DNA of 64,000 bases from Gammaproteobacteria bacterium (lineage in GTDB: Bacteria; Pseudomonadota; Gammaproteobacteria; Pseudomonadales; IMCC2047): positions 62,001 to 126,000 of the forward strand of contig JAJFKB010000003.1 in the NCBI GenBank assembly GCA_021773395.1. The letters run 5' to 3'. This document shows positions 1-64,000 of the stretch, piece after piece. The translations under genes were made by a program, and so were the position numbers. The stretch's first letter is position 1. Each line of letters opens with the position of its first letter. The notes beneath the pieces were generated by a model. It searched no databases, was not told where the DNA came from, and worked only from the letters and a program-made list of their open reading frames with translations.

Positions 1-76
1 AGTAATGTTTGAAGTAGTAAAACAACAAATATTTTCCAGACTTGGAACACGATTTCCTTATCTCCCTGTTTTTTAA
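1..76 (+). CDS. possible 3' end of a gene entering from the left
   Basis: A reading frame is open from the window edge to a TAA at 74-76 and ends in ...SRLGTRFPYLPVF. The short tail reads like a protein C-terminus, but about 25 codons are too few to identify a family. It may be chance. Downstream, 77-338 is AT-rich and I see no gene in it. Confidence 0.2.
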   Translation, partial: VMFEVVKQQIFSRLGTRFPYLPVF

Positions 77-338
77 TTTAACAGTACATTATCAAGATTC
101 TGGTACTATATCCCTTTGGCGCCCTATCTCAGGCTTTCTAGATACGGTAACTTTGGATTTCGTATAGATTTCAGAGCGCTGGGGGAATTGAAATATTTTC
201 TTTGCATACATCTAAAGCCACTCCTTAGTTTTATATATGCCACCCTGCTTTCCTTGATCAACAATCCATTATCTTAAAAATCAAGAGATTACATGTTTCT
301 CGCCGGTGATATAGTGGTATATGGTCGCTGATCTAGCA

Positions 339-674
339 TCACGTTTTTTTAACAAATTGTGATTTAAGCTTCATCGCACCGATACCATCAATTTTACAAT
401 CAATATCGTGGTCTCCATCAACGATACGAATGTTTTTGACCTTGGTGCCCACCTTAACGACAGAGGATGATCCCTTTACCTTCAGGTCTTTAATTACAGT
501 AACCGTATCACCATCCTGAAGCGGGTTGCCGTTGGCATCTTTTGTCAGTGGTGAGCTATCCGCCTCCTGCGCATCCTCCTTTCCCCACTCATGTCCACAT
601 TCGGGACATACATACAAGGTTCCGTCTTCATAGGTAAATTCCGATCCACACTCTTTACAATTTGGTAAACTCAT
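339..674 (-). CDS. yjdM: YjdM/PhnA-family zinc-ribbon protein
   Basis: This 111-residue protein has the same length and layout as E. coli YjdM (historically PhnA). The N-terminal zinc ribbon has two cysteine pairs, CKEC near residue 6 and CPEC near residue 23. A KDANGN linker and a small beta-barrel domain with the family signature [11 protein letters not shown] and a KIDGIG stretch follow. A strong Shine-Dalgarno (GAGGG) precedes the ATG. Despite the old name, the family is not needed for phosphonate use and its cellular role is not settled. It stands alone, divergent from cbpA. Family assignment is secure; function is not. Confidence 0.93.
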
Positions 675-1073
675 TTTTCCCTCATTTTTAGATTCAAAGT
701 GTTCCAGCCAGCAATGACTCAGCCCGATTTTCGCCAGGCATTATAGTTGCCCAGCGCCGCTTCCGCCATATCCTGGCCGGATAGCCAACGCGATTGATTG
801 TGTCTGCTGCTGTAAAGCAGCCAACAATGACACCAACAAAAAGAACATGCGCTCTAAACTTTTAATCATCGCCAGTCAGCGTACAATATTTTGGTATTCA
901 TTGACTAAGTTGACCAACCGTTGGATATTTAAATCGATTCTTTAACGGTGATAAAATCACACTGTGGAAACAAACTATAAAAAGTAGTCTGTAAACTGGC
1001 GCAGCATCACTATTCGGGATAGATTGCAATAAACCGGGCACTGCGCTTTGGGCATTTTAAATTGGATAACTTT
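675..1073. other. intergenic region, possible gene remnant
   Basis: About 400 bases lie between the divergent yjdM and cbpA genes. I see no intact gene. On the minus strand a GC-richer stretch ends at a stop at 719-721 and reads [17 protein letters not shown] in its last codons. That could be the tail of a decayed gene, but I do not recognise it. The part nearest cbpA is AT-rich and is expected to hold its promoter. Confidence 0.35.
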
Positions 1074-2018
1074 ATGAAGTTCAAAGATTACTACCAGATA
1101 TTGGGCGTTGAGCCAGACGCAGAAAAAAAAGATATCAAAATGGCTTATCGGCGTGCGGCGCGCAAATACCATCCTGACGTAAATCCCGAACAAGATGCCG
1201 AAGAAAAATTTAAGGAGGTTGCAGAAGCTTACGAGGTACTCAAGGATCCGGGTCGCCGAGCTGAATATGATGAGCTGCGGCAATATGGTGGCAGCTCCGG
1301 CGCGGGCTTTGAGCCTCCCCCTGGCTGGCAAAGCACAAGTGGCACAAACTCTTTCTCGGACCAGGAGTTTTCCGATTTCTTCAACTCCATCTTTGGTCAA
1401 CGCCACTCGGAATTCCAGCAGACGCACGGAGATGGCAATTTTGGTCTAAGGGGACGCGACCTGGAGATCGAGATGCCAATATTTCTGGAAGACACGCTGA
1501 TCGAGGAGTCAAAAACGATCGCCTACCAGATTCCCGTCCATGAAAATGGTCAGGTCAGTCTGATCGAGAAAAACCTGAGAGTAAAAATTCCAAAGGGCGT
1601 CGCAGACGGCGAAAGGATTAGAATACGGGGGCAGGGCTCTCCAGGGCAGGGCAGCGGTGCAAACGGCGATCTCTATCTGCATATTCGTCTGGTACCACAC
1701 CCCCTGTTTGATGTGCATGGCCACAACCTTATACTAACCGTACCTATCGCGCCGTGGGAAGCCGCTTTGGGCGCAAGAGTCACTATTCCTGCACTTAATG
1801 GAAAAATCAGCCTGACCGTTGCACCCAACGCTAATGCGGGACAAAAATTACGGATCAAAGGCAAAGGGCTGCCCACGAAGACCGGTCATGGCGATCTCTA
1901 TGCAATCTTAAAAATAGTAATGCCTGCAACGGCTGATGAAGAGGCAGCGAAACTCTGGCAGCAGCTGGCGGATAAGGTCAAATTCGATCCAAGATCAGAA
2001 TGGAGCACCCAGCAATGA
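1074..2018 (+). CDS. cbpA: CbpA-type DnaJ co-chaperone (curved DNA-binding protein)
   Basis: A type II J-domain protein of 314 residues. The J domain occupies residues 1-70 with the DnaK-stimulating HPD tripeptide at 33-35. A Gly/Phe/Ser-rich linker follows, then the two C-terminal beta-sandwich substrate-binding domains typical of DnaJ/CbpA; there is no zinc finger. I prefer the ATG at 1074 to an upstream TTG at 1062, because [12 protein letters not shown] matches the usual CbpA N-terminus. In E. coli CbpA acts with DnaK under stress and binds curved DNA in the nucleoid. The gene overlaps cbpM by 4 bases (ATGA), the standard pairing with its inhibitor. It opens the acetyl-phosphate cluster. 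Confidence 0.93.
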
Positions 2019-2329
2019 TCGAAATATTATTGAAAGTTTCTGTCAAAGAACTGTGCCAGATAGAAAGCATTAACGAACAGATTATTATTGAAGCTGTCGA
2101 CCATGGCATCGCCAAGCCCCATGGTGGGAGATCCGTGACGGAATGGGTGTTCGATACCAACAGTGTACATTGGTTAAAAAAAGCGATCCGTTTACATCAG
2201 GATCTGGAGATCGAATGGATTGCTGTCGCCATGCTGATTGACCTGTTGCAGCAAAAGGAATCGCTTGAACGAGAAAAACAAAGCATACAGCAGCAACTTG
2301 AACGTTTTTTACAACAGAACGAACGGTAA
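2015..2329 (+). CDS. cbpM: CbpM chaperone modulator
   Basis: A MerR-like small protein of about 104 residues that in E. coli binds the CbpA J domain and blocks its co-chaperone and DNA-binding activities. The N-terminal winged-helix part has [19 protein letters not shown], close to the TTWVFDDHA...RAVRL pattern of CbpM. The C-terminal part is a Gln/Glu-rich helix able to form a coiled coil. I take the ATG at 2015, which overlaps the cbpA stop as ATGA with GGAG nine bases upstream; an in-frame ATG at 2000 would add five residues. The overlap suggests translational coupling that keeps the two proteins in ratio. Confidence 0.88.
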
Positions 2330-2538
2330 CCAAATTTCCTGCCACGCATTTAATCACTCAGGTAATAGAGAGATATCGATCACACCTACATTTTAACGAC
2401 CGGGGTATATGGACTTTAACGAAAAAGCTCACTATTCTTGCCACCACATTTATGAAGCGTCATAAACCCTTCATTTATCCACAGGATAATGCTTGAAGCC
2501 CTTCACCCGTTAACCTCGAACACAAAAGCAGGGCACTA

Positions 2539-4395
2539 ATGAAAATTCTAGTTTTCAACGCCGGTAGTTCTTCCCTTAAATTTGGCATTTTCGATATGGC
2601 CAGGGAAGACCATCGCATCTTTAAAGGCGAATTCGAGCGTTTCAAAAATGGCAAATGTACGTTTCACTATTGCACTGACGGGCTGCAGGGTAAACCGCAG
2701 CAGCGCCAGGAAGCGCTAGCCACCCTGGAAGATGCCATCAAGGCGGTGCCTGCTAAATTGAAAGAATTTGGTTACGATAATTTCGACGCTCTGGGACATC
2801 GCGTCGCACACGGCGGCGACCGATTTCACGATGCCGCCACGATTGACTACGAAGTACTTTCTTTTATCGAACAGTGCACGCCGTTGGCACCTCTGCATAA
2901 CCCGGCCAATATGTTGGCCATTAATCTGAGTAGAAGCCTGTGGCCCGATTTGCCTCAGGTTGCCGTATTCGACACCGCATTCCACCATACGATTCCCGAT
3001 CGTGCTTTCACCTACGCAGTCCCCAAAGCCTGGCGCGACACCGGACTGCGCCGGTATGGCTTTCATGGTACCTCTCACAAGTACGTTGGCCTGCGCGTGG
3101 CAAAAGCGTTGCACTGCCCGGTTACCGATCTGCAAATCATCAGCTGTCATCTGGGCAACGGTGCCAGTATTTGCGCAATAAACCGAGGCTTTTCAATTGA
3201 TACCTCCATGGGCATGACACCCCTGGAAGGGTTGGTGATGGGTACGCGCTCCGGCGATGTCGACCCAGGGTTGTTCGCCTACCTTTCCCGAGAACTAGGG
3301 TTAGATGCCCAGACGATTGAAATGCAGCTGTACACTGCAAGCGGCCTCAAAGCGCTGTCGGGCACTGAGGATATGCGCGATGTCGAAAAGATGGCGGCAA
3401 ACGGTAATGCTGATGCCCAGTTGGCCCTGAACGTCTATGCATACCGCGTGCGCAAATACATTGGTGCCTATGCCGCTGCAATGGGCGGTGTTGATGTCAT
3501 CGCTTTTACCGGAGGGGTTGGCGAGAACTCCGCTTCGATGCGTCGACGTGTATGCGATAAATTTGAGTTTTTGGGGCTGCATCTGGACGAGGACCTGAAT
3601 CAGGCGGTGCGCCTCCAGGGTTATGAGGCGCCGCAACTACAATCCTTTGACTCGGGAATTAAGGTGATCGTTACCCAGACCTGTGAGCAATACATGATTG
3701 CACAGGAAGTCAAACACAGCCTTGATCGACAACAGACACAACAAAGCCATAGTAACAGCTGGAACATTCCAGTCGCCGTTTCTGCAAGACACATTCATCT
3801 ATCAGACAAAGCCGTTGCAGCTCTATTTGGCGCCGACCATCAACTCACTAAAGCGCGCTCATTAACACAGCCAGAGAGCTGGGCAGCGAATGAAACCGTT
3901 GCGGTTATCGGTCCCAAGGGAACACTTGGGAAAGTACGTATTCTCGGCCCAACGCGTGATCAGACACAGATTGAGGTCTCCAAAACAGATACTTTTACAC
4001 TCGGCCTTGATGCTCCTGTGCGCCCTTCCGGAAAACTGGAGCATACGCCCCTGGTAAAACTGCGCGGTCCAGCCGGAGAATTGGAAACCAATGGGCTGAT
4101 CATTGCTGCCCGGCACATTCATATGAGCCCACAGGATGCAGAAAAAATGGGCCTTAAGGATGGCGACTATGTCGATGTCCAACTAGGCAATGGTGAGAGA
4201 GGCGTCGCTTTTTCCAACACGCTGATTCGAGTGAAAGACAGCTATGTCACAGAAATGCATATCGATACCGACGAAGCTAACGCTGCCAATATCGCCTTTG
4301 CTACCAAAGGACAATTGGTCATTAACGAAACGCAGGCAAAAGCAGATATCGTGGTGAGGAAAAATATGGAACTCAACGGAAACAATGCGGTTTAA
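2539..4395 (+). CDS. acetate kinase-PduL phosphotransacylase fusion
   Basis: A 618-residue two-domain protein. Residues 1-392 are a complete acetate kinase: N7, R88, D145, H176, R237 and E383 align with the catalytic residues of the family (AckA interconverts acetyl-P + ADP and acetate + ATP). After a polar Gln/Ser-rich linker (about 395-408), residues 409-605 form a PduL-type phosphate acyltransferase. Its metal-binding His pairs are R417-H-I-H420 and R525-H-I-H528, with a further His at 574 in MHIDTDEANA; it is unrelated to Pta. The two halves share acetyl phosphate, so one polypeptide could pass it to ATP/acetate or to acetyl-CoA. Xfp, encoded downstream, makes acetyl phosphate. Start ATG 2539 follows GCAGGG. 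Both domain calls are firm; substrate range and channelling are inferred. Confidence 0.93.
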   Translation: MKILVFNAGSSSLKFGIFDMAREDHRIFKGEFERFKNGKCTFHYCTDGLQGKPQQRQEALATLEDAIKAVPAKLKEFGYDNFDALGHRVAHGGDRFHDAATIDYEVLSFIEQCTPLAPLHNPANMLAINLSRSLWPDLPQVAVFDTAFHHTIPDRAFTYAVPKAWRDTGLRRYGFHGTSHKYVGLRVAKALHCPVTDLQIISCHLGNGASICAINRGFSIDTSMGMTPLEGLVMGTRSGDVDPGLFAYLSRELGLDAQTIEMQLYTASGLKALSGTEDMRDVEKMAANGNADAQLALNVYAYRVRKYIGAYAAAMGGVDVIAFTGGVGENSASMRRRVCDKFEFLGLHLDEDLNQAVRLQGYEAPQLQSFDSGIKVIVTQTCEQYMIAQEVKHSLDRQQTQQSHSNSWNIPVAVSARHIHLSDKAVAALFGADHQLTKARSLTQPESWAANETVAVIGPKGTLGKVRILGPTRDQTQIEVSKTDTFTLGLDAPVRPSGKLEHTPLVKLRGPAGELETNGLIIAARHIHMSPQDAEKMGLKDGDYVDVQLGNGERGVAFSNTLIRVKDSYVTEMHIDTDEANAANIAFATKGQLVINETQAKADIVVRKNMELNGNNAV

Positions 4396-4469
4396 TGGGT
4401 AAAATGCACTCAGCCATCCCGGAGTAAACTGAAAATCCGCTCCAATCAAAGCCTGGCACTAAATTCTGA

Positions 4470-5093
4470 TCATTGATTCGAGATCAGTTTCAACCCCATT
4501 AACCCGATAAAACCACCAGCTGCACGGCAGATATACAGGTTGTATTTCGCGTAGGCCGCCTGTGCTTTTCTTGTCGATAGAACGATAGCTACCAGAGAGT
4601 ACCAGCCGGTATCAATCGTAAAAGCTAGCAGACAGAAAATTCCGTAGGAATAGCTGGGTACTTCAGTAGGCAAGAAAGCAGCGAAGATACCAACGAAAGC
4701 GATAGCTGTTTTTGGATTGCTTAATTGCGTCGCCAGCCCAACAACAAAAGAGTGAACAGCGCCTCTGCGTTGATCTTTATTATCAGTTTTTTGAACCACA
4801 GATGCATGAGCACTTCCCCATATCCTATAAGCGAGAAAGCAGAGATAAAGGCCCCCCAACAGTTTTACCATCAGGTAAACCCAAGGCACGGTTTCCAGCA
4901 CAACATACAGACCGGCGGACGCAATTATCGCGAACATCGCAGCACCAACACCCATACCAACTGCAGCGGCAATGCCGTCCGCTCGCGATTTCGACGCTGC
5001 AGTCTGGGCAATCAAAATGAAACTTGGACCGGGACTCATGACTCCCAATACCAGTGAAATCGATATGGGTAATAGAAACAGATATTCGGTCAT
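4470..5093 (-). CDS. LysE/RhtB-family amino-acid exporter
   Basis: A 207-residue inner-membrane protein with about six hydrophobic segments. It carries the LysE family hallmark near the N-terminus, VMSPGPSFILI (residues 19-29), and a conserved SNPKTAIAFVGIF segment around 125-137. Family members export amino acids or related solutes using the proton gradient; the substrate cannot be read from sequence. It lies convergent to the acetate kinase fusion and divergent from the P-type ATPase, so it has its own transcription unit. The 74-base gap to ackA-pduL shows no clear terminator. Confidence 0.9.
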   Translation of the reverse strand: MTEYLFLLPISISLVLGVMSPGPSFILIAQTAASKSRADGIAAAVGMGVGAAMFAIIASAGLYVVLETVPWVYLMVKLLGGLYLCFLAYRIWGSAHASVVQKTDNKDQRRGAVHSFVVGLATQLSNPKTAIAFVGIFAAFLPTEVPSYSYGIFCLLAFTIDTGWYSLVAIVLSTRKAQAAYAKYNLYICRAAGGFIGLMGLKLISNQ

Positions 5094-5307
5094 TACTTTC
5101 TTCTCTACATTAAAAGTATCGGAGGGACAAAACTAAACATTTATATTTTTCGGTGCCTAAAATGATTTTCAGCAATTATGCGTATTATCCTAAATCAATT
5201 TCATTTTAAAAACAGATTAGCTACCTTAATATGGTGAATTATGATCTATTGTTGGAATTGTGGTGAGAACAGTAGTTAAACAATCTGCAGTTTAGTCTGA
5301 GGCACTC

Positions 5308-8025
5308 ATGATTAATGAAGTTAGTTCGCCGCACTCGCTTGATCTGGAAACAGTTTTTAACACTTACCAGACCAAAGAGGAAGGTTTAAGCGACGACGTT
5401 GCCAGCCAGCGCAAGCAGCAGTACGGGGAGAATAGACTACCATTCGCGCCTCCCAAATCATCATGGGAGCGCCTTCTTTCGCAATTCCACAATGTCCTTA
5501 TCTACGTGTTGATCGGCAGCGCATTGATCAGTGCGTTGCTTCAGCACTATCTGGATAGTGGGGTTATTTTTGCCGTCATCATCGTAAATGCCCTTCTCGG
5601 ATTTATTCAGGAAGGCAAGGCTGAGGATGCATTGCGTGCGATTATGTCGATGACCAAAACACAATGTATGGTCGTGCGCTGTGGCACACTAAAGTCTATA
5701 GACAGTGCTGACCTTGTACCCGGTGACATTATTGTGCTCCAAGCAGGAGACAGAGTACCCGCTGATATTCGGCTGTTCTTTTGTAAAGACCTCAGGTGTG
5801 ATGAATCGGCATTGACGGGTGAGGCACAGCCAATGGGTAAGCATACCGTGACTTTGCCAGCGGATACGCTATTGGCAGAGCGCAAAAATATGACCTATAT
5901 GGGAACTATGGTGACCTATGGGTTGGCCCGAGGGGTGGTAACCAAAACCGGGTTAAACACCCAGATCGGAGAAATCAGCAACCTCGTCTGCGAGGTTGAA
6001 ATGCTGCAAACGCCGCTGCAGCTGCAATTGGCCCGTTTCACCCAACAACTGACGATCGGCATCTTGATTGTGTCGGCCATTGCCGTGTTCCTTGGCATAT
6101 ATATCCATGGCTTTGATGTAAAAGAGATGTATCAGGCGGCTATCGGAATAGCGGTGGCATCTATCCCGGAGGGGTTGCCGGCAATCGTCACCATTGCGCT
6201 GGCAATTGGCGTGCAGCGCATGGCCAAAAACCGCGCACTGGTAAGGCGTTTGCCTGCTGTAGAGGTGCTGGGATCGGTCGACGTAATCTGTTCGGATAAA
6301 ACCGGCACATTAACGGCAAACGCAATGACCGTACGAGAGGTTTTTACTTCGTCCAACAGCTACAAAGTCAGTGGCGAAGGCTATCGGCCGGAGGGCTCTA
6401 TCGAAGCAACAGGGCCAGCAGGAAAGGTGCTTTTCGATCATGACAGCTGTTTTACACAGGCATCTGTTATCGCCATGTTGTGCAATGATGCAAATCTTGC
6501 GACCGAGCGCGGTGAATGGGTGCTTCATGGCGATCCAACCGAAGGAGCACTGCTCGCACTGGCAATGAAACACGGGCTGACCGTGCAGCAGTTATCCAAC
6601 GACTGGCCACGTATTGACATAATACCTTTTGAAAGTGAAAGGCGTTATATGGCAACCCTTCATCATAATCCGGATGGGCAGGTAAAATTGATGTTAAAGG
6701 GTGCACCAGAGCGACTGATTAAGTATGTACGGTATGAACTGGGGGAAAACGGATTATTGCCTATAGAAGAGACCAAATGGCAGCGGGCAATGGACGAATT
6801 CGCTAAAAAAGGGATGCGGGTGATGGCGCTGGCATTCAAAGATTATGAAAAAAAACCTGCTGTACTCAGTCATCAGGAAGTAGAAAGCGATTTGGTGATG
6901 GTCGGATTGGTCGGTATCAGTGATCCACCGCGACCTGAAGCCATAGCGAGTATTAAACTGTGCCATAACGCTGGAATTCGGGTCAAAATGATCACCGGCG
7001 ACAATCCGGTTACAGCCGCCGCGATCGGCAACGAACTGGGGTTAAATGCTGCTCAGGTTATGACCGGAACGGAAATAGATACACTCAGCGCTGAGCAGTT
7101 AGCCAAAGTCGTTGAGGATGTCGATATTTTTGCGCGCGCCAGCCCGGCAAACAAACTGCAGCTAGTGAGCGCTTTGCAAAAAAATCAACACGTTGTCGCA
7201 ATGACGGGCGATGGTGTCAATGACGCTCCAGCCTTAAAAAAAGCCAATATCGGAGTTGCAATGGGCCATAAAGGTACCGATGCCGCCAAGGAAGCCGCTG
7301 ATTTTATTTTGACCGACGATAACTTTAGCACCATCGCCCGGGCTGTCAGTGAAGGACGTGCCGTCTACGACAATATTGTTAAGTCCATTATTTTTATCCT
7401 TCCTACCAGCCTCGCAGAAGCGCTGGTTATCTTTACTGCCATCATGTTGGGCCTGATGATGCCGGTTACGCCGGCTCAGATTCTGTGGGTGAATATGATT
7501 ACAACTGTGACACTGGCCATTGCATTGGCGTTTGAACCAGCTGAGCGTGACATTATGAATAAACCCCCGCGGCCCTTTGGACAAGGATTATTTTCTCCCA
7601 GCCTCGTAGTCCGGATGTTACTGGTTGGGGGGCTGGGTGCTTTAATTGTGTTTTCCCTGTTCTATTATTATCGCGATAATGGAGCGACCCTTGATTTCGC
7701 CAGAACCATTTCAGTCAACGCCTTGGTTATGATTGAGATGTTCTATTTATTCAATTGCCGATTTCTTTCTCAATCCGTATTCAGTCGCAACTTCTTTATC
7801 GGTTGTAAGCCTGTGCTATCTGCAACTTTGGGCGTTATAGTTTTGCAGGTTACTTTTACATACTTCCCCGCGTTCCAGGACTTATTCGGTTTAGAATCGA
7901 TTGGTTTCGGAGATTGGATAACCATTGTAGTGTGCACTATACCCGTGTTATTTATAGTTGAATGTGAGAAAACTATTCAGCGTATGAGAAAAAACGAGGG
8001 GATCCTAACCACTAAACCAAGTTAA
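5308..8025 (+). CDS. P2-type cation-transporting ATPase
   Basis: A 905-residue P-type ATPase. It has an N-terminal cation ATPase domain, the TGE dephosphorylation motif (170-172), PEGLP in M4 (287-291), the phosphorylated Asp in DKTGTLT (D330), KGAPER in the nucleotide domain (464-469), GDNPVTA (565-571) and GDGVNDAPAL (634-643). About ten membrane segments are visible. It resembles the Ca2+/Na+ (P2) branch, but the ion-site residues differ from Ca2+ pumps: M5 has S701-L-A-E704 where SERCA has N-V-G-E, and M6 has N729-M-I-T-T733 where SERCA has N-x-x-T-D. The transported ion is therefore open. It is followed after 117 bases by a symporter gene in the same direction. Confidence 0.93.
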   Translation: MINEVSSPHSLDLETVFNTYQTKEEGLSDDVASQRKQQYGENRLPFAPPKSSWERLLSQFHNVLIYVLIGSALISALLQHYLDSGVIFAVIIVNALLGFIQEGKAEDALRAIMSMTKTQCMVVRCGTLKSIDSADLVPGDIIVLQAGDRVPADIRLFFCKDLRCDESALTGEAQPMGKHTVTLPADTLLAERKNMTYMGTMVTYGLARGVVTKTGLNTQIGEISNLVCEVEMLQTPLQLQLARFTQQLTIGILIVSAIAVFLGIYIHGFDVKEMYQAAIGIAVASIPEGLPAIVTIALAIGVQRMAKNRALVRRLPAVEVLGSVDVICSDKTGTLTANAMTVREVFTSSNSYKVSGEGYRPEGSIEATGPAGKVLFDHDSCFTQASVIAMLCNDANLATERGEWVLHGDPTEGALLALAMKHGLTVQQLSNDWPRIDIIPFESERRYMATLHHNPDGQVKLMLKGAPERLIKYVRYELGENGLLPIEETKWQRAMDEFAKKGMRVMALAFKDYEKKPAVLSHQEVESDLVMVGLVGISDPPRPEAIASIKLCHNAGIRVKMITGDNPVTAAAIGNELGLNAAQVMTGTEIDTLSAEQLAKVVEDVDIFARASPANKLQLVSALQKNQHVVAMTGDGVNDAPALKKANIGVAMGHKGTDAAKEAADFILTDDNFSTIARAVSEGRAVYDNIVKSIIFILPTSLAEALVIFTAIMLGLMMPVTPAQILWVNMITTVTLAIALAFEPAERDIMNKPPRPFGQGLFSPSLVVRMLLVGGLGALIVFSLFYYYRDNGATLDFARTISVNALVMIEMFYLFNCRFLSQSVFSRNFFIGCKPVLSATLGVIVLQVTFTYFPAFQDLFGLESIGFGDWITIVVCTIPVLFIVECEKTIQRMRKNEGILTTKPS

Positions 8026-8142
8026 AAGAGAGTGCCTGAGAAGCATTCCCAAGTATCGGGTAAAAAGTAACGTCAGATGATTGTATTAGATATATTGCAC
8101 ATAAAAGTGACAAGGTGATAAAAAGGGCACACAGGAGTTAAA

Positions 8143-9504
8143 ATGACGAACTCAACCTATCTCTTCAAACCAATCAAAAACCTGGTAGGCCAGTTTGAGC
8201 GGCTGATCAAGGGCAGACTTTGGCTAAAAGTTTTGATCGCTTTGGCTCTGGGGGTGATTTCAGGAATTTTACTGGGCCCTGACCTGAGCTTGGTATCAGC
8301 GCCGGTGGTAAAAACAGTTACCGCGTGGCTTGCTTTGCCGGGGCAAGTATTCCTGGCAATTATTCAAATGATTGTAGTGCCACTGGTTGTTGCATCCATT
8401 GTCAGGGGGCTGGCAGCAAACAATAATCCCGCTGCAATGAAAAAAAATGGTGCAATCGCCCTGATTTTTATTGTCATCTCTACTGCAATAGCTGCTGCCG
8501 TTGGCATCCTGCTCGCATTAAACATTCAACCAGGAAACTATATTGATGCAAGTGCGTTATCGGATGTTTCGAACGCACCTTTAACAAGCACCATTGCAAA
8601 CGGATTCCCGGAGATATCCGAGCTACCTGGGAAGGTCTCTGCGTTGATTCCCAGAAACCCGCTTGCATCAATGGCTTCGGGGGAGATGTTACAGGTCATA
8701 CTGTTTGCCGCTGTGCTCGGCGCGGCATTGCTATCAATCCCCGCCAAACAATCCAAGCCGTTATTCGACCTGTTAGGGGCGTTGCAGGATGTGAGCCTGC
8801 AAATTGTCTCATGGGCAATGCTGCTGGCGCCTCTTGCGGTTTTTGGCCTGATCACCAGGTTGGTCGCAAACCTTGGTATTGACGTGTTAGCGGGTATGGC
8901 CATCTATGTTGTCACCGTCCTGCTCGGGTTGCTAATCGTAGCCTGCCTCTATCTGGTGGTTGCAAAATTGACTCTGGCACAGCAATTGAAAGAGTTCTTC
9001 GTTAACGTCCGTGAGTTGTTGCTATTAGCCTTCTCCACCAGCAGCTCAGCAGCAGTGATGCCCATCACTTTACAGGTGGTCGAAGACAAACTGAAGGTCA
9101 AACCGGAGATCGCAAGGTTTCTGGTACCACTCGGTGCCACGATCAATATGACCGGCACAGCACTCTATCAAGGCGTCGCTACAGTGTTTCTTGCACAAGT
9201 GTTTAATGTGGATCTGAGCCTTTCCAGTTACCTGTTTATTGTCACGATGGCCGTAGCAGCATCGATAGGTTCTCCGGCTACACCAGGCGCAGGCATCATT
9301 ATTTTGAGTATGGTTTTGGAGGGAGTGGGAATTCCCGCAGCCGGTATCGCTCTAATACTCGGGGTTGACCGAATTTTGGATATGAGCCGAACCGCTTTGA
9401 ACGTGTTAGGAGACGTTGTCGCCTGCACCACGGTTCAGTTCTTCTCATCCGGCAACACCCTCGAAACGCCTGAAGAAACAGTGCCGGAGGGCGCAGCAGG
9501 ATAG
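8143..9504 (+). CDS. DAACS-family dicarboxylate/amino acid:cation symporter
   Basis: A 453-residue membrane protein of the GltP/DctA (SDF) family. The serine-rich reentrant loop STSSSAAVMP and the C-terminal binding helix DMSRTALNVLGD are present, retaining the Asp, Arg, Thr, Asn and final Asp used for substrate and Na+ binding in GltPh. The unwound TM7 motif reads NMTGT instead of the textbook NMDGT, which would alter one Na+ site. Likely substrates are acidic amino acids or C4-dicarboxylates. The ATG at 8143 follows AGGAG at a good distance. It sits between the P-type ATPase and xfp, consistent with linked ion and carbon handling. Confidence 0.92.
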   Translation: MTNSTYLFKPIKNLVGQFERLIKGRLWLKVLIALALGVISGILLGPDLSLVSAPVVKTVTAWLALPGQVFLAIIQMIVVPLVVASIVRGLAANNNPAAMKKNGAIALIFIVISTAIAAAVGILLALNIQPGNYIDASALSDVSNAPLTSTIANGFPEISELPGKVSALIPRNPLASMASGEMLQVILFAAVLGAALLSIPAKQSKPLFDLLGALQDVSLQIVSWAMLLAPLAVFGLITRLVANLGIDVLAGMAIYVVTVLLGLLIVACLYLVVAKLTLAQQLKEFFVNVRELLLLAFSTSSSAAVMPITLQVVEDKLKVKPEIARFLVPLGATINMTGTALYQGVATVFLAQVFNVDLSLSSYLFIVTMAVAASIGSPATPGAGIIILSMVLEGVGIPAAGIALILGVDRILDMSRTALNVLGDVVACTTVQFFSSGNTLETPEETVPEGAAG

Positions 9505-9565
9505 CGGATTTCATAGTCGTCGTAAGCAATTAAAGTAATTGAAACCTGACTGAGGTGGATGACGA

Positions 9566-11962
9566 ATGACAATAACAGCAGATCATGAGCAACAAGGTCA
9601 AGCAGCCCTGACTGAGCAAGAGTTACGATCTATTGATGCCTATTGGAGAGCTTGTAACTATTTGGCGGCCGGAATGATCTATCTCCAGGAGAACGTGCTC
9701 CTAACTCAGCCCCTGGAAACCAAGCACATTAAAAGCCGGTTGTTAGGCCACTGGGGGGCCAGTCCGGGGCTTTCGTTTATGTATGTTCATATGAACCGCA
9801 TGATCAATAAGTACCACCTGAACGCTATCTTTGTCGCGGGCCCAGGCCACGGTGCCCCGGGGGTGCTGGCACCGGTCTATCTGGAAGGTACCTACTCTGA
9901 AGTTTACCCCGATATCAGCCAGGACCAGGCCGGAATGCGCAGGCTTTTTAAGCAGTTTTCTTTTCCCGGTGGGATCGGAAGCCATTGTACCCCGGAGTTA
10001 CCTGGCTCTATTCACGAGGGCGGTGAGCTGGGTTACAGCATATCTCATGCTTTTGGGGCGGCCTTTGATAACCCGGATTTAATTGTCGTAGCAGCGGTCG
10101 GAGATGGCGAAGCGGAGACCGGCCCATTGGCTACTTCATGGCACTCAAATAAGTTTTTAAATCCCATACGTGACGGAGTAGTACTGCCAATACTTCACCT
10201 GAATGGCTATAAAATCAACAACCCAACAATATTGTCACGTATTCCACACTCGGAGCTGGAAGCCCTTTTCCGTGGTTATGGCTGGCAGCCTTACTTTGTT
10301 GAAGGGGAGGACCCCTTAGTCATGCATGAGCAGATGGCTTCTACCATGGAGGCCTGTATTGCAGAGATTCGACACCATCAGGAAAGTGCGCGAGCATCGG
10401 GCAAGGCTAAGCGCGTTATCTGGCCGATGATCGTATTACGATCACCTAAGGGGTGGACTTGCCCCAAGGAAGTAGACGGGAACAAGGTGGAAGGGTATTG
10501 GCGCGCGCACCAGGTCCCCCTGTCAGGCGTACATAGCAACGACACACAGCTGAAGCAGTTGGAGCAGTGGCTAAAAAGTTACCAGCCGCAAGAATTGTTT
10601 GATGAAGAGGGTCGATTAGTAGCTGATCTGCAACAGTTGGCACCAAAAGGTTTGCGTCGAATGAGTGCTAATCCTCGTGCTAACGGTGGTTTGTTGCGAC
10701 GTAACCTGCGTATGCCTGATTTTCGTAACTACGCGGCGAGCGTGGCAAAACCGGCTCAGACAAGCGCCATGAACACCAAGCCTCTGGGCGCCATGCTGAG
10801 GGACGTCATGCGAATCAACACTGATAATTTCAGAGTGTTCGGGCCGGATGAGAATACCTCTAATAAACTGGATGCTATCTATGAAGTGAGCAAGAAGCTG
10901 TGGCTGGCGGATTATCTGCCTGAGGATGAAAATGGTGGGCAGCTCAGTCCAGATGGCAAAGTGTTGGAAATGTTGTCAGAACATACACTTGAAGGCTGGT
11001 ATGAAGGTTATGTGCTGACCGGACGGCATGGGTTTTTTGCAACTTACGAAGCCTTCGTCCATGTTATCGATTCAATGTTTAATCAACATGCAAAATGGTT
11101 GGCCATCTGTGAGGAGTTACCATGGCGAGCGCCCATATCATCGATCAATCTGTTGATTACTTCAACCGTATGGCGGCAGGATCATAACGGCTTTACGCAT
11201 CAGGATCCGGGATTTCTGGATCTGGTGGTCAACAAGAGCCCTGAGGTCACCCGAATCTATTTGCCGCCGGATGTAAACTGCCTGTTGTCGACGGCGGATC
11301 ATTGCCTGCGCAGTCATAATGATATCAACGTGATTGTTTGCGATAAGCAGTCACATATTCAATATTTGGATATGGATAGCGCCATTAAGCACTGCACCAA
11401 GGGTCTGGGTATTTGGCAGTGGGCGAGCAATGATCAGGGTGTAGAGCCCGATGTGGTAATGGTGGGCTGTGGCGATATCCCGACCAAGGAGGCTCTTGCT
11501 GCGACGGCACTTTTACGCGAACAGTTTCCTGAATTAAAAATCCGTTTTATTAATGTCGTGGATCTATTTCGAATGACCTCGGAGAGTGAGCATCCACACG
11601 GACTTCCTGATAGCGATTTTGATAGTCTTTTCACCGTCGACAAACCCGTTATCTTTAATTTTCATGGTTACCCCTGGTTGATTCATCGCTTAGCGTACCG
11701 TCGAACCAATCATCACAACCTGCATGTTCGCGGTTATAAAGAGAAAGGTAATATCAACACGCCTCTTGAGCTGGCAATCGAAAATGAAATTGATCGATTC
11801 AGTTTGGCGATTGACGTAATTAATCGTGTCCCCCAGTTAAAGGTGGCGGGTGCACACGCCAAACAACTTTTTCGTGACCGCCAAATTGAATGTCGCCAGT
11901 ACGCGCATCAGCATGGGGTAGATATGCCTGAAGTAGCCAATTGGTTTTGGCCCTGTGAATAG
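9566..11962 (+). CDS. xfp: xylulose-5-phosphate/fructose-6-phosphate phosphoketolase
   Basis: A 798-residue thiamine-diphosphate enzyme that splits xylulose 5-phosphate (and often fructose 6-phosphate) with phosphate into acetyl phosphate and glyceraldehyde 3-phosphate (or erythrose 4-phosphate). Diagnostic stretches are GPGHGAPG (about 90-97), [13 protein letters not shown], the ThDP/Mg motif [18 protein letters not shown] (about 180-197) and [11 protein letters not shown]. Length matches the family (about 790-800). The start follows GAGGTGG. Acetyl phosphate from this enzyme is the substrate of the AckA-PduL fusion encoded 5 kb upstream, so the cluster can make acetyl-CoA or ATP without decarboxylating pyruvate. 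Identity is certain; preference for Xu5P versus F6P is not readable. Confidence 0.97.
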
Positions 11963-12004
11963 CTGATTATTTCCAAATGATAGGATGATAGATAGGTAGC
12001 GATC

Positions 12005-13732
12005 TTGTTAGAGACGATAAAAATCATAGGTGCCCTGTTAGGGGGACTGGGTCTTTTTTTATTGGCTATCGGGATGATGACTGATGGTCTCAAACTGGCG
12101 GCCGGCTCTTCTTTAAAAAAAATGCTCGCCAATTGGACAAAAACCCCATTAAGAGGCATTTTTTCCGGCTTCATCATCACCGCCATTGTTCAATCATCGA
12201 GCGCAGTAACCGTCGCCTCGATAGGCTTCGTAAATGCAGGCTTACTGAATATGCGCCAGACGCTGGGTATCGTGTATGGCGCTAATGTCGGGACGACGAT
12301 GACCGGCTGGCTGGTTGCCTTAGTCGGGTTTAAATTGAATATCCACGCCTTTGCCTTTCCAATGATTGGTATCGGTATGCTGGTTAAGCTACTGAAGCCA
12401 GGGCACAGGGCTGCTGCGTTTGGCGTAGCCCTGGTCGGTTTTGGATTGTTTTTTGTGGGTATTGATATCCTCAAAACAGCTTTTGAAGGATTGGTAGAGA
12501 CATTTGATATCAGTGCATTTACCGCACAGGGCCTAACGGGGGTAGTTGTATTCTTACTGATCGGAATCGTGATGACCATCCTGACTCAGTCCTCCAGCGC
12601 GGCGATTGCATTAACCATCACTGCGGCCGCGAGTGGCATGATCGAACTGTACGCCGCTGCTGCAATGGTGATTGGCGCTAATATTGGTACTACTTCGACC
12701 GCGATGATTGCAGCGATTGGTGCCACCTCGCAGGCCAAGCGTGTGGTCGGTGCGCAGGTCATATTTAATGTGGTGACGGCGATGGTGGCACTATCGATAC
12801 TGCCTCTGCTGTTTCTCACAGTCGAAGCGTTAGAGAAGGCCATTGGTCTGGAGGCTAATCCCGGAATCACCCTTGCCATATTTCATAGTGTTTTTAATGT
12901 GCTTGGTGTCCTGCTGGTCTTTCCATTCAACAGCCGGCTGGCTTCGTTTCTTGAAAAACGGTTTCTTTCCTGGGAAGAAAAGGAATCTCATCCTAAATAT
13001 CTCGATAAAGCGATCGCAGCGACACCTATTTTGGCCTTGAATGCGCTCGTTCTGGAAATGCAGGGCATCGCTACTCGGGTGAGCCACTTGTGCAAACATG
13101 CTATTTCTTCTGGACAAACAGCTGCTGAGTTTAGAGCCAAGGCCAGTATTATAAAACTGCTATCGGGCGAAGTATCAAACTTTATAGTTGGCATTGAAAG
13201 ATCAGCGCTGACAGAGGAGATCACCAAGAGTCTGGCTACATTGCTGAGAATAGAACAGTATTTCCTAAGCTGCACAAATTCAGCGGAGCGTATTTTTGAG
13301 CCGTCTAAACCGCTGGAAAAATTTGGTGTCGAATATCTTGACCGAGACACCCAAAAATTCTTTGGGCATGTCATCGAATTTATTGATGTCGGCCTCATAG
13401 CCGCTGATATTTCTGACAGTCAAATTGATGAGCAGAGTGCAGCACTTCAGGTAGAGTACGACCAACTTAAGGCTAATTTACTCCTGGCTGGAACGCGATC
13501 TCAGATTTCAGTGCATCATATGTCCGAAGCGATAGAACATATGGGAGAGCTTAAAAGGATGGCGCAGCAGTGGCACAAAGCGATTAAAAGAATAAAACAA
13601 CTGGTTGTCGAGTCTGGCGCTGTGAGTCAAGACTCATCTGACGGCAACGATGCTTTAGGGAGCAACGATGAAGACAGGAAGACAAGCATCAATGACGTCT
13701 CGGATAAGCAGGCATTAACAACGTTATCCTAG
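12005..13732 (+). CDS. Na/Pi cotransporter-family protein with PhoU-like tail
   Basis: A 575-residue protein of the NptA/YjbB type. The N-terminal half (about 1-310) has two inverted membrane repeats, each with the signature QSSSA (QSSSAVTVASIGF near residue 62 and QSSSAAIALTITAA near residue 198). These form the Na+- and phosphate-binding sites in SLC34-type transporters. The C-terminal half is soluble, helical and PhoU-like. The start appears to be TTG at 12005, preceded by AGGTAGC; no in-frame ATG fits as well. In E. coli the homologue YjbB exports phosphate. In this cluster it could manage phosphate consumed by phosphoketolase and released by phosphotransfer, which is an inference. Confidence 0.92.
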   Translation: MLETIKIIGALLGGLGLFLLAIGMMTDGLKLAAGSSLKKMLANWTKTPLRGIFSGFIITAIVQSSSAVTVASIGFVNAGLLNMRQTLGIVYGANVGTTMTGWLVALVGFKLNIHAFAFPMIGIGMLVKLLKPGHRAAAFGVALVGFGLFFVGIDILKTAFEGLVETFDISAFTAQGLTGVVVFLLIGIVMTILTQSSSAAIALTITAAASGMIELYAAAAMVIGANIGTTSTAMIAAIGATSQAKRVVGAQVIFNVVTAMVALSILPLLFLTVEALEKAIGLEANPGITLAIFHSVFNVLGVLLVFPFNSRLASFLEKRFLSWEEKESHPKYLDKAIAATPILALNALVLEMQGIATRVSHLCKHAISSGQTAAEFRAKASIIKLLSGEVSNFIVGIERSALTEEITKSLATLLRIEQYFLSCTNSAERIFEPSKPLEKFGVEYLDRDTQKFFGHVIEFIDVGLIAADISDSQIDEQSAALQVEYDQLKANLLLAGTRSQISVHHMSEAIEHMGELKRMAQQWHKAIKRIKQLVVESGAVSQDSSDGNDALGSNDEDRKTSINDVSDKQALTTLS

Positions 13733-13761
13733 GACCTGTTAACACTAATTTGGAGGCACAT

Positions 13762-15180
13762 ATGGCGCAATTAACATTTTACGGTGCGGTTGAAGGCGTG
13801 ACGGGGTCGGCGTATCTGTTAACGACCGAATCTAGCCGGATTTTACTCGATTGCGGTCTGTTTCAGGGGCGACGAAAAGAGGAGGAGGCGAACCGGGATC
13901 CACTGCCTTTTGATGCCCAGGAGATAGATGCAGTTGTATTGTCGCACGCGCATCTCGACCATTCAGGAAGACTGCCTCTGTTAGTGTTAGCAGGCTATCA
14001 AGGACCGCTCTATATGACCTGGCCGACCTGCGATCTAATCGAAGTTTTGCTTAAGGATGCGGCTTCTTTACAGGAACGTGATGTTGAGTGGGAAAACAGG
14101 CGTCGAAGAAGATCAGGCAAAGAGGAGATCGAACCACTTTATCGTCTTGAAGATGTGGAGGAAACTCTCACCTGCTGCCAGGGCGTTAGCTATCATCAAC
14201 GCATCAATATAGCCGAAGGTGTCGACCTTAGATTTGTGGATGCCGGCCATATACTGGGTTCTGCTATCGTCGAAATATTTATTCAAGAGGGCGGTAAAGA
14301 GAAGAAACTGGTATTTTCCGGTGACCTCGGGAATTCGCAGGCAGCTCTGTTACGCGATCCAGAGACGGTCGATAGTGCAGACCTGCTTCTGCTTGAATCC
14401 ACCTATGGCGATCGAGATCATCGCTCCATGGAAGCGACCTTGGCTGAGTTTGAAGAGGTGATCGAAGATGCTTCCGAAAATGGTGGCAATATTTTAATAC
14501 CATCCTTTGCTGTGGGCCGAACTCAGGAGATCATTTTTCGGTTGGGTGAACTTTATCAGAAGGGCAAGCTGAGACATCAGGCGGTCTACCTCGATAGTCC
14601 TATGGCCATTGCGGTCACTGAGATTTATCATCGATACCAGCATGTCTACAACGCAGAAGATAAAGCCGCCATACAAAGTCATGCCAGGCCAGGTAGCCCC
14701 AACCAAAAAAGTCTGCACACCTTTTTACCAGTATTACGTTATTCGACCACCACTGCTGAATCAATGGCGCTCAACAAACTGGAAAGTGGGGCGATTATTA
14801 TCGCCGGTAGCGGCATGTGTAACGGAGGTCGAATACGACATCATCTGAAACATAACCTGTGGCGAAAAAAATCGCATGTAATTTTTGTTGGCTTTCAGGC
14901 CCTGGGCACGCCCGGTCGAACGATTGTTGATGGCGCCAAAAATATTCATATGGCGGGTGAGGAAATTGCTGTTCGGGCAAACATTCATACCATGGGAGGA
15001 TTTTCCGCGCATGCCAGTCAGACTCAGCTAGTCAATTGGCTGAGCGCTTTCACCCGGAAAAAACCTAAACTGTATCTGGTTCACGGAGAGGAGAGTGCGA
15101 AGCTGACTTTACAGCGAACAGTGCGCGAGCACGGGTGGTCAGCAGAGATTCCAAGTCTTAATCAAACCGTCAATTTTTAA
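13762..15180 (+). CDS. MBL-fold/beta-CASP RNA-processing-type metallohydrolase
   Basis: A 472-residue protein of the CPSF73/RNase J-like superfamily. The zinc motif is HAHLDH in LSHAHLDHSG (about residue 55). Beta-CASP motifs follow: SFAVGRTQE, the conserved GSGMCNGGRIRHHL and a final GGFSAHASQ. The start is ATG 13762 with GGAGG seven bases upstream; an in-frame TTG at 13750 overlaps that ribosome site and is unlikely. Family members are RNA endo/exonucleases, though bacterial representatives outside RNase J are poorly characterised. It follows the Na/Pi gene by 29 bases and precedes the LOG-like gene by 22, so the three are probably co-transcribed. Confidence 0.92.
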   Translation: MAQLTFYGAVEGVTGSAYLLTTESSRILLDCGLFQGRRKEEEANRDPLPFDAQEIDAVVLSHAHLDHSGRLPLLVLAGYQGPLYMTWPTCDLIEVLLKDAASLQERDVEWENRRRRRSGKEEIEPLYRLEDVEETLTCCQGVSYHQRINIAEGVDLRFVDAGHILGSAIVEIFIQEGGKEKKLVFSGDLGNSQAALLRDPETVDSADLLLLESTYGDRDHRSMEATLAEFEEVIEDASENGGNILIPSFAVGRTQEIIFRLGELYQKGKLRHQAVYLDSPMAIAVTEIYHRYQHVYNAEDKAAIQSHARPGSPNQKSLHTFLPVLRYSTTTAESMALNKLESGAIIIAGSGMCNGGRIRHHLKHNLWRKKSHVIFVGFQALGTPGRTIVDGAKNIHMAGEEIAVRANIHTMGGFSAHASQTQLVNWLSAFTRKKPKLYLVHGEESAKLTLQRTVREHGWSAEIPSLNQTVNF

Positions 15181-15202
15181 CTTCCTGAAACAGGCTGGCA
15201 AC

Positions 15203-16081
15203 ATGAAAGATAAATACCAAACCGATCGGATCTTTCCATCTGCCGCTGAGGATGTCGAAAGAGCCAATTTATCCAACTCTGATAGCGACGCTTATCGATT
15301 GGCATTCAGTGACGACCGTTTTTTGTTAAGGGATGAGTTAAGGGCTGTGCGGTTGCAACTGGAGTGGTTAAAACCAGACATTATTCAGGATGAACACGAT
15401 ATTGAGTCGACGGTTGTTATATTTGGTGGCTCACGGTTTCCTGATCCAGACTATGCGCAGCATAAGCTTCAAGCGGCAAAAAATACACTTGCTTTGAATC
15501 CGCAGGAGCCATTATTGATAAAAAAATGCCGGATTGCCGAAGCCGTTGTGCAAAACAGCCGCTATTACTCAGAAGCCAGAGAGCTGGCAAAAAGGATCAC
15601 TCTCACTTCAATGGCTCATCAAGGAAAAGAATTTGTGATTGTGACCGGTGGTGGCCCGGGTGTTATGGAGGCCGCCAACAGAGGCGCAGCAGATGTGGGC
15701 GGGAGAAGTATCGGTTTGAATATTGTTTTACCCTTTGAGCAACAAGCAAATGCCTATATCACGCCAGAGTTATGTTTTCAGTTCCACTACTTTGCCATTC
15801 GTAAAATGCATTTCTTAAAGCGGGCTAGAGCGCTGATCGCATACCCGGGTGGATTTGGAACGCTGGATGAACTGTTTGAAACGCTGACGCTGATTCAAAC
15901 AGCTAAAATAAAACCGGTGCCGGTGGTACTGATGGGCAGTCATTACTGGAGCAAGCTCATCGACTTTGATTTTCTGATGGAACAAGGTGCGATTGAAGAG
16001 GAGGATCTCAGTTTATTTGAGATTGTAGATAGTGTTGAGGAAGCATGGCGCATACTCAAACAGAGTTGGGCGGTGGAGTAA
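15203..16081 (+). CDS. LOG/TIGR00730-type Rossmann-fold protein
   Basis: A 292-residue protein with the two motifs of the lysine-decarboxylase-like/LOG family: GGGPGVMEAANRGA (about 150-163) and PGGFGTLDELFE (about 214-225). The second includes the catalytic Glu that hydrolyses the N-glycosidic bond of nucleoside monophosphates. Typical LOG proteins have about 190 residues. This one has roughly 100 extra N-terminal residues before the Rossmann core, as seen in larger PpnN-like relatives. A nucleotide 5'-monophosphate nucleosidase activity is likely by family, with the substrate unknown. It is the last gene of the plus-strand cluster. Confidence 0.88.
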   Translation: MKDKYQTDRIFPSAAEDVERANLSNSDSDAYRLAFSDDRFLLRDELRAVRLQLEWLKPDIIQDEHDIESTVVIFGGSRFPDPDYAQHKLQAAKNTLALNPQEPLLIKKCRIAEAVVQNSRYYSEARELAKRITLTSMAHQGKEFVIVTGGGPGVMEAANRGAADVGGRSIGLNIVLPFEQQANAYITPELCFQFHYFAIRKMHFLKRARALIAYPGGFGTLDELFETLTLIQTAKIKPVPVVLMGSHYWSKLIDFDFLMEQGAIEEEDLSLFEIVDSVEEAWRILKQSWAVE

Positions 16082-16323
16082 ACCGGCTTAACGGCTCATG
16101 CGACTAACCATTGAAAATCGCAAAACTCAAAACAATATAAACAGCGTAGCCCCGCTGCATCAAAAGAAACCAGCAGTTCTGGGTGCTCTTTGAATTAATG
16201 TCGACTGGATTGAACGGGGCCAGAGCAAAAAATCTCTTCCCTCCTCCTGAAATTGCATAGATTACTCAAACTGTTCGCTAACTTCGAGCACCAATGGCGG
16301 TCCAATCTGTTTATTTCTTCAAT

Positions 16324-16890
16324 CTACTCCTTACACATACTCTCCCAGCGGGAGTTTAAAACTTTTTTTGCCAACCCATCTTCTGCCTGATCAATTTTGG
16401 TCTGAAGCTCTTTGCAGTCTTCAGCCACTTTTGGCTCTTGATAAACAATTTCATTCAGCGCCTCTGTTTCGGCTGATGCAATTATTTCATTGCCCTCTGC
16501 ATCGCAACTCATCGGAACGCTAATGGTAGAACTATAATCGTAGGCTGCGCCATTAATAATATCAACGCCAGCGCCAATTACACCCCCAACCAAAATGTTG
16601 CCAAAAACCCAGCCACCAGTCGAAGAGTCTTCAGCCCCTATCGTTTCAGCTTCACCAGTCGTCTCGTGTTTGCAGACGATTGTTAGCGCCCCGCTCGATC
16701 GATGCACAGTAACTGAACCGGGTGTCGTAACAAACCACTCTCCCTTATTGTTTGTCAGTTTACAGCTCGCCCCATCACAGCCAGGTGTAATCACCGAAAG
16801 GGACTGGTTTGTCCCTTTCGCAACAGATGCGCAGCCCTGAAAAAAGGCTGATGATAACAAAAGAACCGTACATACAATCTTCGAGATCAT
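16324..16890 (-). CDS. putative lipoprotein, conserved hypothetical
   Basis: A 188-residue protein whose N-terminus, MISKIVCTVLLLSSAFFQGC, is a signal peptide ending in a lipobox (FQGC, Cys20). The body contains a TPGSVTVHRS segment with a preceding Cys-Lys-Leu-x-Asn pattern that I associate with a widespread family of uncharacterised proteobacterial lipoproteins. A Gly-rich hydrophobic patch (VFGNILVGGVIGAGVDIINGA) follows. The frame is open further upstream, but ATG 16890 gives the clean signal peptide and removes an overlap with the preceding gene, leaving a 4-base gap. It is almost certainly co-transcribed with the lipoprotein gene at 16895-17587. Function unknown. Confidence 0.8.
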   Translation of the reverse strand: MISKIVCTVLLLSSAFFQGCASVAKGTNQSLSVITPGCDGASCKLTNNKGEWFVTTPGSVTVHRSSGALTIVCKHETTGEAETIGAEDSSTGGWVFGNILVGGVIGAGVDIINGAAYDYSSTISVPMSCDAEGNEIIASAETEALNEIVYQEPKVAEDCKELQTKIDQAEDGLAKKVLNSRWESMCKE

Positions 16891-16894
16891 AAGC

Positions 16895-17587
16895 TTAGAG
16901 TGAATCACTCGCGCTCTCCTTAGCGGTTTGATTTGGGATATCCCTCTCATCAGTCACAACCACGACATCTGGTTCATGCTTACCTAATAACAGGTTATAA
17001 ATATCTTGCGCGGCGGCATTCATTAACTGCGTCACTGCTTCATGCGTCGCTTGACCGACCTTATCACCAGGTGACCCACTAATCATATAGGACTTTCCGT
17101 CGACCACACCCGATTGATAATCTTTATCCATTAAAGTCTCTCCAGACGCCGTGACAGCTTTAACATTTAAAGTCATATTTACCTGAGGCGTAATCGCAAA
17201 ACCGACATTCTTGAGCTGGTTATAGGCATAGGAATAATTTACCGACTTAGGCTCTACTACAATCTCATAATCTTCTACCTGATTGAGATTTGTTGCATGG
17301 TCCGCCCCTTTCTCAAATAAATTGCCAAATACATCCTTTGCAATTCGATAAGTGATTTCTCCAAGCGGCACTGTTAAGGTCGTCGCTGCTCCAGTCAAAC
17401 TAGTTGGATTTCCCTTATAAGAGTATTCTGCATCCTCCTTATTCAGATAAATTAGCGCTTTCCCCGGCAACTGTTTCTGAACTGATAATGTCTCTCCCGT
17501 GTAACTGGGATTATAGGTAGCGACCTGTGCACAGCCAGTCAATATAGCCAGTATTGCAATGGTTATCAGTAATCGAATTTGCTGCAT
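16895..17587 (-). CDS. putative lipoprotein, unknown function
   Basis: A 230-residue protein starting with MQQIRLLITIAILAILTGC, a signal peptide with a classic lipobox (LTGC, Cys19). It should be lipid-anchored in the envelope. After the anchor it is mostly beta-rich polar sequence, with an Ala/Leu helical part near residues 190-210 and an acidic C-terminus. I do not recognise a named domain. A good ribosome site (AAGGAG) precedes the ATG. It is the first gene of a two-gene lipoprotein unit with 16324-16890; the pairing suggests the two act together at the outer membrane. Confidence 0.8.
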   Translation of the reverse strand: MQQIRLLITIAILAILTGCAQVATYNPSYTGETLSVQKQLPGKALIYLNKEDAEYSYKGNPTSLTGAATTLTVPLGEITYRIAKDVFGNLFEKGADHATNLNQVEDYEIVVEPKSVNYSYAYNQLKNVGFAITPQVNMTLNVKAVTASGETLMDKDYQSGVVDGKSYMISGSPGDKVGQATHEAVTQLMNAAAQDIYNLLLGKHEPDVVVVTDERDIPNQTAKESASDSL

Positions 17588-17962
17588 GATGTGACTCCTT
17601 TTATTAATATAGTTATAAAACTCCTATGAACGGGTTGCTCAAAAAAGCCTCGACCCGTTAAGACCCTGGCACCGCAATGTCATATAAAAAATTCAAATGG
17701 CACACGCATATGCAGCCAACGGACTCATAACAATAAATAGGCCACTTTTAGAGTGTAGGGGTTTGATTTTGTGGGAATAACTTTACTAATTTTACACGCA
17801 GAATTTATCGGGCAGGAAGCCCTTAATATTATCTTCGTCATTCCTTCGAGCGGTCCATGATATTGTTGGGATCAAATACTACATTATTTAGCGCAATTAA
17901 CAACACCTAAAACTAAGATAGGGGCCGCTGTCAATGCGATCCCTATCCCTGCTATGTTCATG
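17588..17962. other. intergenic region between lipoprotein pair and aacS
   Basis: About 375 bases without a convincing gene. The right part holds a possible terminator for the minus-strand aacS unit (see 17911-17947). The left part is AT-rich and should contain the promoter of the lipoprotein pair. I see no other structure here. Confidence 0.5.
17911..17947 (-). terminator. candidate terminator downstream of aacS
   Basis: Read on the minus strand, GATAGGG (17947-17941) and CCCTATC (17923-17917) form a 7-bp stem around a 17-base loop, followed by TTAGTTTT. It lies just after the aacS stop. The long loop and broken T-run make this moderate to weak. Confidence 0.35.
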
Positions 17963-19936
<1,974 letters not shown>

Positions 19937-20162
19937 ACGTAGTACCTGCTGATTATAAGCACCAAAGCCCTTTGCATAACGATCATGCTACGCGAAGGTC
20001 TCTCTAAAGAGATCTGATGATAAACCCCTGTTTGGGGCATTTCCATAAAGAAATAGTGAAACTAATTTCGTTTTTCAAGCCTGCTCTGAACCGCCCATAA
20101 TAACGTCTCTGGGAGAGCTGTCAGCCATAATTATCTATGTATGTGCCTGATAATCCGGCTTT

Positions 20163-21062
20163 TCAATAACCGGCCATCGCCGCTGCCACCTTGGAATTAG
20201 ACCTCCTGCCCAAGGCCTGCATCACATGGTTTCCGGCATCCAGCAATTTCTCAAGGTCAACACCGGTATCAACCCCCAAACCGTTCAGCATATAGAGCAC
20301 ATCCTCGCTCGCAACATTGCCCGATGCGCCCTTTGCATATGGGCAACCGCCCAATCCGGCGATCGAACTATCCACTACCGCAACGCCCATCTCCAAAGCG
20401 GCGTATATGTTGGCCAGCGCCTGACCATAGGTATCATGAAAATGTACAGCCAGCTGCTCAACTGACAATTCGCCGGCTACAGCCTCCAGCATCGCTTTGG
20501 TTTGTCTGGGAGTTCCTACACCAATGGTATCCCCCAGAGAAATTTCATGGCAGCCCATGGCCGCCAGGGATTTAGCCACAGAAACGACAGCACCGGGCTC
20601 AACCTCACCTTGATAGGGGCAACCCATAACGCAGGAGATATAACCACGCACCGGAATACCCCGCGCTTTGGCTGCATCCATAATAGGCTCAAACCTCTGC
20701 AGGCTTTCTTCAATACTGCAATTGATATTCTTCTGTGAAAACTGCTCAGAAGCCGCCGCAAAGATCGCCACTTCATCAACCTGACAGGCGATAGCACTTT
20801 CAAAACCTTTCAAATTAGGTGTTAAAGCACTGTAAATCACCCCTGGCTTCCTCTCTATTTGCTGCATTACTTCGGCAGAATCTGCCATTTGCGGCACCCA
20901 TTTCGGCGAAACAAAACTGGCGGCTTCAATGGCGCTGATGCCAGCATTGGCCAACCGATTGATCAGTTCAATTTTGATCTGCGTGTTTATCTGGCCCGGT
21001 TCATTTTGCAGTCCATCCCGAGGCCCAACCTCTACCATTTTAACTTTTGCCGGTAACGACAC
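20163..21062 (-). CDS. liuE: hydroxymethylglutaryl-CoA lyase
   Basis: A 299-residue TIM-barrel enzyme that cleaves HMG-CoA into acetyl-CoA and acetoacetate, the last step of leucine catabolism. The metal-site motif [12 protein letters not shown] lies at the N-terminus and the catalytic-loop motif [14 protein letters not shown] near residues 235-248. I choose the GTG at 21062, giving [17 protein letters not shown] as in other LiuE proteins. It has GGAG seven bases upstream and is one base after the liuD stop; in-frame upstream ATGs lie inside liuD. This implies tight coupling to liuD. Confidence 0.95.
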
Positions 21063-21063
21063 G

Positions 21064-23100
21064 CTATTCTCCATCCTTTGCATCTGCATCTGCATCTGCT
21101 TCGAACGCCACCAATTGCACGCCCTCATCAACCAGGTCACCCTCTTTAAAAAACACCTCTGTCACCAATCCTTTGGTCGGTGCTCGAATGGTATATTCCA
21201 TCTTCATCGCTTCCATCACGATCAACCCTTGATCCGTGTCCACCGCTGTTCCCGGGTCAGCTAACACGGCAACAATAGTGCCATTCATCGGTGCGGTGAG
21301 ACTGCCTTCATCCTGTTCGAAAGCATGCTCCTCCAACCCGGGTTTATACCAGATATATTCACGGGTACCCTGCTCGGTAAAGAGCGTGATATGACCTTCC
21401 GACTCAGCCACAAAAACGGTAGTCTGATGTCCATTGAGTTTAACTATCAACCGATCCTGATCCAGTTGCCCGCTCACAATCATCTTTTCACCCACCAGCC
21501 GCAACAGATAGCCCTCGCTGGTCTGCTCTGCCAACACTTCAATACTGGGTTGTTCGCTGTTCGGAACGCTTAACTTCACCCGCTGCTGATTTGACTCGTT
21601 AACGCGCCAACCGCTGAGATTAAACCAGGGAGAATAGGGATCACTGCTGGTCTGGGCAGCCATTGCGCTGCTCTGTCGCTGTTTCAGCAATACAAAGAGC
21701 GCTGCTATTGCAACATTGCGGTTATCCTGCGCCTGGAGATCTACAGAGGGGAACAGTTCCGCCTCATGTTTATCGATAAAACTGGTATCCAGGTCGGCCC
21801 TTTGAAATGCGGGGTGATCAACCAGCCGCTTTAGAAAGCCTGTATTAGTTTTCATACCGGCAACTCGAAACTCCAATAAGGCCTGCGACATACGCGATAA
21901 TGCGCGCTCCCGGGATTGGTCCCATACGATCAGTTTGGCTATCATCGGGTCATAGTAGACACTAACCTCATCCCCCTCACGTACCCCACTATCAATGCGC
22001 ACGTGCTGGCTTTCCAAAGGAGTGCGTAGATAAGTAAGGTTGCCGGTCACCGGCAAAAAATCGTTATCGGGATCTTCTGCATAAATACGCGCTTCCAGAG
22101 CATGGCCCTTTAATCTCAAGTCCTGTTGCAGCAATGGCAGCCTGTTACCGGCAGCCACCTGTAATTGCCACTCCACCAGATCCTGTCCGGAAATCAGCTC
22201 AGTGACTGGATGTTCTACCTGCAAACGGGTATTCATCTCCATAAAGTAGAACGATCCGCCTTTATCCAGTAAAAACTCTACCGTACCGGCACCTACATAA
22301 TTGATCGCCTGTGCGGCCTTGACAGCAGCTTCTCCCATCTGCTGCCTGAGTTGCTCTGTCATCCCCGGTGCTGGCGCTTCCTCAAGTACCTTTTGATGTC
22401 GGCGTTGTACTGAGCAATCCCGCTCAAACAGATAGACCGCGTTGCCCTGGTGATCCGCAAACACCTGTATTTCCACATGACGGGGTTGCGTCAGGTATTT
22501 CTCAACCAACATACGCTCATCACCAAAGCCTTTAACAGCTTCACGCTTCGCGGAGCTCAAGGCTTCATCAAACTCTTTTTCTGCCCAGACCACACGCATA
22601 CCCTTGCCACCACCCCCAGCAGTAGCTTTAAGCAACACCGGATAGCCCATTTGGTCAGCGGATTGTTTTAACAAATCCGGTGATTGATCATCACCGTGAT
22701 AACCCGGTACCAGCGGTACACCTGCCTTCTCCATAATGGTTTTGGCGGCGCTTTTGGAGCCCATCGCTTCAATAGCTGAAGCCGGCGGCCCAATAAAACA
22801 AATACCCTCATCTTCACAGGCTTTGACGAACCCGGCGTTTTCCGATAAAAAACCATAACCCGGATGTACCGCTGTAGCGCCGGATTGTTTTGCGACCTCA
22901 AGGATTTTATCACCACACAGATAGCTTTCAGCACTGGGGGCGGGGCCAATGCAATAGGCTTCATCCGCCATCGAAACGTGCAGCGCATTGGCATCTGCTT
23001 CTGAGTAGACGGCAACACAGCGTATTCCGAGCTTATGTGCCGTTTGCATTACACGGCAGGCTATTTCACCACGGTTGGCAATGAGAATTTTTTTAAACAT
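21064..23100 (-). CDS. liuD: methylcrotonoyl-CoA carboxylase biotin-carrying alpha subunit
   Basis: A 678-residue biotin-dependent carboxylase subunit. It has a biotin carboxylase N-domain ([17 protein letters not shown]), an ATP-grasp glycine loop ([14 protein letters not shown], about 158-171), [14 protein letters not shown] (about 289-302), and a C-terminal biotinyl domain with the carrier Lys in [11 protein letters not shown]. With LiuB it carboxylates 3-methylcrotonyl-CoA. The C-terminus is an unusual acidic [12 protein letters not shown] encoded by repeated hexamers (21079-21102). A 213-base gap separates it from liuC; it abuts liuE. Confidence 0.96.
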
Positions 23101-23313
23101 GATTGATCCTTTTTTCTAAGGAACTTCTGAGCAAGTCGAGATTAGATTTTCGGTGAGCAAAAAGTGACTGTCTCTTGGCGTAAACCGCAGACATTAGCCC
23201 GCTATAGCCATGATTTGCGGCTTTCTCCTCAGCGCCTAATTTGTCCTCAGCGCCGAAAAAGAAGCGAACGATTTTAACCGACGAATAATAATTCATAACA
23301 TGTTCAGATGTAC

Positions 23314-24105
23314 CTATTTCTTTATCCATGCGGGCGAGCGTTTATCCAGGAAGGCGGTAAGCCCTTCCTGTCCCTCTTCGGATACACGTATGTTGGCGAT
23401 CGCTTTGCTGGTAAAGGCTATCAGCGCATCATCAATCGGCCGATCTGCAACATCAAAAATCAATTGCTTGGCGGCTTTCACCGCTGCAGGGCTATTTGCC
23501 AGCAGACTATCAACCAACTGATTTAACGCATCATCCAGATCCGAATCCTCAACCACCTGAGACACCAGACCTAACTCAGCTGCAGTTTCTGTGCTGAAGC
23601 GTTCCGCGGTAATAAAATAGCGACGCGCGGCACGCTGCCCCATGGCTGCAATAACGTAAGGGCTGATAGTTGCAGGCATAATTCCAATTTTTACTTCGCT
23701 CAGACTAAAGCTGGCTCGCTTTGAAGCAACCGCCATATCACAACAGCTCACTAACCCTACCGCACCGCCATAGGCTGCACCCTGCACCCTCGCAATGGTA
23801 GGCTTGGCAAAAAAGTTTAAGCTCTTTAGCAGCTTTGCCAGCGCATTAGCGTCATTCAGATTTTCCTCATAGCTATACTGCGCCATGCGTTTCATCCAGT
23901 TCAGATCGCCCCCGGCACTAAAACTCTTTCCAGTCGACGCCAGGATCACTAGGCGCACATCATCCCTCTCAGCCAGTTGCTCCAAAGCCCGGGTTAACTC
24001 CGCAATCATTACGTCATCGAAGGCATTATGTACCTCTGGACGGTTTAGAGTGAGCGTTGCAACGCCACGCTGGTCTATATCAAGTATTAGATTATCGTCT
24101 GCCAT
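23314..24105 (-). CDS. liuC: methylglutaconyl-CoA hydratase
   Basis: A 263-residue crotonase-fold protein that hydrates 3-methylglutaconyl-CoA to HMG-CoA. The oxyanion-hole segments are STGKSFSAGGDLNWM (about 58-72) and QGAAYGGAVGLVSCCD (about 107-122). The start MADDNLILDIDQ is preceded by AGGAAATCC. Its position between the two carboxylase subunit genes is the usual liu layout and supports this specific assignment over a generic enoyl-CoA hydratase. Confidence 0.94.
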   Translation of the reverse strand: MADDNLILDIDQRGVATLTLNRPEVHNAFDDVMIAELTRALEQLAERDDVRLVILASTGKSFSAGGDLNWMKRMAQYSYEENLNDANALAKLLKSLNFFAKPTIARVQGAAYGGAVGLVSCCDMAVASKRASFSLSEVKIGIMPATISPYVIAAMGQRAARRYFITAERFSTETAAELGLVSQVVEDSDLDDALNQLVDSLLANSPAAVKAAKQLIFDVADRPIDDALIAFTSKAIANIRVSEEGQEGLTAFLDKRSPAWIKK

Positions 24106-24150
24106 TATTTGGATTTCCTAATTAAAGTCCGTCTATAGTCGGCCATGGCT

Positions 24151-25758
24151 CTACATTCGGAACACACCAAATTTTGTTTCTTCAACCGGTTTGTTCAATG
24201 CCGCTGAGATTGCCAATCCTAAAGTATCCCGTGTTTGTGCAGGGTCGATAACGCCGTCATCCCAAAGCCGTGCACTTGCATAATAGGGATGACCTTGCTC
24301 GTCGTATTTTTCCATCACCGGCTTTTTAAATTCAGCTTCTTCCTGTTCGCTCCAATCCTCACCACGCTTGCCCATGGCATCGCGTTTAATCTGCGCCAAT
24401 ACACCTGCAGCCTGCTCGCCGCCCATCACAGAAATTCTGCCATTAGGCCACATCCAAAGCATATTGGGGTCATAGCCACGACCGCACATGCCATAGTTTC
24501 CAGCACCAAAACTGCTGCCGATAATGACTGTGAATTTGGGTACTTTGGCACAGGCAACCGCGGTCACCATTTTCGCACCATTACGCGCGATCCCCCCGGC
24601 TTCATAGATCTGACCCACCATAAAACCGGTCACATTTTGTAGAAAAATCAACGGTATTTTACGTTGCGCACAGAGCTCAACAAAATGCGCGCCTTTCAGC
24701 GCCGATTCAGAGAAAAGAATACCGTTGTTGGCCACAATACCAACCAGATACCCATGTACTCTCGCAAAGCCGGTTACCAGCGTAGTACCGTAGAGCTGTT
24801 TGAATTCATCAAACTCTGAGCCATCAACAATGCGCGCAATGACTTCGCGCACATCGTAGGGGGTGCGATTATCCGCAGGAACAACCCCATATATCTCTTC
24901 CGGATCATAGAGTGGCGCCACGCTGGGTTGCACATCTTGAGAAACGGGTTTGCGGCGATTCAGCCTAGCCACTGCCTGACGTACGAGCTGCAGTGCGTGC
25001 TGGTCATTTTGCGCATAGTGATCAGCCACGCCGGACGTACGACAGTGCACATCGGCGCCACCCAGCTCTTCCGCAGTAACAACTTCTCCAGTTGCGGCCT
25101 TTACCAATGGCGGGCCTCCCAGAAAAATGGTTCCCTGCTCCTTAACGATGATACTTTCATCCGACATGGCAGGCACATAAGCCCCACCCGCGGTACAAGA
25201 ACCCATCACTGCGGAAATCTGAGGAATGCCTTTGGCGGACATGTTCGCCTGGTTGAAAAAAATATGGCCGAAATGATCTCTGTCCGGGAACACCTCATCC
25301 TGGGTGGGCAGATTTGCCCCTCCTGAATCCACCAGATAGATACAGGGCAAATGACTTTGCTCCGCAATCGTCTGTGCACGCAGGTGTTTTTTTACCGAGA
25401 GCGGGAAATAGCTGCCGCCTTTAGTGGTCGCGTCGTTAGCGACGATCATACACTCCTGACCGGCAACACGGCCGATACCTGCGATCACTCCCGCAGAGGG
25501 GACCGGATCATCATAGACCTTATGAGCTGCCAACTGACCAATTTCCAAAAAAGGTGACCCTTCATCAAGCAGAGTTTGAATACGATCCCGCGGCAGCAGC
25601 TTGCCGCGCGCCAGATGACGCTGCTGGGAACGTTCCCCACCACCTTTTTTAATCTCTTTAACCAGGTTTTTCAAATCAGCGACCAGGGCCTTCATTGCGA
25701 CCTGGTTGTCCTGAAACTCCTGAGAACCTGTGTTTATTTTACTTTTAATTACAGCCAT
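24151..25758 (-). CDS. liuB: methylcrotonoyl-CoA carboxylase carboxyltransferase beta subunit
   Basis: A 535-residue carboxyltransferase with two crotonase-like halves. Family hallmarks are [22 protein letters not shown] near the N-terminus, the acyl-CoA-binding stretch [22 protein letters not shown] (about 143-164) and the carboxybiotin-side [18 protein letters not shown] (about 426-443). It transfers CO2 from the LiuD biotin to 3-methylcrotonyl-CoA. It follows liuA by 12 bases and precedes liuC by 45, so it belongs to one operon. Confidence 0.97.
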
Positions 25759-25770
25759 CGGTTTTGGCCC

Positions 25771-26937
25771 CTAAATAGTCTCGTTAAACAGCTCACGACC
25801 AATTAACATGCGCCGTATTTCTGAGGTACCGGCACCAATTTCATAGAGTTTGGCGTCACGCAGGTAGCGTCCGGTAGGGAATTCATTGATATAGCCATTG
25901 CCGCCAAGGGCTTGAATCGCTTCCAGCGCCTGTTGGGTCGCGGCTTCTGCTGTATACAAGATCACCGCGGCTGCGTCTTTACGACTTTCTTCACCTCGAT
26001 CACAGGCTTTTGCCACGGCGTAGAGATAAGCCCGGCTGGCATTCAACCGCGCATACATATCCGCCAGTTTGCCCTGCATTAGCTGGAATTCACCGATACT
26101 CTGACCAAACTGTTTGCGATCATGCACATAGGGAATTACCACATCCATACAGGCCTGCATAATGCCAACCGGGCCACCTGACAGAACGGTGCGCTCAAAA
26201 TCAAGTCCGGACATAAGCACCCGAACGCCGCCATTTTCCTGGCCGAGAATATTTTCCTCCGGCACCTCGCAGTCTTCAAATACCAGTTCACAGGTATTCG
26301 AGCCGCGCATACCCAGTTTATCCAGCTTTTGTGCCTGGCTAAATCCGGGGGAATCACGCTCCACGATAAAGGCACTAATACCTCGAGAACCTGCGCTGCT
26401 GTCGGTTTTTGCATAAATCACATAGGTATGCGCATCCGGGCCATTGGTTATCCACATCTTGTTACCGTTAAGGATATAACGATCGCCTTTTTTCTCCGCA
26501 CGCAGTTTCATAGCCACAACATCCGAACCGGCGCCGGGCTCACTCATTGCCAACGCGCCGATGTGCTCACCGGAACAAAGTTTCGGCAGGTATTTTTGCT
26601 TCTGTGCTTCGCTGCCGTTTTTGCGGATCTGATTCACACAGAGATTGGAATGGGCACCGTAGGATAGACCGATAGAAGCCGAAGCCCGACTAATCTCTTC
26701 CATGGCGATCACGTGAGCCAGATAGCCCATATTGCTACCGCCATATTCCTCTTCCACCGTGATACCCAACAACCCCAGATCTCCAAACATTTTCCACAGG
26801 TGATTGGGAAATTCATTTTTTATATCAACGTCGGCCGCGATTGGCGCAAGCTCTGCCTGCGAAAAACTCGCAACCATATCCTGTAACATATTGATTTCTT
26901 CACCTAAATCAAAGTTTAGGGAACGGTAGGTATTCAT
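25771..26937 (-). CDS. liuA: isovaleryl-CoA dehydrogenase
   Basis: A 388-residue acyl-CoA dehydrogenase. It has the FAD/substrate signature [18 protein letters not shown] (about 130-147), [13 protein letters not shown], and the C-terminal [19 protein letters not shown] catalytic Glu is expected in the YEIGAGTSE region or at the IVD-type position in the mid-helix. It converts isovaleryl-CoA to 3-methylcrotonyl-CoA and passes electrons to ETF. Being first in the operon after liuR, and ahead of the carboxylase genes, makes isovaleryl-CoA the most likely substrate. Confidence 0.95.
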
Positions 26938-26959
26938 TCGATTGTTCTCCTGAATTTAG

Positions 26960-27343
26960 TTACGTACCACGTTTTTCATCTATCGCCTGAAGGCAGATTT
27001 TTTCTACCTCACTTAAATCTTTAAGCATCATTTCTATATCTTTTCGCTGCTGATAGAGCTTTCTGCGGTGTTCTTCAATTTTATCGATCAGCGCCTGTAA
27101 CTGATCTAGGTTGTCTGAGCCCGGCGTATACATATTGACGATTTGCCCCGCTTCATCCAGGCTCAAACCCAAACGCCGACCACGTAAAATCAGTTTTAAT
27201 CGGGTCCGATCACTTTTACTGTAAATACGTTTTTGGCCTTTTCTGGCAGGTAACAAAAGTCCTTCATCTTCGTAATGACGAATCGTGCGGGTAGTCACAT
27301 CAAACTCTTTTGCAAGATCGGAAATTGAATAGTTTTCGGTCAT
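26960..27343 (-). CDS. liuR: LiuR, MerR-family regulator of leucine catabolism
   Basis: A 127-residue MerR-family regulator. The winged helix is at residues 5-70 with the standard VTTRTIRHYEDEGLLLPARKG signature. A long coiled-coil dimerisation helix follows (about 80-120). There are no metal-binding cysteines of the CueR/ZntR type, consistent with a CoA-ester-type effector. It heads the liu operon, 22 bases before liuA, and a perfect palindrome in its promoter spacer (27382-27397) is the likely binding site, implying autoregulation. Confidence 0.93.
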   Translation of the reverse strand: MTENYSISDLAKEFDVTTRTIRHYEDEGLLLPARKGQKRIYSKSDRTRLKLILRGRRLGLSLDEAGQIVNMYTPGSDNLDQLQALIDKIEEHRRKLYQQRKDIEMMLKDLSEVEKICLQAIDEKRGT

Positions 27344-27374
27344 CCTCTGTCTCTTTTTCTACAGATTTCGAAGA

Positions 27375-27403
27375 AATATAGTTTACGTTAACGTAAAGGT
27401 AAA
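27375..27403 (-). promoter_or_regulatory. liuR promoter with LiuR operator palindrome
   Basis: TTTACGTTAACGTAAA at 27382-27397 is a perfect 16-bp palindrome. On the minus strand it fills the 17-base spacer between a -35-like TTTACC (27403-27398) and a -10 TATATT (27380-27375), about 32 bases before the liuR ATG. MerR-family proteins bind in the promoter spacer, so this is a strong candidate LiuR operator. It may also influence the divergent MFS gene. Confidence 0.75.
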
Positions 27404-27705
27404 TACAAAAATATCTGTCGCTGGTCAATATCACAGACAAATAATTGAGGTAGCCGCGCCTTACAGCGTTTAAAGTTAGTGGGCTCGCGAATTGTCCTGG
27501 CTACTAGGCACACCGCTTTAATTGCACAGACACCGCTAGACGAACATCTCATTACCTGACTGAATGCTGGACGCAGTGGCTAAAAAATGCGAAGGTTCCC
27601 TGGCCTATGAAAACAAAATAACAACGATGCGCATCTACAATAAGAAGATAACGCACGAGCACGAGCCCACAGTATTTACAGAATAACTATACAGAGGCCC
27701 AATCT
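27404..27705. other. intergenic region, liuR / MFS transporter divergence
   Basis: About 300 bases upstream of two divergent genes. Apart from the liuR promoter at its left edge I see no gene. The right part is rich in short A/C runs and probably holds the promoter of the MFS gene, but no clear -35/-10 pair stands out. Confidence 0.45.
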
Positions 27706-29031
27706 ATGGCAACCGGAGCTGTTTCCGAGACAGAAGAACTAGTCTTTATACGCAAAGTTATTGATGAAGGCAGTATTGCTACCACGCAAATACTGGTTGT
27801 CTTGGTTGCGTTTACCCTGAACATGCTGGATGGCTTTGATGTCACCGCAATGGCCTTTACTGTGCACGGTATTGGACAGGAGTTGCAAATTGCCCCCAAT
27901 CATTTGGGTATTGTCTTCAGTGTGGCACTGGCCGGCATGATGATCGGCGCTATGTTTCTCGCTCCAGTAGCAGATATGCTGGGCCGCAGGAAGATGATTA
28001 TTGCCTGCGTAACCATGATTGGCCTTAGCATGTGCGCGACCGGGTTTGCCACCTCTCTTTGGGAGCTTATCGTCTACCGTGCGATTACCGGATTAGGCGT
28101 GGGCGGCATGCTGGCGAGCCTGGCCGCGATTAGTGCGGAATACACACCGGCAAAATATCGCAGCCTGGCGGTAATGAGCATCACTGCGGGCTATCCTCTG
28201 GGCGCAACTCTGGGCAGTTTCATTGCGGCACCGCTGATACCGGCTTACGGCTGGCAAAGTGTATTCTTTGCCGGTGGACTGGCCACCCTTTCAATGCTTA
28301 TTCTTGTCTACTTTTTCATTCCAGAATCACTACAGTTTATGCTCGCCAAGCGCAATGAAAACTCCCTGGCGCAGATAAACCTGGTTCTGGGCCGACTCAA
28401 ACGTCCAGCATTGACCGAACTGCCCCTCATAGATATGCAGGCCGAGCGAGCAAGGCCGAATGTGCTAAGCCTTTTGACACAGGGGCGGCGTGTCCGGACC
28501 TTAACTTTGTGGGCCAGCTTTCTATTCTGCTTTATGAGCCTCTATTTTATGATGAGCTGGATACCCAAGCTACTCATCAATGCCGGCTTCTCTGAATCCT
28601 TCGGTGTATACGCAGCAGCGGCCTTTAACGGTGGTGCCGTGATTGGCATAGTGACCCTCGGCTGGATTTCCGCACGGGTCAGCCTTTCAAAGCTCATTGG
28701 CACCTATTTAACTTCCTCTGCTGTGGTGATGATCATTTTCGCCTATGCCTCCGGCGTCAACCACCTGTTCCCCTATCTGATCGCGATCGGCTTTTTATTG
28801 CAAGGGGGTTTTGTTGGCCTGTATGCGGTGGCAGCAAAAATATATCCCACCGAATTACGCAGCACAGGCGTCGGCTGGGCGATCGGACTGGGAAGATTTG
28901 GCGCCGTGCTAGGCCCCTATTTTGGTGGCCTGTTTATCGCACAGGGAGTCAGCATGGAAGTTAACTTCATCATATTTGCAGTCCCGTTAATCTTGAGCGG
29001 ACTGATCGCCTATACGTTAGCCGTTCGCTAA
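27706..29031 (+). CDS. MFS transporter, aromatic acid:H+ symporter (AAHS) type
   Basis: A 441-residue, 12-helix major facilitator protein. The conserved DGFDVTAMAF in TM1 and the cytoplasmic loop DMLGRRKMI (about 87-95), with a second similar loop in the C-terminal half, are typical of the AAHS group (PcaK, BenK). A polar N-terminal tail of about 20 residues precedes TM1. Substrates in the group are usually aromatic or other small organic acids. Position opposite the liu operon suggests uptake of an acid fed to CoA-ester catabolism, but that is inference. GAGG precedes the ATG and a strong terminator follows. Confidence 0.9.
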   Translation: MATGAVSETEELVFIRKVIDEGSIATTQILVVLVAFTLNMLDGFDVTAMAFTVHGIGQELQIAPNHLGIVFSVALAGMMIGAMFLAPVADMLGRRKMIIACVTMIGLSMCATGFATSLWELIVYRAITGLGVGGMLASLAAISAEYTPAKYRSLAVMSITAGYPLGATLGSFIAAPLIPAYGWQSVFFAGGLATLSMLILVYFFIPESLQFMLAKRNENSLAQINLVLGRLKRPALTELPLIDMQAERARPNVLSLLTQGRRVRTLTLWASFLFCFMSLYFMMSWIPKLLINAGFSESFGVYAAAAFNGGAVIGIVTLGWISARVSLSKLIGTYLTSSAVVMIIFAYASGVNHLFPYLIAIGFLLQGGFVGLYAVAAKIYPTELRSTGVGWAIGLGRFGAVLGPYFGGLFIAQGVSMEVNFIIFAVPLILSGLIAYTLAVR

Positions 29032-29061
29032 ATCTGGCGCCTGTTAACAGGCCCAAAGATG

Positions 29062-29104
29062 AGCGCCGAGTTCGCCTACCACAAAATGACTCGGCGCTTA
29101 TTTT
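29062..29104 (+). terminator. intrinsic terminator after MFS gene
   Basis: AGCGCCGAGT (29062-29071) and ACTCGGCGCT (29089-29098) form a perfect 10-bp GC-rich stem with a 17-base loop, followed by TATTTT. It lies 30 bases after the MFS stop and is oriented for the plus strand. Confidence 0.78.
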
Positions 29105-29146
29105 ACGGAAATCCTCGGAGAAAAATGCCCTTCCTGGGTCTGCCAA

Positions 29147-31183
29147 TCAACTGAATCCGGAATGTTTCAGTAACGCATCAATCTTCGGTTCGCGGCCACG
29201 GAATTTGACAAACAGCTCCATGGGCTCATAAACACCGCCTTGCGTGAGTATGCTTGCGAGAAAAGATTGGCCAGTATCCGCATTAAACACCCCCTCTTCC
29301 TCAAATCGTGAGAAGGCATCGGCCGCGAGCACTTCCGCCCATTTATAGCTATAGTATCCCGCCGCATAACCGCCCGCGAAAATATGGCTAAAGCCATGTT
29401 GAAATCGATTAAAATCAGCGGTTGGTACCACTGAAACCTCTGCTCGCACCTCATCCAGAACCGCTTGAACCGCGCGCGGCGAAGCCGGGTCAAATTCAAG
29501 ATGTAATTTAAAATCAAACAGCGCAAACTCCAGCTGGCGCGCCATCTGCATCGCAGCCTGAAAATTCTTAGCATCCAGCAATTTATCCAGCATCGCCTGC
29601 GGTAATTTTTCACCCGTCTGAAAATGACCGGAAATCAACTCGATCCCTTCGGGCTCCCAGCACCAGTTTTCCAGAAACTGGCTGGGCAGCTCTACCGCAT
29701 CCCAGGGAACACCATTGATACCAGACACACCAGCGACATCTACCAGCGTCAGCAGATGGTGCAGACCATGGCCGAACTCATGAAAAAGCGTGGTCACTTC
29801 ATTATGAGTCAACAGCGCCGGATCACCGCCGACCGGGCCATTAAAATTGCAGGTCAGATAGGCCACCGGCAGCTGTAATGTTCCATCCTCCCGGCATCTG
29901 CGTACCCGGCATTCATCCATCCAGGCACCGCCACGCTTATCATTACGGGCATAAAGATCCAGGTAAAATTGTCCTAAAAGCTTATTGCCCAAACTAATCT
30001 GATAGAAAAGTACATCGGGATGCCAGGTAACGGCGTCTTTCTGCTCTTCAATTTGGATGCCGTAGAGCCGACCTACCACCTCAAACATCCCTTCGATTAC
30101 CTGATTAGCTGGGAAATAGGGTCGTAACTCTTCTTGCGAAAGAGCATAGCGATTCTGCCTTAATTTCTCGGCATAAAAGCCCACGTCCCAAGCCTTGAGT
30201 TCTTGCACACCAAATTCTTCTTGAGCGTATTGCTGTAACTCAGCATATTCCTGTTTTGCCACAGGTACCGTTTTCTCGGCAAGATCATTCAAAAACGCAA
30301 GCACCTGCTCTGGTGACTCGGCCATTTTCGTCGCCAGCGAATAGTGCGCATAACTCTCAAACCCCAGCAGTTGCGTCAGCTCATGTCGCAGCGCCAGCTT
30401 CTCATCAATTAGGTCGCTGTTATCCCATTTTCCGGCGTAAGGACCGATCTCCGACGCCCGTGTGACGTAGGCATGGTAAACCTCCTCTCGCAACAGCCTG
30501 TTCTCACAATAGGTGAGGATTGGGAAATAGCAGGGAAAGTCCAGCGTGATCAGATAGCCTGTCTCCCCCTTAGCTTTGGCAGCCTGTTGCATTGCCGCCA
30601 AGGCCGAGTCCGGGACACCAGCCAGATCTTCAGGGCGATCCATCTGCTTGGTCCAGGCTTGCGTGGCATCCAAGACGTTTTCTGAAAATTTGCTGGAAAG
30701 CTCGGAAAGGCGTTTTTTAATATCAGCGTAACGCTGCTTTTTATCCTTGGCCAACGACACTCCCGCCAGCCGGAAGTCGCGTAATGTATTGTCAATATGC
30801 TTGCGCTGCGCTGCACTTAGCTGCAAAAAACTCTCGTTTTGCGCAATCGACTGGTAGGCTTGAAACAGCTCGTGACTCTGGCTCAATTGCGTCGAATATT
30901 CAGATAACAAAGGCAAGCAGGCATTATAGGCTTCTCGCAGCGATTCGGAGTTTACTACAGCATTCATGTGACCAACTGGCGACCAAGCCTGGTTAAGTCG
31001 ATCATTGAGTGTCTCAATGGGTGCCACCAAATCCTGCCAGGTAAAACCATCTTTTTCGGACAACAGCTCTTTGATGCGGGATTGGTTATCAGAAATAATC
31101 TGCTCGATGGCAGGCTGAACACAATCAGCGCTGATCCGATCAAATGGGGGTAGGGTGGAAGTCTGCAAAAGGGGATTGGTCAT
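29147..31183 (-). CDS. prlC: oligopeptidase A (M3 metallopeptidase)
   Basis: A 678-residue zinc endopeptidase of the thimet oligopeptidase family. The catalytic zinc motif is HEFGH in TLFHEFGHGLHHLLT (about 468-482), followed about 25 residues later by the third ligand region ELPSQFLENW. It degrades short peptides in the cytosol, including signal-peptide fragments. Length and N-terminus (MTNPLLQ...LPPFDRI) match E. coli PrlC. It stands alone, convergent with the MFS gene and divergent from the carbonic anhydrase gene. Confidence 0.97.
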   Translation of the reverse strand: MTNPLLQTSTLPPFDRISADCVQPAIEQIISDNQSRIKELLSEKDGFTWQDLVAPIETLNDRLNQAWSPVGHMNAVVNSESLREAYNACLPLLSEYSTQLSQSHELFQAYQSIAQNESFLQLSAAQRKHIDNTLRDFRLAGVSLAKDKKQRYADIKKRLSELSSKFSENVLDATQAWTKQMDRPEDLAGVPDSALAAMQQAAKAKGETGYLITLDFPCYFPILTYCENRLLREEVYHAYVTRASEIGPYAGKWDNSDLIDEKLALRHELTQLLGFESYAHYSLATKMAESPEQVLAFLNDLAEKTVPVAKQEYAELQQYAQEEFGVQELKAWDVGFYAEKLRQNRYALSQEELRPYFPANQVIEGMFEVVGRLYGIQIEEQKDAVTWHPDVLFYQISLGNKLLGQFYLDLYARNDKRGGAWMDECRVRRCREDGTLQLPVAYLTCNFNGPVGGDPALLTHNEVTTLFHEFGHGLHHLLTLVDVAGVSGINGVPWDAVELPSQFLENWCWEPEGIELISGHFQTGEKLPQAMLDKLLDAKNFQAAMQMARQLEFALFDFKLHLEFDPASPRAVQAVLDEVRAEVSVVPTADFNRFQHGFSHIFAGGYAAGYYSYKWAEVLAADAFSRFEEEGVFNADTGQSFLASILTQGGVYEPMELFVKFRGREPKIDALLKHSGFS

Positions 31184-31283
31184 TTTTTTTACTCAACTAC
31201 GAAAATTCGTTCTTAATTGTGCAGCAATTTGCTAAATTGTCACCCTCAGTTTTTTATTTGTTTAGTTTTATTGGAAAAAACCC

Positions 31284-31820
31284 ATGTCTCTGCGAACCTA
31301 TCAAGGTGTTACCCCCAAATTAGGAAAAAATGTATACGTCGACTCAACCGCCCTGGTACTGGGTGATGTTGAGCTCGGCGACCAGGCCTCCGTTTGGCCT
31401 CTTACTGTAATCCGTGGCGACGACAACTATATTCGAATCGGCGCGCGAACCAACATTCAGGATGGCTGTGTGCTGCATATTACCCATGCGGGGAAATTTA
31501 ACCCCGATGGTTACCCGCTGATTCTTGGGGATGACATCACCGTAGGACACAGCGTAACGCTGCACGGTTGTACGCTGAAAGATCGTATCCTGGTGGGCAT
31601 GGGCGCCATCGTCATGGATGGTGCGCTGGTCAACTCTGACGTGGTGATCGGTGCCGGCAGCATGGTCACACCGGGTAAAGAGTTGGAAAGCGGTTTCCTT
31701 TACATGGGCAGCCCGGCAAAGAAAGTACGCCCTCTCACCGAACAGGAGATGGGATTTTTCACCTATAGCGCTCAGCATTATGTCGAACTGAAAAATCGAC
31801 ATCTTAAGGACGCTGAATAG
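31284..31820 (+). CDS. gamma-carbonic anhydrase family protein (YrdA-like)
   Basis: A 178-residue left-handed beta-helix protein with hexapeptide repeats. The metal-ligand His pattern is intact: HITH near residue 69 and VGHSVTLHGC near residues 91-100, spaced as in YrdA/CaiE-type proteins. A GAxVMDGA segment lies further on. Trimers of this family bind zinc or iron between subunits; carbonic anhydrase activity is shown only for some members. It is encoded about 100 bases from divergent prlC, an AT-rich gap that should hold both promoters. Confidence 0.92.
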   Translation: MSLRTYQGVTPKLGKNVYVDSTALVLGDVELGDQASVWPLTVIRGDDNYIRIGARTNIQDGCVLHITHAGKFNPDGYPLILGDDITVGHSVTLHGCTLKDRILVGMGAIVMDGALVNSDVVIGAGSMVTPGKELESGFLYMGSPAKKVRPLTEQEMGFFTYSAQHYVELKNRHLKDAE

Positions 31821-31917
31821 TACTCGCCAGACGATAGGATATTAAACCAATTTGGATAGCTTTTAGAAGGAGAGGCTACTCAACACACCACTTATCTCAA
31901 ATCCACTGGTACCTTCG

Positions 31918-32682
31918 CTACCAAGCCAGTGGTACGACTTGACCATTCAACTCTTTTGCAGCATCCGAGCAAATGAACAGCGTCAACTGTGCCAATGGAT
32001 TTTGATCATCCATCGCTTTGTCGCAAGCCATGTCCACCTGCGCCGCAATAGTTCCCGCAGGTGAAGAGATCGTACTCAGGCGCTGCAGTCCTGCACCAAT
32101 CTCTTTGCTAACCCCGGGGCAGATAACATTGCAGGTAATATCAGGGTGGTTCAGCTCTTCAGAAACCGCCTTGGTCAGCCCCAGCAACCCATACTTCGCA
32201 GAACTGAAGGCTACTTTCAAAGGCGATGTCTCAAGCGCCTGAGCCGGAGCTATATTAATAATTCGCCCCCACCCGGCGCCTCTCATTTTCGGTAACACCT
32301 GCTGAATTAAATGGAACGCAGAGGACAGATTGAGCGCCAGACTCTCATCCCAGACCTCCTTTGTATGGTCTATCAGCGGAGCAGGATGATGATGACTGGC
32401 GTTGTTTATTAGAATATCTATTTTGCCCAGCTGCTTTAACGTCCCTGTCACCAACGCCTCGACTCCCTTTACTGTGCTCAAGTCAGCTGCCAGATAACAT
32501 ATCTTCGCATGATGCTCTTTAGCGAGCTGCGCACACTGCTCATTAACCACGTGCAGATCACCCGGCCCGCTCAGCATCAGATTACAGCCACCGGAGGCAA
32601 GCGCCTTTGCCATGGCAAGACCCACACCACTGGTTGCACCTGTGACTAACGCATTTCTTCCCTTAAGTGCTGGATCGTACAC
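31918..32682 (-). CDS. SDR-fold protein related to 3-hydroxybutyrate dehydrogenase, catalytic Ser/Tyr lost
   Basis: A 254-residue short-chain dehydrogenase-fold protein most like 3-hydroxybutyrate dehydrogenases. The cofactor motif VTGATSGVG (13-21) and an NNAS motif (93-96) are present. At the active site the family pattern IASAHG...SAYVAAKHG reads IAPAQA...VAFSSAKYG, so the catalytic Ser is Pro146 and the catalytic Tyr is Phe159, while Lys163 remains. I checked both codons on the minus strand (CCG and TTC). Such a protein should not catalyse standard SDR chemistry. It may bind NAD(H) or act as a regulatory or structural protein, or be decaying, though the frame is intact. Its neighbour yjbQ is 45 bases upstream in the same direction. 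Confidence 0.88.
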   Translation of the reverse strand: MYDPALKGRNALVTGATSGVGLAMAKALASGGCNLMLSGPGDLHVVNEQCAQLAKEHHAKICYLAADLSTVKGVEALVTGTLKQLGKIDILINNASHHHPAPLIDHTKEVWDESLALNLSSAFHLIQQVLPKMRGAGWGRIINIAPAQALETSPLKVAFSSAKYGLLGLTKAVSEELNHPDITCNVICPGVSKEIGAGLQRLSTISSPAGTIAAQVDMACDKAMDDQNPLAQLTLFICSDAAKELNGQVVPLAW

Positions 32683-32727
32683 CGCTTAGCTCCTCACTTA
32701 ACTATTGGTATCAACCGCTTGAGCTGC

Positions 32728-33147
32728 CTATTCGCCCTGTAAAGTGGCCAGAATCCGACGACTTCCACCATGATTTCGATGCTCACCCAGATAGATACCC
32801 TGCCAGGTTCCCAGACAGAGCTGACCGTTACTGACTGGCACACTGACATTCGAGCCCAGCAGAGCGCTTTTGATGTGAGCGGGCATATCATCTGAGCCCT
32901 CCAGAGTATGCCGGTAATAGGGCGCATTTTCGGGAACCATTTGGTTCAGGTGCGCCTCCATATCTGTGCGAACCGTGTAGTCCGCATTCTCGTTGATACT
33001 CAGTGACGCAGAGGTATGCTGGATAAAAAAATGCGCCAACCCGACACGTACCGATTCAAGCTCCGGTAACTGATCGAGCAGTTCCTCCGTGATCAGATGA
33101 AACCCTCTTTTTTTTGGGGCGATGACCAATAGCTTTTGTTGCCACAT
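32728..33147 (-). CDS. yjbQ: YjbQ family protein (UPF0047)
   Basis: A 139-residue protein of the YjbQ/UPF0047 family. Signature segments are FFIQHTSASLSINENAD (about 37-53) and the C-terminal LGTWQGIYLGEHR. E. coli YjbQ has weak thiamine-phosphate synthase activity and its real role is unclear. I take the Met giving MWQQKLL (ATG 33147), which matches the E. coli start MWYQRTL; an in-frame ATG five codons upstream is possible. Confidence 0.93.
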   Translation of the reverse strand: MWQQKLLVIAPKKRGFHLITEELLDQLPELESVRVGLAHFFIQHTSASLSINENADYTVRTDMEAHLNQMVPENAPYYRHTLEGSDDMPAHIKSALLGSNVSVPVSNGQLCLGTWQGIYLGEHRNHGGSRRILATLQGE

Positions 33148-33237
33148 TAACTCTTTACCCATGCTTAACTGGCTAGTAGAGTTTTGATGATATAATGCCT
33201 GTCACCAATAATCATTAAAAGAGAAGTCTGCCGCTTT

Positions 33238-34614
33238 ATGGCCCGCCCCACTGACAAGCCCATTCATCGTATTAAAACCGGTTTTTTTGAACGCCGCATG
33301 GAGTTGGCCAAGGCCGGATTTATCAGCGGCTCCAGAATGTTAACGCATTCAGCTTCGAATCTTTGGGCCACACCGGAACAGCGTGAAGCCAATAACCGAA
33401 AAATGCTCAAAGAGCAGGCGCTTTATCTGGTATCCGAACTGGGCAAGCTCAAGGGAAGTGTGGTTAAGGTAGGCCAGATGATGGCCATGTATGGCGATTA
33501 TTTTTTACCCAAAGAGGTCACGGACGCGCTACACAGTCTGGAGGACAACACCGCAGAACTTGCCTGGCCGGCGATCCAGCGACAACTTCTCTCTGAATTG
33601 GGGCAAGCAAAACTCGACCTGCTGGAGATCGAGGAAAAACCTATCGCAGCGGCTTCTCTCGGTCAGGTTCACCGTGCCCGTCGCATCAAAGATGGTCGGG
33701 AGCTCTGTATTAAAGTGCAATACCCTGGCGTCGCAAAATCAATTGACTCAGACTTTAATGCCATCATTCAGCTACTGACGCTGGCGCAGATGGTCACCTC
33801 CAAACAGGCGTTTGATCAGTGGTTTAAAGAAGCACGGGCGATGATGCACCAGGAGGTCGATTATCTAAAGGAAGCGCATCATACCCAGTTTGCCGCGCAG
33901 ATGCTTGCCGGGGATGAGCGCTATATTGTGCCAGAAGTGTTTAGCGAATTTTCAACCCATTCGGTACTAACCACTAGCTATGAACCGGGCCTGGTAGTCA
34001 GTGATGCGCAGGTGCTAGCCCTGCCTTTATCGAGACGTAATCATTTGGCGAAGGCCTCATTGGATCTTTTTCTAAGCGAAGTGTTTGATTGGGGCGAAAT
34101 GCAAACTGACCCCAACTTTGGCAACTACCGGATACGGCCGGGCGGCCCAAAACAACCCGACCGGCTGGTACTGCTGGATTTTGGTGCCATGAAACGATTT
34201 CCGAAACAGTTCCTTGATCCGTTCCGCAACATGGTCAGTGCCGCACATCAGCAGCAGCGCCAGACCTTTATTGAGTACGCTATTGAGCTGGAGTTTATGC
34301 GTGCGGATCACCCCGAAGAAGTGCTACAGAACTTTGCTGACGTGGCGATGGAGATAATCGAGCCTCTGGCCCAAAACAACGCAAATATTCCGGATTTCGC
34401 CCTGAATGAAAACGGCGAGTACCGCTGGGCTGAAAGCAACCTTCCCCGGCGCGTGGCAAAAAAAGCCTCCCAGGCCTCGCTCTCCAAGTATTTCGCACTA
34501 CCCCCCAAAGAGTTTATGTTTATGAACCGCAAGCTGATTGGTGTATATAGTTTTATTAAAACACTGAGGGCCGAGTTTAATGGGGGTACGATTCTGAGCA
34601 AACACCTGGACTGA
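33238..34614 (+). CDS. ABC1/AarF/UbiB-family atypical kinase
   Basis: A 458-residue atypical kinase of the UbiB/COQ8 superfamily. The family-specific KVGQ motif lies at 77-80, the Ala-rich nucleotide loop AAASLGQ at 137-143 (replacing the normal Gly-rich loop), the ATP-binding Lys in IKVQYPGV near 158-165, and the metal-binding DFG in LLDFGAMKRF. It is not the ubiB of the ubiE-J-B operon by context, so it is probably a second, stand-alone paralogue. Family members affect ubiquinone or lipid homeostasis and bind or hydrolyse ATP. No C-terminal membrane anchor is obvious. Confidence 0.92.
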   Translation: MARPTDKPIHRIKTGFFERRMELAKAGFISGSRMLTHSASNLWATPEQREANNRKMLKEQALYLVSELGKLKGSVVKVGQMMAMYGDYFLPKEVTDALHSLEDNTAELAWPAIQRQLLSELGQAKLDLLEIEEKPIAAASLGQVHRARRIKDGRELCIKVQYPGVAKSIDSDFNAIIQLLTLAQMVTSKQAFDQWFKEARAMMHQEVDYLKEAHHTQFAAQMLAGDERYIVPEVFSEFSTHSVLTTSYEPGLVVSDAQVLALPLSRRNHLAKASLDLFLSEVFDWGEMQTDPNFGNYRIRPGGPKQPDRLVLLDFGAMKRFPKQFLDPFRNMVSAAHQQQRQTFIEYAIELEFMRADHPEEVLQNFADVAMEIIEPLAQNNANIPDFALNENGEYRWAESNLPRRVAKKASQASLSKYFALPPKEFMFMNRKLIGVYSFIKTLRAEFNGGTILSKHLD

Positions 34615-34783
34615 CTCAAGCGGGGTGTTCATAAACAACTTCGCATAAATTGTTTAGCTTATATCAGGGGATATGTGATAGTGGGAGTAGTCCAACATAT
34701 GTTTTGTTCGCTTACGCAATTTATTTATTATTTCGAAAGCATGCATTATTACCGACCAACAGTTAACAAGAAAGTACACACTA

Positions 34784-35053
34784 ATGAATATAAATTACGA
34801 AGTTCGAAAACATCTCATTGGTTTTTTAAACAGGGTATTGGATCAAAGCTATACCAGAAATGAATGGGAAAATTTCTCATTTAGTATTTATCAAATTGAT
34901 GTGCTAGAGAAGATTAGAAGGGAGGTTATTAATACCATATCTAAAAATTTGGAGCCTAATGGTTTTAAAATGAAAACAATGAGTAAAGAAACTAGAGATT
35001 CAATTCAAGCAATAATAAATGAACTTGATAGAATCAGCATTCAGCCAGCTTAG
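34784..35053 (+). CDS. small AT-rich hypothetical protein
   Basis: An 89-codon frame rich in Ile, Asn and Lys and clearly more AT-rich than the flanking genes, which hints at foreign origin. It would encode a helical, charged, cytoplasmic protein (MNINYEVRKHLIGF...). The ribosome site (AAGAAAG) is weak. I recognise no family. It opens the accessory region right of the UbiB-like gene. It could be a real orphan gene or chance in AT-rich DNA. Confidence 0.45.
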   Translation: MNINYEVRKHLIGFLNRVLDQSYTRNEWENFSFSIYQIDVLEKIRREVINTISKNLEPNGFKMKTMSKETRDSIQAIINELDRISIQPA

Positions 35054-35166
35054 ACAGCCCGCCAGCAGGCTGACTTGACCCTTAAAAGCTTTGCTTTTTT
35101 CAGCCGGGCGCCAACTGTATTTAGTCTAAAACGGAAATTTAATGTCAAACAAGAGAAACGCTTTTC

Positions 35167-35376
35167 ATGGCAAATAAAGAATTTGTTCGTCAGCGAATTC
35201 GTATTTATGCTGACAAAGATTTTGACCCGGCTGTTGATGCACAGGTGGAGGAGGTTTTACGTTCTAATTTCAACATCCACTTGCCGCAAAGAACATCGAT
35301 GAATGAATCTCTAGCGTCAGCGACAAGCGATCATGAAATTATTGGCCTTATATTACAATATCGTAAAATAGACTAA
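35167..35376 (+). CDS. small conserved-looking hypothetical protein
   Basis: A 69-residue charged protein, MANKEFVRQRIRIYADKDF..., ending in SATSDHEIIGLILQYRKID. Codon use looks protein-like, with balanced acidic and basic residues and a predicted helix-strand mix. No membrane segment or signal peptide is seen. I cannot name a family. It lies just before a stretch of gene fragments and a palindromic repeat, so it may be cargo of a mobile or recombining region. Confidence 0.6.
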   Translation: MANKEFVRQRIRIYADKDFDPAVDAQVEEVLRSNFNIHLPQRTSMNESLASATSDHEIIGLILQYRKID

Positions 35377-35508
35377 TAATTATGATACATAGAGCTATCC
35401 AGCGCAGCCATGAACGCACTTCCGGCTGGACCCATCACTTCGCGCCTCGCCCATGCAGCGTGCGTTATGATTGCTCAAGGTTTAGCCGTAAGATTATGAC
35501 GTAACAAA

Positions 35509-35720
35509 ATGACTGATGACTCAAACAATGCGTTGCAACGTGGCCTTGAAAATATTCATGATCTTTTTTAAGCTTTATCCGGACGCAGACAACTACCAGC
35601 TGGTTTCTTCTAGTGGCTACACTTGCGGCCTTGTGGTCGGCTAACTCAGACTATGCTTCTATTTACCAGAATCTGACGCATGCTTCGATTGGCATTTTTC
35701 TGGGTGATATTAAGCTGAAG
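35509..35720 (+). pseudogene. N-terminal fragment of an NhaA-type Na+/H+ antiporter, frameshifted
   Basis: From ATG 35509 the frame reads MTDDSNNALQRGLENIHDLF, then TAA at 35569-35571. Shifting by -1 at the run of six T's (35564-35569) continues as LSFIRTQTTTSWFLLVATLA, then ALWSANSDYASIY and finally GIFLGDIKLK with TAA at 35721. This matches the NhaA start: F-x-R-x-x-T, first membrane helix, ANS-x-x-A-x-x-Y and G-D-x-x-L. The rest of the roughly 400-residue transporter is missing and the homology stops where the palindromic repeat begins. It is a dead fragment with a homopolymer frameshift. Confidence 0.7.
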
Positions 35721-35799
35721 TAAATAATGGAAGCTCACAAATTGGTGAGGCCCCTACAGGACGGTAACAGCAATTTCATTTGTGGGTGTTCAATATCAA
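35719..35799. repeat. palindromic repeat, copy A
   Basis: An 81-base copy of a dispersed repeat (others at 41037-41113 and 43917-43985). It runs from GTAAATAATGGA to CAATATCAA. The ends are imperfect inverted repeats: GGAAGCTCACAAAT (35729-35742) against ATTTGTGGGTGTTC (35778-35791). It lies exactly between the nhaA fragment and the metY fragment. Confidence 0.8.
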
Positions 35800-35800
35800 T

Positions 35801-35960
35801 TCCTCCAGCGTCAAAACCTCCCTCAATACCGAAACTTAGAATGCCAGAAGGTTTCCCGCACAGGTAAGTTTGCGCCAGTTGGCAGTTAGCTTCTATTGCA
35901 TAAATGGGTTGCCTGCTTAATTGGTGACTGGTAACCTGCTGATTGATATACGCTGGCGCG
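35801..35960 (-). pseudogene. internal fragment of an O-acetylhomoserine sulfhydrylase (MetY) gene
   Basis: On the minus strand the translation RQPIYAIEANCQLAQTYLCG continues as KPSGILSFGIEGGFDAGG. This aligns with the conserved MetY stretch Y-A-G-L-E-S...A-Q-K-Y-L...G-A-I-L-(T/S)-F-G-I-K-G-G-x-x-A-G. Only about 50 codons of a roughly 430-codon gene remain. Homology ends at about 35801, where repeat A starts, and fades near 35960. The pyridoxal-phosphate lysine region and both ends of the gene are absent. Confidence 0.6.
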
Positions 35961-36015
35961 AGATTTGTTAATTCTATGTAGGTTGAGGCTATACTTTCCC
36001 TATAGGGGGTCACTT

Positions 36016-37161
36016 GTGGTTGCTCAGCAATCTAGCATTGATTCACTAATCGATACTCTATACGAGTCACTGGTCGATGGGGATCAGTTTGTTAGATTTC
36101 TTGATGGCGTGGCTACAAGCACTAACAGCATTGGCGGTTATGTTGAAACGACTCTGCATGAGCCTTCACCCCGGGTGGCGGGTTTTGTTGGTATTACCGA
36201 AAGTGCTCGGCCTAACGCAGAACTGTATGCGGAGTCGGCGGTGCTCGATAACCCCTATATTCCACACCTCATTTCGATACTCAGCGCGGGCAGTGCAGTT
36301 TATGCAAACGACATAATCCCGCACAAAGAGATTCGCAAAACAAAATATTACGCTGATTGGCTCAGTCTTTGGGGAATTGAAGAATTAGCGGGTGTATGTA
36401 TACAACATGACCACTCCGCCACAACATTAGCTCATTTTGCTTGTAACAGGAGAAATTCTTACTCAGAGCGTGAGCGGGCAATTTTTTCCCAGATTGCTCC
36501 ACACATGGTGCGCTACTGGAAAGTAAAACAACACCTTGGCGCCGCAGAAATACACTCTGCGGTGCTTTGGGAGATGCTCAATGCGCATCGTCACGGTATT
36601 GTTCTCCTAAACTTTCGGGGTGCCCCGATTTTCGTTAACAATGCAGCCAAACGCATTATTGAAAGTAACGATGGCATTGATCTGAAATGCTGCGGGTTTC
36701 ATATCCACTCAAAGCACGCAGATGAAAAGCTAAGCCATATCATTCAAACGATGGTAAATGCAGGTGCCCTGGCATCCGCGATGCCGCTCCCGGAACCGGT
36801 TATTGTGCAAAGGCTCTCGGGCGCTCGCCCCTACCAGATTCTGCTGTCTCCCATAGGTGCGACAGCGGACGCAATGATATCGACAACTCCCACCATGGTA
36901 GCATTCATATTTGATCCGGAAGATCCACTGGCACTGTCCGTAGAACAGTTAGCATCACTATACGGCATGACACAAACCGAAGCTCGACTGGCGCTCTACA
37001 TTGCCCAAGGGATGTCGATAGATGAGTGCGCAATAAAATTGGGGCACCAAGTGTCCACATCCAGAAACCTGCTCAAGCGAGTATTTGCCAAAACAGGCAC
37101 TCATCGCCAGCATGAACTTGCCGTTCTGTTAATACGCTCTGCTATTCCCCTGAAGCGCTAA
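36016..37161 (+). CDS. LuxR-type transcriptional regulator
   Basis: A 381-residue regulator. The C-terminal 65 residues form a LuxR/GerE helix-turn-helix (YGMTQTEARLALYIAQGMSI...STSRNLLKRVFAKTGTHRQHELAVLL). The N-terminal 300 residues resemble PAS/GAF-like sensory parts, with NFRGAPIFVNNAAKRI near residue 205 being PAS-like. The frame opens at a TTG at 35965, but GTG 36016 has AGGGGG seven bases upstream and is the better start. A -10-like TATACT lies at 35990-35995. The stretch 37162-37352 holds no gene. It precedes the PEP-CTERM genes, which may be its targets; this is inference. Confidence 0.85.
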   Translation: MVAQQSSIDSLIDTLYESLVDGDQFVRFLDGVATSTNSIGGYVETTLHEPSPRVAGFVGITESARPNAELYAESAVLDNPYIPHLISILSAGSAVYANDIIPHKEIRKTKYYADWLSLWGIEELAGVCIQHDHSATTLAHFACNRRNSYSERERAIFSQIAPHMVRYWKVKQHLGAAEIHSAVLWEMLNAHRHGIVLLNFRGAPIFVNNAAKRIIESNDGIDLKCCGFHIHSKHADEKLSHIIQTMVNAGALASAMPLPEPVIVQRLSGARPYQILLSPIGATADAMISTTPTMVAFIFDPEDPLALSVEQLASLYGMTQTEARLALYIAQGMSIDECAIKLGHQVSTSRNLLKRVFAKTGTHRQHELAVLLIRSAIPLKR

Positions 37162-37352
37162 ACTTAGAAAACCTCCACCGATATTTCTTTTACTTTGTGT
37201 CCCATATGGGACATGACGCATAACCTTGGTGAGCCGTAGTATTAGTTTTGCCAGAATCCAGATCATAATGATTGCAACAGGTTTGATTATCTATGATTGT
37301 GCGCAAGAAGCAGAATTCATGCTACTGCAGCCAAGTTAACCGGACACTAGTG

Positions 37353-37423
37353 AAAGGCGCTATGGTTTCATCGTACCTAACCTAACCGAATCGAACCCAT
37401 ACAATAAATGGCTAGTTTTGTAA
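37353..37423 (+). pseudogene. fossil 3' end of a third PEP-CTERM repeat gene
   Basis: AAAGGCGCTATGGTTTCAT at 37353-37371 is identical to 38705-38723, which encodes the tail of the intact PEP-CTERM gene. In that frame the fossil reads RRYGFIVPNLTESNPYNKW and ends at TAA 37421, against RRYGFIVPNQISAIH in the intact gene. CCATACA also recurs a little further on. Everything upstream of the tail has been lost. It indicates that the tandem family once had at least three members. Confidence 0.65.
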
Positions 37424-37437
37424 ATAGGAGTGTGTTT

Positions 37438-38754
37438 ATGAAAACCACACAACCCACAGTTCATCCATTGTCGCTTGGCCTGCTAATGATGGTCATGGGC
37501 ATCATGAGTCCGGCGCATGCCAATAACTACACCCTTGAACAGACCCTCGCCAACCCGACACCAGAAAATTTTGATTATTTTGGCAGCTCAGTGGCGGTAG
37601 GTGGCACCACAGCGGTGGTAGGGGCTATTTATGATGACACCACTGGCTCGAACTCCGGCAGCGCCTATGTGTTTGATACCACCACCGGCAATTTGATTAC
37701 TACCCTTGCTAACCCGACGCTAGGGACTTCCGATTATTTTGGCTACTCGGTGGCGGTGGATGACACCATAGCGGTGGTAGGGGCTCATGGGGATGACACC
37801 ACCGGCTCGTATTCTGGCAGCGCCTACGTATTTGATACCATCACCGGCAACTTGCTTTTCACCCTCGCCAACCCGACGCCAGGGGCTTCCGATCATTTTG
37901 GCTACTCGGTGGCGGTGGATGGCACCACAGCGGTGGTAGGGGCTCGTGCAGATGACACCACTGGCTCGAACTCCGGCAGCGCCTATGTGTTTGATACCAC
38001 CACCGGCAACTTGCTTTTCACCCTCGCCAACCCGACACCGGGAGTTAACGATTATTTTGGCTACTCGGTGGCGGTGGATGGCACCACAGCGGTGGTAGGG
38101 GCTTATGGGGATGAAACCACTGGCTCGGATTCCGGCAGCGCCTATGTGTTTGATACCACCACCGGCAACTTGCTTTTCACCCTCGCCAACCCGACGCCAG
38201 GTAGTTACGATTATTTTGGCGACTCGGTAGCGGTGGATGGCACCATAGCGGTGGTAGGGGCTCGTGCAGATGACACCACTGGCTCGAACTCCGGCAGCGC
38301 CTATGTGTTTGATACCACCACCGGCAACTTGCTTTTCACCCTCGCCAACCCGACGCCAGGTAGTTTCGATTATTTTGGCGACTCGGTGGCGGTGGATGGC
38401 ACCACAGCGGTGGTAGGGGCTTATGAGGATGAAACCACTGGCTCGAACTCCGGCAGCGCCTATGTGTTTGATACCACCACCGGCAACTTGATTGCTACGC
38501 TCGCTAACCCAACGCCGGGATATGGCGATATTTTTGGAAGTTCCGTTTCTGTCTCGGGCCAGACCGTACTGGTCAGCGCAAGATACGATGATCCGAACGG
38601 CATTACCGATGCTGGTAGTGCTTATGTTTTTCAGAACGCCCAATCTGTGCCGGAACCCGGTTCATGGTTATTAGTGGCCCTGGGGTTAGGTCTGCTAGTC
38701 TGGCAAAGGCGCTATGGTTTCATAGTGCCTAACCAAATCTCAGCCATACATTGA
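37438..38754 (+). CDS. PEP-CTERM-anchored FG-GAP-like repeat protein
   Basis: A 438-residue secreted protein. It has a signal peptide (MKTTQPTVHP...MSPAHA), seven repeats of 53 residues each with a DYFG-SVAV-GTTAVVGA-D-TTGSNSGSAYVF-TTTGNL pattern (integrin/FG-GAP-like beta-propeller blades), then the sorting signal VPEPGS, a hydrophobic helix and an RR pair. Such proteins are processed by an exosortase and linked to the envelope or exopolysaccharide; no exosortase is in this window. I use ATG 37438, with AGGAG upstream, rather than the earlier in-frame codon. Seven blades fit one closed propeller. The following gene is a short paralogue. Confidence 0.88.
   Translation: MKTTQPTVHPLSLGLLMMVMGIMSPAHANNYTLEQTLANPTPENFDYFGSSVAVGGTTAVVGAIYDDTTGSNSGSAYVFDTTTGNLITTLANPTLGTSDYFGYSVAVDDTIAVVGAHGDDTTGSYSGSAYVFDTITGNLLFTLANPTPGASDHFGYSVAVDGTTAVVGARADDTTGSNSGSAYVFDTTTGNLLFTLANPTPGVNDYFGYSVAVDGTTAVVGAYGDETTGSDSGSAYVFDTTTGNLLFTLANPTPGSYDYFGDSVAVDGTIAVVGARADDTTGSNSGSAYVFDTTTGNLLFTLANPTPGSFDYFGDSVAVDGTTAVVGAYEDETTGSNSGSAYVFDTTTGNLIATLANPTPGYGDIFGSSVSVSGQTVLVSARYDDPNGITDAGSAYVFQNAQSVPEPGSWLLVALGLGLLVWQRRYGFIVPNQISAIH
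37544..38656 (+). repeat. tandem array of seven 159-bp coding repeats
   Basis: Units begin at 37544, 37703, 37862, 38021, 38180, 38339 and 38498, each at CCCTCGCCAACCCGAC or a close variant. The period is exactly 159 bases (53 codons). Central units are nearly identical and the last is diverged. The near identity suggests recent expansion by unequal recombination. Confidence 0.92.
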
Positions 38755-38794
38755 AAACCCATTAGATGGCTGCTCAGTAACAAGGAGAGTGTTT

Positions 38795-39409
38795 ATGAAT
38801 ACTACCCAACCCACAGTTCATCCATTGTCGCTTGGCCTGCTAATGATGGTCATGGGCATCATGAGTCCGGCGCATGCCAATAACTACACCCTTGAACAGA
38901 CCCTCGCCAACCCGACACCAGAAAATTCTGATTATTTTGGCAGCTCAGTGGCGGTAGGTGGCACCACAGCGGTGGTAGGGGCCGGTGGGGATGGCTCGAG
39001 CTCCGGCAGCGCCTATGTGTTTGATACCACCACCGGCAACTTGATTGCTACGCTCGCTAACCCAACGCCGGGATATAGCGATAATTTTGGAAATTCCGTT
39101 TCTGTCTCGGGCCAGACCGTACTGGTCGGCGCAAGATACGATGATCCGAACGGCATTACCAATGCTGGCAGTGCTTATGTTTTTCAGAACGCCCAATCTG
39201 TGCCGGAACCCGGTTCATTGGCATTGCTATGTATTGGGTTATTATTTCTACTTTGGCAAAACAAAACGGGGTTAAAACTAACGTTAGCCAGTAAGTTTTC
39301 TAAAATTAATGACGTAAATCGTGAGGATATTGGACCAGAATTTCCTTTAAGGATACAGTGTCTCAATTACATCTTTATAAAAGAATGGTTTGGCAAGATA
39401 TTAGTTTGA
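38795..39409 (+). CDS. short PEP-CTERM repeat paralogue with abnormal C-terminal extension
   Basis: A 204-residue paralogue of the upstream gene. The signal peptide and first repeat are nearly identical at DNA level, but it has only two repeat units (starting 38901 and 39051, the first 9 bases shorter). The sorting signal VPEPGS and a hydrophobic helix follow, and then about 45 further residues (from NKTGLK to the end) where PEP-CTERM proteins normally stop after a basic patch. Start ATG 38795 has AAGGAG upstream. The extra tail may disturb exosortase recognition or reflect loss of the original stop. Confidence 0.8.
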   Translation: MNTTQPTVHPLSLGLLMMVMGIMSPAHANNYTLEQTLANPTPENSDYFGSSVAVGGTTAVVGAGGDGSSSGSAYVFDTTTGNLIATLANPTPGYSDNFGNSVSVSGQTVLVGARYDDPNGITNAGSAYVFQNAQSVPEPGSLALLCIGLLFLLWQNKTGLKLTLASKFSKINDVNREDIGPEFPLRIQCLNYIFIKEWFGKILV

Positions 39410-39465
39410 TGGCGAGTTATACTCCCTTCAGAAAAATTATAAAAAGCACTGTGGGCTAATTGACA

Positions 39466-40236
39466 ATGAGTAATCATTATCACAAGAGCGCTAAATCACA
39501 AGAGCCATTTAACTGGCGAGTTTTGCTGATCATTTTGCTGGCTACGGGCATGATCTCCGCTCTGGGAGTGGCATTATTTTATTACCAAAAAAATAGTGCC
39601 TCAAACTATGAGGTGAAAAGATTAAAGCAACAGCTGGATGTATTGACGGGTATTTTTGCGGCTACCTTTAACGCAAAAAACCCAACCAATATCGCACTCA
39701 ATAATCCATATCTGCGGCCTGGCTGGCTAGTCAAAGTCTACCCACCTTCAAGTGGAACGAATTACGAGTTAGCGGATAATGATGTGGGCCAATTTGTTCT
39801 GGATGAAACACTTTTTACATTGATGGCACATGAAAATCATGACATCCAACAACCTGAATCCTCCTCGTACAAATTGCACAGCCTATACCCGGTGCAGAAA
39901 GGAGGAATGCATCAATTTGGTATACAATTCCAATATGAATTTGATAAAAAAACCCGATCGACAGTAATCGCGGATTGCAAAATTGTAATGTTGGTCAATC
40001 GCCAGCAGATAATAAACCAGATAGTGCGGCTGTCGCCATCAACTTCAGATGAAGTCCTGATTACAGGGGAAGCACTAGTTCCTCCCGGAATGGCGCAAGC
40101 GGAGCTATTACTCACATGTACTAGAAGCAGTCGTATTCGTGGTGAGCTAATGCACATCAGAATAAAATCAAGAGTACCTGGTGAGTTCGCCTTGTCTTCG
40201 GATCGTGATCGTTTTTTACATTTTGTAGATCAATAG
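39466..40236 (+). CDS. membrane-anchored protein of unknown function
   Basis: A 256-residue protein with a short polar N-terminus, one membrane helix (about 17-40, VLLIILLATGMISALGVALF) and a periplasmic domain of about 210 residues that begins with a possible coiled coil (NYEVKRLKQQLDVLTGIF). The orientation is N-in/C-out by the basic residues before the helix. No catalytic motif is visible and I recognise no family. I use ATG 39466 (MSNHYHK) rather than the TTG two codons earlier. It lies 19 bases before the small exported protein at 40256, probably in one operon. Confidence 0.75.
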   Translation: MSNHYHKSAKSQEPFNWRVLLIILLATGMISALGVALFYYQKNSASNYEVKRLKQQLDVLTGIFAATFNAKNPTNIALNNPYLRPGWLVKVYPPSSGTNYELADNDVGQFVLDETLFTLMAHENHDIQQPESSSYKLHSLYPVQKGGMHQFGIQFQYEFDKKTRSTVIADCKIVMLVNRQQIINQIVRLSPSTSDEVLITGEALVPPGMAQAELLLTCTRSSRIRGELMHIRIKSRVPGEFALSSDRDRFLHFVDQ

Positions 40237-40255
40237 TTAAAAAGAGGAGTCTTAA

Positions 40256-40549
40256 ATGAAAATTATTCTGACTTTAGTACTAACCTTGTTTTTCGTGACG
40301 CCTATTACAGCTTCGGCTGATGATGAAAAGGAAGCGCGTTACCAAATTATCACCATCCAGAGCCTAACCGGTAAAACAGAACCCTTCCTTTTGGATACGA
40401 CGACTGGACGTGTTTGGATCTATGCCTCAGTTAAGGGTAACGATGGTACAGCTCAGGGTTCTGGATGGGTACCCACTATTTTCTACCCTAGAGTGACTGA
40501 AGGTGGTGTGGAAACACTACCAAGAGAGCCAATCAAATCTAAAAAATAA
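40256..40549 (+). CDS. small exported protein of unknown function
   Basis: A 97-residue protein with a signal peptide (MKIILTLVLTLFFVTPITASA, cleavage expected after ASA) and a short mature part. The mature part contains a DTTTGRVW-like segment resembling small beta-sheet repeat motifs, and a basic end (IKSKK). AGAGGAG upstream of the ATG is a strong ribosome site. Its small size and tight linkage to 39466-40236 suggest a partner of that membrane protein. No family recognised. Confidence 0.75.
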   Translation: MKIILTLVLTLFFVTPITASADDEKEARYQIITIQSLTGKTEPFLLDTTTGRVWIYASVKGNDGTAQGSGWVPTIFYPRVTEGGVETLPREPIKSKK

Positions 40550-40710
40550 AATACATGGGGCTGGCCCAGTTAACTAAACCATATTCCTTTTAACCTATTG
40601 TTTTAGTTGGATTAGCTGGTGAATTCCGGGGAACGTTTGCTAAATTCAATAAAAGCAATGATGTGAAGGCGAGACCTTACTAGAATCATATTTCATAGAG
40701 GGAACAAGCA

Positions 40711-41034
40711 ATGGCAAGGATGCCTAGACTGGTTGTACCGGGTTACCCCCACCATGTGGCACAAAGGGGTAACCGACACATGAAAACTTTCTTTTCTTCA
40801 GCAGACTATCGAGCTTATCTGGATCTGATCTGTGATGTTAAAGACGAGATTGGCGTGGATATTTGGGCTTACTGTCTAATGTCTAATCATACTCACCTCG
40901 TTGTTGTTCCCGAGGAGCCAGACGGGTTGTCCAGACTATTTCGCTATATCCATAGACATTACTCACGAAGGATTAACTTTCGGGAAAAATGGAGAGGTCA
41001 TTTGTGGTAGGAGCGTTTTCATTCATTTGTTATC
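40711..41034 (+). pseudogene. REP-associated tyrosine transposase (RAYT), stop codon and 3' truncation
   Basis: The first 99 codons are a clear Y1/RAYT transposase: MARMPRLVVPGYPHHVAQRGNR at the start and the HUH motif in SNHTHLVVVP. The frame stops at TAG 41008-41010 straight after WRGHLW. In intact relatives the next residues are Q-G-R-F-x-S-F-V, and the sequence after the TAG reads ERFHSFVI, so the stop probably arose from a CAG codon. Homology ends near 41034 where palindromic repeat B starts. The later region that normally carries the nucleophilic Tyr is gone. Confidence 0.88.
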
Positions 41035-41036
41035 GG

Positions 41037-41113
41037 GTATAATGGACACTCACAAATCGGAGAGGCCCGGCCCCAACAGAACAGCAATTTCATTTGTGGT
41101 TGCCCAATATCAA
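41037..41113. repeat. palindromic repeat, copy B
   Basis: A second copy of the 70-80-base palindrome, from GTATAATGGACACT to CAATATCAA. The arms GGACACTCACAAAT (41044-41057) and ATTTGTGGTTGCCC (41092-41105) are imperfect inverted repeats, and the centre GAGGCCC is shared with copy A. It directly follows the truncated RAYT. Confidence 0.8.
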
Positions 41114-41405
41114 CTTCGTCAGTAGAGCCTTCGTACGTAACGTTTGCCGCTGTTTTTATTATAGCTTTCCATGCTCAGTCTCACGCTGCCCGTTCGTTCA
41201 CATCGCTAAGAAAATCCAATACGCAAAAACTATTCAATTTTTTTCATATATTTCAACATATCGTATCACTCTCCAGCCATACCATTCTCTGGTTTAAGCT
41301 GCTGAACAGGTTTTAACCAAGAACCCCCATATTGCAGGGTTTCTCCCGCCCCTTCCCTAATTAATATCGTTACTGATAAAATTAGACGAGAATTCAAGGA
41401 TAAGA
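41114..41405. other. intergenic region upstream of the TonB receptor gene
   Basis: About 290 bases, AT-rich. I see no gene. It should contain the promoter of the receptor gene, which has AAGGATAAGA just before its ATG. A short minus-strand frame ending ...GKRYVRRLY near the repeat B edge may be another gene scrap but cannot be identified. Confidence 0.4.
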
Positions 41406-43853
41406 ATGAAAATAAGGGCAAACAGTAAATTCAGGCAGCGCACTTTACTAATCGCGGTCGTTATAGCATCCGTTAATATGGCGGCTCCCGGTCAACTGGC
41501 CAATGCCGCGATACTGGAGGAGGTAGTTGTCACGGCGCAAAAGCATGCACAGCGTGTCAACGATATCGGTATTACCGTAAATGTCTTCTGTGGTGATGTA
41601 ATCAAGGATCTGGGAGTGAGCTCGGCCGGGGATATGGCGCAACTGACACCGGGCTTAACCGTTAATGAAACAGCGGCTACTGGTGTGCCGCTCTATACGA
41701 TTCGCGGCATTGGGTTTCAGGATTATTCCACGGCGGCTTCATCTGCCGTGGGGCTCTATTTTGATGAGGTGGCTGTTCCCTACACAGTAATGAGCCGCGG
41801 CCCAGTGTTCGATGTCGAGCGTGTTGAAGTATTAAAAGGGCCACAGGGCGATCTATATGGGCGAAACACCACCGCCGGCCAGATCAACTTTATCAGTAAC
41901 AAGCCTACCGAGGAGTTTGAGGCGGGATTTACGGCCGGCTACGGGCGTTTCGATCTGTTCGACCTGGAGGGGTTTATCAGCGGCGGCTTAAGCGATAGCG
42001 TGCAGGCTCGGGTTACTTTCAAGACCCGTCAGTCCGGCGAGGGGTGGCAGAACAGTCAAACCCGCAATGATGAGTTGGGTGAGAAGGACGCCAATGCGAT
42101 TCGTGCGCTGTTTAACTTTAACCTGTCCCAGGATATAGGTTTGCGGTTGAACCTACACTACGTCAAGGATAAGTCCGATAACAAGGCCAACACCTCCTAT
42201 AATGGCGCCTTGGCTGGACTCGCTGTATTTAATAATCCCTATACGCCGCTGAACCAGTATTTACTTCCGACCGGTGAATATTTTGGTGAAACGCCGCCCT
42301 GGTATTCCACTGGAGATAGTCGCGCTGCCGATTGGACCAATAGTTATACCAGTCCGATCACAGGGTCAACCTGGGATCTGCGACCAAAACGGGATAATGA
42401 ACTGAAGGGGCTATCGGTGAAGCTGGAGTGGGGTCTGGGAGAGATAACGCTCACCTCCATTACTGGCTATGATGATTTTGAACGGCAGGAGGCCAATGAT
42501 TGGGACGGTGGTTTCTTTAACGACTCCAGCAATATTAATGCCACCGACCTGCAAGTGTTTTCCCAGGAACTGCGGCTCTCCGGCAAAACCGACAGCCTGC
42601 TCTGGGTTGCGGGTGTTTACTACTCTAAAGATGAGATGGATGAATACTATCACTATTTTTTGTCTGATTCGGTGTTTGGTTTCGGTTCTATCTCCTGGGG
42701 TGTGGGCCAGTTTGCTCTGACCCCGATTCTGGAGATTGATACCAAATATTCGCAGGAAACCGAGTCACGCGCAGTATTTGGTCATTTGGAGTGGCGGTTC
42801 ACCGATAAAATGCAGTTAACCGTCGGTTTACGCTATACAGAAGAGGAGCGGGACTGGTCAGGCTGCACCTTTGTTGCCAGCGACGGCAGTTTGGCAGGCT
42901 ACTTGAACGCGCAGTTCGACACCAGTCTGGAAGCGGGAGATTGCGGCACTATCGATGATGACCCAAACTCTCCGACCTATATCTTTAACTTGATCGGTAG
43001 ACCCAACGTCAATGACGCCTTCCATGTTTTTGGGGGGACTATCAGTACCGAAAAGTGGATGGGGAAAGTGGGCGTTGACTATGCTGTTACCAAGGATCTG
43101 CTGATTTATGCCACCTACTCCAACGCCTTTAAGTCGGGAGGTTTTAACGGTGCAAACTCCAACACTACCTTGCAACTTCAGCCCTATGATGAGGAACAGG
43201 TCACCGCCTTTGAGGTGGGCATTAAGAGTACGCTATTTGACGGAGCCATGCAGTTAAACGCTGCCGCTTTCTGGTATGACTATGAAGACAAGCAGGAGCA
43301 GGACCTGGCGGTTGTTTTTGTCGGTAATCTCAGTGGCTTAACCAATGTGCCTGAGTCGCGCATCAATGGTGCTGAGCTGGATTTGCAGTGGGCACCCATG
43401 GAGGGTTTATCGATAAATCTCGGAGTGGCCTACCTGGATACTCTGATTGAGGAGTGGGACGCAACCTCTAATGCCAGTACGTGGCCAACGGTTGTGACCT
43501 TTGATGCGTCCGGGCTTGAGTTAGCACAATCGCCGGAATGGACATACAACGGGATGGTGCACTATGAATGGCCGGTGGGAGAAGTGCTGATGCTGGAGGT
43601 GGGTGCGGATGTTAATTTTACCGACGATACCACCGGCGGCGCGCAGCCCTCGAATGCCACGAACGATTACACCCTTTATAACGCCCGCGCTGGGGTTAAA
43701 GATATCGATGGCAAATGGCGGGCGTTCCTCTGGGGCCGCAATATTACGGATGAAGATTACTATCCCGCGGCTTATATCGGCGGCAACGGGCCCTATGTGC
43801 GAAGTATGGGGGTGCCGGTAACCTATGGTGTCTCCCTTAGCTACAACTTCTAA
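41406..43853 (+). CDS. TonB-dependent outer-membrane receptor
   Basis: An 815-residue outer-membrane receptor. It has a signal peptide (about 1-34), a TonB box EEVVVTAQK (39-47), a plug domain with the usual IRGIGFQ and VERVEVLKGPQGDLYGRNTTAGQINFISNKP stretches (about 97-163), and a 22-strand-type barrel ending in ...YGVSLSYNF with the terminal Phe needed for outer-membrane insertion. It resembles the broad substrate group of marine receptors rather than a named siderophore receptor, and no ABC transporter or FecR-type regulator is nearby. The ligand is unknown. It is flanked by palindromic repeats B and C. Confidence 0.93.
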   Translation: MKIRANSKFRQRTLLIAVVIASVNMAAPGQLANAAILEEVVVTAQKHAQRVNDIGITVNVFCGDVIKDLGVSSAGDMAQLTPGLTVNETAATGVPLYTIRGIGFQDYSTAASSAVGLYFDEVAVPYTVMSRGPVFDVERVEVLKGPQGDLYGRNTTAGQINFISNKPTEEFEAGFTAGYGRFDLFDLEGFISGGLSDSVQARVTFKTRQSGEGWQNSQTRNDELGEKDANAIRALFNFNLSQDIGLRLNLHYVKDKSDNKANTSYNGALAGLAVFNNPYTPLNQYLLPTGEYFGETPPWYSTGDSRAADWTNSYTSPITGSTWDLRPKRDNELKGLSVKLEWGLGEITLTSITGYDDFERQEANDWDGGFFNDSSNINATDLQVFSQELRLSGKTDSLLWVAGVYYSKDEMDEYYHYFLSDSVFGFGSISWGVGQFALTPILEIDTKYSQETESRAVFGHLEWRFTDKMQLTVGLRYTEEERDWSGCTFVASDGSLAGYLNAQFDTSLEAGDCGTIDDDPNSPTYIFNLIGRPNVNDAFHVFGGTISTEKWMGKVGVDYAVTKDLLIYATYSNAFKSGGFNGANSNTTLQLQPYDEEQVTAFEVGIKSTLFDGAMQLNAAAFWYDYEDKQEQDLAVVFVGNLSGLTNVPESRINGAELDLQWAPMEGLSINLGVAYLDTLIEEWDATSNASTWPTVVTFDASGLELAQSPEWTYNGMVHYEWPVGEVLMLEVGADVNFTDDTTGGAQPSNATNDYTLYNARAGVKDIDGKWRAFLWGRNITDEDYYPAAYIGGNGPYVRSMGVPVTYGVSLSYNF

Positions 43854-43916
43854 TGACGAAATTCCTCTTCTGGCGAGAGAATTAATCCCGCTAACTTTCC
43901 CGTGAATAATGGCGAC

Positions 43917-43985
43917 GTAAATAATGGACACCCACAAATTGAGGAAGCTCCTACAGAACTGCACACACAATTTCATTTCTGGGTG
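43917..43985. repeat. palindromic repeat, copy C
   Basis: A third copy of the palindrome. It begins GTAAATAATGGACACC, identical over its first 12 bases to copy A, with left arm GGACACCCACAAAT and right arm ATTTCTGGGTG. It ends at 43985, exactly where a fragment of the fic gene begins. The left flank (43854-43916) is non-coding. Confidence 0.78.
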
Positions 43986-44053
43986 CTCTGCCTTTAACTG
44001 ACGTGAAACGCCTGCTAAAAGCTCAAAAAGAGAATCTGCGTGATACTGAAAGG
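43986..44053 (+). pseudogene. 68-bp fragment of a fic gene
   Basis: This stretch matches 44740-44807 inside the intact fic gene at 63 of 68 positions. All five differences lie in the first 20 bases and are synonymous; the last 48 bases are identical. It encodes LPLTDVKRLLKAQKENLRD and a little more. It is flanked by repeat C on the left and a GGGGACG motif on the right. The pattern points to a related but distinct fic allele as source. Confidence 0.9.
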
Positions 44054-44056
44054 AAG

Positions 44057-44078
44057 AAAAAGGGGACGCATTTATTTT
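44057..44078 (+). repeat. short motif of the type found beside RAYT transposases
   Basis: AAAAAGGGGACGCATTTA followed by TTTT. Near-identical strings are familiar as repeated sequences next to RAYT genes in gammaproteobacteria. Here it follows the fic fragment, with no transposase adjacent. Recognition is from memory of the motif. Confidence 0.45.
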
Positions 44079-44152
44079 GACTAACCTTCCACTCCGGCCC
44101 GATCCCTATTATTAAAAATTCCGAGAATATCCCGGCGTAGTATTTTTTGATT

Positions 44153-44354
44153 CCCCTAAAGCGGGTGAGCATCGCAGTCAAATGGCGGGGAAAGAGAGGG
44201 TTGTTTGAGCATAGCGAGTTCCCGAACGGGCGTCATTTGATGAGAAGCGCAATGGACAGGTTGTAAACCTGCCGCGTTCCGGGGGAGCCTTTTCTTTTGG
44301 TTCGGTTTTCTTTGGGCATGCAAAGAAAATGAACTCGCCCAGCAAGGCGAAACC
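44153..44354. repeat. GC-rich intergenic repeat, long copy
   Basis: The stretch from CCCCTAAAGCGGGTGAGCAT to about 44216 recurs at 46422-46486. The long copy continues through GTTCCGGGGGAGCCTTTTC and a perfect hairpin, TTTTCTTTG (44306-44314) against CAAAGAAAA (44321-44329) with a 6-base loop. This looks like a widespread gammaproteobacterial intergenic element. Any encoded frames are artefacts. The stretch 44355-44492 holds nothing else I can name. Confidence 0.75.
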
Positions 44355-44492
44355 TTAGCCTGAAGAAACCAATAGATAGGTGAAAAGGTTTCGCGTCTGT
44401 ATATATATGATAATTATCCATTTTATCTATCCTTTAGAAGTTGTTGCATCTGACGAAGAATTTAGGCCTACAGAAGGATGTTCCGTTAACAA

Positions 44493-44566
44493 CGGCTAAT
44501 TTAGGGCTATATTACGGCTCAATAATTTGTTGCTTTAAGGCTAGTTATCGGCTAATTTAAGGCTAT
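44493..44566 (+). promoter_or_regulatory. direct repeats at the fic start, candidate operator
   Basis: CGGCTAATTTAGGGCTAT (44493-44510) and CGGCTAATTTAAGGCTAT (44549-44566) match at 17 of 18 positions; the second copy runs into the ATG. TTTAAGGCTAGTTAT (44534-44548) is a partial third unit. A protein bound here would block the ribosome site or promoter. The winged-helix end of the Fic protein is a candidate ligand. Confidence 0.55.
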
Positions 44567-45602
44567 GAACTGGGTGCCTAAATACACAATTAGCAACAAA
44601 CTTCTCTCGACGATGCGTGCAATAGGTGAATCTTTGGGAGAGCTTAAATCATTCCACCTTAGCGATCAGGATCTCGCCAAATTGGAGATTGAAGCAAGGG
44701 AATTATCGTCCTATGCATCCACCAGCATTGAGGGCAACCCTCTGCCTCTGACCGATGTAAAACGCCTGCTAAAAGCTCAAAAAGAGAATCTGCGTGATAC
44801 TGAAAGGGAGGTGCTGAATTACAATAAAGCCCTGCAATCTCTTTATGCCGATGTGCGCTCGGGTAAATTTAAACTAACTATAAAGGCGCTGGAAAAAATT
44901 CAAGGACAGGTCGTTCATGGTTTAATGGACAATCCCGCGCATTGCGGTGCTTTACGGGAAGCTCCGGTCATCATTCGTAACCCACGAAAAATCGGTGAGA
45001 TTGTATTTATTCCGCCCGATAGCAAAGACGTTAGAAAGCTTTCTGGCGACTTGTTCAAATTTGTCGAAAGCAATATAGGGAAGATTGACCCCATCATTCT
45101 GGCGGGGATTTTCCACCGCCAATGCGTAATTATCCACCCTTTCATTGATGGCAATGGCAGAACAACAAGATTGCTAACAACGGCTATTTTAGGAACAGCA
45201 GGGCTAGATTTGTTCGAGATATTCAGTTTTGAGAATTACTACAATCGAAACATCACGCGCTACTTTAAGGCTGTTGGCCTTGAGGGGGATTATTACGACC
45301 TGAAAGATGATGTTGAGTTTTCGGATTGGTTAGAGTATTTCGCGGACGGCATTTTGGATGAGCTTCGCCGCGTGCGTAAAACTTTGCCGGAACAAACAGG
45401 AGCAAAGCCACGTTTAGAGATTCACCACAGGCAAATACTGGATTATATTGAAGAGCATGGCAGCATCACGCAGCGCGAATACGGCAGCATATCATCTCGC
45501 AGCCTCGCTTCGAGAAAGCTGGACTTTGATAAGCTGGTTAAGCTAAACCTCATACAGGCGGAAGGTATAGGACGCGGTACCTACTATGTGAGCGTTGCTT
45601 AA
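44565..45602 (+). CDS. Fic-domain protein (class II, self-inhibited AMPylator) with winged-helix tail
   Basis: A 345-residue Fic protein. The N-terminal Fic_N region carries the inhibitory helix motif S52-T-S-I-E56-G57, matching (S/T)xxxE(G/N). The catalytic loop HPFIDGNGRTTR spans 191-202 with catalytic His191 and all the phosphate-binding residues. The C-terminal 60 residues form a winged helix (ILDYIEEHGSITQREYGSIS). Family members transfer AMP from ATP to Ser, Thr or Tyr of target proteins, and the internal helix makes a separate antitoxin unnecessary. Direct repeats overlap its start codon. A fragment of a related fic gene lies 0.5 kb upstream, so the locus has been rearranged. Confidence 0.95.
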   Translation: MNWVPKYTISNKLLSTMRAIGESLGELKSFHLSDQDLAKLEIEARELSSYASTSIEGNPLPLTDVKRLLKAQKENLRDTEREVLNYNKALQSLYADVRSGKFKLTIKALEKIQGQVVHGLMDNPAHCGALREAPVIIRNPRKIGEIVFIPPDSKDVRKLSGDLFKFVESNIGKIDPIILAGIFHRQCVIIHPFIDGNGRTTRLLTTAILGTAGLDLFEIFSFENYYNRNITRYFKAVGLEGDYYDLKDDVEFSDWLEYFADGILDELRRVRKTLPEQTGAKPRLEIHHRQILDYIEEHGSITQREYGSISSRSLASRKLDFDKLVKLNLIQAEGIGRGTYYVSVA

Positions 45603-45676
45603 AAAGTCCGCTTTCGACTGACTAACAGACCATACAGATCAACCCTCAATCAACTGATCATGATAAACTACCCTTT

Positions 45677-46339
45677 ATGCTAAATGCGATAGTCACAGGC
45701 GCAAACAGAGGCATTGGGTTAGCCCTCTGCCGAGCGTTGTCGGAACGTGGTTACCGGGTGACGGCCTTGTGCCGCCAATCCAGTGATGCGCTGAAAACTT
45801 TGCCCGTCGAAGTTCACGAGGGCTATGACGTGACCGATGAAAGCGCAATTGATGTCTTCGCTAATAGGGTTGCTCCTGATTCAATCGATCTTCTGGTTAA
45901 CAATGCGGGCGTGTTACAGGGGATGTCGCTTAACGCTTTGGATATTGACTCGATACGCCACCAGTTTGAGGTCAATGCGATTGGTCCCTTGCGGGTGACC
46001 GCTTCTTTGCTTCCCAAGCTAAAACACGGTAGCAAAGTAGCGCTGATCACTAGCCGGATGGGGTCTATGGGCGACAATGACTCAGGCGGTAGTTATGGTT
46101 ACCGAATGTCAAAGGCAGCGCTGAACGCGGCGGGTGTTTCATTGGCGAAAGATTTAAGTGTCAGAGGCATCGCCGTGGCACTGTTGCATCCGGGATATGT
46201 TAAGACGGATATGACCGGGACAGCCGCGTTAATCGACACCGATGAATCGGTTGCCGGCCTGCTGGATCGTATCGACCAACTGAACCTGGATAACTCGGGT
46301 AGTTTCTGGCATATGAATGGCGAAATACTGCCCTGGTGA
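45677..46339 (+). CDS. short-chain dehydrogenase/reductase, C-factor-like
   Basis: A 220-residue SDR with intact motifs: TGANRGIG (8-15), NNAG (about 76-79), an ITSRMGS catalytic Ser segment and Y-x-x-x-K in YGYRMSKAALN. The overall layout is closest to the CsgA/C-factor-like SDRs of the classical type. Substrate unknown. In contrast to the SDR-like protein at 31918, the catalytic residues are all present. It lies 74 bases after fic in the same direction. Confidence 0.9.
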   Translation: MLNAIVTGANRGIGLALCRALSERGYRVTALCRQSSDALKTLPVEVHEGYDVTDESAIDVFANRVAPDSIDLLVNNAGVLQGMSLNALDIDSIRHQFEVNAIGPLRVTASLLPKLKHGSKVALITSRMGSMGDNDSGGSYGYRMSKAALNAAGVSLAKDLSVRGIAVALLHPGYVKTDMTGTAALIDTDESVAGLLDRIDQLNLDNSGSFWHMNGEILPW

Positions 46340-46421
46340 TCAACCTAGCAGTTGCTAGCTCGAAATCTTTTTAGAGCTTTAAAAATCACCACATAGCTCA
46401 GTACGAAGTGCATACCACCTC

Positions 46422-46486
46422 CCCCTAAAGCGGGTGAGCATCGCAGGTAAATGACGGGGAAAGTGAGGGCTGTCTGAGCCGCAGGC
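46422..46486. repeat. GC-rich intergenic repeat, short copy
   Basis: From CCCCTAAAGCGGGTGAGCAT to about CTGAGCCGCAGGC. It matches the first 65 bases of the long copy at 44153 with a few differences and lacks the hairpin part. It lies between the SDR and zinc-ribbon genes. Confidence 0.8.
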
Positions 46487-46535
46487 AAAATAAAACGCTA
46501 AATCAGGAAAGCAAACCCGAAGAGTAAGCGGGACC

Positions 46536-46919
46536 ATGATGGAATCCAAAATTCCCGTTATTTCTGATCTCTACCGCTGCCGCAAATGCCAGGCCCCTGC
46601 TGCGCGCGGGAATAGCTACTGCCGCCGATGTGGCATTGTATTTACCGCTCAAGATGTTGGATATATGGAAGCCCATAAGCGCACCGTCTTTGGCGCTTCC
46701 CCCTGGAACCTGCGCGACCGATACCGCTGCGTCCATTGCCAGGAATGGCTGTGCATCACCGACCAGTATTGCCGAGGCTGTGGCGATCAAATCGACAGCG
46801 TGGAAAAGTCGATGATGAAAGCCAGGGTTCAAGAATTGGCAGCGCGAAATTGGCCATCCGTTGTCGGCTTGGCTGTTTTTGTTATCCTGACTTTCTTCGC
46901 AATTATCGCATTGGGGTAA
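46536..46919 (+). CDS. double zinc-ribbon protein with C-terminal membrane anchor
   Basis: A 127-residue protein with two zinc ribbons, CRKC...CRRC (about 14-32) and CVHC...CRGC (about 65-82), each with two Cys pairs. A single C-terminal membrane helix follows (VVGLAVFVILTFFAIIAL). Such tail-anchored zinc ribbons display a metal-binding domain on the cytoplasmic side. I do not recognise a specific family. Two consecutive ATGs (46536, 46539) are possible starts. Confidence 0.75.
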   Translation: MMESKIPVISDLYRCRKCQAPAARGNSYCRRCGIVFTAQDVGYMEAHKRTVFGASPWNLRDRYRCVHCQEWLCITDQYCRGCGDQIDSVEKSMMKARVQELAARNWPSVVGLAVFVILTFFAIIALG

Positions 46920-46970
46920 GATATTTTTTTGGCTTAAAAAGGATATTTGTCTGCTTAAGCAGACACGTAA

Positions 46971-47279
46971 CTAGTCGCTATTGCTCAGCTTGGCCTCCAC
47001 ACTGTCAATCTTATCCTGCATCGATTGCTCCCGATCATTACGAGTACCCACTTTCAGACTGGTGGTAATGCGTGGCGCGCCCATCTCATGCACTTTCTCG
47101 TGACACTGCTTGACCGCGGCGAACACCTCATCCCAGTCACCCTCTACGTTGGTGCCATAGGCATGCATCTGATAGGAGAGGCCGGCCTCTTCCAGAATCG
47201 TCTGGCAGGCGGCTACATACTTGGATACCGAAAGACCTACTCCAATCGGCACCACACATAAATCTATCATCACTTTCAT
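46971..47279 (-). CDS. MTH1187/YkoF-type thiamine-binding family protein
   Basis: A 102-residue protein of the MTH1187 (UPF0045) family. The start MKVMIDLCVVPIGVGLSVSK, the MHAYGTNVEGDWDEV stretch (about 39-53) and GAPRITTSLKVGTRND are typical. Relatives bind thiamine or a pyrimidine and form tetramers. The frame is open further upstream, but ATG 47279 overlaps the aroE stop by four bases (ATGA), so it is the natural start and implies coupling. It is the last gene of the purE-tsaC-hemF-aroE unit. Confidence 0.9.
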   Translation of the reverse strand: MKVMIDLCVVPIGVGLSVSKYVAACQTILEEAGLSYQMHAYGTNVEGDWDEVFAAVKQCHEKVHEMGAPRITTSLKVGTRNDREQSMQDKIDSVEAKLSNSD

Positions 47280-48100
47280 GAAAGCTGACTCCTTATTTGT
47301 TCTATGACTGGCTGCGTTTTTGGCCGCACACCACGCCATAAGTAAAACGACTCCGCAGCCTGCTCGACCAGCATGCCCAGGCCATCCGGCGCTTTAGCTG
47401 CGCCCTGCTCTTTCGCCCATTGACAAAACACTGTGTCTGCCACGCTGTACATCATATCGTAGCACCAGGCGTTGGCAGCCAGCAGGTGCTGCGGCAAGGG
47501 TGGCAGTTCACCCTGCAGACTGGCGGCGGTGCCATTGATTACCAGGTCAAACTGTTGCCCATCAAGCGCGTCAAATCCACAGCCCTCCACCATTGTTGGT
47601 CCTTGAAACAGCTCAGCCAACTGCACCGCCTTGGCGAGAGTACGATTGGCGATGACCAGCGTTTTCGGCTGCTGCTCAAGAATGGGGCCCAGTACTCCAC
47701 GCACAGCGCCACCGGCTCCCAGCACCAGCACTCGCTTGTCTTCTATTTGACCGCCGTGATTATTCAGTATATCGTTGACCAACCCCAAGCCGTCAGTATT
47801 CTCACCCAGCAGCTGACTCTGGTCCGTCATCATGAGTGTATTCACCGAACCTGCCTGTAGCGCCCGCTCGGTATGCTGATCTGCGAGTTGCCAGGCCTGC
47901 AATTTGAAGGGAACAGTCACATTCAGGCCCTTTCCGCCCCCACCAAAAAACTGTTGTGCCTGGACTGAAAAGCCATCGATAGGCGCCAACAGCGCTTCAT
48001 AACAGATATCCTGCCCAGTCTGTTTCGCAAAGGCGCTATGAATCTGAGGTGATTTACTGTGCGCGATCGGATTACCCATCACGGCATAACGGTCAGTCAC
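47276..48100 (-). CDS. aroE: shikimate dehydrogenase
   Basis: A 274-residue NADP-dependent enzyme of aromatic amino acid synthesis. Substrate-site residues lie in YAVMGNPIAHSKSPQIH (4-20) and in LNVTVPFK (about 59-66), where the Lys is catalytic. The NADP fold has GAGGAVRGVLGP (about 127-138). It sits 3 bases after hemF and overlaps the next gene, an order also found in Pseudomonas (tsaC-hemF-aroE). Confidence 0.97.
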   Translation of the reverse strand: MTDRYAVMGNPIAHSKSPQIHSAFAKQTGQDICYEALLAPIDGFSVQAQQFFGGGGKGLNVTVPFKLQAWQLADQHTERALQAGSVNTLMMTDQSQLLGENTDGLGLVNDILNNHGGQIEDKRVLVLGAGGAVRGVLGPILEQQPKTLVIANRTLAKAVQLAELFQGPTMVEGCGFDALDGQQFDLVINGTAASLQGELPPLPQHLLAANAWCYDMMYSVADTVFCQWAKEQGAAKAPDGLGMLVEQAAESFYLWRGVRPKTQPVIEQIRSQLS

Positions 48101-48103
48101 GCT

Positions 48104-49069
<966 letters not shown>

Positions 49070-49090
49070 CTATTGACACAATTATCACTT

Positions 49091-49648
49091 TTACCCCTGA
49101 CGCAGCGGGCGGCCAGTGGTGAGCTCCATAATGGGAGACGCCTGTTGTGCTCCGGCTGTTTCGCCACACAGCACATAGTCCAGGTTATCCTTAAAATAAC
49201 GAGCGACCTGCAGCCTGTTTCGCGCGGCAGGATACCCCGTTAGATTTGCCGACGTTGAGACCAGTGGGCCACCGAATGCCCAACACAACTGCTGGACTAA
49301 CGAGTAAGCACTTACTCTGAGCGCAACACCTGAATGATCGCCCCTAATCCACGAAGGCGCCTTTTCATTATCGGGTACTATCCAGGTTTGAAAGCCTGGC
49401 CAGGACGCTTCAAGTTGCTTTCGCTGCTTAAGGTCCAGCGACTCAATATAAGGTGCCACCTGCGCCAGATCAGCGGCCACAAGAATAAGCCCCTTGTCCA
49501 GCGGACGTTGTTTTAACGCGAGCAAGCGCGCTACGGCTTTGGCATTATTTGGATCACAACCGAGACCCCACACCGCTTCTGTCGGATAAGCAATAACGCC
49601 TCCGTGTCGCAGTACCGTTGCTGCAAATTTTATTTGCCAGATACTCAT
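49091..49648 (-). CDS. tsaC: threonylcarbamoyl-AMP synthase
   Basis: A 185-residue YrdC-domain protein that makes threonylcarbamoyl-adenylate for the t6A37 modification of ANN-decoding tRNAs. Conserved segments are IAYPTEAVWGLGCDP (19-33), ALKQRPLDKGLILVA and GVALRVSAY. The short length, without a Sua5 domain, fits TsaC. It follows purE by 13 bases and precedes hemF by 81. Confidence 0.95.
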   Translation of the reverse strand: MSIWQIKFAATVLRHGGVIAYPTEAVWGLGCDPNNAKAVARLLALKQRPLDKGLILVAADLAQVAPYIESLDLKQRKQLEASWPGFQTWIVPDNEKAPSWIRGDHSGVALRVSAYSLVQQLCWAFGGPLVSTSANLTGYPAARNRLQVARYFKDNLDYVLCGETAGAQQASPIMELTTGRPLRQG

Positions 49649-49661
49649 TTAACGATGAGGC

Positions 49662-50171
49662 TCATTGACTGGCAAGTTGCTCCTGCAACGCCGCATCTTT
49701 TTCCAGCACAGCCTGCATGTTGGCAGCACGCTCTTCCTTTAAACGATCTGCAAGCACTTCATCTTTGGTCGCCAGAATCTGAGCCGCCAGATACGCAGCA
49801 TTTTTAGCTCCCGCTTTACCAATCGCAACGCTAGCCACGGGAATTCCACCCGGCATTTGAACGGTAGAGAGCAACGCATCCATTCCGCCTAAACCACCCG
49901 ATTCAATGGGCACACCTATTACCGGCTTAAGCGTCAGCGCTGCTACCGCTCCTGCCAAATGCGCGGCCATTCCGGCCGCCGCTATAAAGGCGACACAGCC
50001 TCGAGCATCGGCATCCTTGACATAATTGTGCGTTGCATCTGGCGTACGATGCGCAGAAGTGATTTTAGCCTCAAACTCAATTTCCAGTTTTTTAAGTACA
50101 TCGATTGCGGCCTGCATAACGGGCAGATCGGAATCAGATCCCATAAGGATGGCGACGAACGGTGTTGACAT
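49662..50171 (-). CDS. purE: N5-carboxyaminoimidazole ribonucleotide mutase
   Basis: A 169-residue class I PurE. The active-site motifs are GSDSDLPVM (11-19), SAHRTPD (39-45) with the catalytic His, and AGMAAHLAG (about 66-74). It rearranges N5-CAIR to CAIR in purine synthesis. A purK partner is not adjacent here. It heads the minus-strand tsaC-hemF-aroE group, which is not its most common place. Confidence 0.96.
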   Translation of the reverse strand: MSTPFVAILMGSDSDLPVMQAAIDVLKKLEIEFEAKITSAHRTPDATHNYVKDADARGCVAFIAAAGMAAHLAGAVAALTLKPVIGVPIESGGLGGMDALLSTVQMPGGIPVASVAIGKAGAKNAAYLAAQILATKDEVLADRLKEERAANMQAVLEKDAALQEQLASQ

Positions 50172-50402
50172 GACAGGGCAGCCTCACATAGTAAAAAGAG
50201 GGCGAACGGTACCCCAGAGTGCTTTAAGTTTCAAGTACTGTAGAACCACTCAAATCATATTACCCTATCGTTGATACCTGACATAAAAATATGCATCCGA
50301 TTTACCTTCATGATAGATTCTGTTGTCTATACTCAAATATGTATTGCACACACCCGGCTCTTAAAGCCCATTTAGATCAATTAATAGGGAGAATTTCAGA
50401 CG

Positions 50403-50897
50403 ATGTTTGATAAAAAGAGACAAGACGAGACACCCAAAAATGACTATGCCCCCGTTCGGGAACCCAGCACCCCAAGTGCTCCTGCTAGCGGCAGACAGGC
50501 ACTTATAGGCTCAACCATTAATATCAAGGGTGATATTAGCGGTGACGAAAACCTTGTTATAGACGGCAAAGTGGAAGGTAGTATTGAAATGGGCACAAAA
50601 GAAGTGACCATTGGCCGCAGCGGCCGGGTTTCGGCTAACGTGCAAGCGAACGTCATACGCATTGAAGGTGAAGTGCAGGGCGATATCTCGGGCAATGAGA
50701 AGGTAATTATCTCCAAGACAGGCAATGTTCAGGGCAACATTATCGCTCCTCGCGTGACGCTGGAAGATGGTGCTAAGTTTAAGGGCAGTATTGATATGGA
50801 TCCTGCTGTCTCAACGCCGGTAACCCCCATAAAACCAATGAATTTAACAGGTTCTCAAAAAAATGAGTCCACAGACAGTGGCTCTAAGGGGAACTGA
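50403..50897 (+). CDS. bactofilin (polymer-forming cytoskeletal protein)
   Basis: A 164-residue bactofilin. The central DUF583 beta-helix (about 35-125) has repeats of I-x-G-x-(V/I)-x-G spacing. It is flanked by a disordered, charged N-terminus (KKRQDETPKNDYAPVREPS) and a Ser/Thr-rich C-terminus. Bactofilins polymerise without nucleotide on the membrane and guide cell-wall enzymes or appendages. GGGAGAA precedes the ATG. It is divergent from purE. Confidence 0.93.
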   Translation: MFDKKRQDETPKNDYAPVREPSTPSAPASGRQALIGSTINIKGDISGDENLVIDGKVEGSIEMGTKEVTIGRSGRVSANVQANVIRIEGEVQGDISGNEKVIISKTGNVQGNIIAPRVTLEDGAKFKGSIDMDPAVSTPVTPIKPMNLTGSQKNESTDSGSKGN

Positions 50898-50934
50898 TTA
50901 GCCGCTTTCATTCTCACAGCGAGCTTATTTTTTA

Positions 50935-51576
50935 GTGTTTTCCACAGCCAATCGCAGCAACCATGCGGCCCCTGGCGGGGCAGTCTCGACTTTTAAAAGT
51001 ACGCTATTCCCTGGGTTATTTGATCTTGAGTCACTGGAGGATGGGCGGCAACTGTCTGTTTTGGATCTTGGTCCAGCAGTATCGACAAGTATTAATTTTT
51101 TTGGCCATTATAAGTGCCACCTGCATATTCTGGATCTGTTCTCAGAACCGATCATTACACAGCAACCGTTGTTAACGGACGATGAGCTGGACACCCAGCT
51201 CTCGAATATTTTTAGCTTTCCCGAAAGCACCCGTTTTGACGTTTGCTTATTCTGGGACCTGTTTAACTACCTGGATAAGCCGGCCATCACGACCTTTAAC
51301 AGGCTACTTGCACCCTATTTGCACCCCGAAACAAAAGCCCATTGCTTTGGATTGCTTAAGACAAATACGCCTCTTGCTTTTCAGCAGTACGGTATTCTGC
51401 AACCCGACAGCCTGAGCGTAACTTCACGTTCAGATCCTGCACCGGTTTTGTACCCTCATCCTCAGGCTGCACTTAAGGGGCTATTAAGCAGTTTTAACAC
51501 GACCCGGACCATGCTGCTTGGTGACGGCAGGCTGGAAATGCTGCTGCAATCCAGGGCTGCCAAGGGTTCGGCCTAG
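50935..51576 (+). CDS. methyltransferase-like hypothetical protein
   Basis: A 213-residue protein with a possible SAM-binding motif I in LSVLDLGPAVSTSINFFG and a later FDVCLFWDLFNYLDKP segment resembling the post-motif of Rossmann methyltransferases. The Gly-rich loop is degenerate (D-L-G-P-A-V), so it could be an inactive or atypical member. The best start is GTG 50935, 37 bases after bactofilin, with no strong ribosome site. Its end overlaps the convergent dprA gene by 4 bases. I am unsure of its function. Confidence 0.65.
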   Translation: MFSTANRSNHAAPGGAVSTFKSTLFPGLFDLESLEDGRQLSVLDLGPAVSTSINFFGHYKCHLHILDLFSEPIITQQPLLTDDELDTQLSNIFSFPESTRFDVCLFWDLFNYLDKPAITTFNRLLAPYLHPETKAHCFGLLKTNTPLAFQQYGILQPDSLSVTSRSDPAPVLYPHPQAALKGLLSSFNTTRTMLLGDGRLEMLLQSRAAKGSA

Positions 51577-52706
51577 GCAATACGGATGTAACCCCCGGAT
51601 ACCGGCTGCACATAGCGTTCCAGCTCTAAACGCATCAAAGCCTGGATTAATTTACTTACCGGAAGTCGCGTTCTTTCCACCAATAGATCCATCGGCGTTA
51701 CCTCATATCCCACCTGAGCGAGTACCTGCTCGGTTTCACCATCCAGCATCAGCGTTGCAGGCTCTGTTTCACTAAGACTCAATATGCTAACGGGCGCAAC
51801 CAGCTGCGGAGCTATTTCCTCCAATATGTCGTCAATCGACTCAACCAGTTTTACTCCCTGACGTATTAACTCATGGCAACCTTTAGATAAGGGATTGTGA
51901 ATCGAGCCGGGAATGGCAAATACTTCGCGGCCTTGCTCCATTGCAAATCTTGCGGTAATCAATGAGCCACTTTTTACAGCAGCCTCCACCACTAGAACAC
52001 CCAAACACAAGCCGCTGATGATACGGTTACGCTGTGGAAAGTGGGCCGGTCTCGGCTGACTACTCAAAGGAAACTCTGTGACCAGCGCACCTTGATGAGT
52101 CATTTTTTGGGCAAGCTCTTTATGTCTACGCGGATAGATACGATCAGCGCCAGTGGCCATCACTGCGACAGTTGGCTGGCTCACTTCCAGCGCACCCCGG
52201 TGGCTGGCCCCGTCTATGCCCAAAGCTAACCCACTGGTAACAACGAGGCCAAGCGTCCCCAACTGTCTAGCAAAAACCCGGGCGGTCTCTAGACCTGTCG
52301 CGCTGGCATTACGACTACCCACTATTGCGATTTGCGGTGCCTGTAAAAGTGCGGGCGAACCCCTGACAAACAGCAGCAAAGGCGGCACAGCAATCTGCCT
52401 TAATCGATCCGGGTAACAGTGATGATTCAGTGAAAGGATTGTGCAGTCGGGCTTTTGCGCCCATTGCAGCGAACGCGAGATCTGCTGCCCTAATTCGCTA
52501 GCGCCAGCATGAAGACGGTAGTCGGAAAACGCTTTTTGAACGGGGGCTGTTATACCTGCATCCTTCCAGTGGGCTGCAGATGCGGCCAGTATTTTTTCAG
52601 CACTACCAAAGTGACTTAACAGGGCATGTTTGCGTTTAAGTGATAGCTGTGGCGCGTGAAAAAGGGCCAGCCATGGCCCTAATTCCTCTTCCTGAGGGTT
52701 GTTCAT
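51573..52706 (-). CDS. dprA: DNA-processing protein DprA
   Basis: A 377-residue DprA/Smf. It has an N-terminal SAM-like region, a Rossmann core with GSRNASATGLETARVFARQL (about 130-149), SGLALGIDGASHRGALE and the FPQRNRIISGL stretch, then a C-terminal winged helix (about 310-375). DprA loads RecA on incoming single strands during natural transformation. Synteny with lysM and def-fmt matches other gammaproteobacteria. Upstream, 52707-52861 holds no gene. Confidence 0.96.
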   Translation of the reverse strand: MNNPQEEELGPWLALFHAPQLSLKRKHALLSHFGSAEKILAASAAHWKDAGITAPVQKAFSDYRLHAGASELGQQISRSLQWAQKPDCTILSLNHHCYPDRLRQIAVPPLLLFVRGSPALLQAPQIAIVGSRNASATGLETARVFARQLGTLGLVVTSGLALGIDGASHRGALEVSQPTVAVMATGADRIYPRRHKELAQKMTHQGALVTEFPLSSQPRPAHFPQRNRIISGLCLGVLVVEAAVKSGSLITARFAMEQGREVFAIPGSIHNPLSKGCHELIRQGVKLVESIDDILEEIAPQLVAPVSILSLSETEPATLMLDGETEQVLAQVGYEVTPMDLLVERTRLPVSKLIQALMRLELERYVQPVSGGYIRIA

Positions 52707-52861
52707 TGATCATCCTTGATGCTTATACTGAAAACTAGTGGGCCAGGACAGAAGGCCAGGAATCTGTCGGGCTTAGGTGCTCGTAGCCAGGAAAAGTCCG
52801 ATTTGATACACATTTTTCGATCATTTGAGGCGAATAATTCGCTATTTAACAAAAATGATCT

Positions 52862-52889
52862 AAAAAATGCCTATATGCGGCTTTTCCGC
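52862..52889 (-). terminator. candidate terminator downstream of the lysM gene
   Basis: On the minus strand TGCGG and CCGCA (52889-52875) form a short 5-bp stem with loop AAAAG, then TATAGGCATTTTTT. The T-run is six bases downstream of the stem, so this is weak. Confidence 0.35.
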
Positions 52890-52922
52890 AATAAATTACT
52901 CCTAAATCAAACGGGCCCTTCC

Positions 52923-53972
52923 TTAGGGGTTTCTCAACTCATCCATAACCGCCAAAGGTCGTTGCGCCTTGAGCACCAGTCCATAACTCATTTTTTCAAA
53001 TACCCGAAAAACCATCAGGATACCCGCTCGCTCTGACGGCAACCGCACCACGTCTTTACGCAGTCGGTCCTTAACGGTGCCGCTGCTATGGTAAATCGCC
53101 ATCACATTGCCGATCTCAATATTTTCGCGTGCGCCCCGGTTAATGGCAACCACATCGAACTGCCCGACTTGGCTCACACCACCCAGTACGGCAATAATCT
53201 TACCGCTAACTTCCTGCTCAGGAGTGCTGGGGAAAAAGGTGGGAATAACTTTAGCTTCTTCGGTAGGCAATAACCGATCTTGAAGCCGCACCTCTTCATT
53301 GCTGGCTGACAACCGCATAGTGGAAATATCGTCTTCTTTTTCAATGATTTTCCCAAGCCCGATTTCAAGCGCTTCAACACCCAACTCTTCCCCCGTGTCA
53401 GGATCAACGTAGCGGGTCGATGGTCTATAGACGCCATAGGAGGAATACAGCTTAATACCGCCGTCCAAGTGATCTCTGGCATATAGCTTATCGCCGTTCC
53501 CAGAAACAATTCGTCCCTCATGGCCTGAAATTACATAGGAAGCATCTGAAAGCAATTGTCGTGTGACCACTCGACTACGGTTGAGAAAAGCGTCAACCGC
53601 ATCCAGTGGAATTGCTGGAATAACCGTATCCAACGGTTCAACTCTTGTTGTTGGCGAGAGTTTAACTGTTCGACTGCCATCACCTCGCTGCAGAACCAAC
53701 CTGGGTTTACCATCAAGGTAAACCAGACTGATCACATCGCCCGGAAAAATCAGGTGAGGATTCTCAATCTGAGGATTAACTTGCCATATTTCAGGCCACA
53801 TCCAGGGCGTTCTCAAAAACGTTTCAGAAATCCCCCAGAGTGTATCTCCCTTTTTAACGACATATCTATCCGGGTGGTCGAGTCGCAGCGGGCTAGTGCC
53901 TTCGTGGTGTTCTGCATAGGCAAAAACCGACATCAAAATAACACTCAGGAACCCAAAAAGCGCTTTCCTCAT
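52923..53972 (-). CDS. LysM-domain exported protein
   Basis: A 349-residue exported protein. It has a signal peptide (MRKALFGFLSVILMSVFAYA), then a LysM peptidoglycan-binding domain (about 33-83) with YVVKKGDTLWGISETFLRTP and PGDVISL, and a long uncharacterised C-terminal domain of about 250 residues. Homologues occupy the same place beside dprA and def in Pseudomonas. It probably binds peptidoglycan in the periplasm; the C-terminal role is unknown. Confidence 0.93.
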   Translation of the reverse strand: MRKALFGFLSVILMSVFAYAEHHEGTSPLRLDHPDRYVVKKGDTLWGISETFLRTPWMWPEIWQVNPQIENPHLIFPGDVISLVYLDGKPRLVLQRGDGSRTVKLSPTTRVEPLDTVIPAIPLDAVDAFLNRSRVVTRQLLSDASYVISGHEGRIVSGNGDKLYARDHLDGGIKLYSSYGVYRPSTRYVDPDTGEELGVEALEIGLGKIIEKEDDISTMRLSASNEEVRLQDRLLPTEEAKVIPTFFPSTPEQEVSGKIIAVLGGVSQVGQFDVVAINRGARENIEIGNVMAIYHSSGTVKDRLRKDVVRLPSERAGILMVFRVFEKMSYGLVLKAQRPLAVMDELRNP

Positions 53973-54313
53973 GGCTTTAATCCTTAAATTTCGGGTAGTT
54001 AAACACCGTTTAGTTACTCTGTATAATAGAACAAAAATACAACTATGCCTGAAAAATATAGATTTTAAAGCAGTTTATCGCCATAAATTTCCATACGCGT
54101 GTGTTCGATACAATAGAATTAACGCCTGTGATGATTAAGTGCCCCTATAAAATCTGCCCAAATGCGCCAAAAACGCATGCTATATAGCTGTTTCGAAGGC
54201 TACCCTGTTTGACAACAATGAAAGCAACCCGCAAGAGAGATAAATTTTGTAATAGGTGCACATTATAGTATCTTGACGCATGACTAACCACGATCGGAGT
54301 TCCCAGATTCACA
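53973..54313. other. intergenic region, lysM / def divergence
   Basis: About 340 bases between divergent genes, AT-rich and without a gene. It must hold both promoters. A TTGACA at 54209-54214 is present but lacks a -10 at normal spacing. No clear operator or attenuator is seen. Confidence 0.5.
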
Positions 54314-54820
54314 ATGGCTTTACTGAACATCCTTAAATTCCCTGACCCCAGATTACGCAAAGTAGCCCAGCCTATCGAATTCGTTGATGATAGTATCGAA
54401 GAGCTTGCAGAGGATATGCTGGAAACGATGTACGCAGCACCCGGAATCGGACTGGCAGCTACTCAGGTTAATGTACAAAAAAGACTAGTAGTGATGGATA
54501 TTTCGGAAGAAAAAGACACTCCCTTGGTATTTATTAATCCGGAAATAGAAATCGTTGGTGACAGCTTCGAGGAGATGGAAGAGGGGTGCCTGTCCGTACC
54601 CGGTTTTTTTGAACCGGTTAATCGGCCAGATCATGTGATTATCCGCGCACTGAATAAAAGTGGCGAACCCATTCAATTGGAAGACCAGGGACTTCTGGCG
54701 GTATGTATCCAACATGAAATAGACCATCTCGATGGCAAGCTGTTTGTCGACTATCTGTCTCCCTTAAAGAGACAACGTATTCGCAAAAAGCTTGAGAAAC
54801 AACAACGCATGCAGCTTTGA
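54314..54820 (+). CDS. def: peptide deformylase
   Basis: A 168-residue metallohydrolase that removes the N-formyl group from new proteins. All three active-site motifs are present: GIGLAATQV (about 45-53), EEGCLSVPG (about 93-101, Cys ligand) and QHEIDHLDG (about 136-144, two His ligands and catalytic Glu). It starts the conserved def-fmt-rsmB-trkA operon and ends in the usual basic tail. Confidence 0.98.
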
Positions 54821-54853
54821 CGGCTCACTGCTAACCCCCCAAGAAATATCTTT

Positions 54854-55816
54854 ATGTCATCATCTCGTTCGTTACGTATTGTTTTTGCAGGTACGCCCGA
54901 TTTTGCTGCCGCCAGCCTAGGGGCTTTACTCGGCAGTCAGCATCAGGTTATAGCCGTTTACACACAGCCGGATCGACCGGCCGGTCGCGGTCGCAAGTTA
55001 TCCGCAAGTCCGGTGAAGCAGCTCGCGCTTGAACAGGAAATTCCGGTACTGCAACCCGCCAGCCTTAAGAATGGTATCGAACAACAGAAGCTCGCAGAAC
55101 TTCGTCCGGACCTGATAGTGGTCGCCGCTTACGGCCTTATACTGCCCCCCCTGGTGCTGACAATCCCGAAATTTGGCTGTATTAATGTGCATGCCTCTTT
55201 ACTACCAAGGTGGCGGGGAGCCGCACCCATTCAACATGCGATTTTAGCTGGAGACGAAGAAACCGGTATTACCATCATGCAGATGGATGCCGGTCTGGAC
55301 ACGGGTGATATGCTGCATCGATTGAGCTGCACAATAGGACCTCAGGACACAGGCAGTTCCCTGCATGATCGACTGGCAACTCTTGGGGCTGAAGCTTTGC
55401 TGGAAACTCTATCCGACCTGGATGCTTTTCAGGCAAACAAACTTCCTCAGGACAGTAAGTTGGCGAACTACGCGCACAAGCTTGAAAAACAGCAGGCCCT
55501 TTTGGACTGGGCGCGTCCAGCAATCGAACTGGAGCGGCAAGTCCGTGCATTTAATGCCTGGCCTGTTGCGTACAGCCATTTAGGTGAACAACGGATACGA
55601 ATTTGGCAGGCAACCGCAATGGCACAACAAAGCGAAGCGGCTCCTGGGACCATTATTAAAAGCGATCCAAATATTCTCCGTATCGCCTGTGGCGAAGATC
55701 AGCTAAATCTAGAGGTTATTCAACTCGCGGGAGCAAAAGCATTGCCCGTCGCAGAGGTATTGAAAGCAAAAGGCGCGTGGTTTGCCCCCGGTAATACTTT
55801 CGATAGTCCCGCATGA
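54854..55816 (+). CDS. fmt: methionyl-tRNA formyltransferase
   Basis: A 320-residue enzyme that formylates initiator Met-tRNA. The N-terminal formyltransferase domain shows FAGTPDFAA (10-18) and the catalytic NVHASLLPRWRGAAPIQ (about 110-126). The C-terminal OB-fold tRNA-binding part follows from about residue 210. It is 33 bases after def and overlaps rsmB by 4 bases (ATGA). Confidence 0.98.
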   Translation: MSSSRSLRIVFAGTPDFAAASLGALLGSQHQVIAVYTQPDRPAGRGRKLSASPVKQLALEQEIPVLQPASLKNGIEQQKLAELRPDLIVVAAYGLILPPLVLTIPKFGCINVHASLLPRWRGAAPIQHAILAGDEETGITIMQMDAGLDTGDMLHRLSCTIGPQDTGSSLHDRLATLGAEALLETLSDLDAFQANKLPQDSKLANYAHKLEKQQALLDWARPAIELERQVRAFNAWPVAYSHLGEQRIRIWQATAMAQQSEAAPGTIIKSDPNILRIACGEDQLNLEVIQLAGAKALPVAEVLKAKGAWFAPGNTFDSPA

Positions 55817-57111
55817 TCAATATTAGAGCTGTCGCAGCGAAGGTTTTAGTCGAAATCGTGCAAAAAGGGAGTTCATTAAATGAACTCCTGCCATACCGCG
55901 ACGAATCTCTGACCACCGCGGACGAAGCGTTACTCCAGGAACTATGCTATGGCGTGTGTCGATGGCACTTTCGGCTGCAATATATTGCTCGACAATTGCT
56001 CAGCAAACCGCTGAAAGCCAAGGAAGCCGATATCCAAATTTTAGTCCTCCTGGGACTTTATCAGTTAGCCTATATGCGTACGCCCGCACATGCCGCCATC
56101 AATGAAACAGTCAATGCCACGAAAACTCTGGGTAAGCCTTGGGCAAAAGGTCTCGTGAATGCTGTATTGCGGCGTTTTCAGAGAGAACAGGAACAGCTTG
56201 CCGAGCGCTCATCAGCCTCACCTGACTTCAGCTATTCGCACCCCATTTGGTTATTGCGTCGCCTGCAACAAGCCTGGCCAGAGCATTGGCAAGCAATCAT
56301 CGCGGCTAATAATACGAAAGGGCCGATGACGCTGCGCGTCAATAGCCAAAGAATCAGTCGTGAAGGCTATCTGGAAAAGCTCGCTGAAAAGGGCATTGCC
56401 GCGCAGCCCTGTTCCTGGTCCGATCAGGGTATCACCCTCACACAGCCTCACCCGGTCACCGACTTACCGGATTTCGCTGAAGGGGCTGTTAGCGTTCAGG
56501 ATGAGGCTGCTCAGCTAGCTGCTGGCTTAATAGAGCTATCACCCGGTTTACGCATTTTAGATGCCTGCTCTGCACCCGGAGGAAAATGCTGCCATATGCT
56601 TGAGCAGGAACCTGCGATCAGAGACCTATGGGCTGTCGAACTGGTGGCTACACGACAAGAGAAACTTAAAGACAGTTTACAACGTCTTGGCTTGAAGGCT
56701 CATTTGGTAACCGCCGATATCACGGTTCCTGATAGCTGGTGGGACGGCGAGCCATTTGACCGCATACTACTGGATGCACCGTGCTCCGCCACAGGCGTAA
56801 TTCGCCGTCACCCTGACATAAAGTTGCTGCGCCGCAACGCGGATATTGATAAGCTTGCTGGACAACAACGACTGATGTTACAAAGGCTTTGGCCACTTCT
56901 AAAACCCGGGGGTCTTTTGCTGTATGCAACTTGCTCAGTATTGCCGGAAGAAAACGAACAGGTTATCTCTCGGTTTCTAACCGATACCCCTGATGCACAG
57001 GAGCAAAGTCTTAATGTCAGTTGGGGTGTTGCGGGGACTGTAGGACGTTATCTGCTGCCCACTATTGGGGGTTCAGACGGCTTTTACTTTGCCACTTTAA
57101 GCAAGGCTTGA
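55813..57111 (+). CDS. rsmB: 16S rRNA m5C967 methyltransferase
   Basis: A 432-residue RsmB (Sun/Fmu). An N-terminal NusB-like RNA-binding domain (1-140) is followed by a SAM methyltransferase domain with DACSAPGGKCCH (about 252-263), LDAPCSATGVIRRHPDI and the catalytic TCSVLPEENEQ (about 376-386). It methylates C967 of 16S rRNA. It is translationally coupled to fmt. Confidence 0.97.
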   Translation: MINIRAVAAKVLVEIVQKGSSLNELLPYRDESLTTADEALLQELCYGVCRWHFRLQYIARQLLSKPLKAKEADIQILVLLGLYQLAYMRTPAHAAINETVNATKTLGKPWAKGLVNAVLRRFQREQEQLAERSSASPDFSYSHPIWLLRRLQQAWPEHWQAIIAANNTKGPMTLRVNSQRISREGYLEKLAEKGIAAQPCSWSDQGITLTQPHPVTDLPDFAEGAVSVQDEAAQLAAGLIELSPGLRILDACSAPGGKCCHMLEQEPAIRDLWAVELVATRQEKLKDSLQRLGLKAHLVTADITVPDSWWDGEPFDRILLDAPCSATGVIRRHPDIKLLRRNADIDKLAGQQRLMLQRLWPLLKPGGLLLYATCSVLPEENEQVISRFLTDTPDAQEQSLNVSWGVAGTVGRYLLPTIGGSDGFYFATLSKA

Positions 57112-57139
57112 AAAACAGGCTGAAACAATAAATTAGCAT

Positions 57140-58513
57140 ATGAAAATAATCATCTTAGGGGCAGGGCAGGTTGGCACCACGGTTACCGAAATGCTTGCCA
57201 GCGAAGCCAATGACATCACTGTTGTTGATCACGATGCGAAAAAACTGGACGAACTGAAAGATCGGCTGGATATTCGTACCGTACATGGTAGCGCATCCTT
57301 TCCTAGCGTTCTGCAGCAGGCGGGAGCAGAAGACGCGGATATGCTGATCGCGCTGACTAGTAATGATGAAACCAATATGATTGCCTGCCAGGTTGCCTAT
57401 ACGCTTTTCCATACACCCCATAAAATCAGTCGGGTACGCTCACCAGATTACCTGTCACGAGGCAAACTATTCAGCCGCAAGGCTATCCCTGTGGATGAAA
57501 TAATTAGCCCGCACCAGGAGGTCACCAACTACATCAGCCGCCTGATTAAATATCCGGGAGCCTTGCAAGTCCTTAATTTTGCCAGCGGCAAAGTACAGCT
57601 TGCAGGTGTCAGGGCCGTTAAAGGCGGGCCACTGGTTGGCCATGCGTTACGCACCCTTAGAGAGCACTTGCCCGCAGTCGACACCAGAGTAGCAGCGATC
57701 TACCGTCGTGGCGCAGCCATCGCCCCTGAAGCTGATACGGTGATCGAGGACGAGGATGAGGTCTTCTTTATCGCCGCCAAACGGGATATTCGCCAAGTCA
57801 TGAGTGAACTACGTAAAGTTGATCGCGCTTATCGTAGTATCGTCATCGTGGGTGGCGGAAATATAGGTGCCCGACTGGCTGGCGAACTGGAGGATGATTA
57901 CCAGGTTAAAATTCTCGAACGTGATATGGATCGCTGCAAAACACTTTCCGAACAACTAAATAAAACCATCGTGTTACATGGCGATGCCTCGAACAAAGAA
58001 TTGTTGTTAGAGGAAAATGTCGACCGTGCTGATGTCTTTTGTGCACTTACCAACAATGACGAAATTAATATCATGGCTTCCATGTTGGCTAAACGGTTGG
58101 GGGCAGGCAAAGTCATGACCTTGATTAACAACCCGGCCTATGTGGACCTGGTACAGGGTGGAGATATTGATATTGCTATTTCTCCGCAACAAATTACAGT
58201 CAGCCGCTTATTAAGGCATGTACGTCGCGGAGATATTGTAAAAGTGCATTCGTTAAGAAGAGGCGCAGCGGAGTCAATAGAGATTATTGCCAGAGGGGAT
58301 AGAGACTCGTCCAAAGTGGTCGGCAGGAGACTCGAACAGATCCCCTTGCCGCAGGGCAGTTCAATAGGCGCCATTGTGCGTGATCGCGAAGTCCTAATCG
58401 CTCACCATGACGTAGTGGTTCATACCGACGATCACTTGATTCTTTTCCTGCCGGACAAGAGCAAGGTGTCGGAGGTAGAGCGGTTATTCCAGGTAAGCCT
58501 GAGCTTCTTTTAG
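57140..58513 (+). CDS. trkA: Trk potassium uptake regulatory subunit TrkA
   Basis: A 457-residue cytoplasmic gating subunit with two RCK_N/RCK_C pairs. The NAD(H)-binding loops are GAGQVGTTVTEML (7-19) with the acidic VVDHD end, and GGGNIGARLAGEL (about 238-250) with ILERD. It binds TrkH, encoded 23 bases downstream, and controls K+ flow in response to nucleotides. The order after rsmB is the conserved gammaproteobacterial one. Confidence 0.98.
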   Translation: MKIIILGAGQVGTTVTEMLASEANDITVVDHDAKKLDELKDRLDIRTVHGSASFPSVLQQAGAEDADMLIALTSNDETNMIACQVAYTLFHTPHKISRVRSPDYLSRGKLFSRKAIPVDEIISPHQEVTNYISRLIKYPGALQVLNFASGKVQLAGVRAVKGGPLVGHALRTLREHLPAVDTRVAAIYRRGAAIAPEADTVIEDEDEVFFIAAKRDIRQVMSELRKVDRAYRSIVIVGGGNIGARLAGELEDDYQVKILERDMDRCKTLSEQLNKTIVLHGDASNKELLLEENVDRADVFCALTNNDEINIMASMLAKRLGAGKVMTLINNPAYVDLVQGGDIDIAISPQQITVSRLLRHVRRGDIVKVHSLRRGAAESIEIIARGDRDSSKVVGRRLEQIPLPQGSSIGAIVRDREVLIAHHDVVVHTDDHLILFLPDKSKVSEVERLFQVSLSFF

Positions 58514-58536
58514 ATAAGGATTACAAAGACTCGATT

Positions 58537-59985
58537 ATGCACTTCACGGTGATTTTACGCATTCTGGGCATCCTGTTGATGGTATTCAGCCTGACCATGG
58601 TCATCCCTCTGATAGTAGGTTTGATCTACAGCGAATCGGCGAGTGATGCTTTCCTAATGGCATTCGGTATTACTTTTTGTACCGGCCTGCTCATCTGGTT
58701 ACCTTTTCAGCGTTTTCACCACGAACTCCGAACACGTGACGGTTTTATTATCACGGCACTTTTCTGGACAGTGCTGGGCTTGTTTGGTGCCTTGCCTTTT
58801 TATCTGTCCCAAGGCCTTACCCTAAGCCCGGTTGATGCGGTTTTTGAGTCTGTCTCGGGGCTAACCACCACCGGGGCAACGGTGATAACCGGCATCGACC
58901 AGATGCCCAATTCACTGCTATATTACCGTCAGCAGTTACAGTGGCTCGGCGGCATGGGTATTATTGTTCTGGCGGTGGCTATTTTGCCAATGCTTGGCAT
59001 TGGCGGCATGCAGCTGTATCGAGCCGAAACACCGGGACCCGTAAAAGACAACAAGCTCACTCCGCGCATCACAGAAACCGCGAAAGCACTTTGGTATATT
59101 TATGCCAGCCTTACGGTTCTCTGTTTCCTGGCATATTGGTATGCCGGCATGTCTGCCTTTGATGCAATCTGTCACAGTTTCTCCACCGTCGCCATCGGCG
59201 GTTTTTCTACGCATGATGCCAGCTTCGGGTACTTCGATAGCCCGGCGATCGAAGCCATCGCAATCCTTTTTATGCTGCTTTCCGGAATCAATTTCGGCCT
59301 ACACTTTTTCGCCTGGCAAAACCGAAAAATCGGGCACTATTTTGCAGATCCGGAATTTCGTTTTTATCTGACTATTCTCGGCGTGGTTAGCCTGACCACC
59401 TGTGCGATTCTTATTTACAGCGATACTTATCCACCGCTGACCGCCCTGCGTACCAGCCTATTTGAAGTCGTCTCAGTTGCCACGACCACTGGCTTCGCCA
59501 CGGCAGATTTCGCACATTGGCCCAGTCTGCTGCCATTTTTGCTTTTCGTGGCTGCATTTTCCGGAGGCTGTGCCGGCTCCACAGGCGGCGGCATGAAAGT
59601 TATTCGGATCTTGCTTTTATACAAACAGGGTATTCGGGAGGTAAAACGTCTGATCCACCCAAACGGAGTATTTTCCATTAAACTTGGTGACCAGCCCGTA
59701 TCAGAAAGGGTTATTGAGGCCGTTTGGGGATTTTTCTCGGTATATATGCTGGTATTTGTCTTTATGTTGATGGCGCTACTGGCTACCGGAATTGATCAGG
59801 TCACTGCCTGGTCCGCAGTGGGCGCAACGCTGAACAACCTGGGCCCCGGTCTGGGGGGCGTGGCCGCACATTATGGCGACCTGAATGATCCAGCCAAATG
59901 GGTGCTCTGTCTGTCCATGTTGTTAGGACGGCTGGAGGTCTTTACGCTCATCGTAATTTTCTCTCCCATGTTCTGGCGCAAATAG
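58537..59985 (+). CDS. trkH: Trk potassium transporter membrane subunit TrkH
   Basis: A 482-residue membrane protein of the TrkH/KtrB family. The four pore-loop regions are recognisable: SVSGLTTTGATV (about 107-118), SFSTVAIGGFSTHD (about 212-225), VATTTGFATADF (about 314-325) and GATLNNLGPGLG (about 429-440), each near the conserved selectivity Gly. It forms the K+ pathway gated by TrkA. No gene overlap; the two are likely co-transcribed. Confidence 0.97.
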   Translation: MHFTVILRILGILLMVFSLTMVIPLIVGLIYSESASDAFLMAFGITFCTGLLIWLPFQRFHHELRTRDGFIITALFWTVLGLFGALPFYLSQGLTLSPVDAVFESVSGLTTTGATVITGIDQMPNSLLYYRQQLQWLGGMGIIVLAVAILPMLGIGGMQLYRAETPGPVKDNKLTPRITETAKALWYIYASLTVLCFLAYWYAGMSAFDAICHSFSTVAIGGFSTHDASFGYFDSPAIEAIAILFMLLSGINFGLHFFAWQNRKIGHYFADPEFRFYLTILGVVSLTTCAILIYSDTYPPLTALRTSLFEVVSVATTTGFATADFAHWPSLLPFLLFVAAFSGGCAGSTGGGMKVIRILLLYKQGIREVKRLIHPNGVFSIKLGDQPVSERVIEAVWGFFSVYMLVFVFMLMALLATGIDQVTAWSAVGATLNNLGPGLGGVAAHYGDLNDPAKWVLCLSMLLGRLEVFTLIVIFSPMFWRK

Positions 59986-60059
59986 GCTAATCATCAGATA
60001 GCGACATTTAGCTTCAATATCTCGCATTTTATCGCTGCTTTTTTACTTATAGGCCATCA

Positions 60060-60932
60060 ATGAGCGGTTTTTTATTTGTAGTGACCGTGCTTTTCTGGGG
60101 CACTACCTGGATAGCCATCAAATTCCAGTTAACCGACGTGGCGCCAGAGGTTTCGCTAGTCTATCGCTTCGCTGCCGCTTCATTTATTTTCTTTATCTGG
60201 GCACTCTTAAGAGGACAGAAATTAAGGATTGGGATGATCAACCATCGGTATCTCGCTATGCTGGGATTTCTGATGTTTGGCTTCAATTACCTGTTCACTT
60301 ATTGGGCGGCTGGCGCTATTACCTCTGGCCTGCTGGCAACTATTTTTTCACTAGCACCTATAGTAAACATTGCCTTTGATCGTATATTTTTTGGTCGGCC
60401 TATTGAGCTACGCATGCTGCTGGGCGCAGCTTTAGGTACTACGGGTATTGCGCTCATATTTTGGCCAGATTTTTCAAATTTATCCGTGGGAAATGATGTT
60501 GTTTTTTCCCTGTTTCTCTGTTTTTGTGCGATTATTTCCTTCTCGTTGGGCAATATGGTTTCCGTTCGGAATCACGCTGCGTCGCTACCGGTGCTGACCT
60601 GTAACGCTTATGGAATGTTATACGGCAGCTTATTCCTGGCTCTGTTTGCTGTATTCAATGGCAAAACCTTTACCTTTGATACCAGTGTTACTTATGTCTC
60701 ATCCCTGGCCTTTCTGGTGTTGGTGGGCACGGTACTTTCCTTTGTTTGCTATTTAACGCTGATGTCTCTCATTGGTCCAAGCAGAGCTGCTTATACCACT
60801 ATCTTTTTTCCCATCGTCGCCCTATTGATTTCAACTTATTTTGAAGACTTTCATTGGACGGCTACCAATTTCGCAGGAGTGGTAATGGCGCTTTCCAGCA
60901 GCCTGTTCGTGATTAAAAAGCCTCAGAACTAA
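60060..60932 (+). CDS. EamA/DMT-family transporter
   Basis: A 290-residue membrane protein with about ten helices in two EamA repeats. The first helix FWGTTWIAIKFQL and a later VLVGTVLSFVCYLTLMSLIGPSRAA in the second repeat fit the drug/metabolite transporter family. Substrate unknown. It lies 74 bases after trkH in the same direction but probably has its own control. Confidence 0.9.
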   Translation: MSGFLFVVTVLFWGTTWIAIKFQLTDVAPEVSLVYRFAAASFIFFIWALLRGQKLRIGMINHRYLAMLGFLMFGFNYLFTYWAAGAITSGLLATIFSLAPIVNIAFDRIFFGRPIELRMLLGAALGTTGIALIFWPDFSNLSVGNDVVFSLFLCFCAIISFSLGNMVSVRNHAASLPVLTCNAYGMLYGSLFLALFAVFNGKTFTFDTSVTYVSSLAFLVLVGTVLSFVCYLTLMSLIGPSRAAYTTIFFPIVALLISTYFEDFHWTATNFAGVVMALSSSLFVIKKPQN

Positions 60933-60965
60933 TCGACGTTACTCGCGAATATTGAAATTAATAGC

Positions 60966-62342
60966 CTAAATAATTCGACCGGGATTGAGTATCTGTTGCG
61001 GATCAAGCGCTAACTTTAATTGCTTCATTAACGCCAGCTCTTCACTGCTACGTGAAAGCGGCAAATACTTTTTCTTGAGCTTACCGATTCCGTGCTCCGC
61101 TGAGATAGAGCCTTCGTAATAACTGACTTTTTGATAGACCAGTTCGGCAATTTTCAGCTCGTCGTCAACATTACCCAAACCCACTGCCAAATGCAGATTA
61201 CTATCGCCAATATGGCCAAACAGCAATAAACGAGCACTCGGAAATTGAGATTTTAATTCCGTCTCTACCGTTTCGACAAAAGACTGCATATCCCGAATAG
61301 GGATGCTGACATCAAACCCTAACGTCGGCGCCAGCAGTTTTAAAACGTCCCCGATCCCATCCCGAATCCGCCAGAAATTATCTGCTTCACGACTGGACTG
61401 GGCCACCATCACTTCCGCCACCATTCCCTGCTGTATAGCGTCGCACAACATGCTCTCAAACATTTCCACCATCTGGCTGTTATCTGCACCCTGATATTGA
61501 ACCAATGCATAGCATGCATACGATTGCGAAAATGGATTTTTTACCGTATCCAGGTTCTCAACGATATAGTCATAATAGCCCGTCCACATCACCTCGAAGG
61601 CGCTCACACCACCGGCCAATTCCGTTTGCGCATGCTTAAAAAACTGTATTAGACTGGCGAAATCATTGCTGGCGCACAGCGCAGTGTAAGTTCCCTTTAG
61701 CTTGGGCTGCAATCTCAAGACAATCCGTGTCACTACACCCAAGGTGCCCTCGCTACCTATAAAAAGCTGTTTCAGATCATAGCCCGTATTATTTTTAATC
61801 ACCTTGTTCATCGAACTGATCACTCGACCATCCGCCAAAACCGCTTCTAAGCCCAATACCAGTTCACGCATCATGCCATAGCGTACCACCTGGTTCCCGC
61901 CAGCATTGGTGCTCAAATTTCCGCCGATTGTGCAGGAGCCTCTGGCACCGAGATCCAGTGGCAAATAAAGCCCTGCTGCAGAAGCTGCTTCCTGTGCCTG
62001 CTGCAGAGGCGTTCCAGCCAGCAATGTCATGGTCATAGAGTCCAGGTCAATTTCTTCAATGCCAACCATCCGTTCTAACGATAAGGCGATTTCATTGTTC
62101 TCTGGTGTCGCAGCTCCGGCTAGCCCGGTCATACCTCCCTGAGTAACTACCGGTTGCACATACTGATGGCATAGCTGCAAAATTGAAGACACCTGGTCAG
62201 TATTGGTGGGGCGAACAACCGCAATCGGTCGAACCGGCTCCGAGCCACTCCAGTCTACACAATATTTATCCGTTATCGCATCACCAACCAGCAGCGTTTT
62301 GCGATCAAGGCGTTCAGCTAAAATCTCCAGAAGTTCATTCAT
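60966..62342 (-). CDS. FAD-linked 2-hydroxyacid dehydrogenase (GlcD/D-LDH type)
   Basis: A 458-residue flavoenzyme of the PCMH/GlcD type. The FAD pyrophosphate loop lies in TQGGMTGLAGAA (about 66-77) and GARGSCTIGGNLSTNAGG (about 132-149); the C-terminal substrate-side motifs are GHIGDSNLHLAV and SAEHGIGKLKK. It should oxidise a D-2-hydroxyacid such as D-lactate, D-glycolate or D-2-hydroxyglutarate. Its start overlaps the stop of the following L-type enzyme gene by 4 bases (ATGA), so the two are made together. Confidence 0.9.
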   Translation of the reverse strand: MNELLEILAERLDRKTLLVGDAITDKYCVDWSGSEPVRPIAVVRPTNTDQVSSILQLCHQYVQPVVTQGGMTGLAGAATPENNEIALSLERMVGIEEIDLDSMTMTLLAGTPLQQAQEAASAAGLYLPLDLGARGSCTIGGNLSTNAGGNQVVRYGMMRELVLGLEAVLADGRVISSMNKVIKNNTGYDLKQLFIGSEGTLGVVTRIVLRLQPKLKGTYTALCASNDFASLIQFFKHAQTELAGGVSAFEVMWTGYYDYIVENLDTVKNPFSQSYACYALVQYQGADNSQMVEMFESMLCDAIQQGMVAEVMVAQSSREADNFWRIRDGIGDVLKLLAPTLGFDVSIPIRDMQSFVETVETELKSQFPSARLLLFGHIGDSNLHLAVGLGNVDDELKIAELVYQKVSYYEGSISAEHGIGKLKKKYLPLSRSSEELALMKQLKLALDPQQILNPGRII

Positions 62343-63496
62343 TCACCGATCCTGATAAATTTCCCGTTGAGCTCCGCCAGCGAACGGCACCCTAGTAATT
62401 GCATGTCACGCAGAATTTCCGCACGCAACAGGTCCAAAGATTTTTTAACGCCGGCCTGTCCAGCCGCACTCAATCCGTAAATATAGGGCCTGCCGATCAT
62501 GCAGGCTTTGGCTCCCAAGGCAATCGCTTTGATTACATCGGTACCCCTGCGAATACCACCATCAATCACTATTTCCAGGTCATCGCCCACTCGACGGGCT
62601 ATCTCCGGCAATACATCGATCGGTGCAACCGTATGGTCTAACTGGCGCCCACCATGATTTGACAAAACCAGCCCATTCACACCCAAGTTGCGTGCCTGTT
62701 CTGCATCGTCAGCGCACAGCACCCCCTTTATAAGTAAGGGGCCATCAAACTGTTCACGCAACCATTCCACATCTTTCCAAGTCACGGAGGGCGTCAATTG
62801 CTTGGTGACATACTCAAGAAGTGTTGTTTTTCCTTCGCTACCTGCAATTCTGTCGCCACTAACATTAGCCGTGGTTACTTTTGGCTTGGTCAGATAATCC
62901 CAACACCAGGCCGGATGCAACGCCGTTTCCAGGATGGTCCGCATGCTCGGATGCGGAGGAACACTAAATCCATTACGCAAATCCTGCTCTCTATTACCAC
63001 CTATGAATGCATCAACCGTTAGACAAAGCGCAAGATATCCAGACGCTTTTGCCCTGTCGACTAGCTCCTTGACCAGCCCTTTATCCCTGTACATATACAG
63101 TTGAAACCATTTTGGCCCAGGCACCGATGCCACTGCTTCCATAGGTATACTCGCCAAAGTTGACAGCGTAAATATGATTCCCGCGTCATTGGCCGCTTGT
63201 GCTGATGCGATTTCGCCCTGATGATGAAACAGGCGCGGCAATGCAACGGGCGCACAGATGATAGGAGCCTCCGAGTGCTGCCCCAGTATACTGGTCGATA
63301 GATCAACATCTGCAACATCCACCAGCACCCGCGGTACAAGTTGAAATCGATCAAATGAATTGCGGTTCCGCCTGCCTGATACGCCATCTTCGGCAAACCC
63401 ATCGAGATAGCCAAACATTGCTTTCGGCAATCTGCGTCTGGCGCGTTTTCTCAAGTCAGCGATGTTGTAACAATCGGATAATCCCGTTTTTAGCAT
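62339..63496 (-). CDS. FMN-dependent alpha-hydroxyacid dehydrogenase (LldD/glycolate oxidase family)
   Basis: A 385-residue TIM-barrel flavoprotein. It shows the FMN-binding APVALPRLFH segment (about 81-90), QLYMYRDKGLVKELV, the LIKGVL Lys and the signature SNHGGRQLDHTVAPIDVLPEI with catalytic His (about 281-301). GGIRRGTDVIKAIALGAKACMIGRP follows. Members oxidise L-lactate, glycolate or mandelate. With the coupled D-type enzyme it could oxidise both enantiomers of one hydroxyacid. The gene starts 24 bases after the transporter gene upstream. Confidence 0.92.
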   Translation of the reverse strand: MLKTGLSDCYNIADLRKRARRRLPKAMFGYLDGFAEDGVSGRRNRNSFDRFQLVPRVLVDVADVDLSTSILGQHSEAPIICAPVALPRLFHHQGEIASAQAANDAGIIFTLSTLASIPMEAVASVPGPKWFQLYMYRDKGLVKELVDRAKASGYLALCLTVDAFIGGNREQDLRNGFSVPPHPSMRTILETALHPAWCWDYLTKPKVTTANVSGDRIAGSEGKTTLLEYVTKQLTPSVTWKDVEWLREQFDGPLLIKGVLCADDAEQARNLGVNGLVLSNHGGRQLDHTVAPIDVLPEIARRVGDDLEIVIDGGIRRGTDVIKAIALGAKACMIGRPYIYGLSAAGQAGVKKSLDLLRAEILRDMQLLGCRSLAELNGKFIRIGE

Positions 63497-63520
63497 GTCA
63501 ACTTCCAGAATCTGATTTTT

Positions 63521-64000
63521 TTAGTTAAATATTCCAAAATACAAATAGCAAATTGCGAAACTCAGTAGCGCAATAATGCCGAACCAGCTCCATACCCACA
63601 ACCAGCCTGGAGGCTTAAGCTCTTTGGTGACGCTGTCGGAAAACATGGCCCGATGATTGATATAGGCAATGAAAGGCGCTACCAGAAACGCCACGCTGGT
63701 AGCAAAATCAATGAAACTTTTGAATGAGCGCATAAACAACATTACGATCAGGATGGCACCGAGACATTGAATAACAATAAACAGACTGTATTTACTTTTC
63801 CTGGTTGATTTCTCTTGCTGATTAGGAAGAAAAACATCAACTAACGCATCCATCGCTCGAGGGCAGGCATCCATTAGTGTTAACAAAGTCGATACCATAA
63901 TGGCGACTGCGGCGACAGCAATAATGGGGTAGGCCCAGGGCCCAATGGCTGCGGTGAACAAGCCCATGAATTGTCCAGCAAATCCTGCAGCCGAAGCCGC
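63521..64000 (-). CDS. Nramp-like transporter, C-terminal part (cut by window edge)
   Basis: The frame stays open to the right edge; the internal Met at 63967 is not the start, since AASAAGFAGQF precedes it in frame. The visible 160 residues hold about five membrane helices. VSTLLTLMDACPRAMDALV resembles the conserved S-T-x-L-T-x-x-D-A-x-P-R stretch of Nramp-like divalent cation transporters. No metal-ligand residues of the N-terminal half can be checked. In this context the substrate might instead be an organic acid. Confidence 0.65.
   Translation of the reverse strand, partial: AASAAGFAGQFMGLFTAAIGPWAYPIIAVAAVAIMVSTLLTLMDACPRAMDALVDVFLPNQQEKSTRKSKYSLFIVIQCLGAILIVMLFMRSFKSFIDFATSVAFLVAPFIAYINHRAMFSDSVTKELKPPGWLWVWSWFGIIALLSFAICYLYFGIFN

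Follow-up and report, generated by a model that had tools for sequence, protein, structure and literature searches.

Among the RAYTs, which are HUH/Y1 nucleases, the TnpAREP of E. coli has been seen in vitro to cleave near REP sequences and to join an oligonucleotide of unrelated sequence, according to the available text of PMC8266576. For subclasses 2.1 and 2.3, REP-like sequences were found by neither automatic searching nor inspection by hand, according to the available part of the 2018 survey (Quentin 2018, PMC6006769). In the TIRtrons or TIRYTs, a RAYT-like gene lies between terminal inverted repeats unrelated to GTAG REPs (Di Nocera 2013, PMC3733652). In the accessible sections of these two sources, the motif GGGGWSAS is common to some TIRYT repeats (PMC3733652), copies are dispersed, with some dimers and clusters (PMC3733652), and 20 of 26 TIRYT examples belong to subclass 2.1 (PMC6006769). 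Among the matches listed for RAYTs, REPINs and TIRYTs in the literature, no ends of subclass 2.3 were described in a title or abstract, and those listed for the letters of the motif reported here seemed to be unrelated.

The genome studied here carries a full-length RAYT gene (C26:261245-262243) flanked by two inverted sites of the type GGACACCCACAAATTG. Its product of 333 aa, against a median of 325 for subclass 2.3, has the motifs NHYH and YVDLNP and is assigned by length and motifs to TnpAY1 subclass 2.3, as described in the available part of PMC6006769; its scores against the generic models were below their cut-offs (22.1 bits for PF01797 and 45.2 bits for NF047646). As in the TIRtrons, terminal inverted repeats flank a RAYT-like gene, but here the end reads [AG]GACACCCA[TC]nnTAA rather than GGGGWSAS and belongs to a subclass 2.3-type gene, a comparison made with the motif given in the available text of PMC3733652. 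Twelve sites within 2 mismatches of GGACACCCACAAATTG were found in the genome, against 0 for the reversed pattern; two of them (at C6 and C21:58556) have no likeness beyond the site itself. Not every copy marks a fragment: the C26 RAYT copy, like the ends at C26:258180 and C26:258214, occupies or borders a gap whose neighbouring genes seem to be whole.

Probable miniature elements in the window

In the window (the whole stretch of 64,000 nucleotides that was analysed), a preliminary description had reported three copies of an imperfect palindrome. The three do form a single repeat family, recovered as families D4, D6 and D9 and then aligned, but they are not palindromes that fold: compared with shuffled sequences, copies A, B and C gave z values of 0.37, 1.00 and -1.45. 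Each instead consists of a pair of short inverted ends resembling GGACACCCACAAATTG. Repeat search, end-pattern matches and alignment place copy A, tip to tip, at 35720..35799 (+), copy B, tip to tip, at 41035..41113 (+) and copy C at 43917..43985 (+), where the right outer flank is absent and fic DNA comes next. The copies are about 70-80 bp long and 69-80% alike, and the DNA differs on the two sides of each. The left-end pattern, with at most 3 mismatches, matched the window 4 times against 0.26 expected, at the left ends of A, B and C and, in inverted orientation, at the right end of A. At its left end, A is more diverged. Tips were placed 8 nt outside the end motif, a rule taken from the RAYT copies of locus L031 (7-8 nt); by this rule, the right tip of C would be at 43996, and the actual joint lies 10 nt inside it.

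Being non-coding and short (about 70-80 nt), with terminal inverted repeats, A–C share these features with MITEs, in agreement with the miniature mobile-type element proposed earlier. A hairpin or RNA element was rejected, as A–C gave no folding signal and no Rfam match at the gathering threshold. The copies share with the REPINs and BIMEs of classical RAYTs the short inverted pairs, potentially mobilized in trans by a RAYT, and differ from them in that no GT[AG]G-footed hairpin and no folding excess were seen and copy number is low. Copy C had no DNA match at E 0.001 in any of 95 relatives.

Gene fragments at the element tips

The neighbours of the three copies proved to be as first described. 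Copy A lies between fragments on opposite strands. On its left, a 5' fragment of nhaA with upstream DNA (35502..35719, +; Pfam Na_H_antiport_1), 80% identical to C12:55648-55866 of the same genome, has homology that reaches 35719, one base before the tip; on its right, a metY-like fragment (35803..35881, -) begins 4 nt past the tip and is 76% identical to C3:52127-52205, which lies inside an ORF of 423 aa, the name metY having been assigned by eye. Copy B follows a truncated RAYT gene (40711..41034, +; PF01797) with an NHTH motif and an in-frame stop at codon 100. Its similarity ends one base before the tip: when 109 or 140 residues, with X in place of the stop, are compared with NF047646, the match runs in both cases to residue 108, at window 41034. 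Copy C ends at 43985, and a fic fragment of 71 nt (43986..44056, +) begins on the next base, although the three letters at its start could just as well close the end of C; it is 92% identical to positions 44740-44810 of an intact, parent-like fic gene (44565..45602, +; PF02661). The claim that the repeats mark joints between foreign pieces therefore stands for the joints, but a foreign origin is not shown, since three fragments (nhaA, metY and fic) have parents in the same genome, with 76-92% identity.

Four of the seven fragment boundaries in the window lie 1-10 nt from one of the six predicted tips: two at A (nhaA and metY), one at B (RAYT) and one at C (fic). Under the fixed 8-nt tip rule, applied to copy C as well, such coincidence arose in 0 of 100,000 trials over the whole stretch and with a chance of about 1.5e-4 when only intergenic positions were used. 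Comparison of window positions 28001-48000 with the remainder of the genome at the DNA level (E 1e-4) matched the nhaA and metY fragments, a complete receptor paralogue and a separate repeat; both fragments found in this way adjoin A. All three copies fall within 33109..47038, a variable segment of about 13.9 kb. Two relatives from the same family (G002:C16 and G003:C12) lack it at the corresponding position: their flanks are collinear, and the matched segments are separated by gaps of less than 0.2 kb. Such adjoining of fragments to tips is a further difference from the TIRtrons, as the available text of PMC3733652 does not mention gene fragments or capture.

A conserved inverted end at related RAYT loci

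Relatives of the C26 RAYT were found in Shewanella, Alteromonas, Colwellia, Sedimenticola and others. Across 81 proteins (80 relatives and our own), YVDLNP is present in 79, while the HUH motif varies: NHYH in only 30, which departs from subclass 2.3 as given in the available part of PMC6006769, NHLH in 24, NHTH in 16, NHFH in 6, others in 3 and none found in 2. Unbiased motif discovery was trained on the upstream regions only, leaving the downstream regions as an untrained test; it superseded an earlier inverted-repeat search at these loci, which was suggestive but noisy. The motif learnt is the end given above, and GGACACCCAT occurs in every one of the six top results from 60 random seeds. 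Of 76 loci, 70 had an upstream match of at least 9 bits, separated from the gene by a median of 88 nt; the count was 1 of 76 on the wrong strand and 4 of 75 at a distance of 1 kb. Downstream, the inverted motif reached this score in 64 of 74 loci, compared with 5 of 74 on the wrong strand and 6 of 68 at far positions. A search for a linked RAYT, suggested in the preliminary description, thus gave a positive answer, both at the C26 gene and at its relatives. Inward pairs of ends 15-45 nt apart were also found, at 11 sites in 8 of 38 RAYT genomes, against 0 for the reversed control. The inverted end on a subclass 2.3-type RAYT, a class assignment made from the protein sequence, appears to be new with respect to the 2018 survey, which in its available part reports no cognate REP (PMC6006769).

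Classical REPs were rejected as a description of these ends, no GT[AG]G-footed hairpin or folding excess having been seen at 69 upstream ends (mean z -0.24, with 9 below -2, against -0.28 and 5 below -2 in 69 control windows); GT[AG]G occurs anywhere in 80 nt, on either strand, at 40 of the 69. The same folding sets the 69 upstream ends apart from IS200/IS605, which have subterminal hairpins at both ends. At 52 RAYT element pairs, no clear direct repeat indicated a target-site duplication (best z 2.9 among 55 combinations of offset and length). That neither a target-site duplication nor an excision product was seen counts against the mechanism favoured below.

Genes like the C26 RAYT are common in the order, being detected in 58 of 195 genomes (E 1e-20). 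The pattern GACACCCAYNNTWA had 260 sites in these 58 genomes (reversed control, 215) and 118 in the 137 others (control, 203), so that motif and control counts both increase with RAYT presence. Many dispersed copies are thus a weak marker of RAYT-bearing genomes in the order sample, where this generic pattern is little above control, which also counts against the mechanism favoured below. The excess was clearer in the 38 genomes reached via the RAYT loci, with 337 sites against 95, most strongly in G113 (50 against 4).

Origin of the half-gene joints

We consider it probable that A–C are decayed, non-autonomous miniature elements with ends of the subclass 2.3 RAYT type, and that cutting and joining at their tips by a RAYT produced the half-gene joints. 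The RAYT would read the end by its sequence, not as a hairpin, and would nick single-stranded DNA at the tip, which would give a 5' end bound to the protein and a 3' end that is free. In most cases, an element's two ends would be rejoined or moved; occasionally, a tip may become linked to other DNA or serve as the start of a deletion, and half a gene would be left against it. In favour of this reading, an immunity-like gene at a locus in another genome (L145), whose counterparts in G227 and G267 have 152-153 aa, keeps 58 codons and ends at a predicted tip, and the cleavage and joining described for the TnpAREP of E. coli (PMC8266576) point the same way. The own-genome copies in ordinary gaps and the joint at C, 10 nt inside the predicted tip, count against it.

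The main rival to recognition and cutting by the RAYT is that the ends are those of subclass 2.3 RAYTs but the joints are passive, formed by homologous or microhomology recombination between dispersed copies without the nuclease. This is possible but the less likely course. At 80 RAYT loci from other genomes, duplication boundaries lie 1-30 nt outside the ends in 23 cases, against 2.05 at random positions; locus L063, where the matches are repeats of the ends themselves, was excluded, and 11 of the 80 loci remain. Together with the joints in the window, this supports a place for the elements at joints of gene fragments, but not as a rule: copies in ordinary gaps, which the preliminary description had named as the case against it, do occur at C26, so that this objection holds in part. 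Many of these duplications involve the RAYT gene itself or else large units; ordinary recombination could explain them, which counts against nuclease-made joints. The 658-bp unit of L067, bounded by ends and repeated past the next end, is as expected from unequal crossing-over between element copies, and the tandem RAYT units of L145 fit passive recombination as well. Yet copies of about 70-80 bp that are 69-80% alike would be poor recombination substrates, and the 5'-truncated RAYT pieces at the ends of L030 and L031, like the 71-nt fic piece, require one non-homologous side. The intact nhaA and metY parents, where no element was seen, argue against passive recombination and also against joining by the RAYT.

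It is improbable that the elements were inserted into pre-existing gene debris, with the match of boundaries to tips due to chance or to the same decay. The variable stretch around A–C is a setting in which this might occur, but the coincidence of boundaries and tips is rare even within intergenic DNA, both fragments from the own-genome search adjoin A, and a similar boundary effect is seen in the 80 RAYT loci elsewhere. Integron-like attC sites, which the preliminary description had raised as folded recombination sites while noting that integron-type ends were lacking, have a very small probability: an integron integrase is encoded on the same contig (C13:408-1403; TIGR02249, 421 bits, cut-off 265) and single-strand joining of gene pieces is proposed for both, but A, B and C with their flanks have no RYYYAAC or GTTRRRY core on either strand and do not fold, and the ends track RAYTs instead.

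The conserved end is a candidate substrate for subclass 2.3 that is open to immediate test. Should tips also be favoured points of gene breakage and fusion, these RAYTs would give rise to local duplications as well as to gene fragments and truncated immunity genes. A wider and rather doubtful extension is that RAYTs of subclass 2.3 cut and join single strands at specific sequences without needing a hairpin, their ends serving as joining points for gene pieces. Arrays of ends such as those in L143-L145, which are interleaved with toxin-antitoxin and immunity-like genes, might then collect, duplicate and trim cargo in an integron-like manner without a tyrosine integrase.

Inverted ends and their RAYT partner

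Copies A (window positions 35720-35799), B (41035-41113) and C (43917-43985) align as a single repeat family, which bears out the three related repeats of the preliminary description, and in each a left end resembling ATAATGGACACYCACAAATYG is paired with CAATTTCATTTNTGGNTG as the inverted right end. The left-end pattern has four matches in the window against 0.26 expected, and the right-end pattern six, three of them exact, against 1.01 expected. The repeats had been called imperfect palindromes; inverted ends are present in every copy, but folding of A-C as single strands does not exceed that of dinucleotide-shuffled controls (z 0.37, 1.00 and -1.45), and thus 'palindrome' is preferably read as two inverted ends.

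The window is the stretch C13:62001-126000 of a genome of 3.80 Mb and 26 contigs, which its related records place among the gammaproteobacteria. Across this genome, GGACACCCACAAATTG occurs at 12 sites with up to two mismatches, and its reversed control at none. Inverted ends on contig C26, at 261165-261180 (+) and 262430-262445 (-), bracket a 333-aa gene, so that the linked RAYT (a gene for an HUH/Y1 nuclease, TnpAY1) that had been sought is present. Its product contains the NHYH and YVDLNP motifs, hits the IS200-like and RAYT models with sub-threshold scores, and is the sole match in this genome to its own protein (E 1e-20). In length and motifs it agrees with TnpAY1 subclass 2.3, for which, according to PMC6006769, searches yielded no REP-like sequences.

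The same ends accompany related RAYT genes. We took the best 80 relatives among the matches listed from genome contigs, which represent the most similar part and include several loci from one genome. A motif learner started from random seeds and given solely 300 nt of upstream sequence from 76 of these loci returned [AG]GACACCCA[TC]nnTAA. At 9 bits, this motif was found upstream in 70 of 76 loci (opposite strand 1/76, shuffles 0/76, 1 kb further up 4/75) and, inverted, in 64 of 74 downstream regions of 450 nt that had been kept out of learning (wrong orientation 5/74, shuffles 1/74, far 6/68). At 13 bits, it was retained in 66/76 upstream and 52/74 downstream regions, with 1/76 and 3/74 on the wrong strand. 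Beyond the motif, conservation is limited to about 5 nt, TWAN-like, and the upstream ends show no hairpin excess. YVDLNP is present in 79 of 81 RAYT proteins, which are otherwise not uniform (NHYH in 30, NHLH in 24 and NHTH in 16). We regard these ends and genes as a system like a TIRtron, serving RAYTs of 2.3 type, a subclass reported to lack recognisable ends; its unusual habit is that gene fragments end at element tips.

Gene fragments at element tips

The tip, the predicted outer boundary of an element, was placed 8 nt beyond the end motif because the likeness of RAYT copies within one relative's locus (L031) extends 7-8 nt past it. An nhaA piece with upstream DNA (218 nt, 80% to C12:55648-55866 of the same genome) ends at 35719, adjoining the tip of A at 35720; on the opposite flank of A, where the tip is 35799, a piece resembling metY (76% to C3:52127-52205) begins 4 nt away, at 35803. 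The family-profile match of the truncated RAYT runs to residue 108, or position 41034, next to the tip of B at 41035, and still ends there when 140 residues are offered. The fic piece begins immediately after the core of C, at 43986; the predicted tip, 43996, is 10 nt further out. As previously described, fragments therefore abut all three copies: of the seven fragment boundaries in the window, four have one of the six tips within 10 nt, a coincidence obtained in 0 of 100,000 random draws from the whole stretch. With draws restricted to the 2,617 positions that fall in no listed gene, the proportion was about 1.5e-4. No end was found adjoining the intact nhaA and metY parents, except one weak 9-mer. 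GGGGACGCATTTATTTT, which occurs once in the window, at the outer limit of the fic fragment (44062-44078), resembles a RAYT-linked repeat.

Flanking by gene pieces seems, by eye, to extend to two further copies in this genome; others lie in or at ordinary gaps. The copy at C13:1788 seems to adjoin a gene piece resembling an SDR C-terminus, and a cut end copy on C1 (L016:3334-3429) lies about 35 nt before an apparent tRNA 3' end, where ARAGORN detected no whole tRNA. Near the end of C13, at 408-1403 (the same positions in L141), is an integron integrase (TIGR02249, 421 bits, cut-off 265), beside which lie a C-terminal piece, SDR-like by eye, and an element variant of greater length. A lone right end at C21:75004 is about 1 kb from an ORF (L140:2647-4026) that by eye resembles a group II intron reverse transcriptase.

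Joints in other genomes and their possible origin

In a self-comparison of the 80 loci, duplicated DNA had 23 boundaries situated 1-30 nt outside an end, where random positions gave 2.05; the seven bins spanning -100 to -31 contained 11. These are counts of ordered alignments, in which a single event can count repeatedly. In L031 and L030, a RAYT piece without its 5' part lies about 16 nt past the right-end motif, and in L067 a 658-bp unit between two ends recurs past the following end. In L145 (genome G206), an immunity-like ORF is cut to 58 codons, against 152-153 in the congeneric genomes G227 and G267, and its likeness to relatives begins 9 nt from the right-end motif, one base past the predicted tip.

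Cleavage by HUH nucleases yields a 5' phosphotyrosine together with a free 3' OH, and the latter can act as a replication primer or attack a second strand; in vitro, Escherichia coli TnpAREP joined an oligonucleotide of unrelated sequence at the sites where it cuts (both PMC8266576). We infer that a subclass 2.3 RAYT may cut and join at its tips as TnpAREP does, in which case half-gene joints would arise, as would deletions that begin at tips. Recombination between element copies can explain the larger duplications. Action of the integron integrase on A-C was rejected, as A-C contain no attC cores.

Genomic setting

Two genomes of the same family have segments that match the window on either side of the copies and adjoin, less than 0.2 kb apart: up to 33108 and from 47039 in G002, and up to 33047 and from 47301 in G003. 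A-C therefore sit within a variable stretch of about 13.9 kb, which may reflect gain in the source genome or loss in the other two. When window positions 28001-48000 were compared as DNA with their own genome (E 1e-4), the matching features were a receptor paralogue, the two fragments at A and a separate intergenic repeat at 44150-44354, the last with 85-91% matches at C12:254164, C12:58532 and C13:173011. Two adjacent genes at 37408-39409 share near-identical stretches and look like a duplicated pair, the first encoding an FG-GAP/PEP-CTERM protein with 159-bp internal repeats.

Gene-free copies and arrays of ends

Starting from 41 loci, 38 RAYT-bearing genomes were covered by a search for inward pairs of exact cores 15-45 nt apart; it gave 11 such pairs, in 8 of the 38, and the reversed pattern gave none. 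Adjacent ends within 80 nt in the 80 loci mostly share a direction (++ 44, -- 43, +- 5, -+ 1), so one-end arrays outnumber miniature pairs. In G113, ends cluster between genes in the order + then -. L145 (G206:C18:190000-209900) holds, within about 12 kb, six complete or cut RAYT ORFs of 2.3 type that alternate with orphan ORFs, and for five of the six both ends are present at 12 bits; none of the five cargo ORFs scanned had a Pfam match. In L143 (G223:C1) and L144 (G201:C99), ends form runs and clusters in which a single direction predominates, and between them lie PIN, HicB, Phd and HTH antitoxin-like ORFs.
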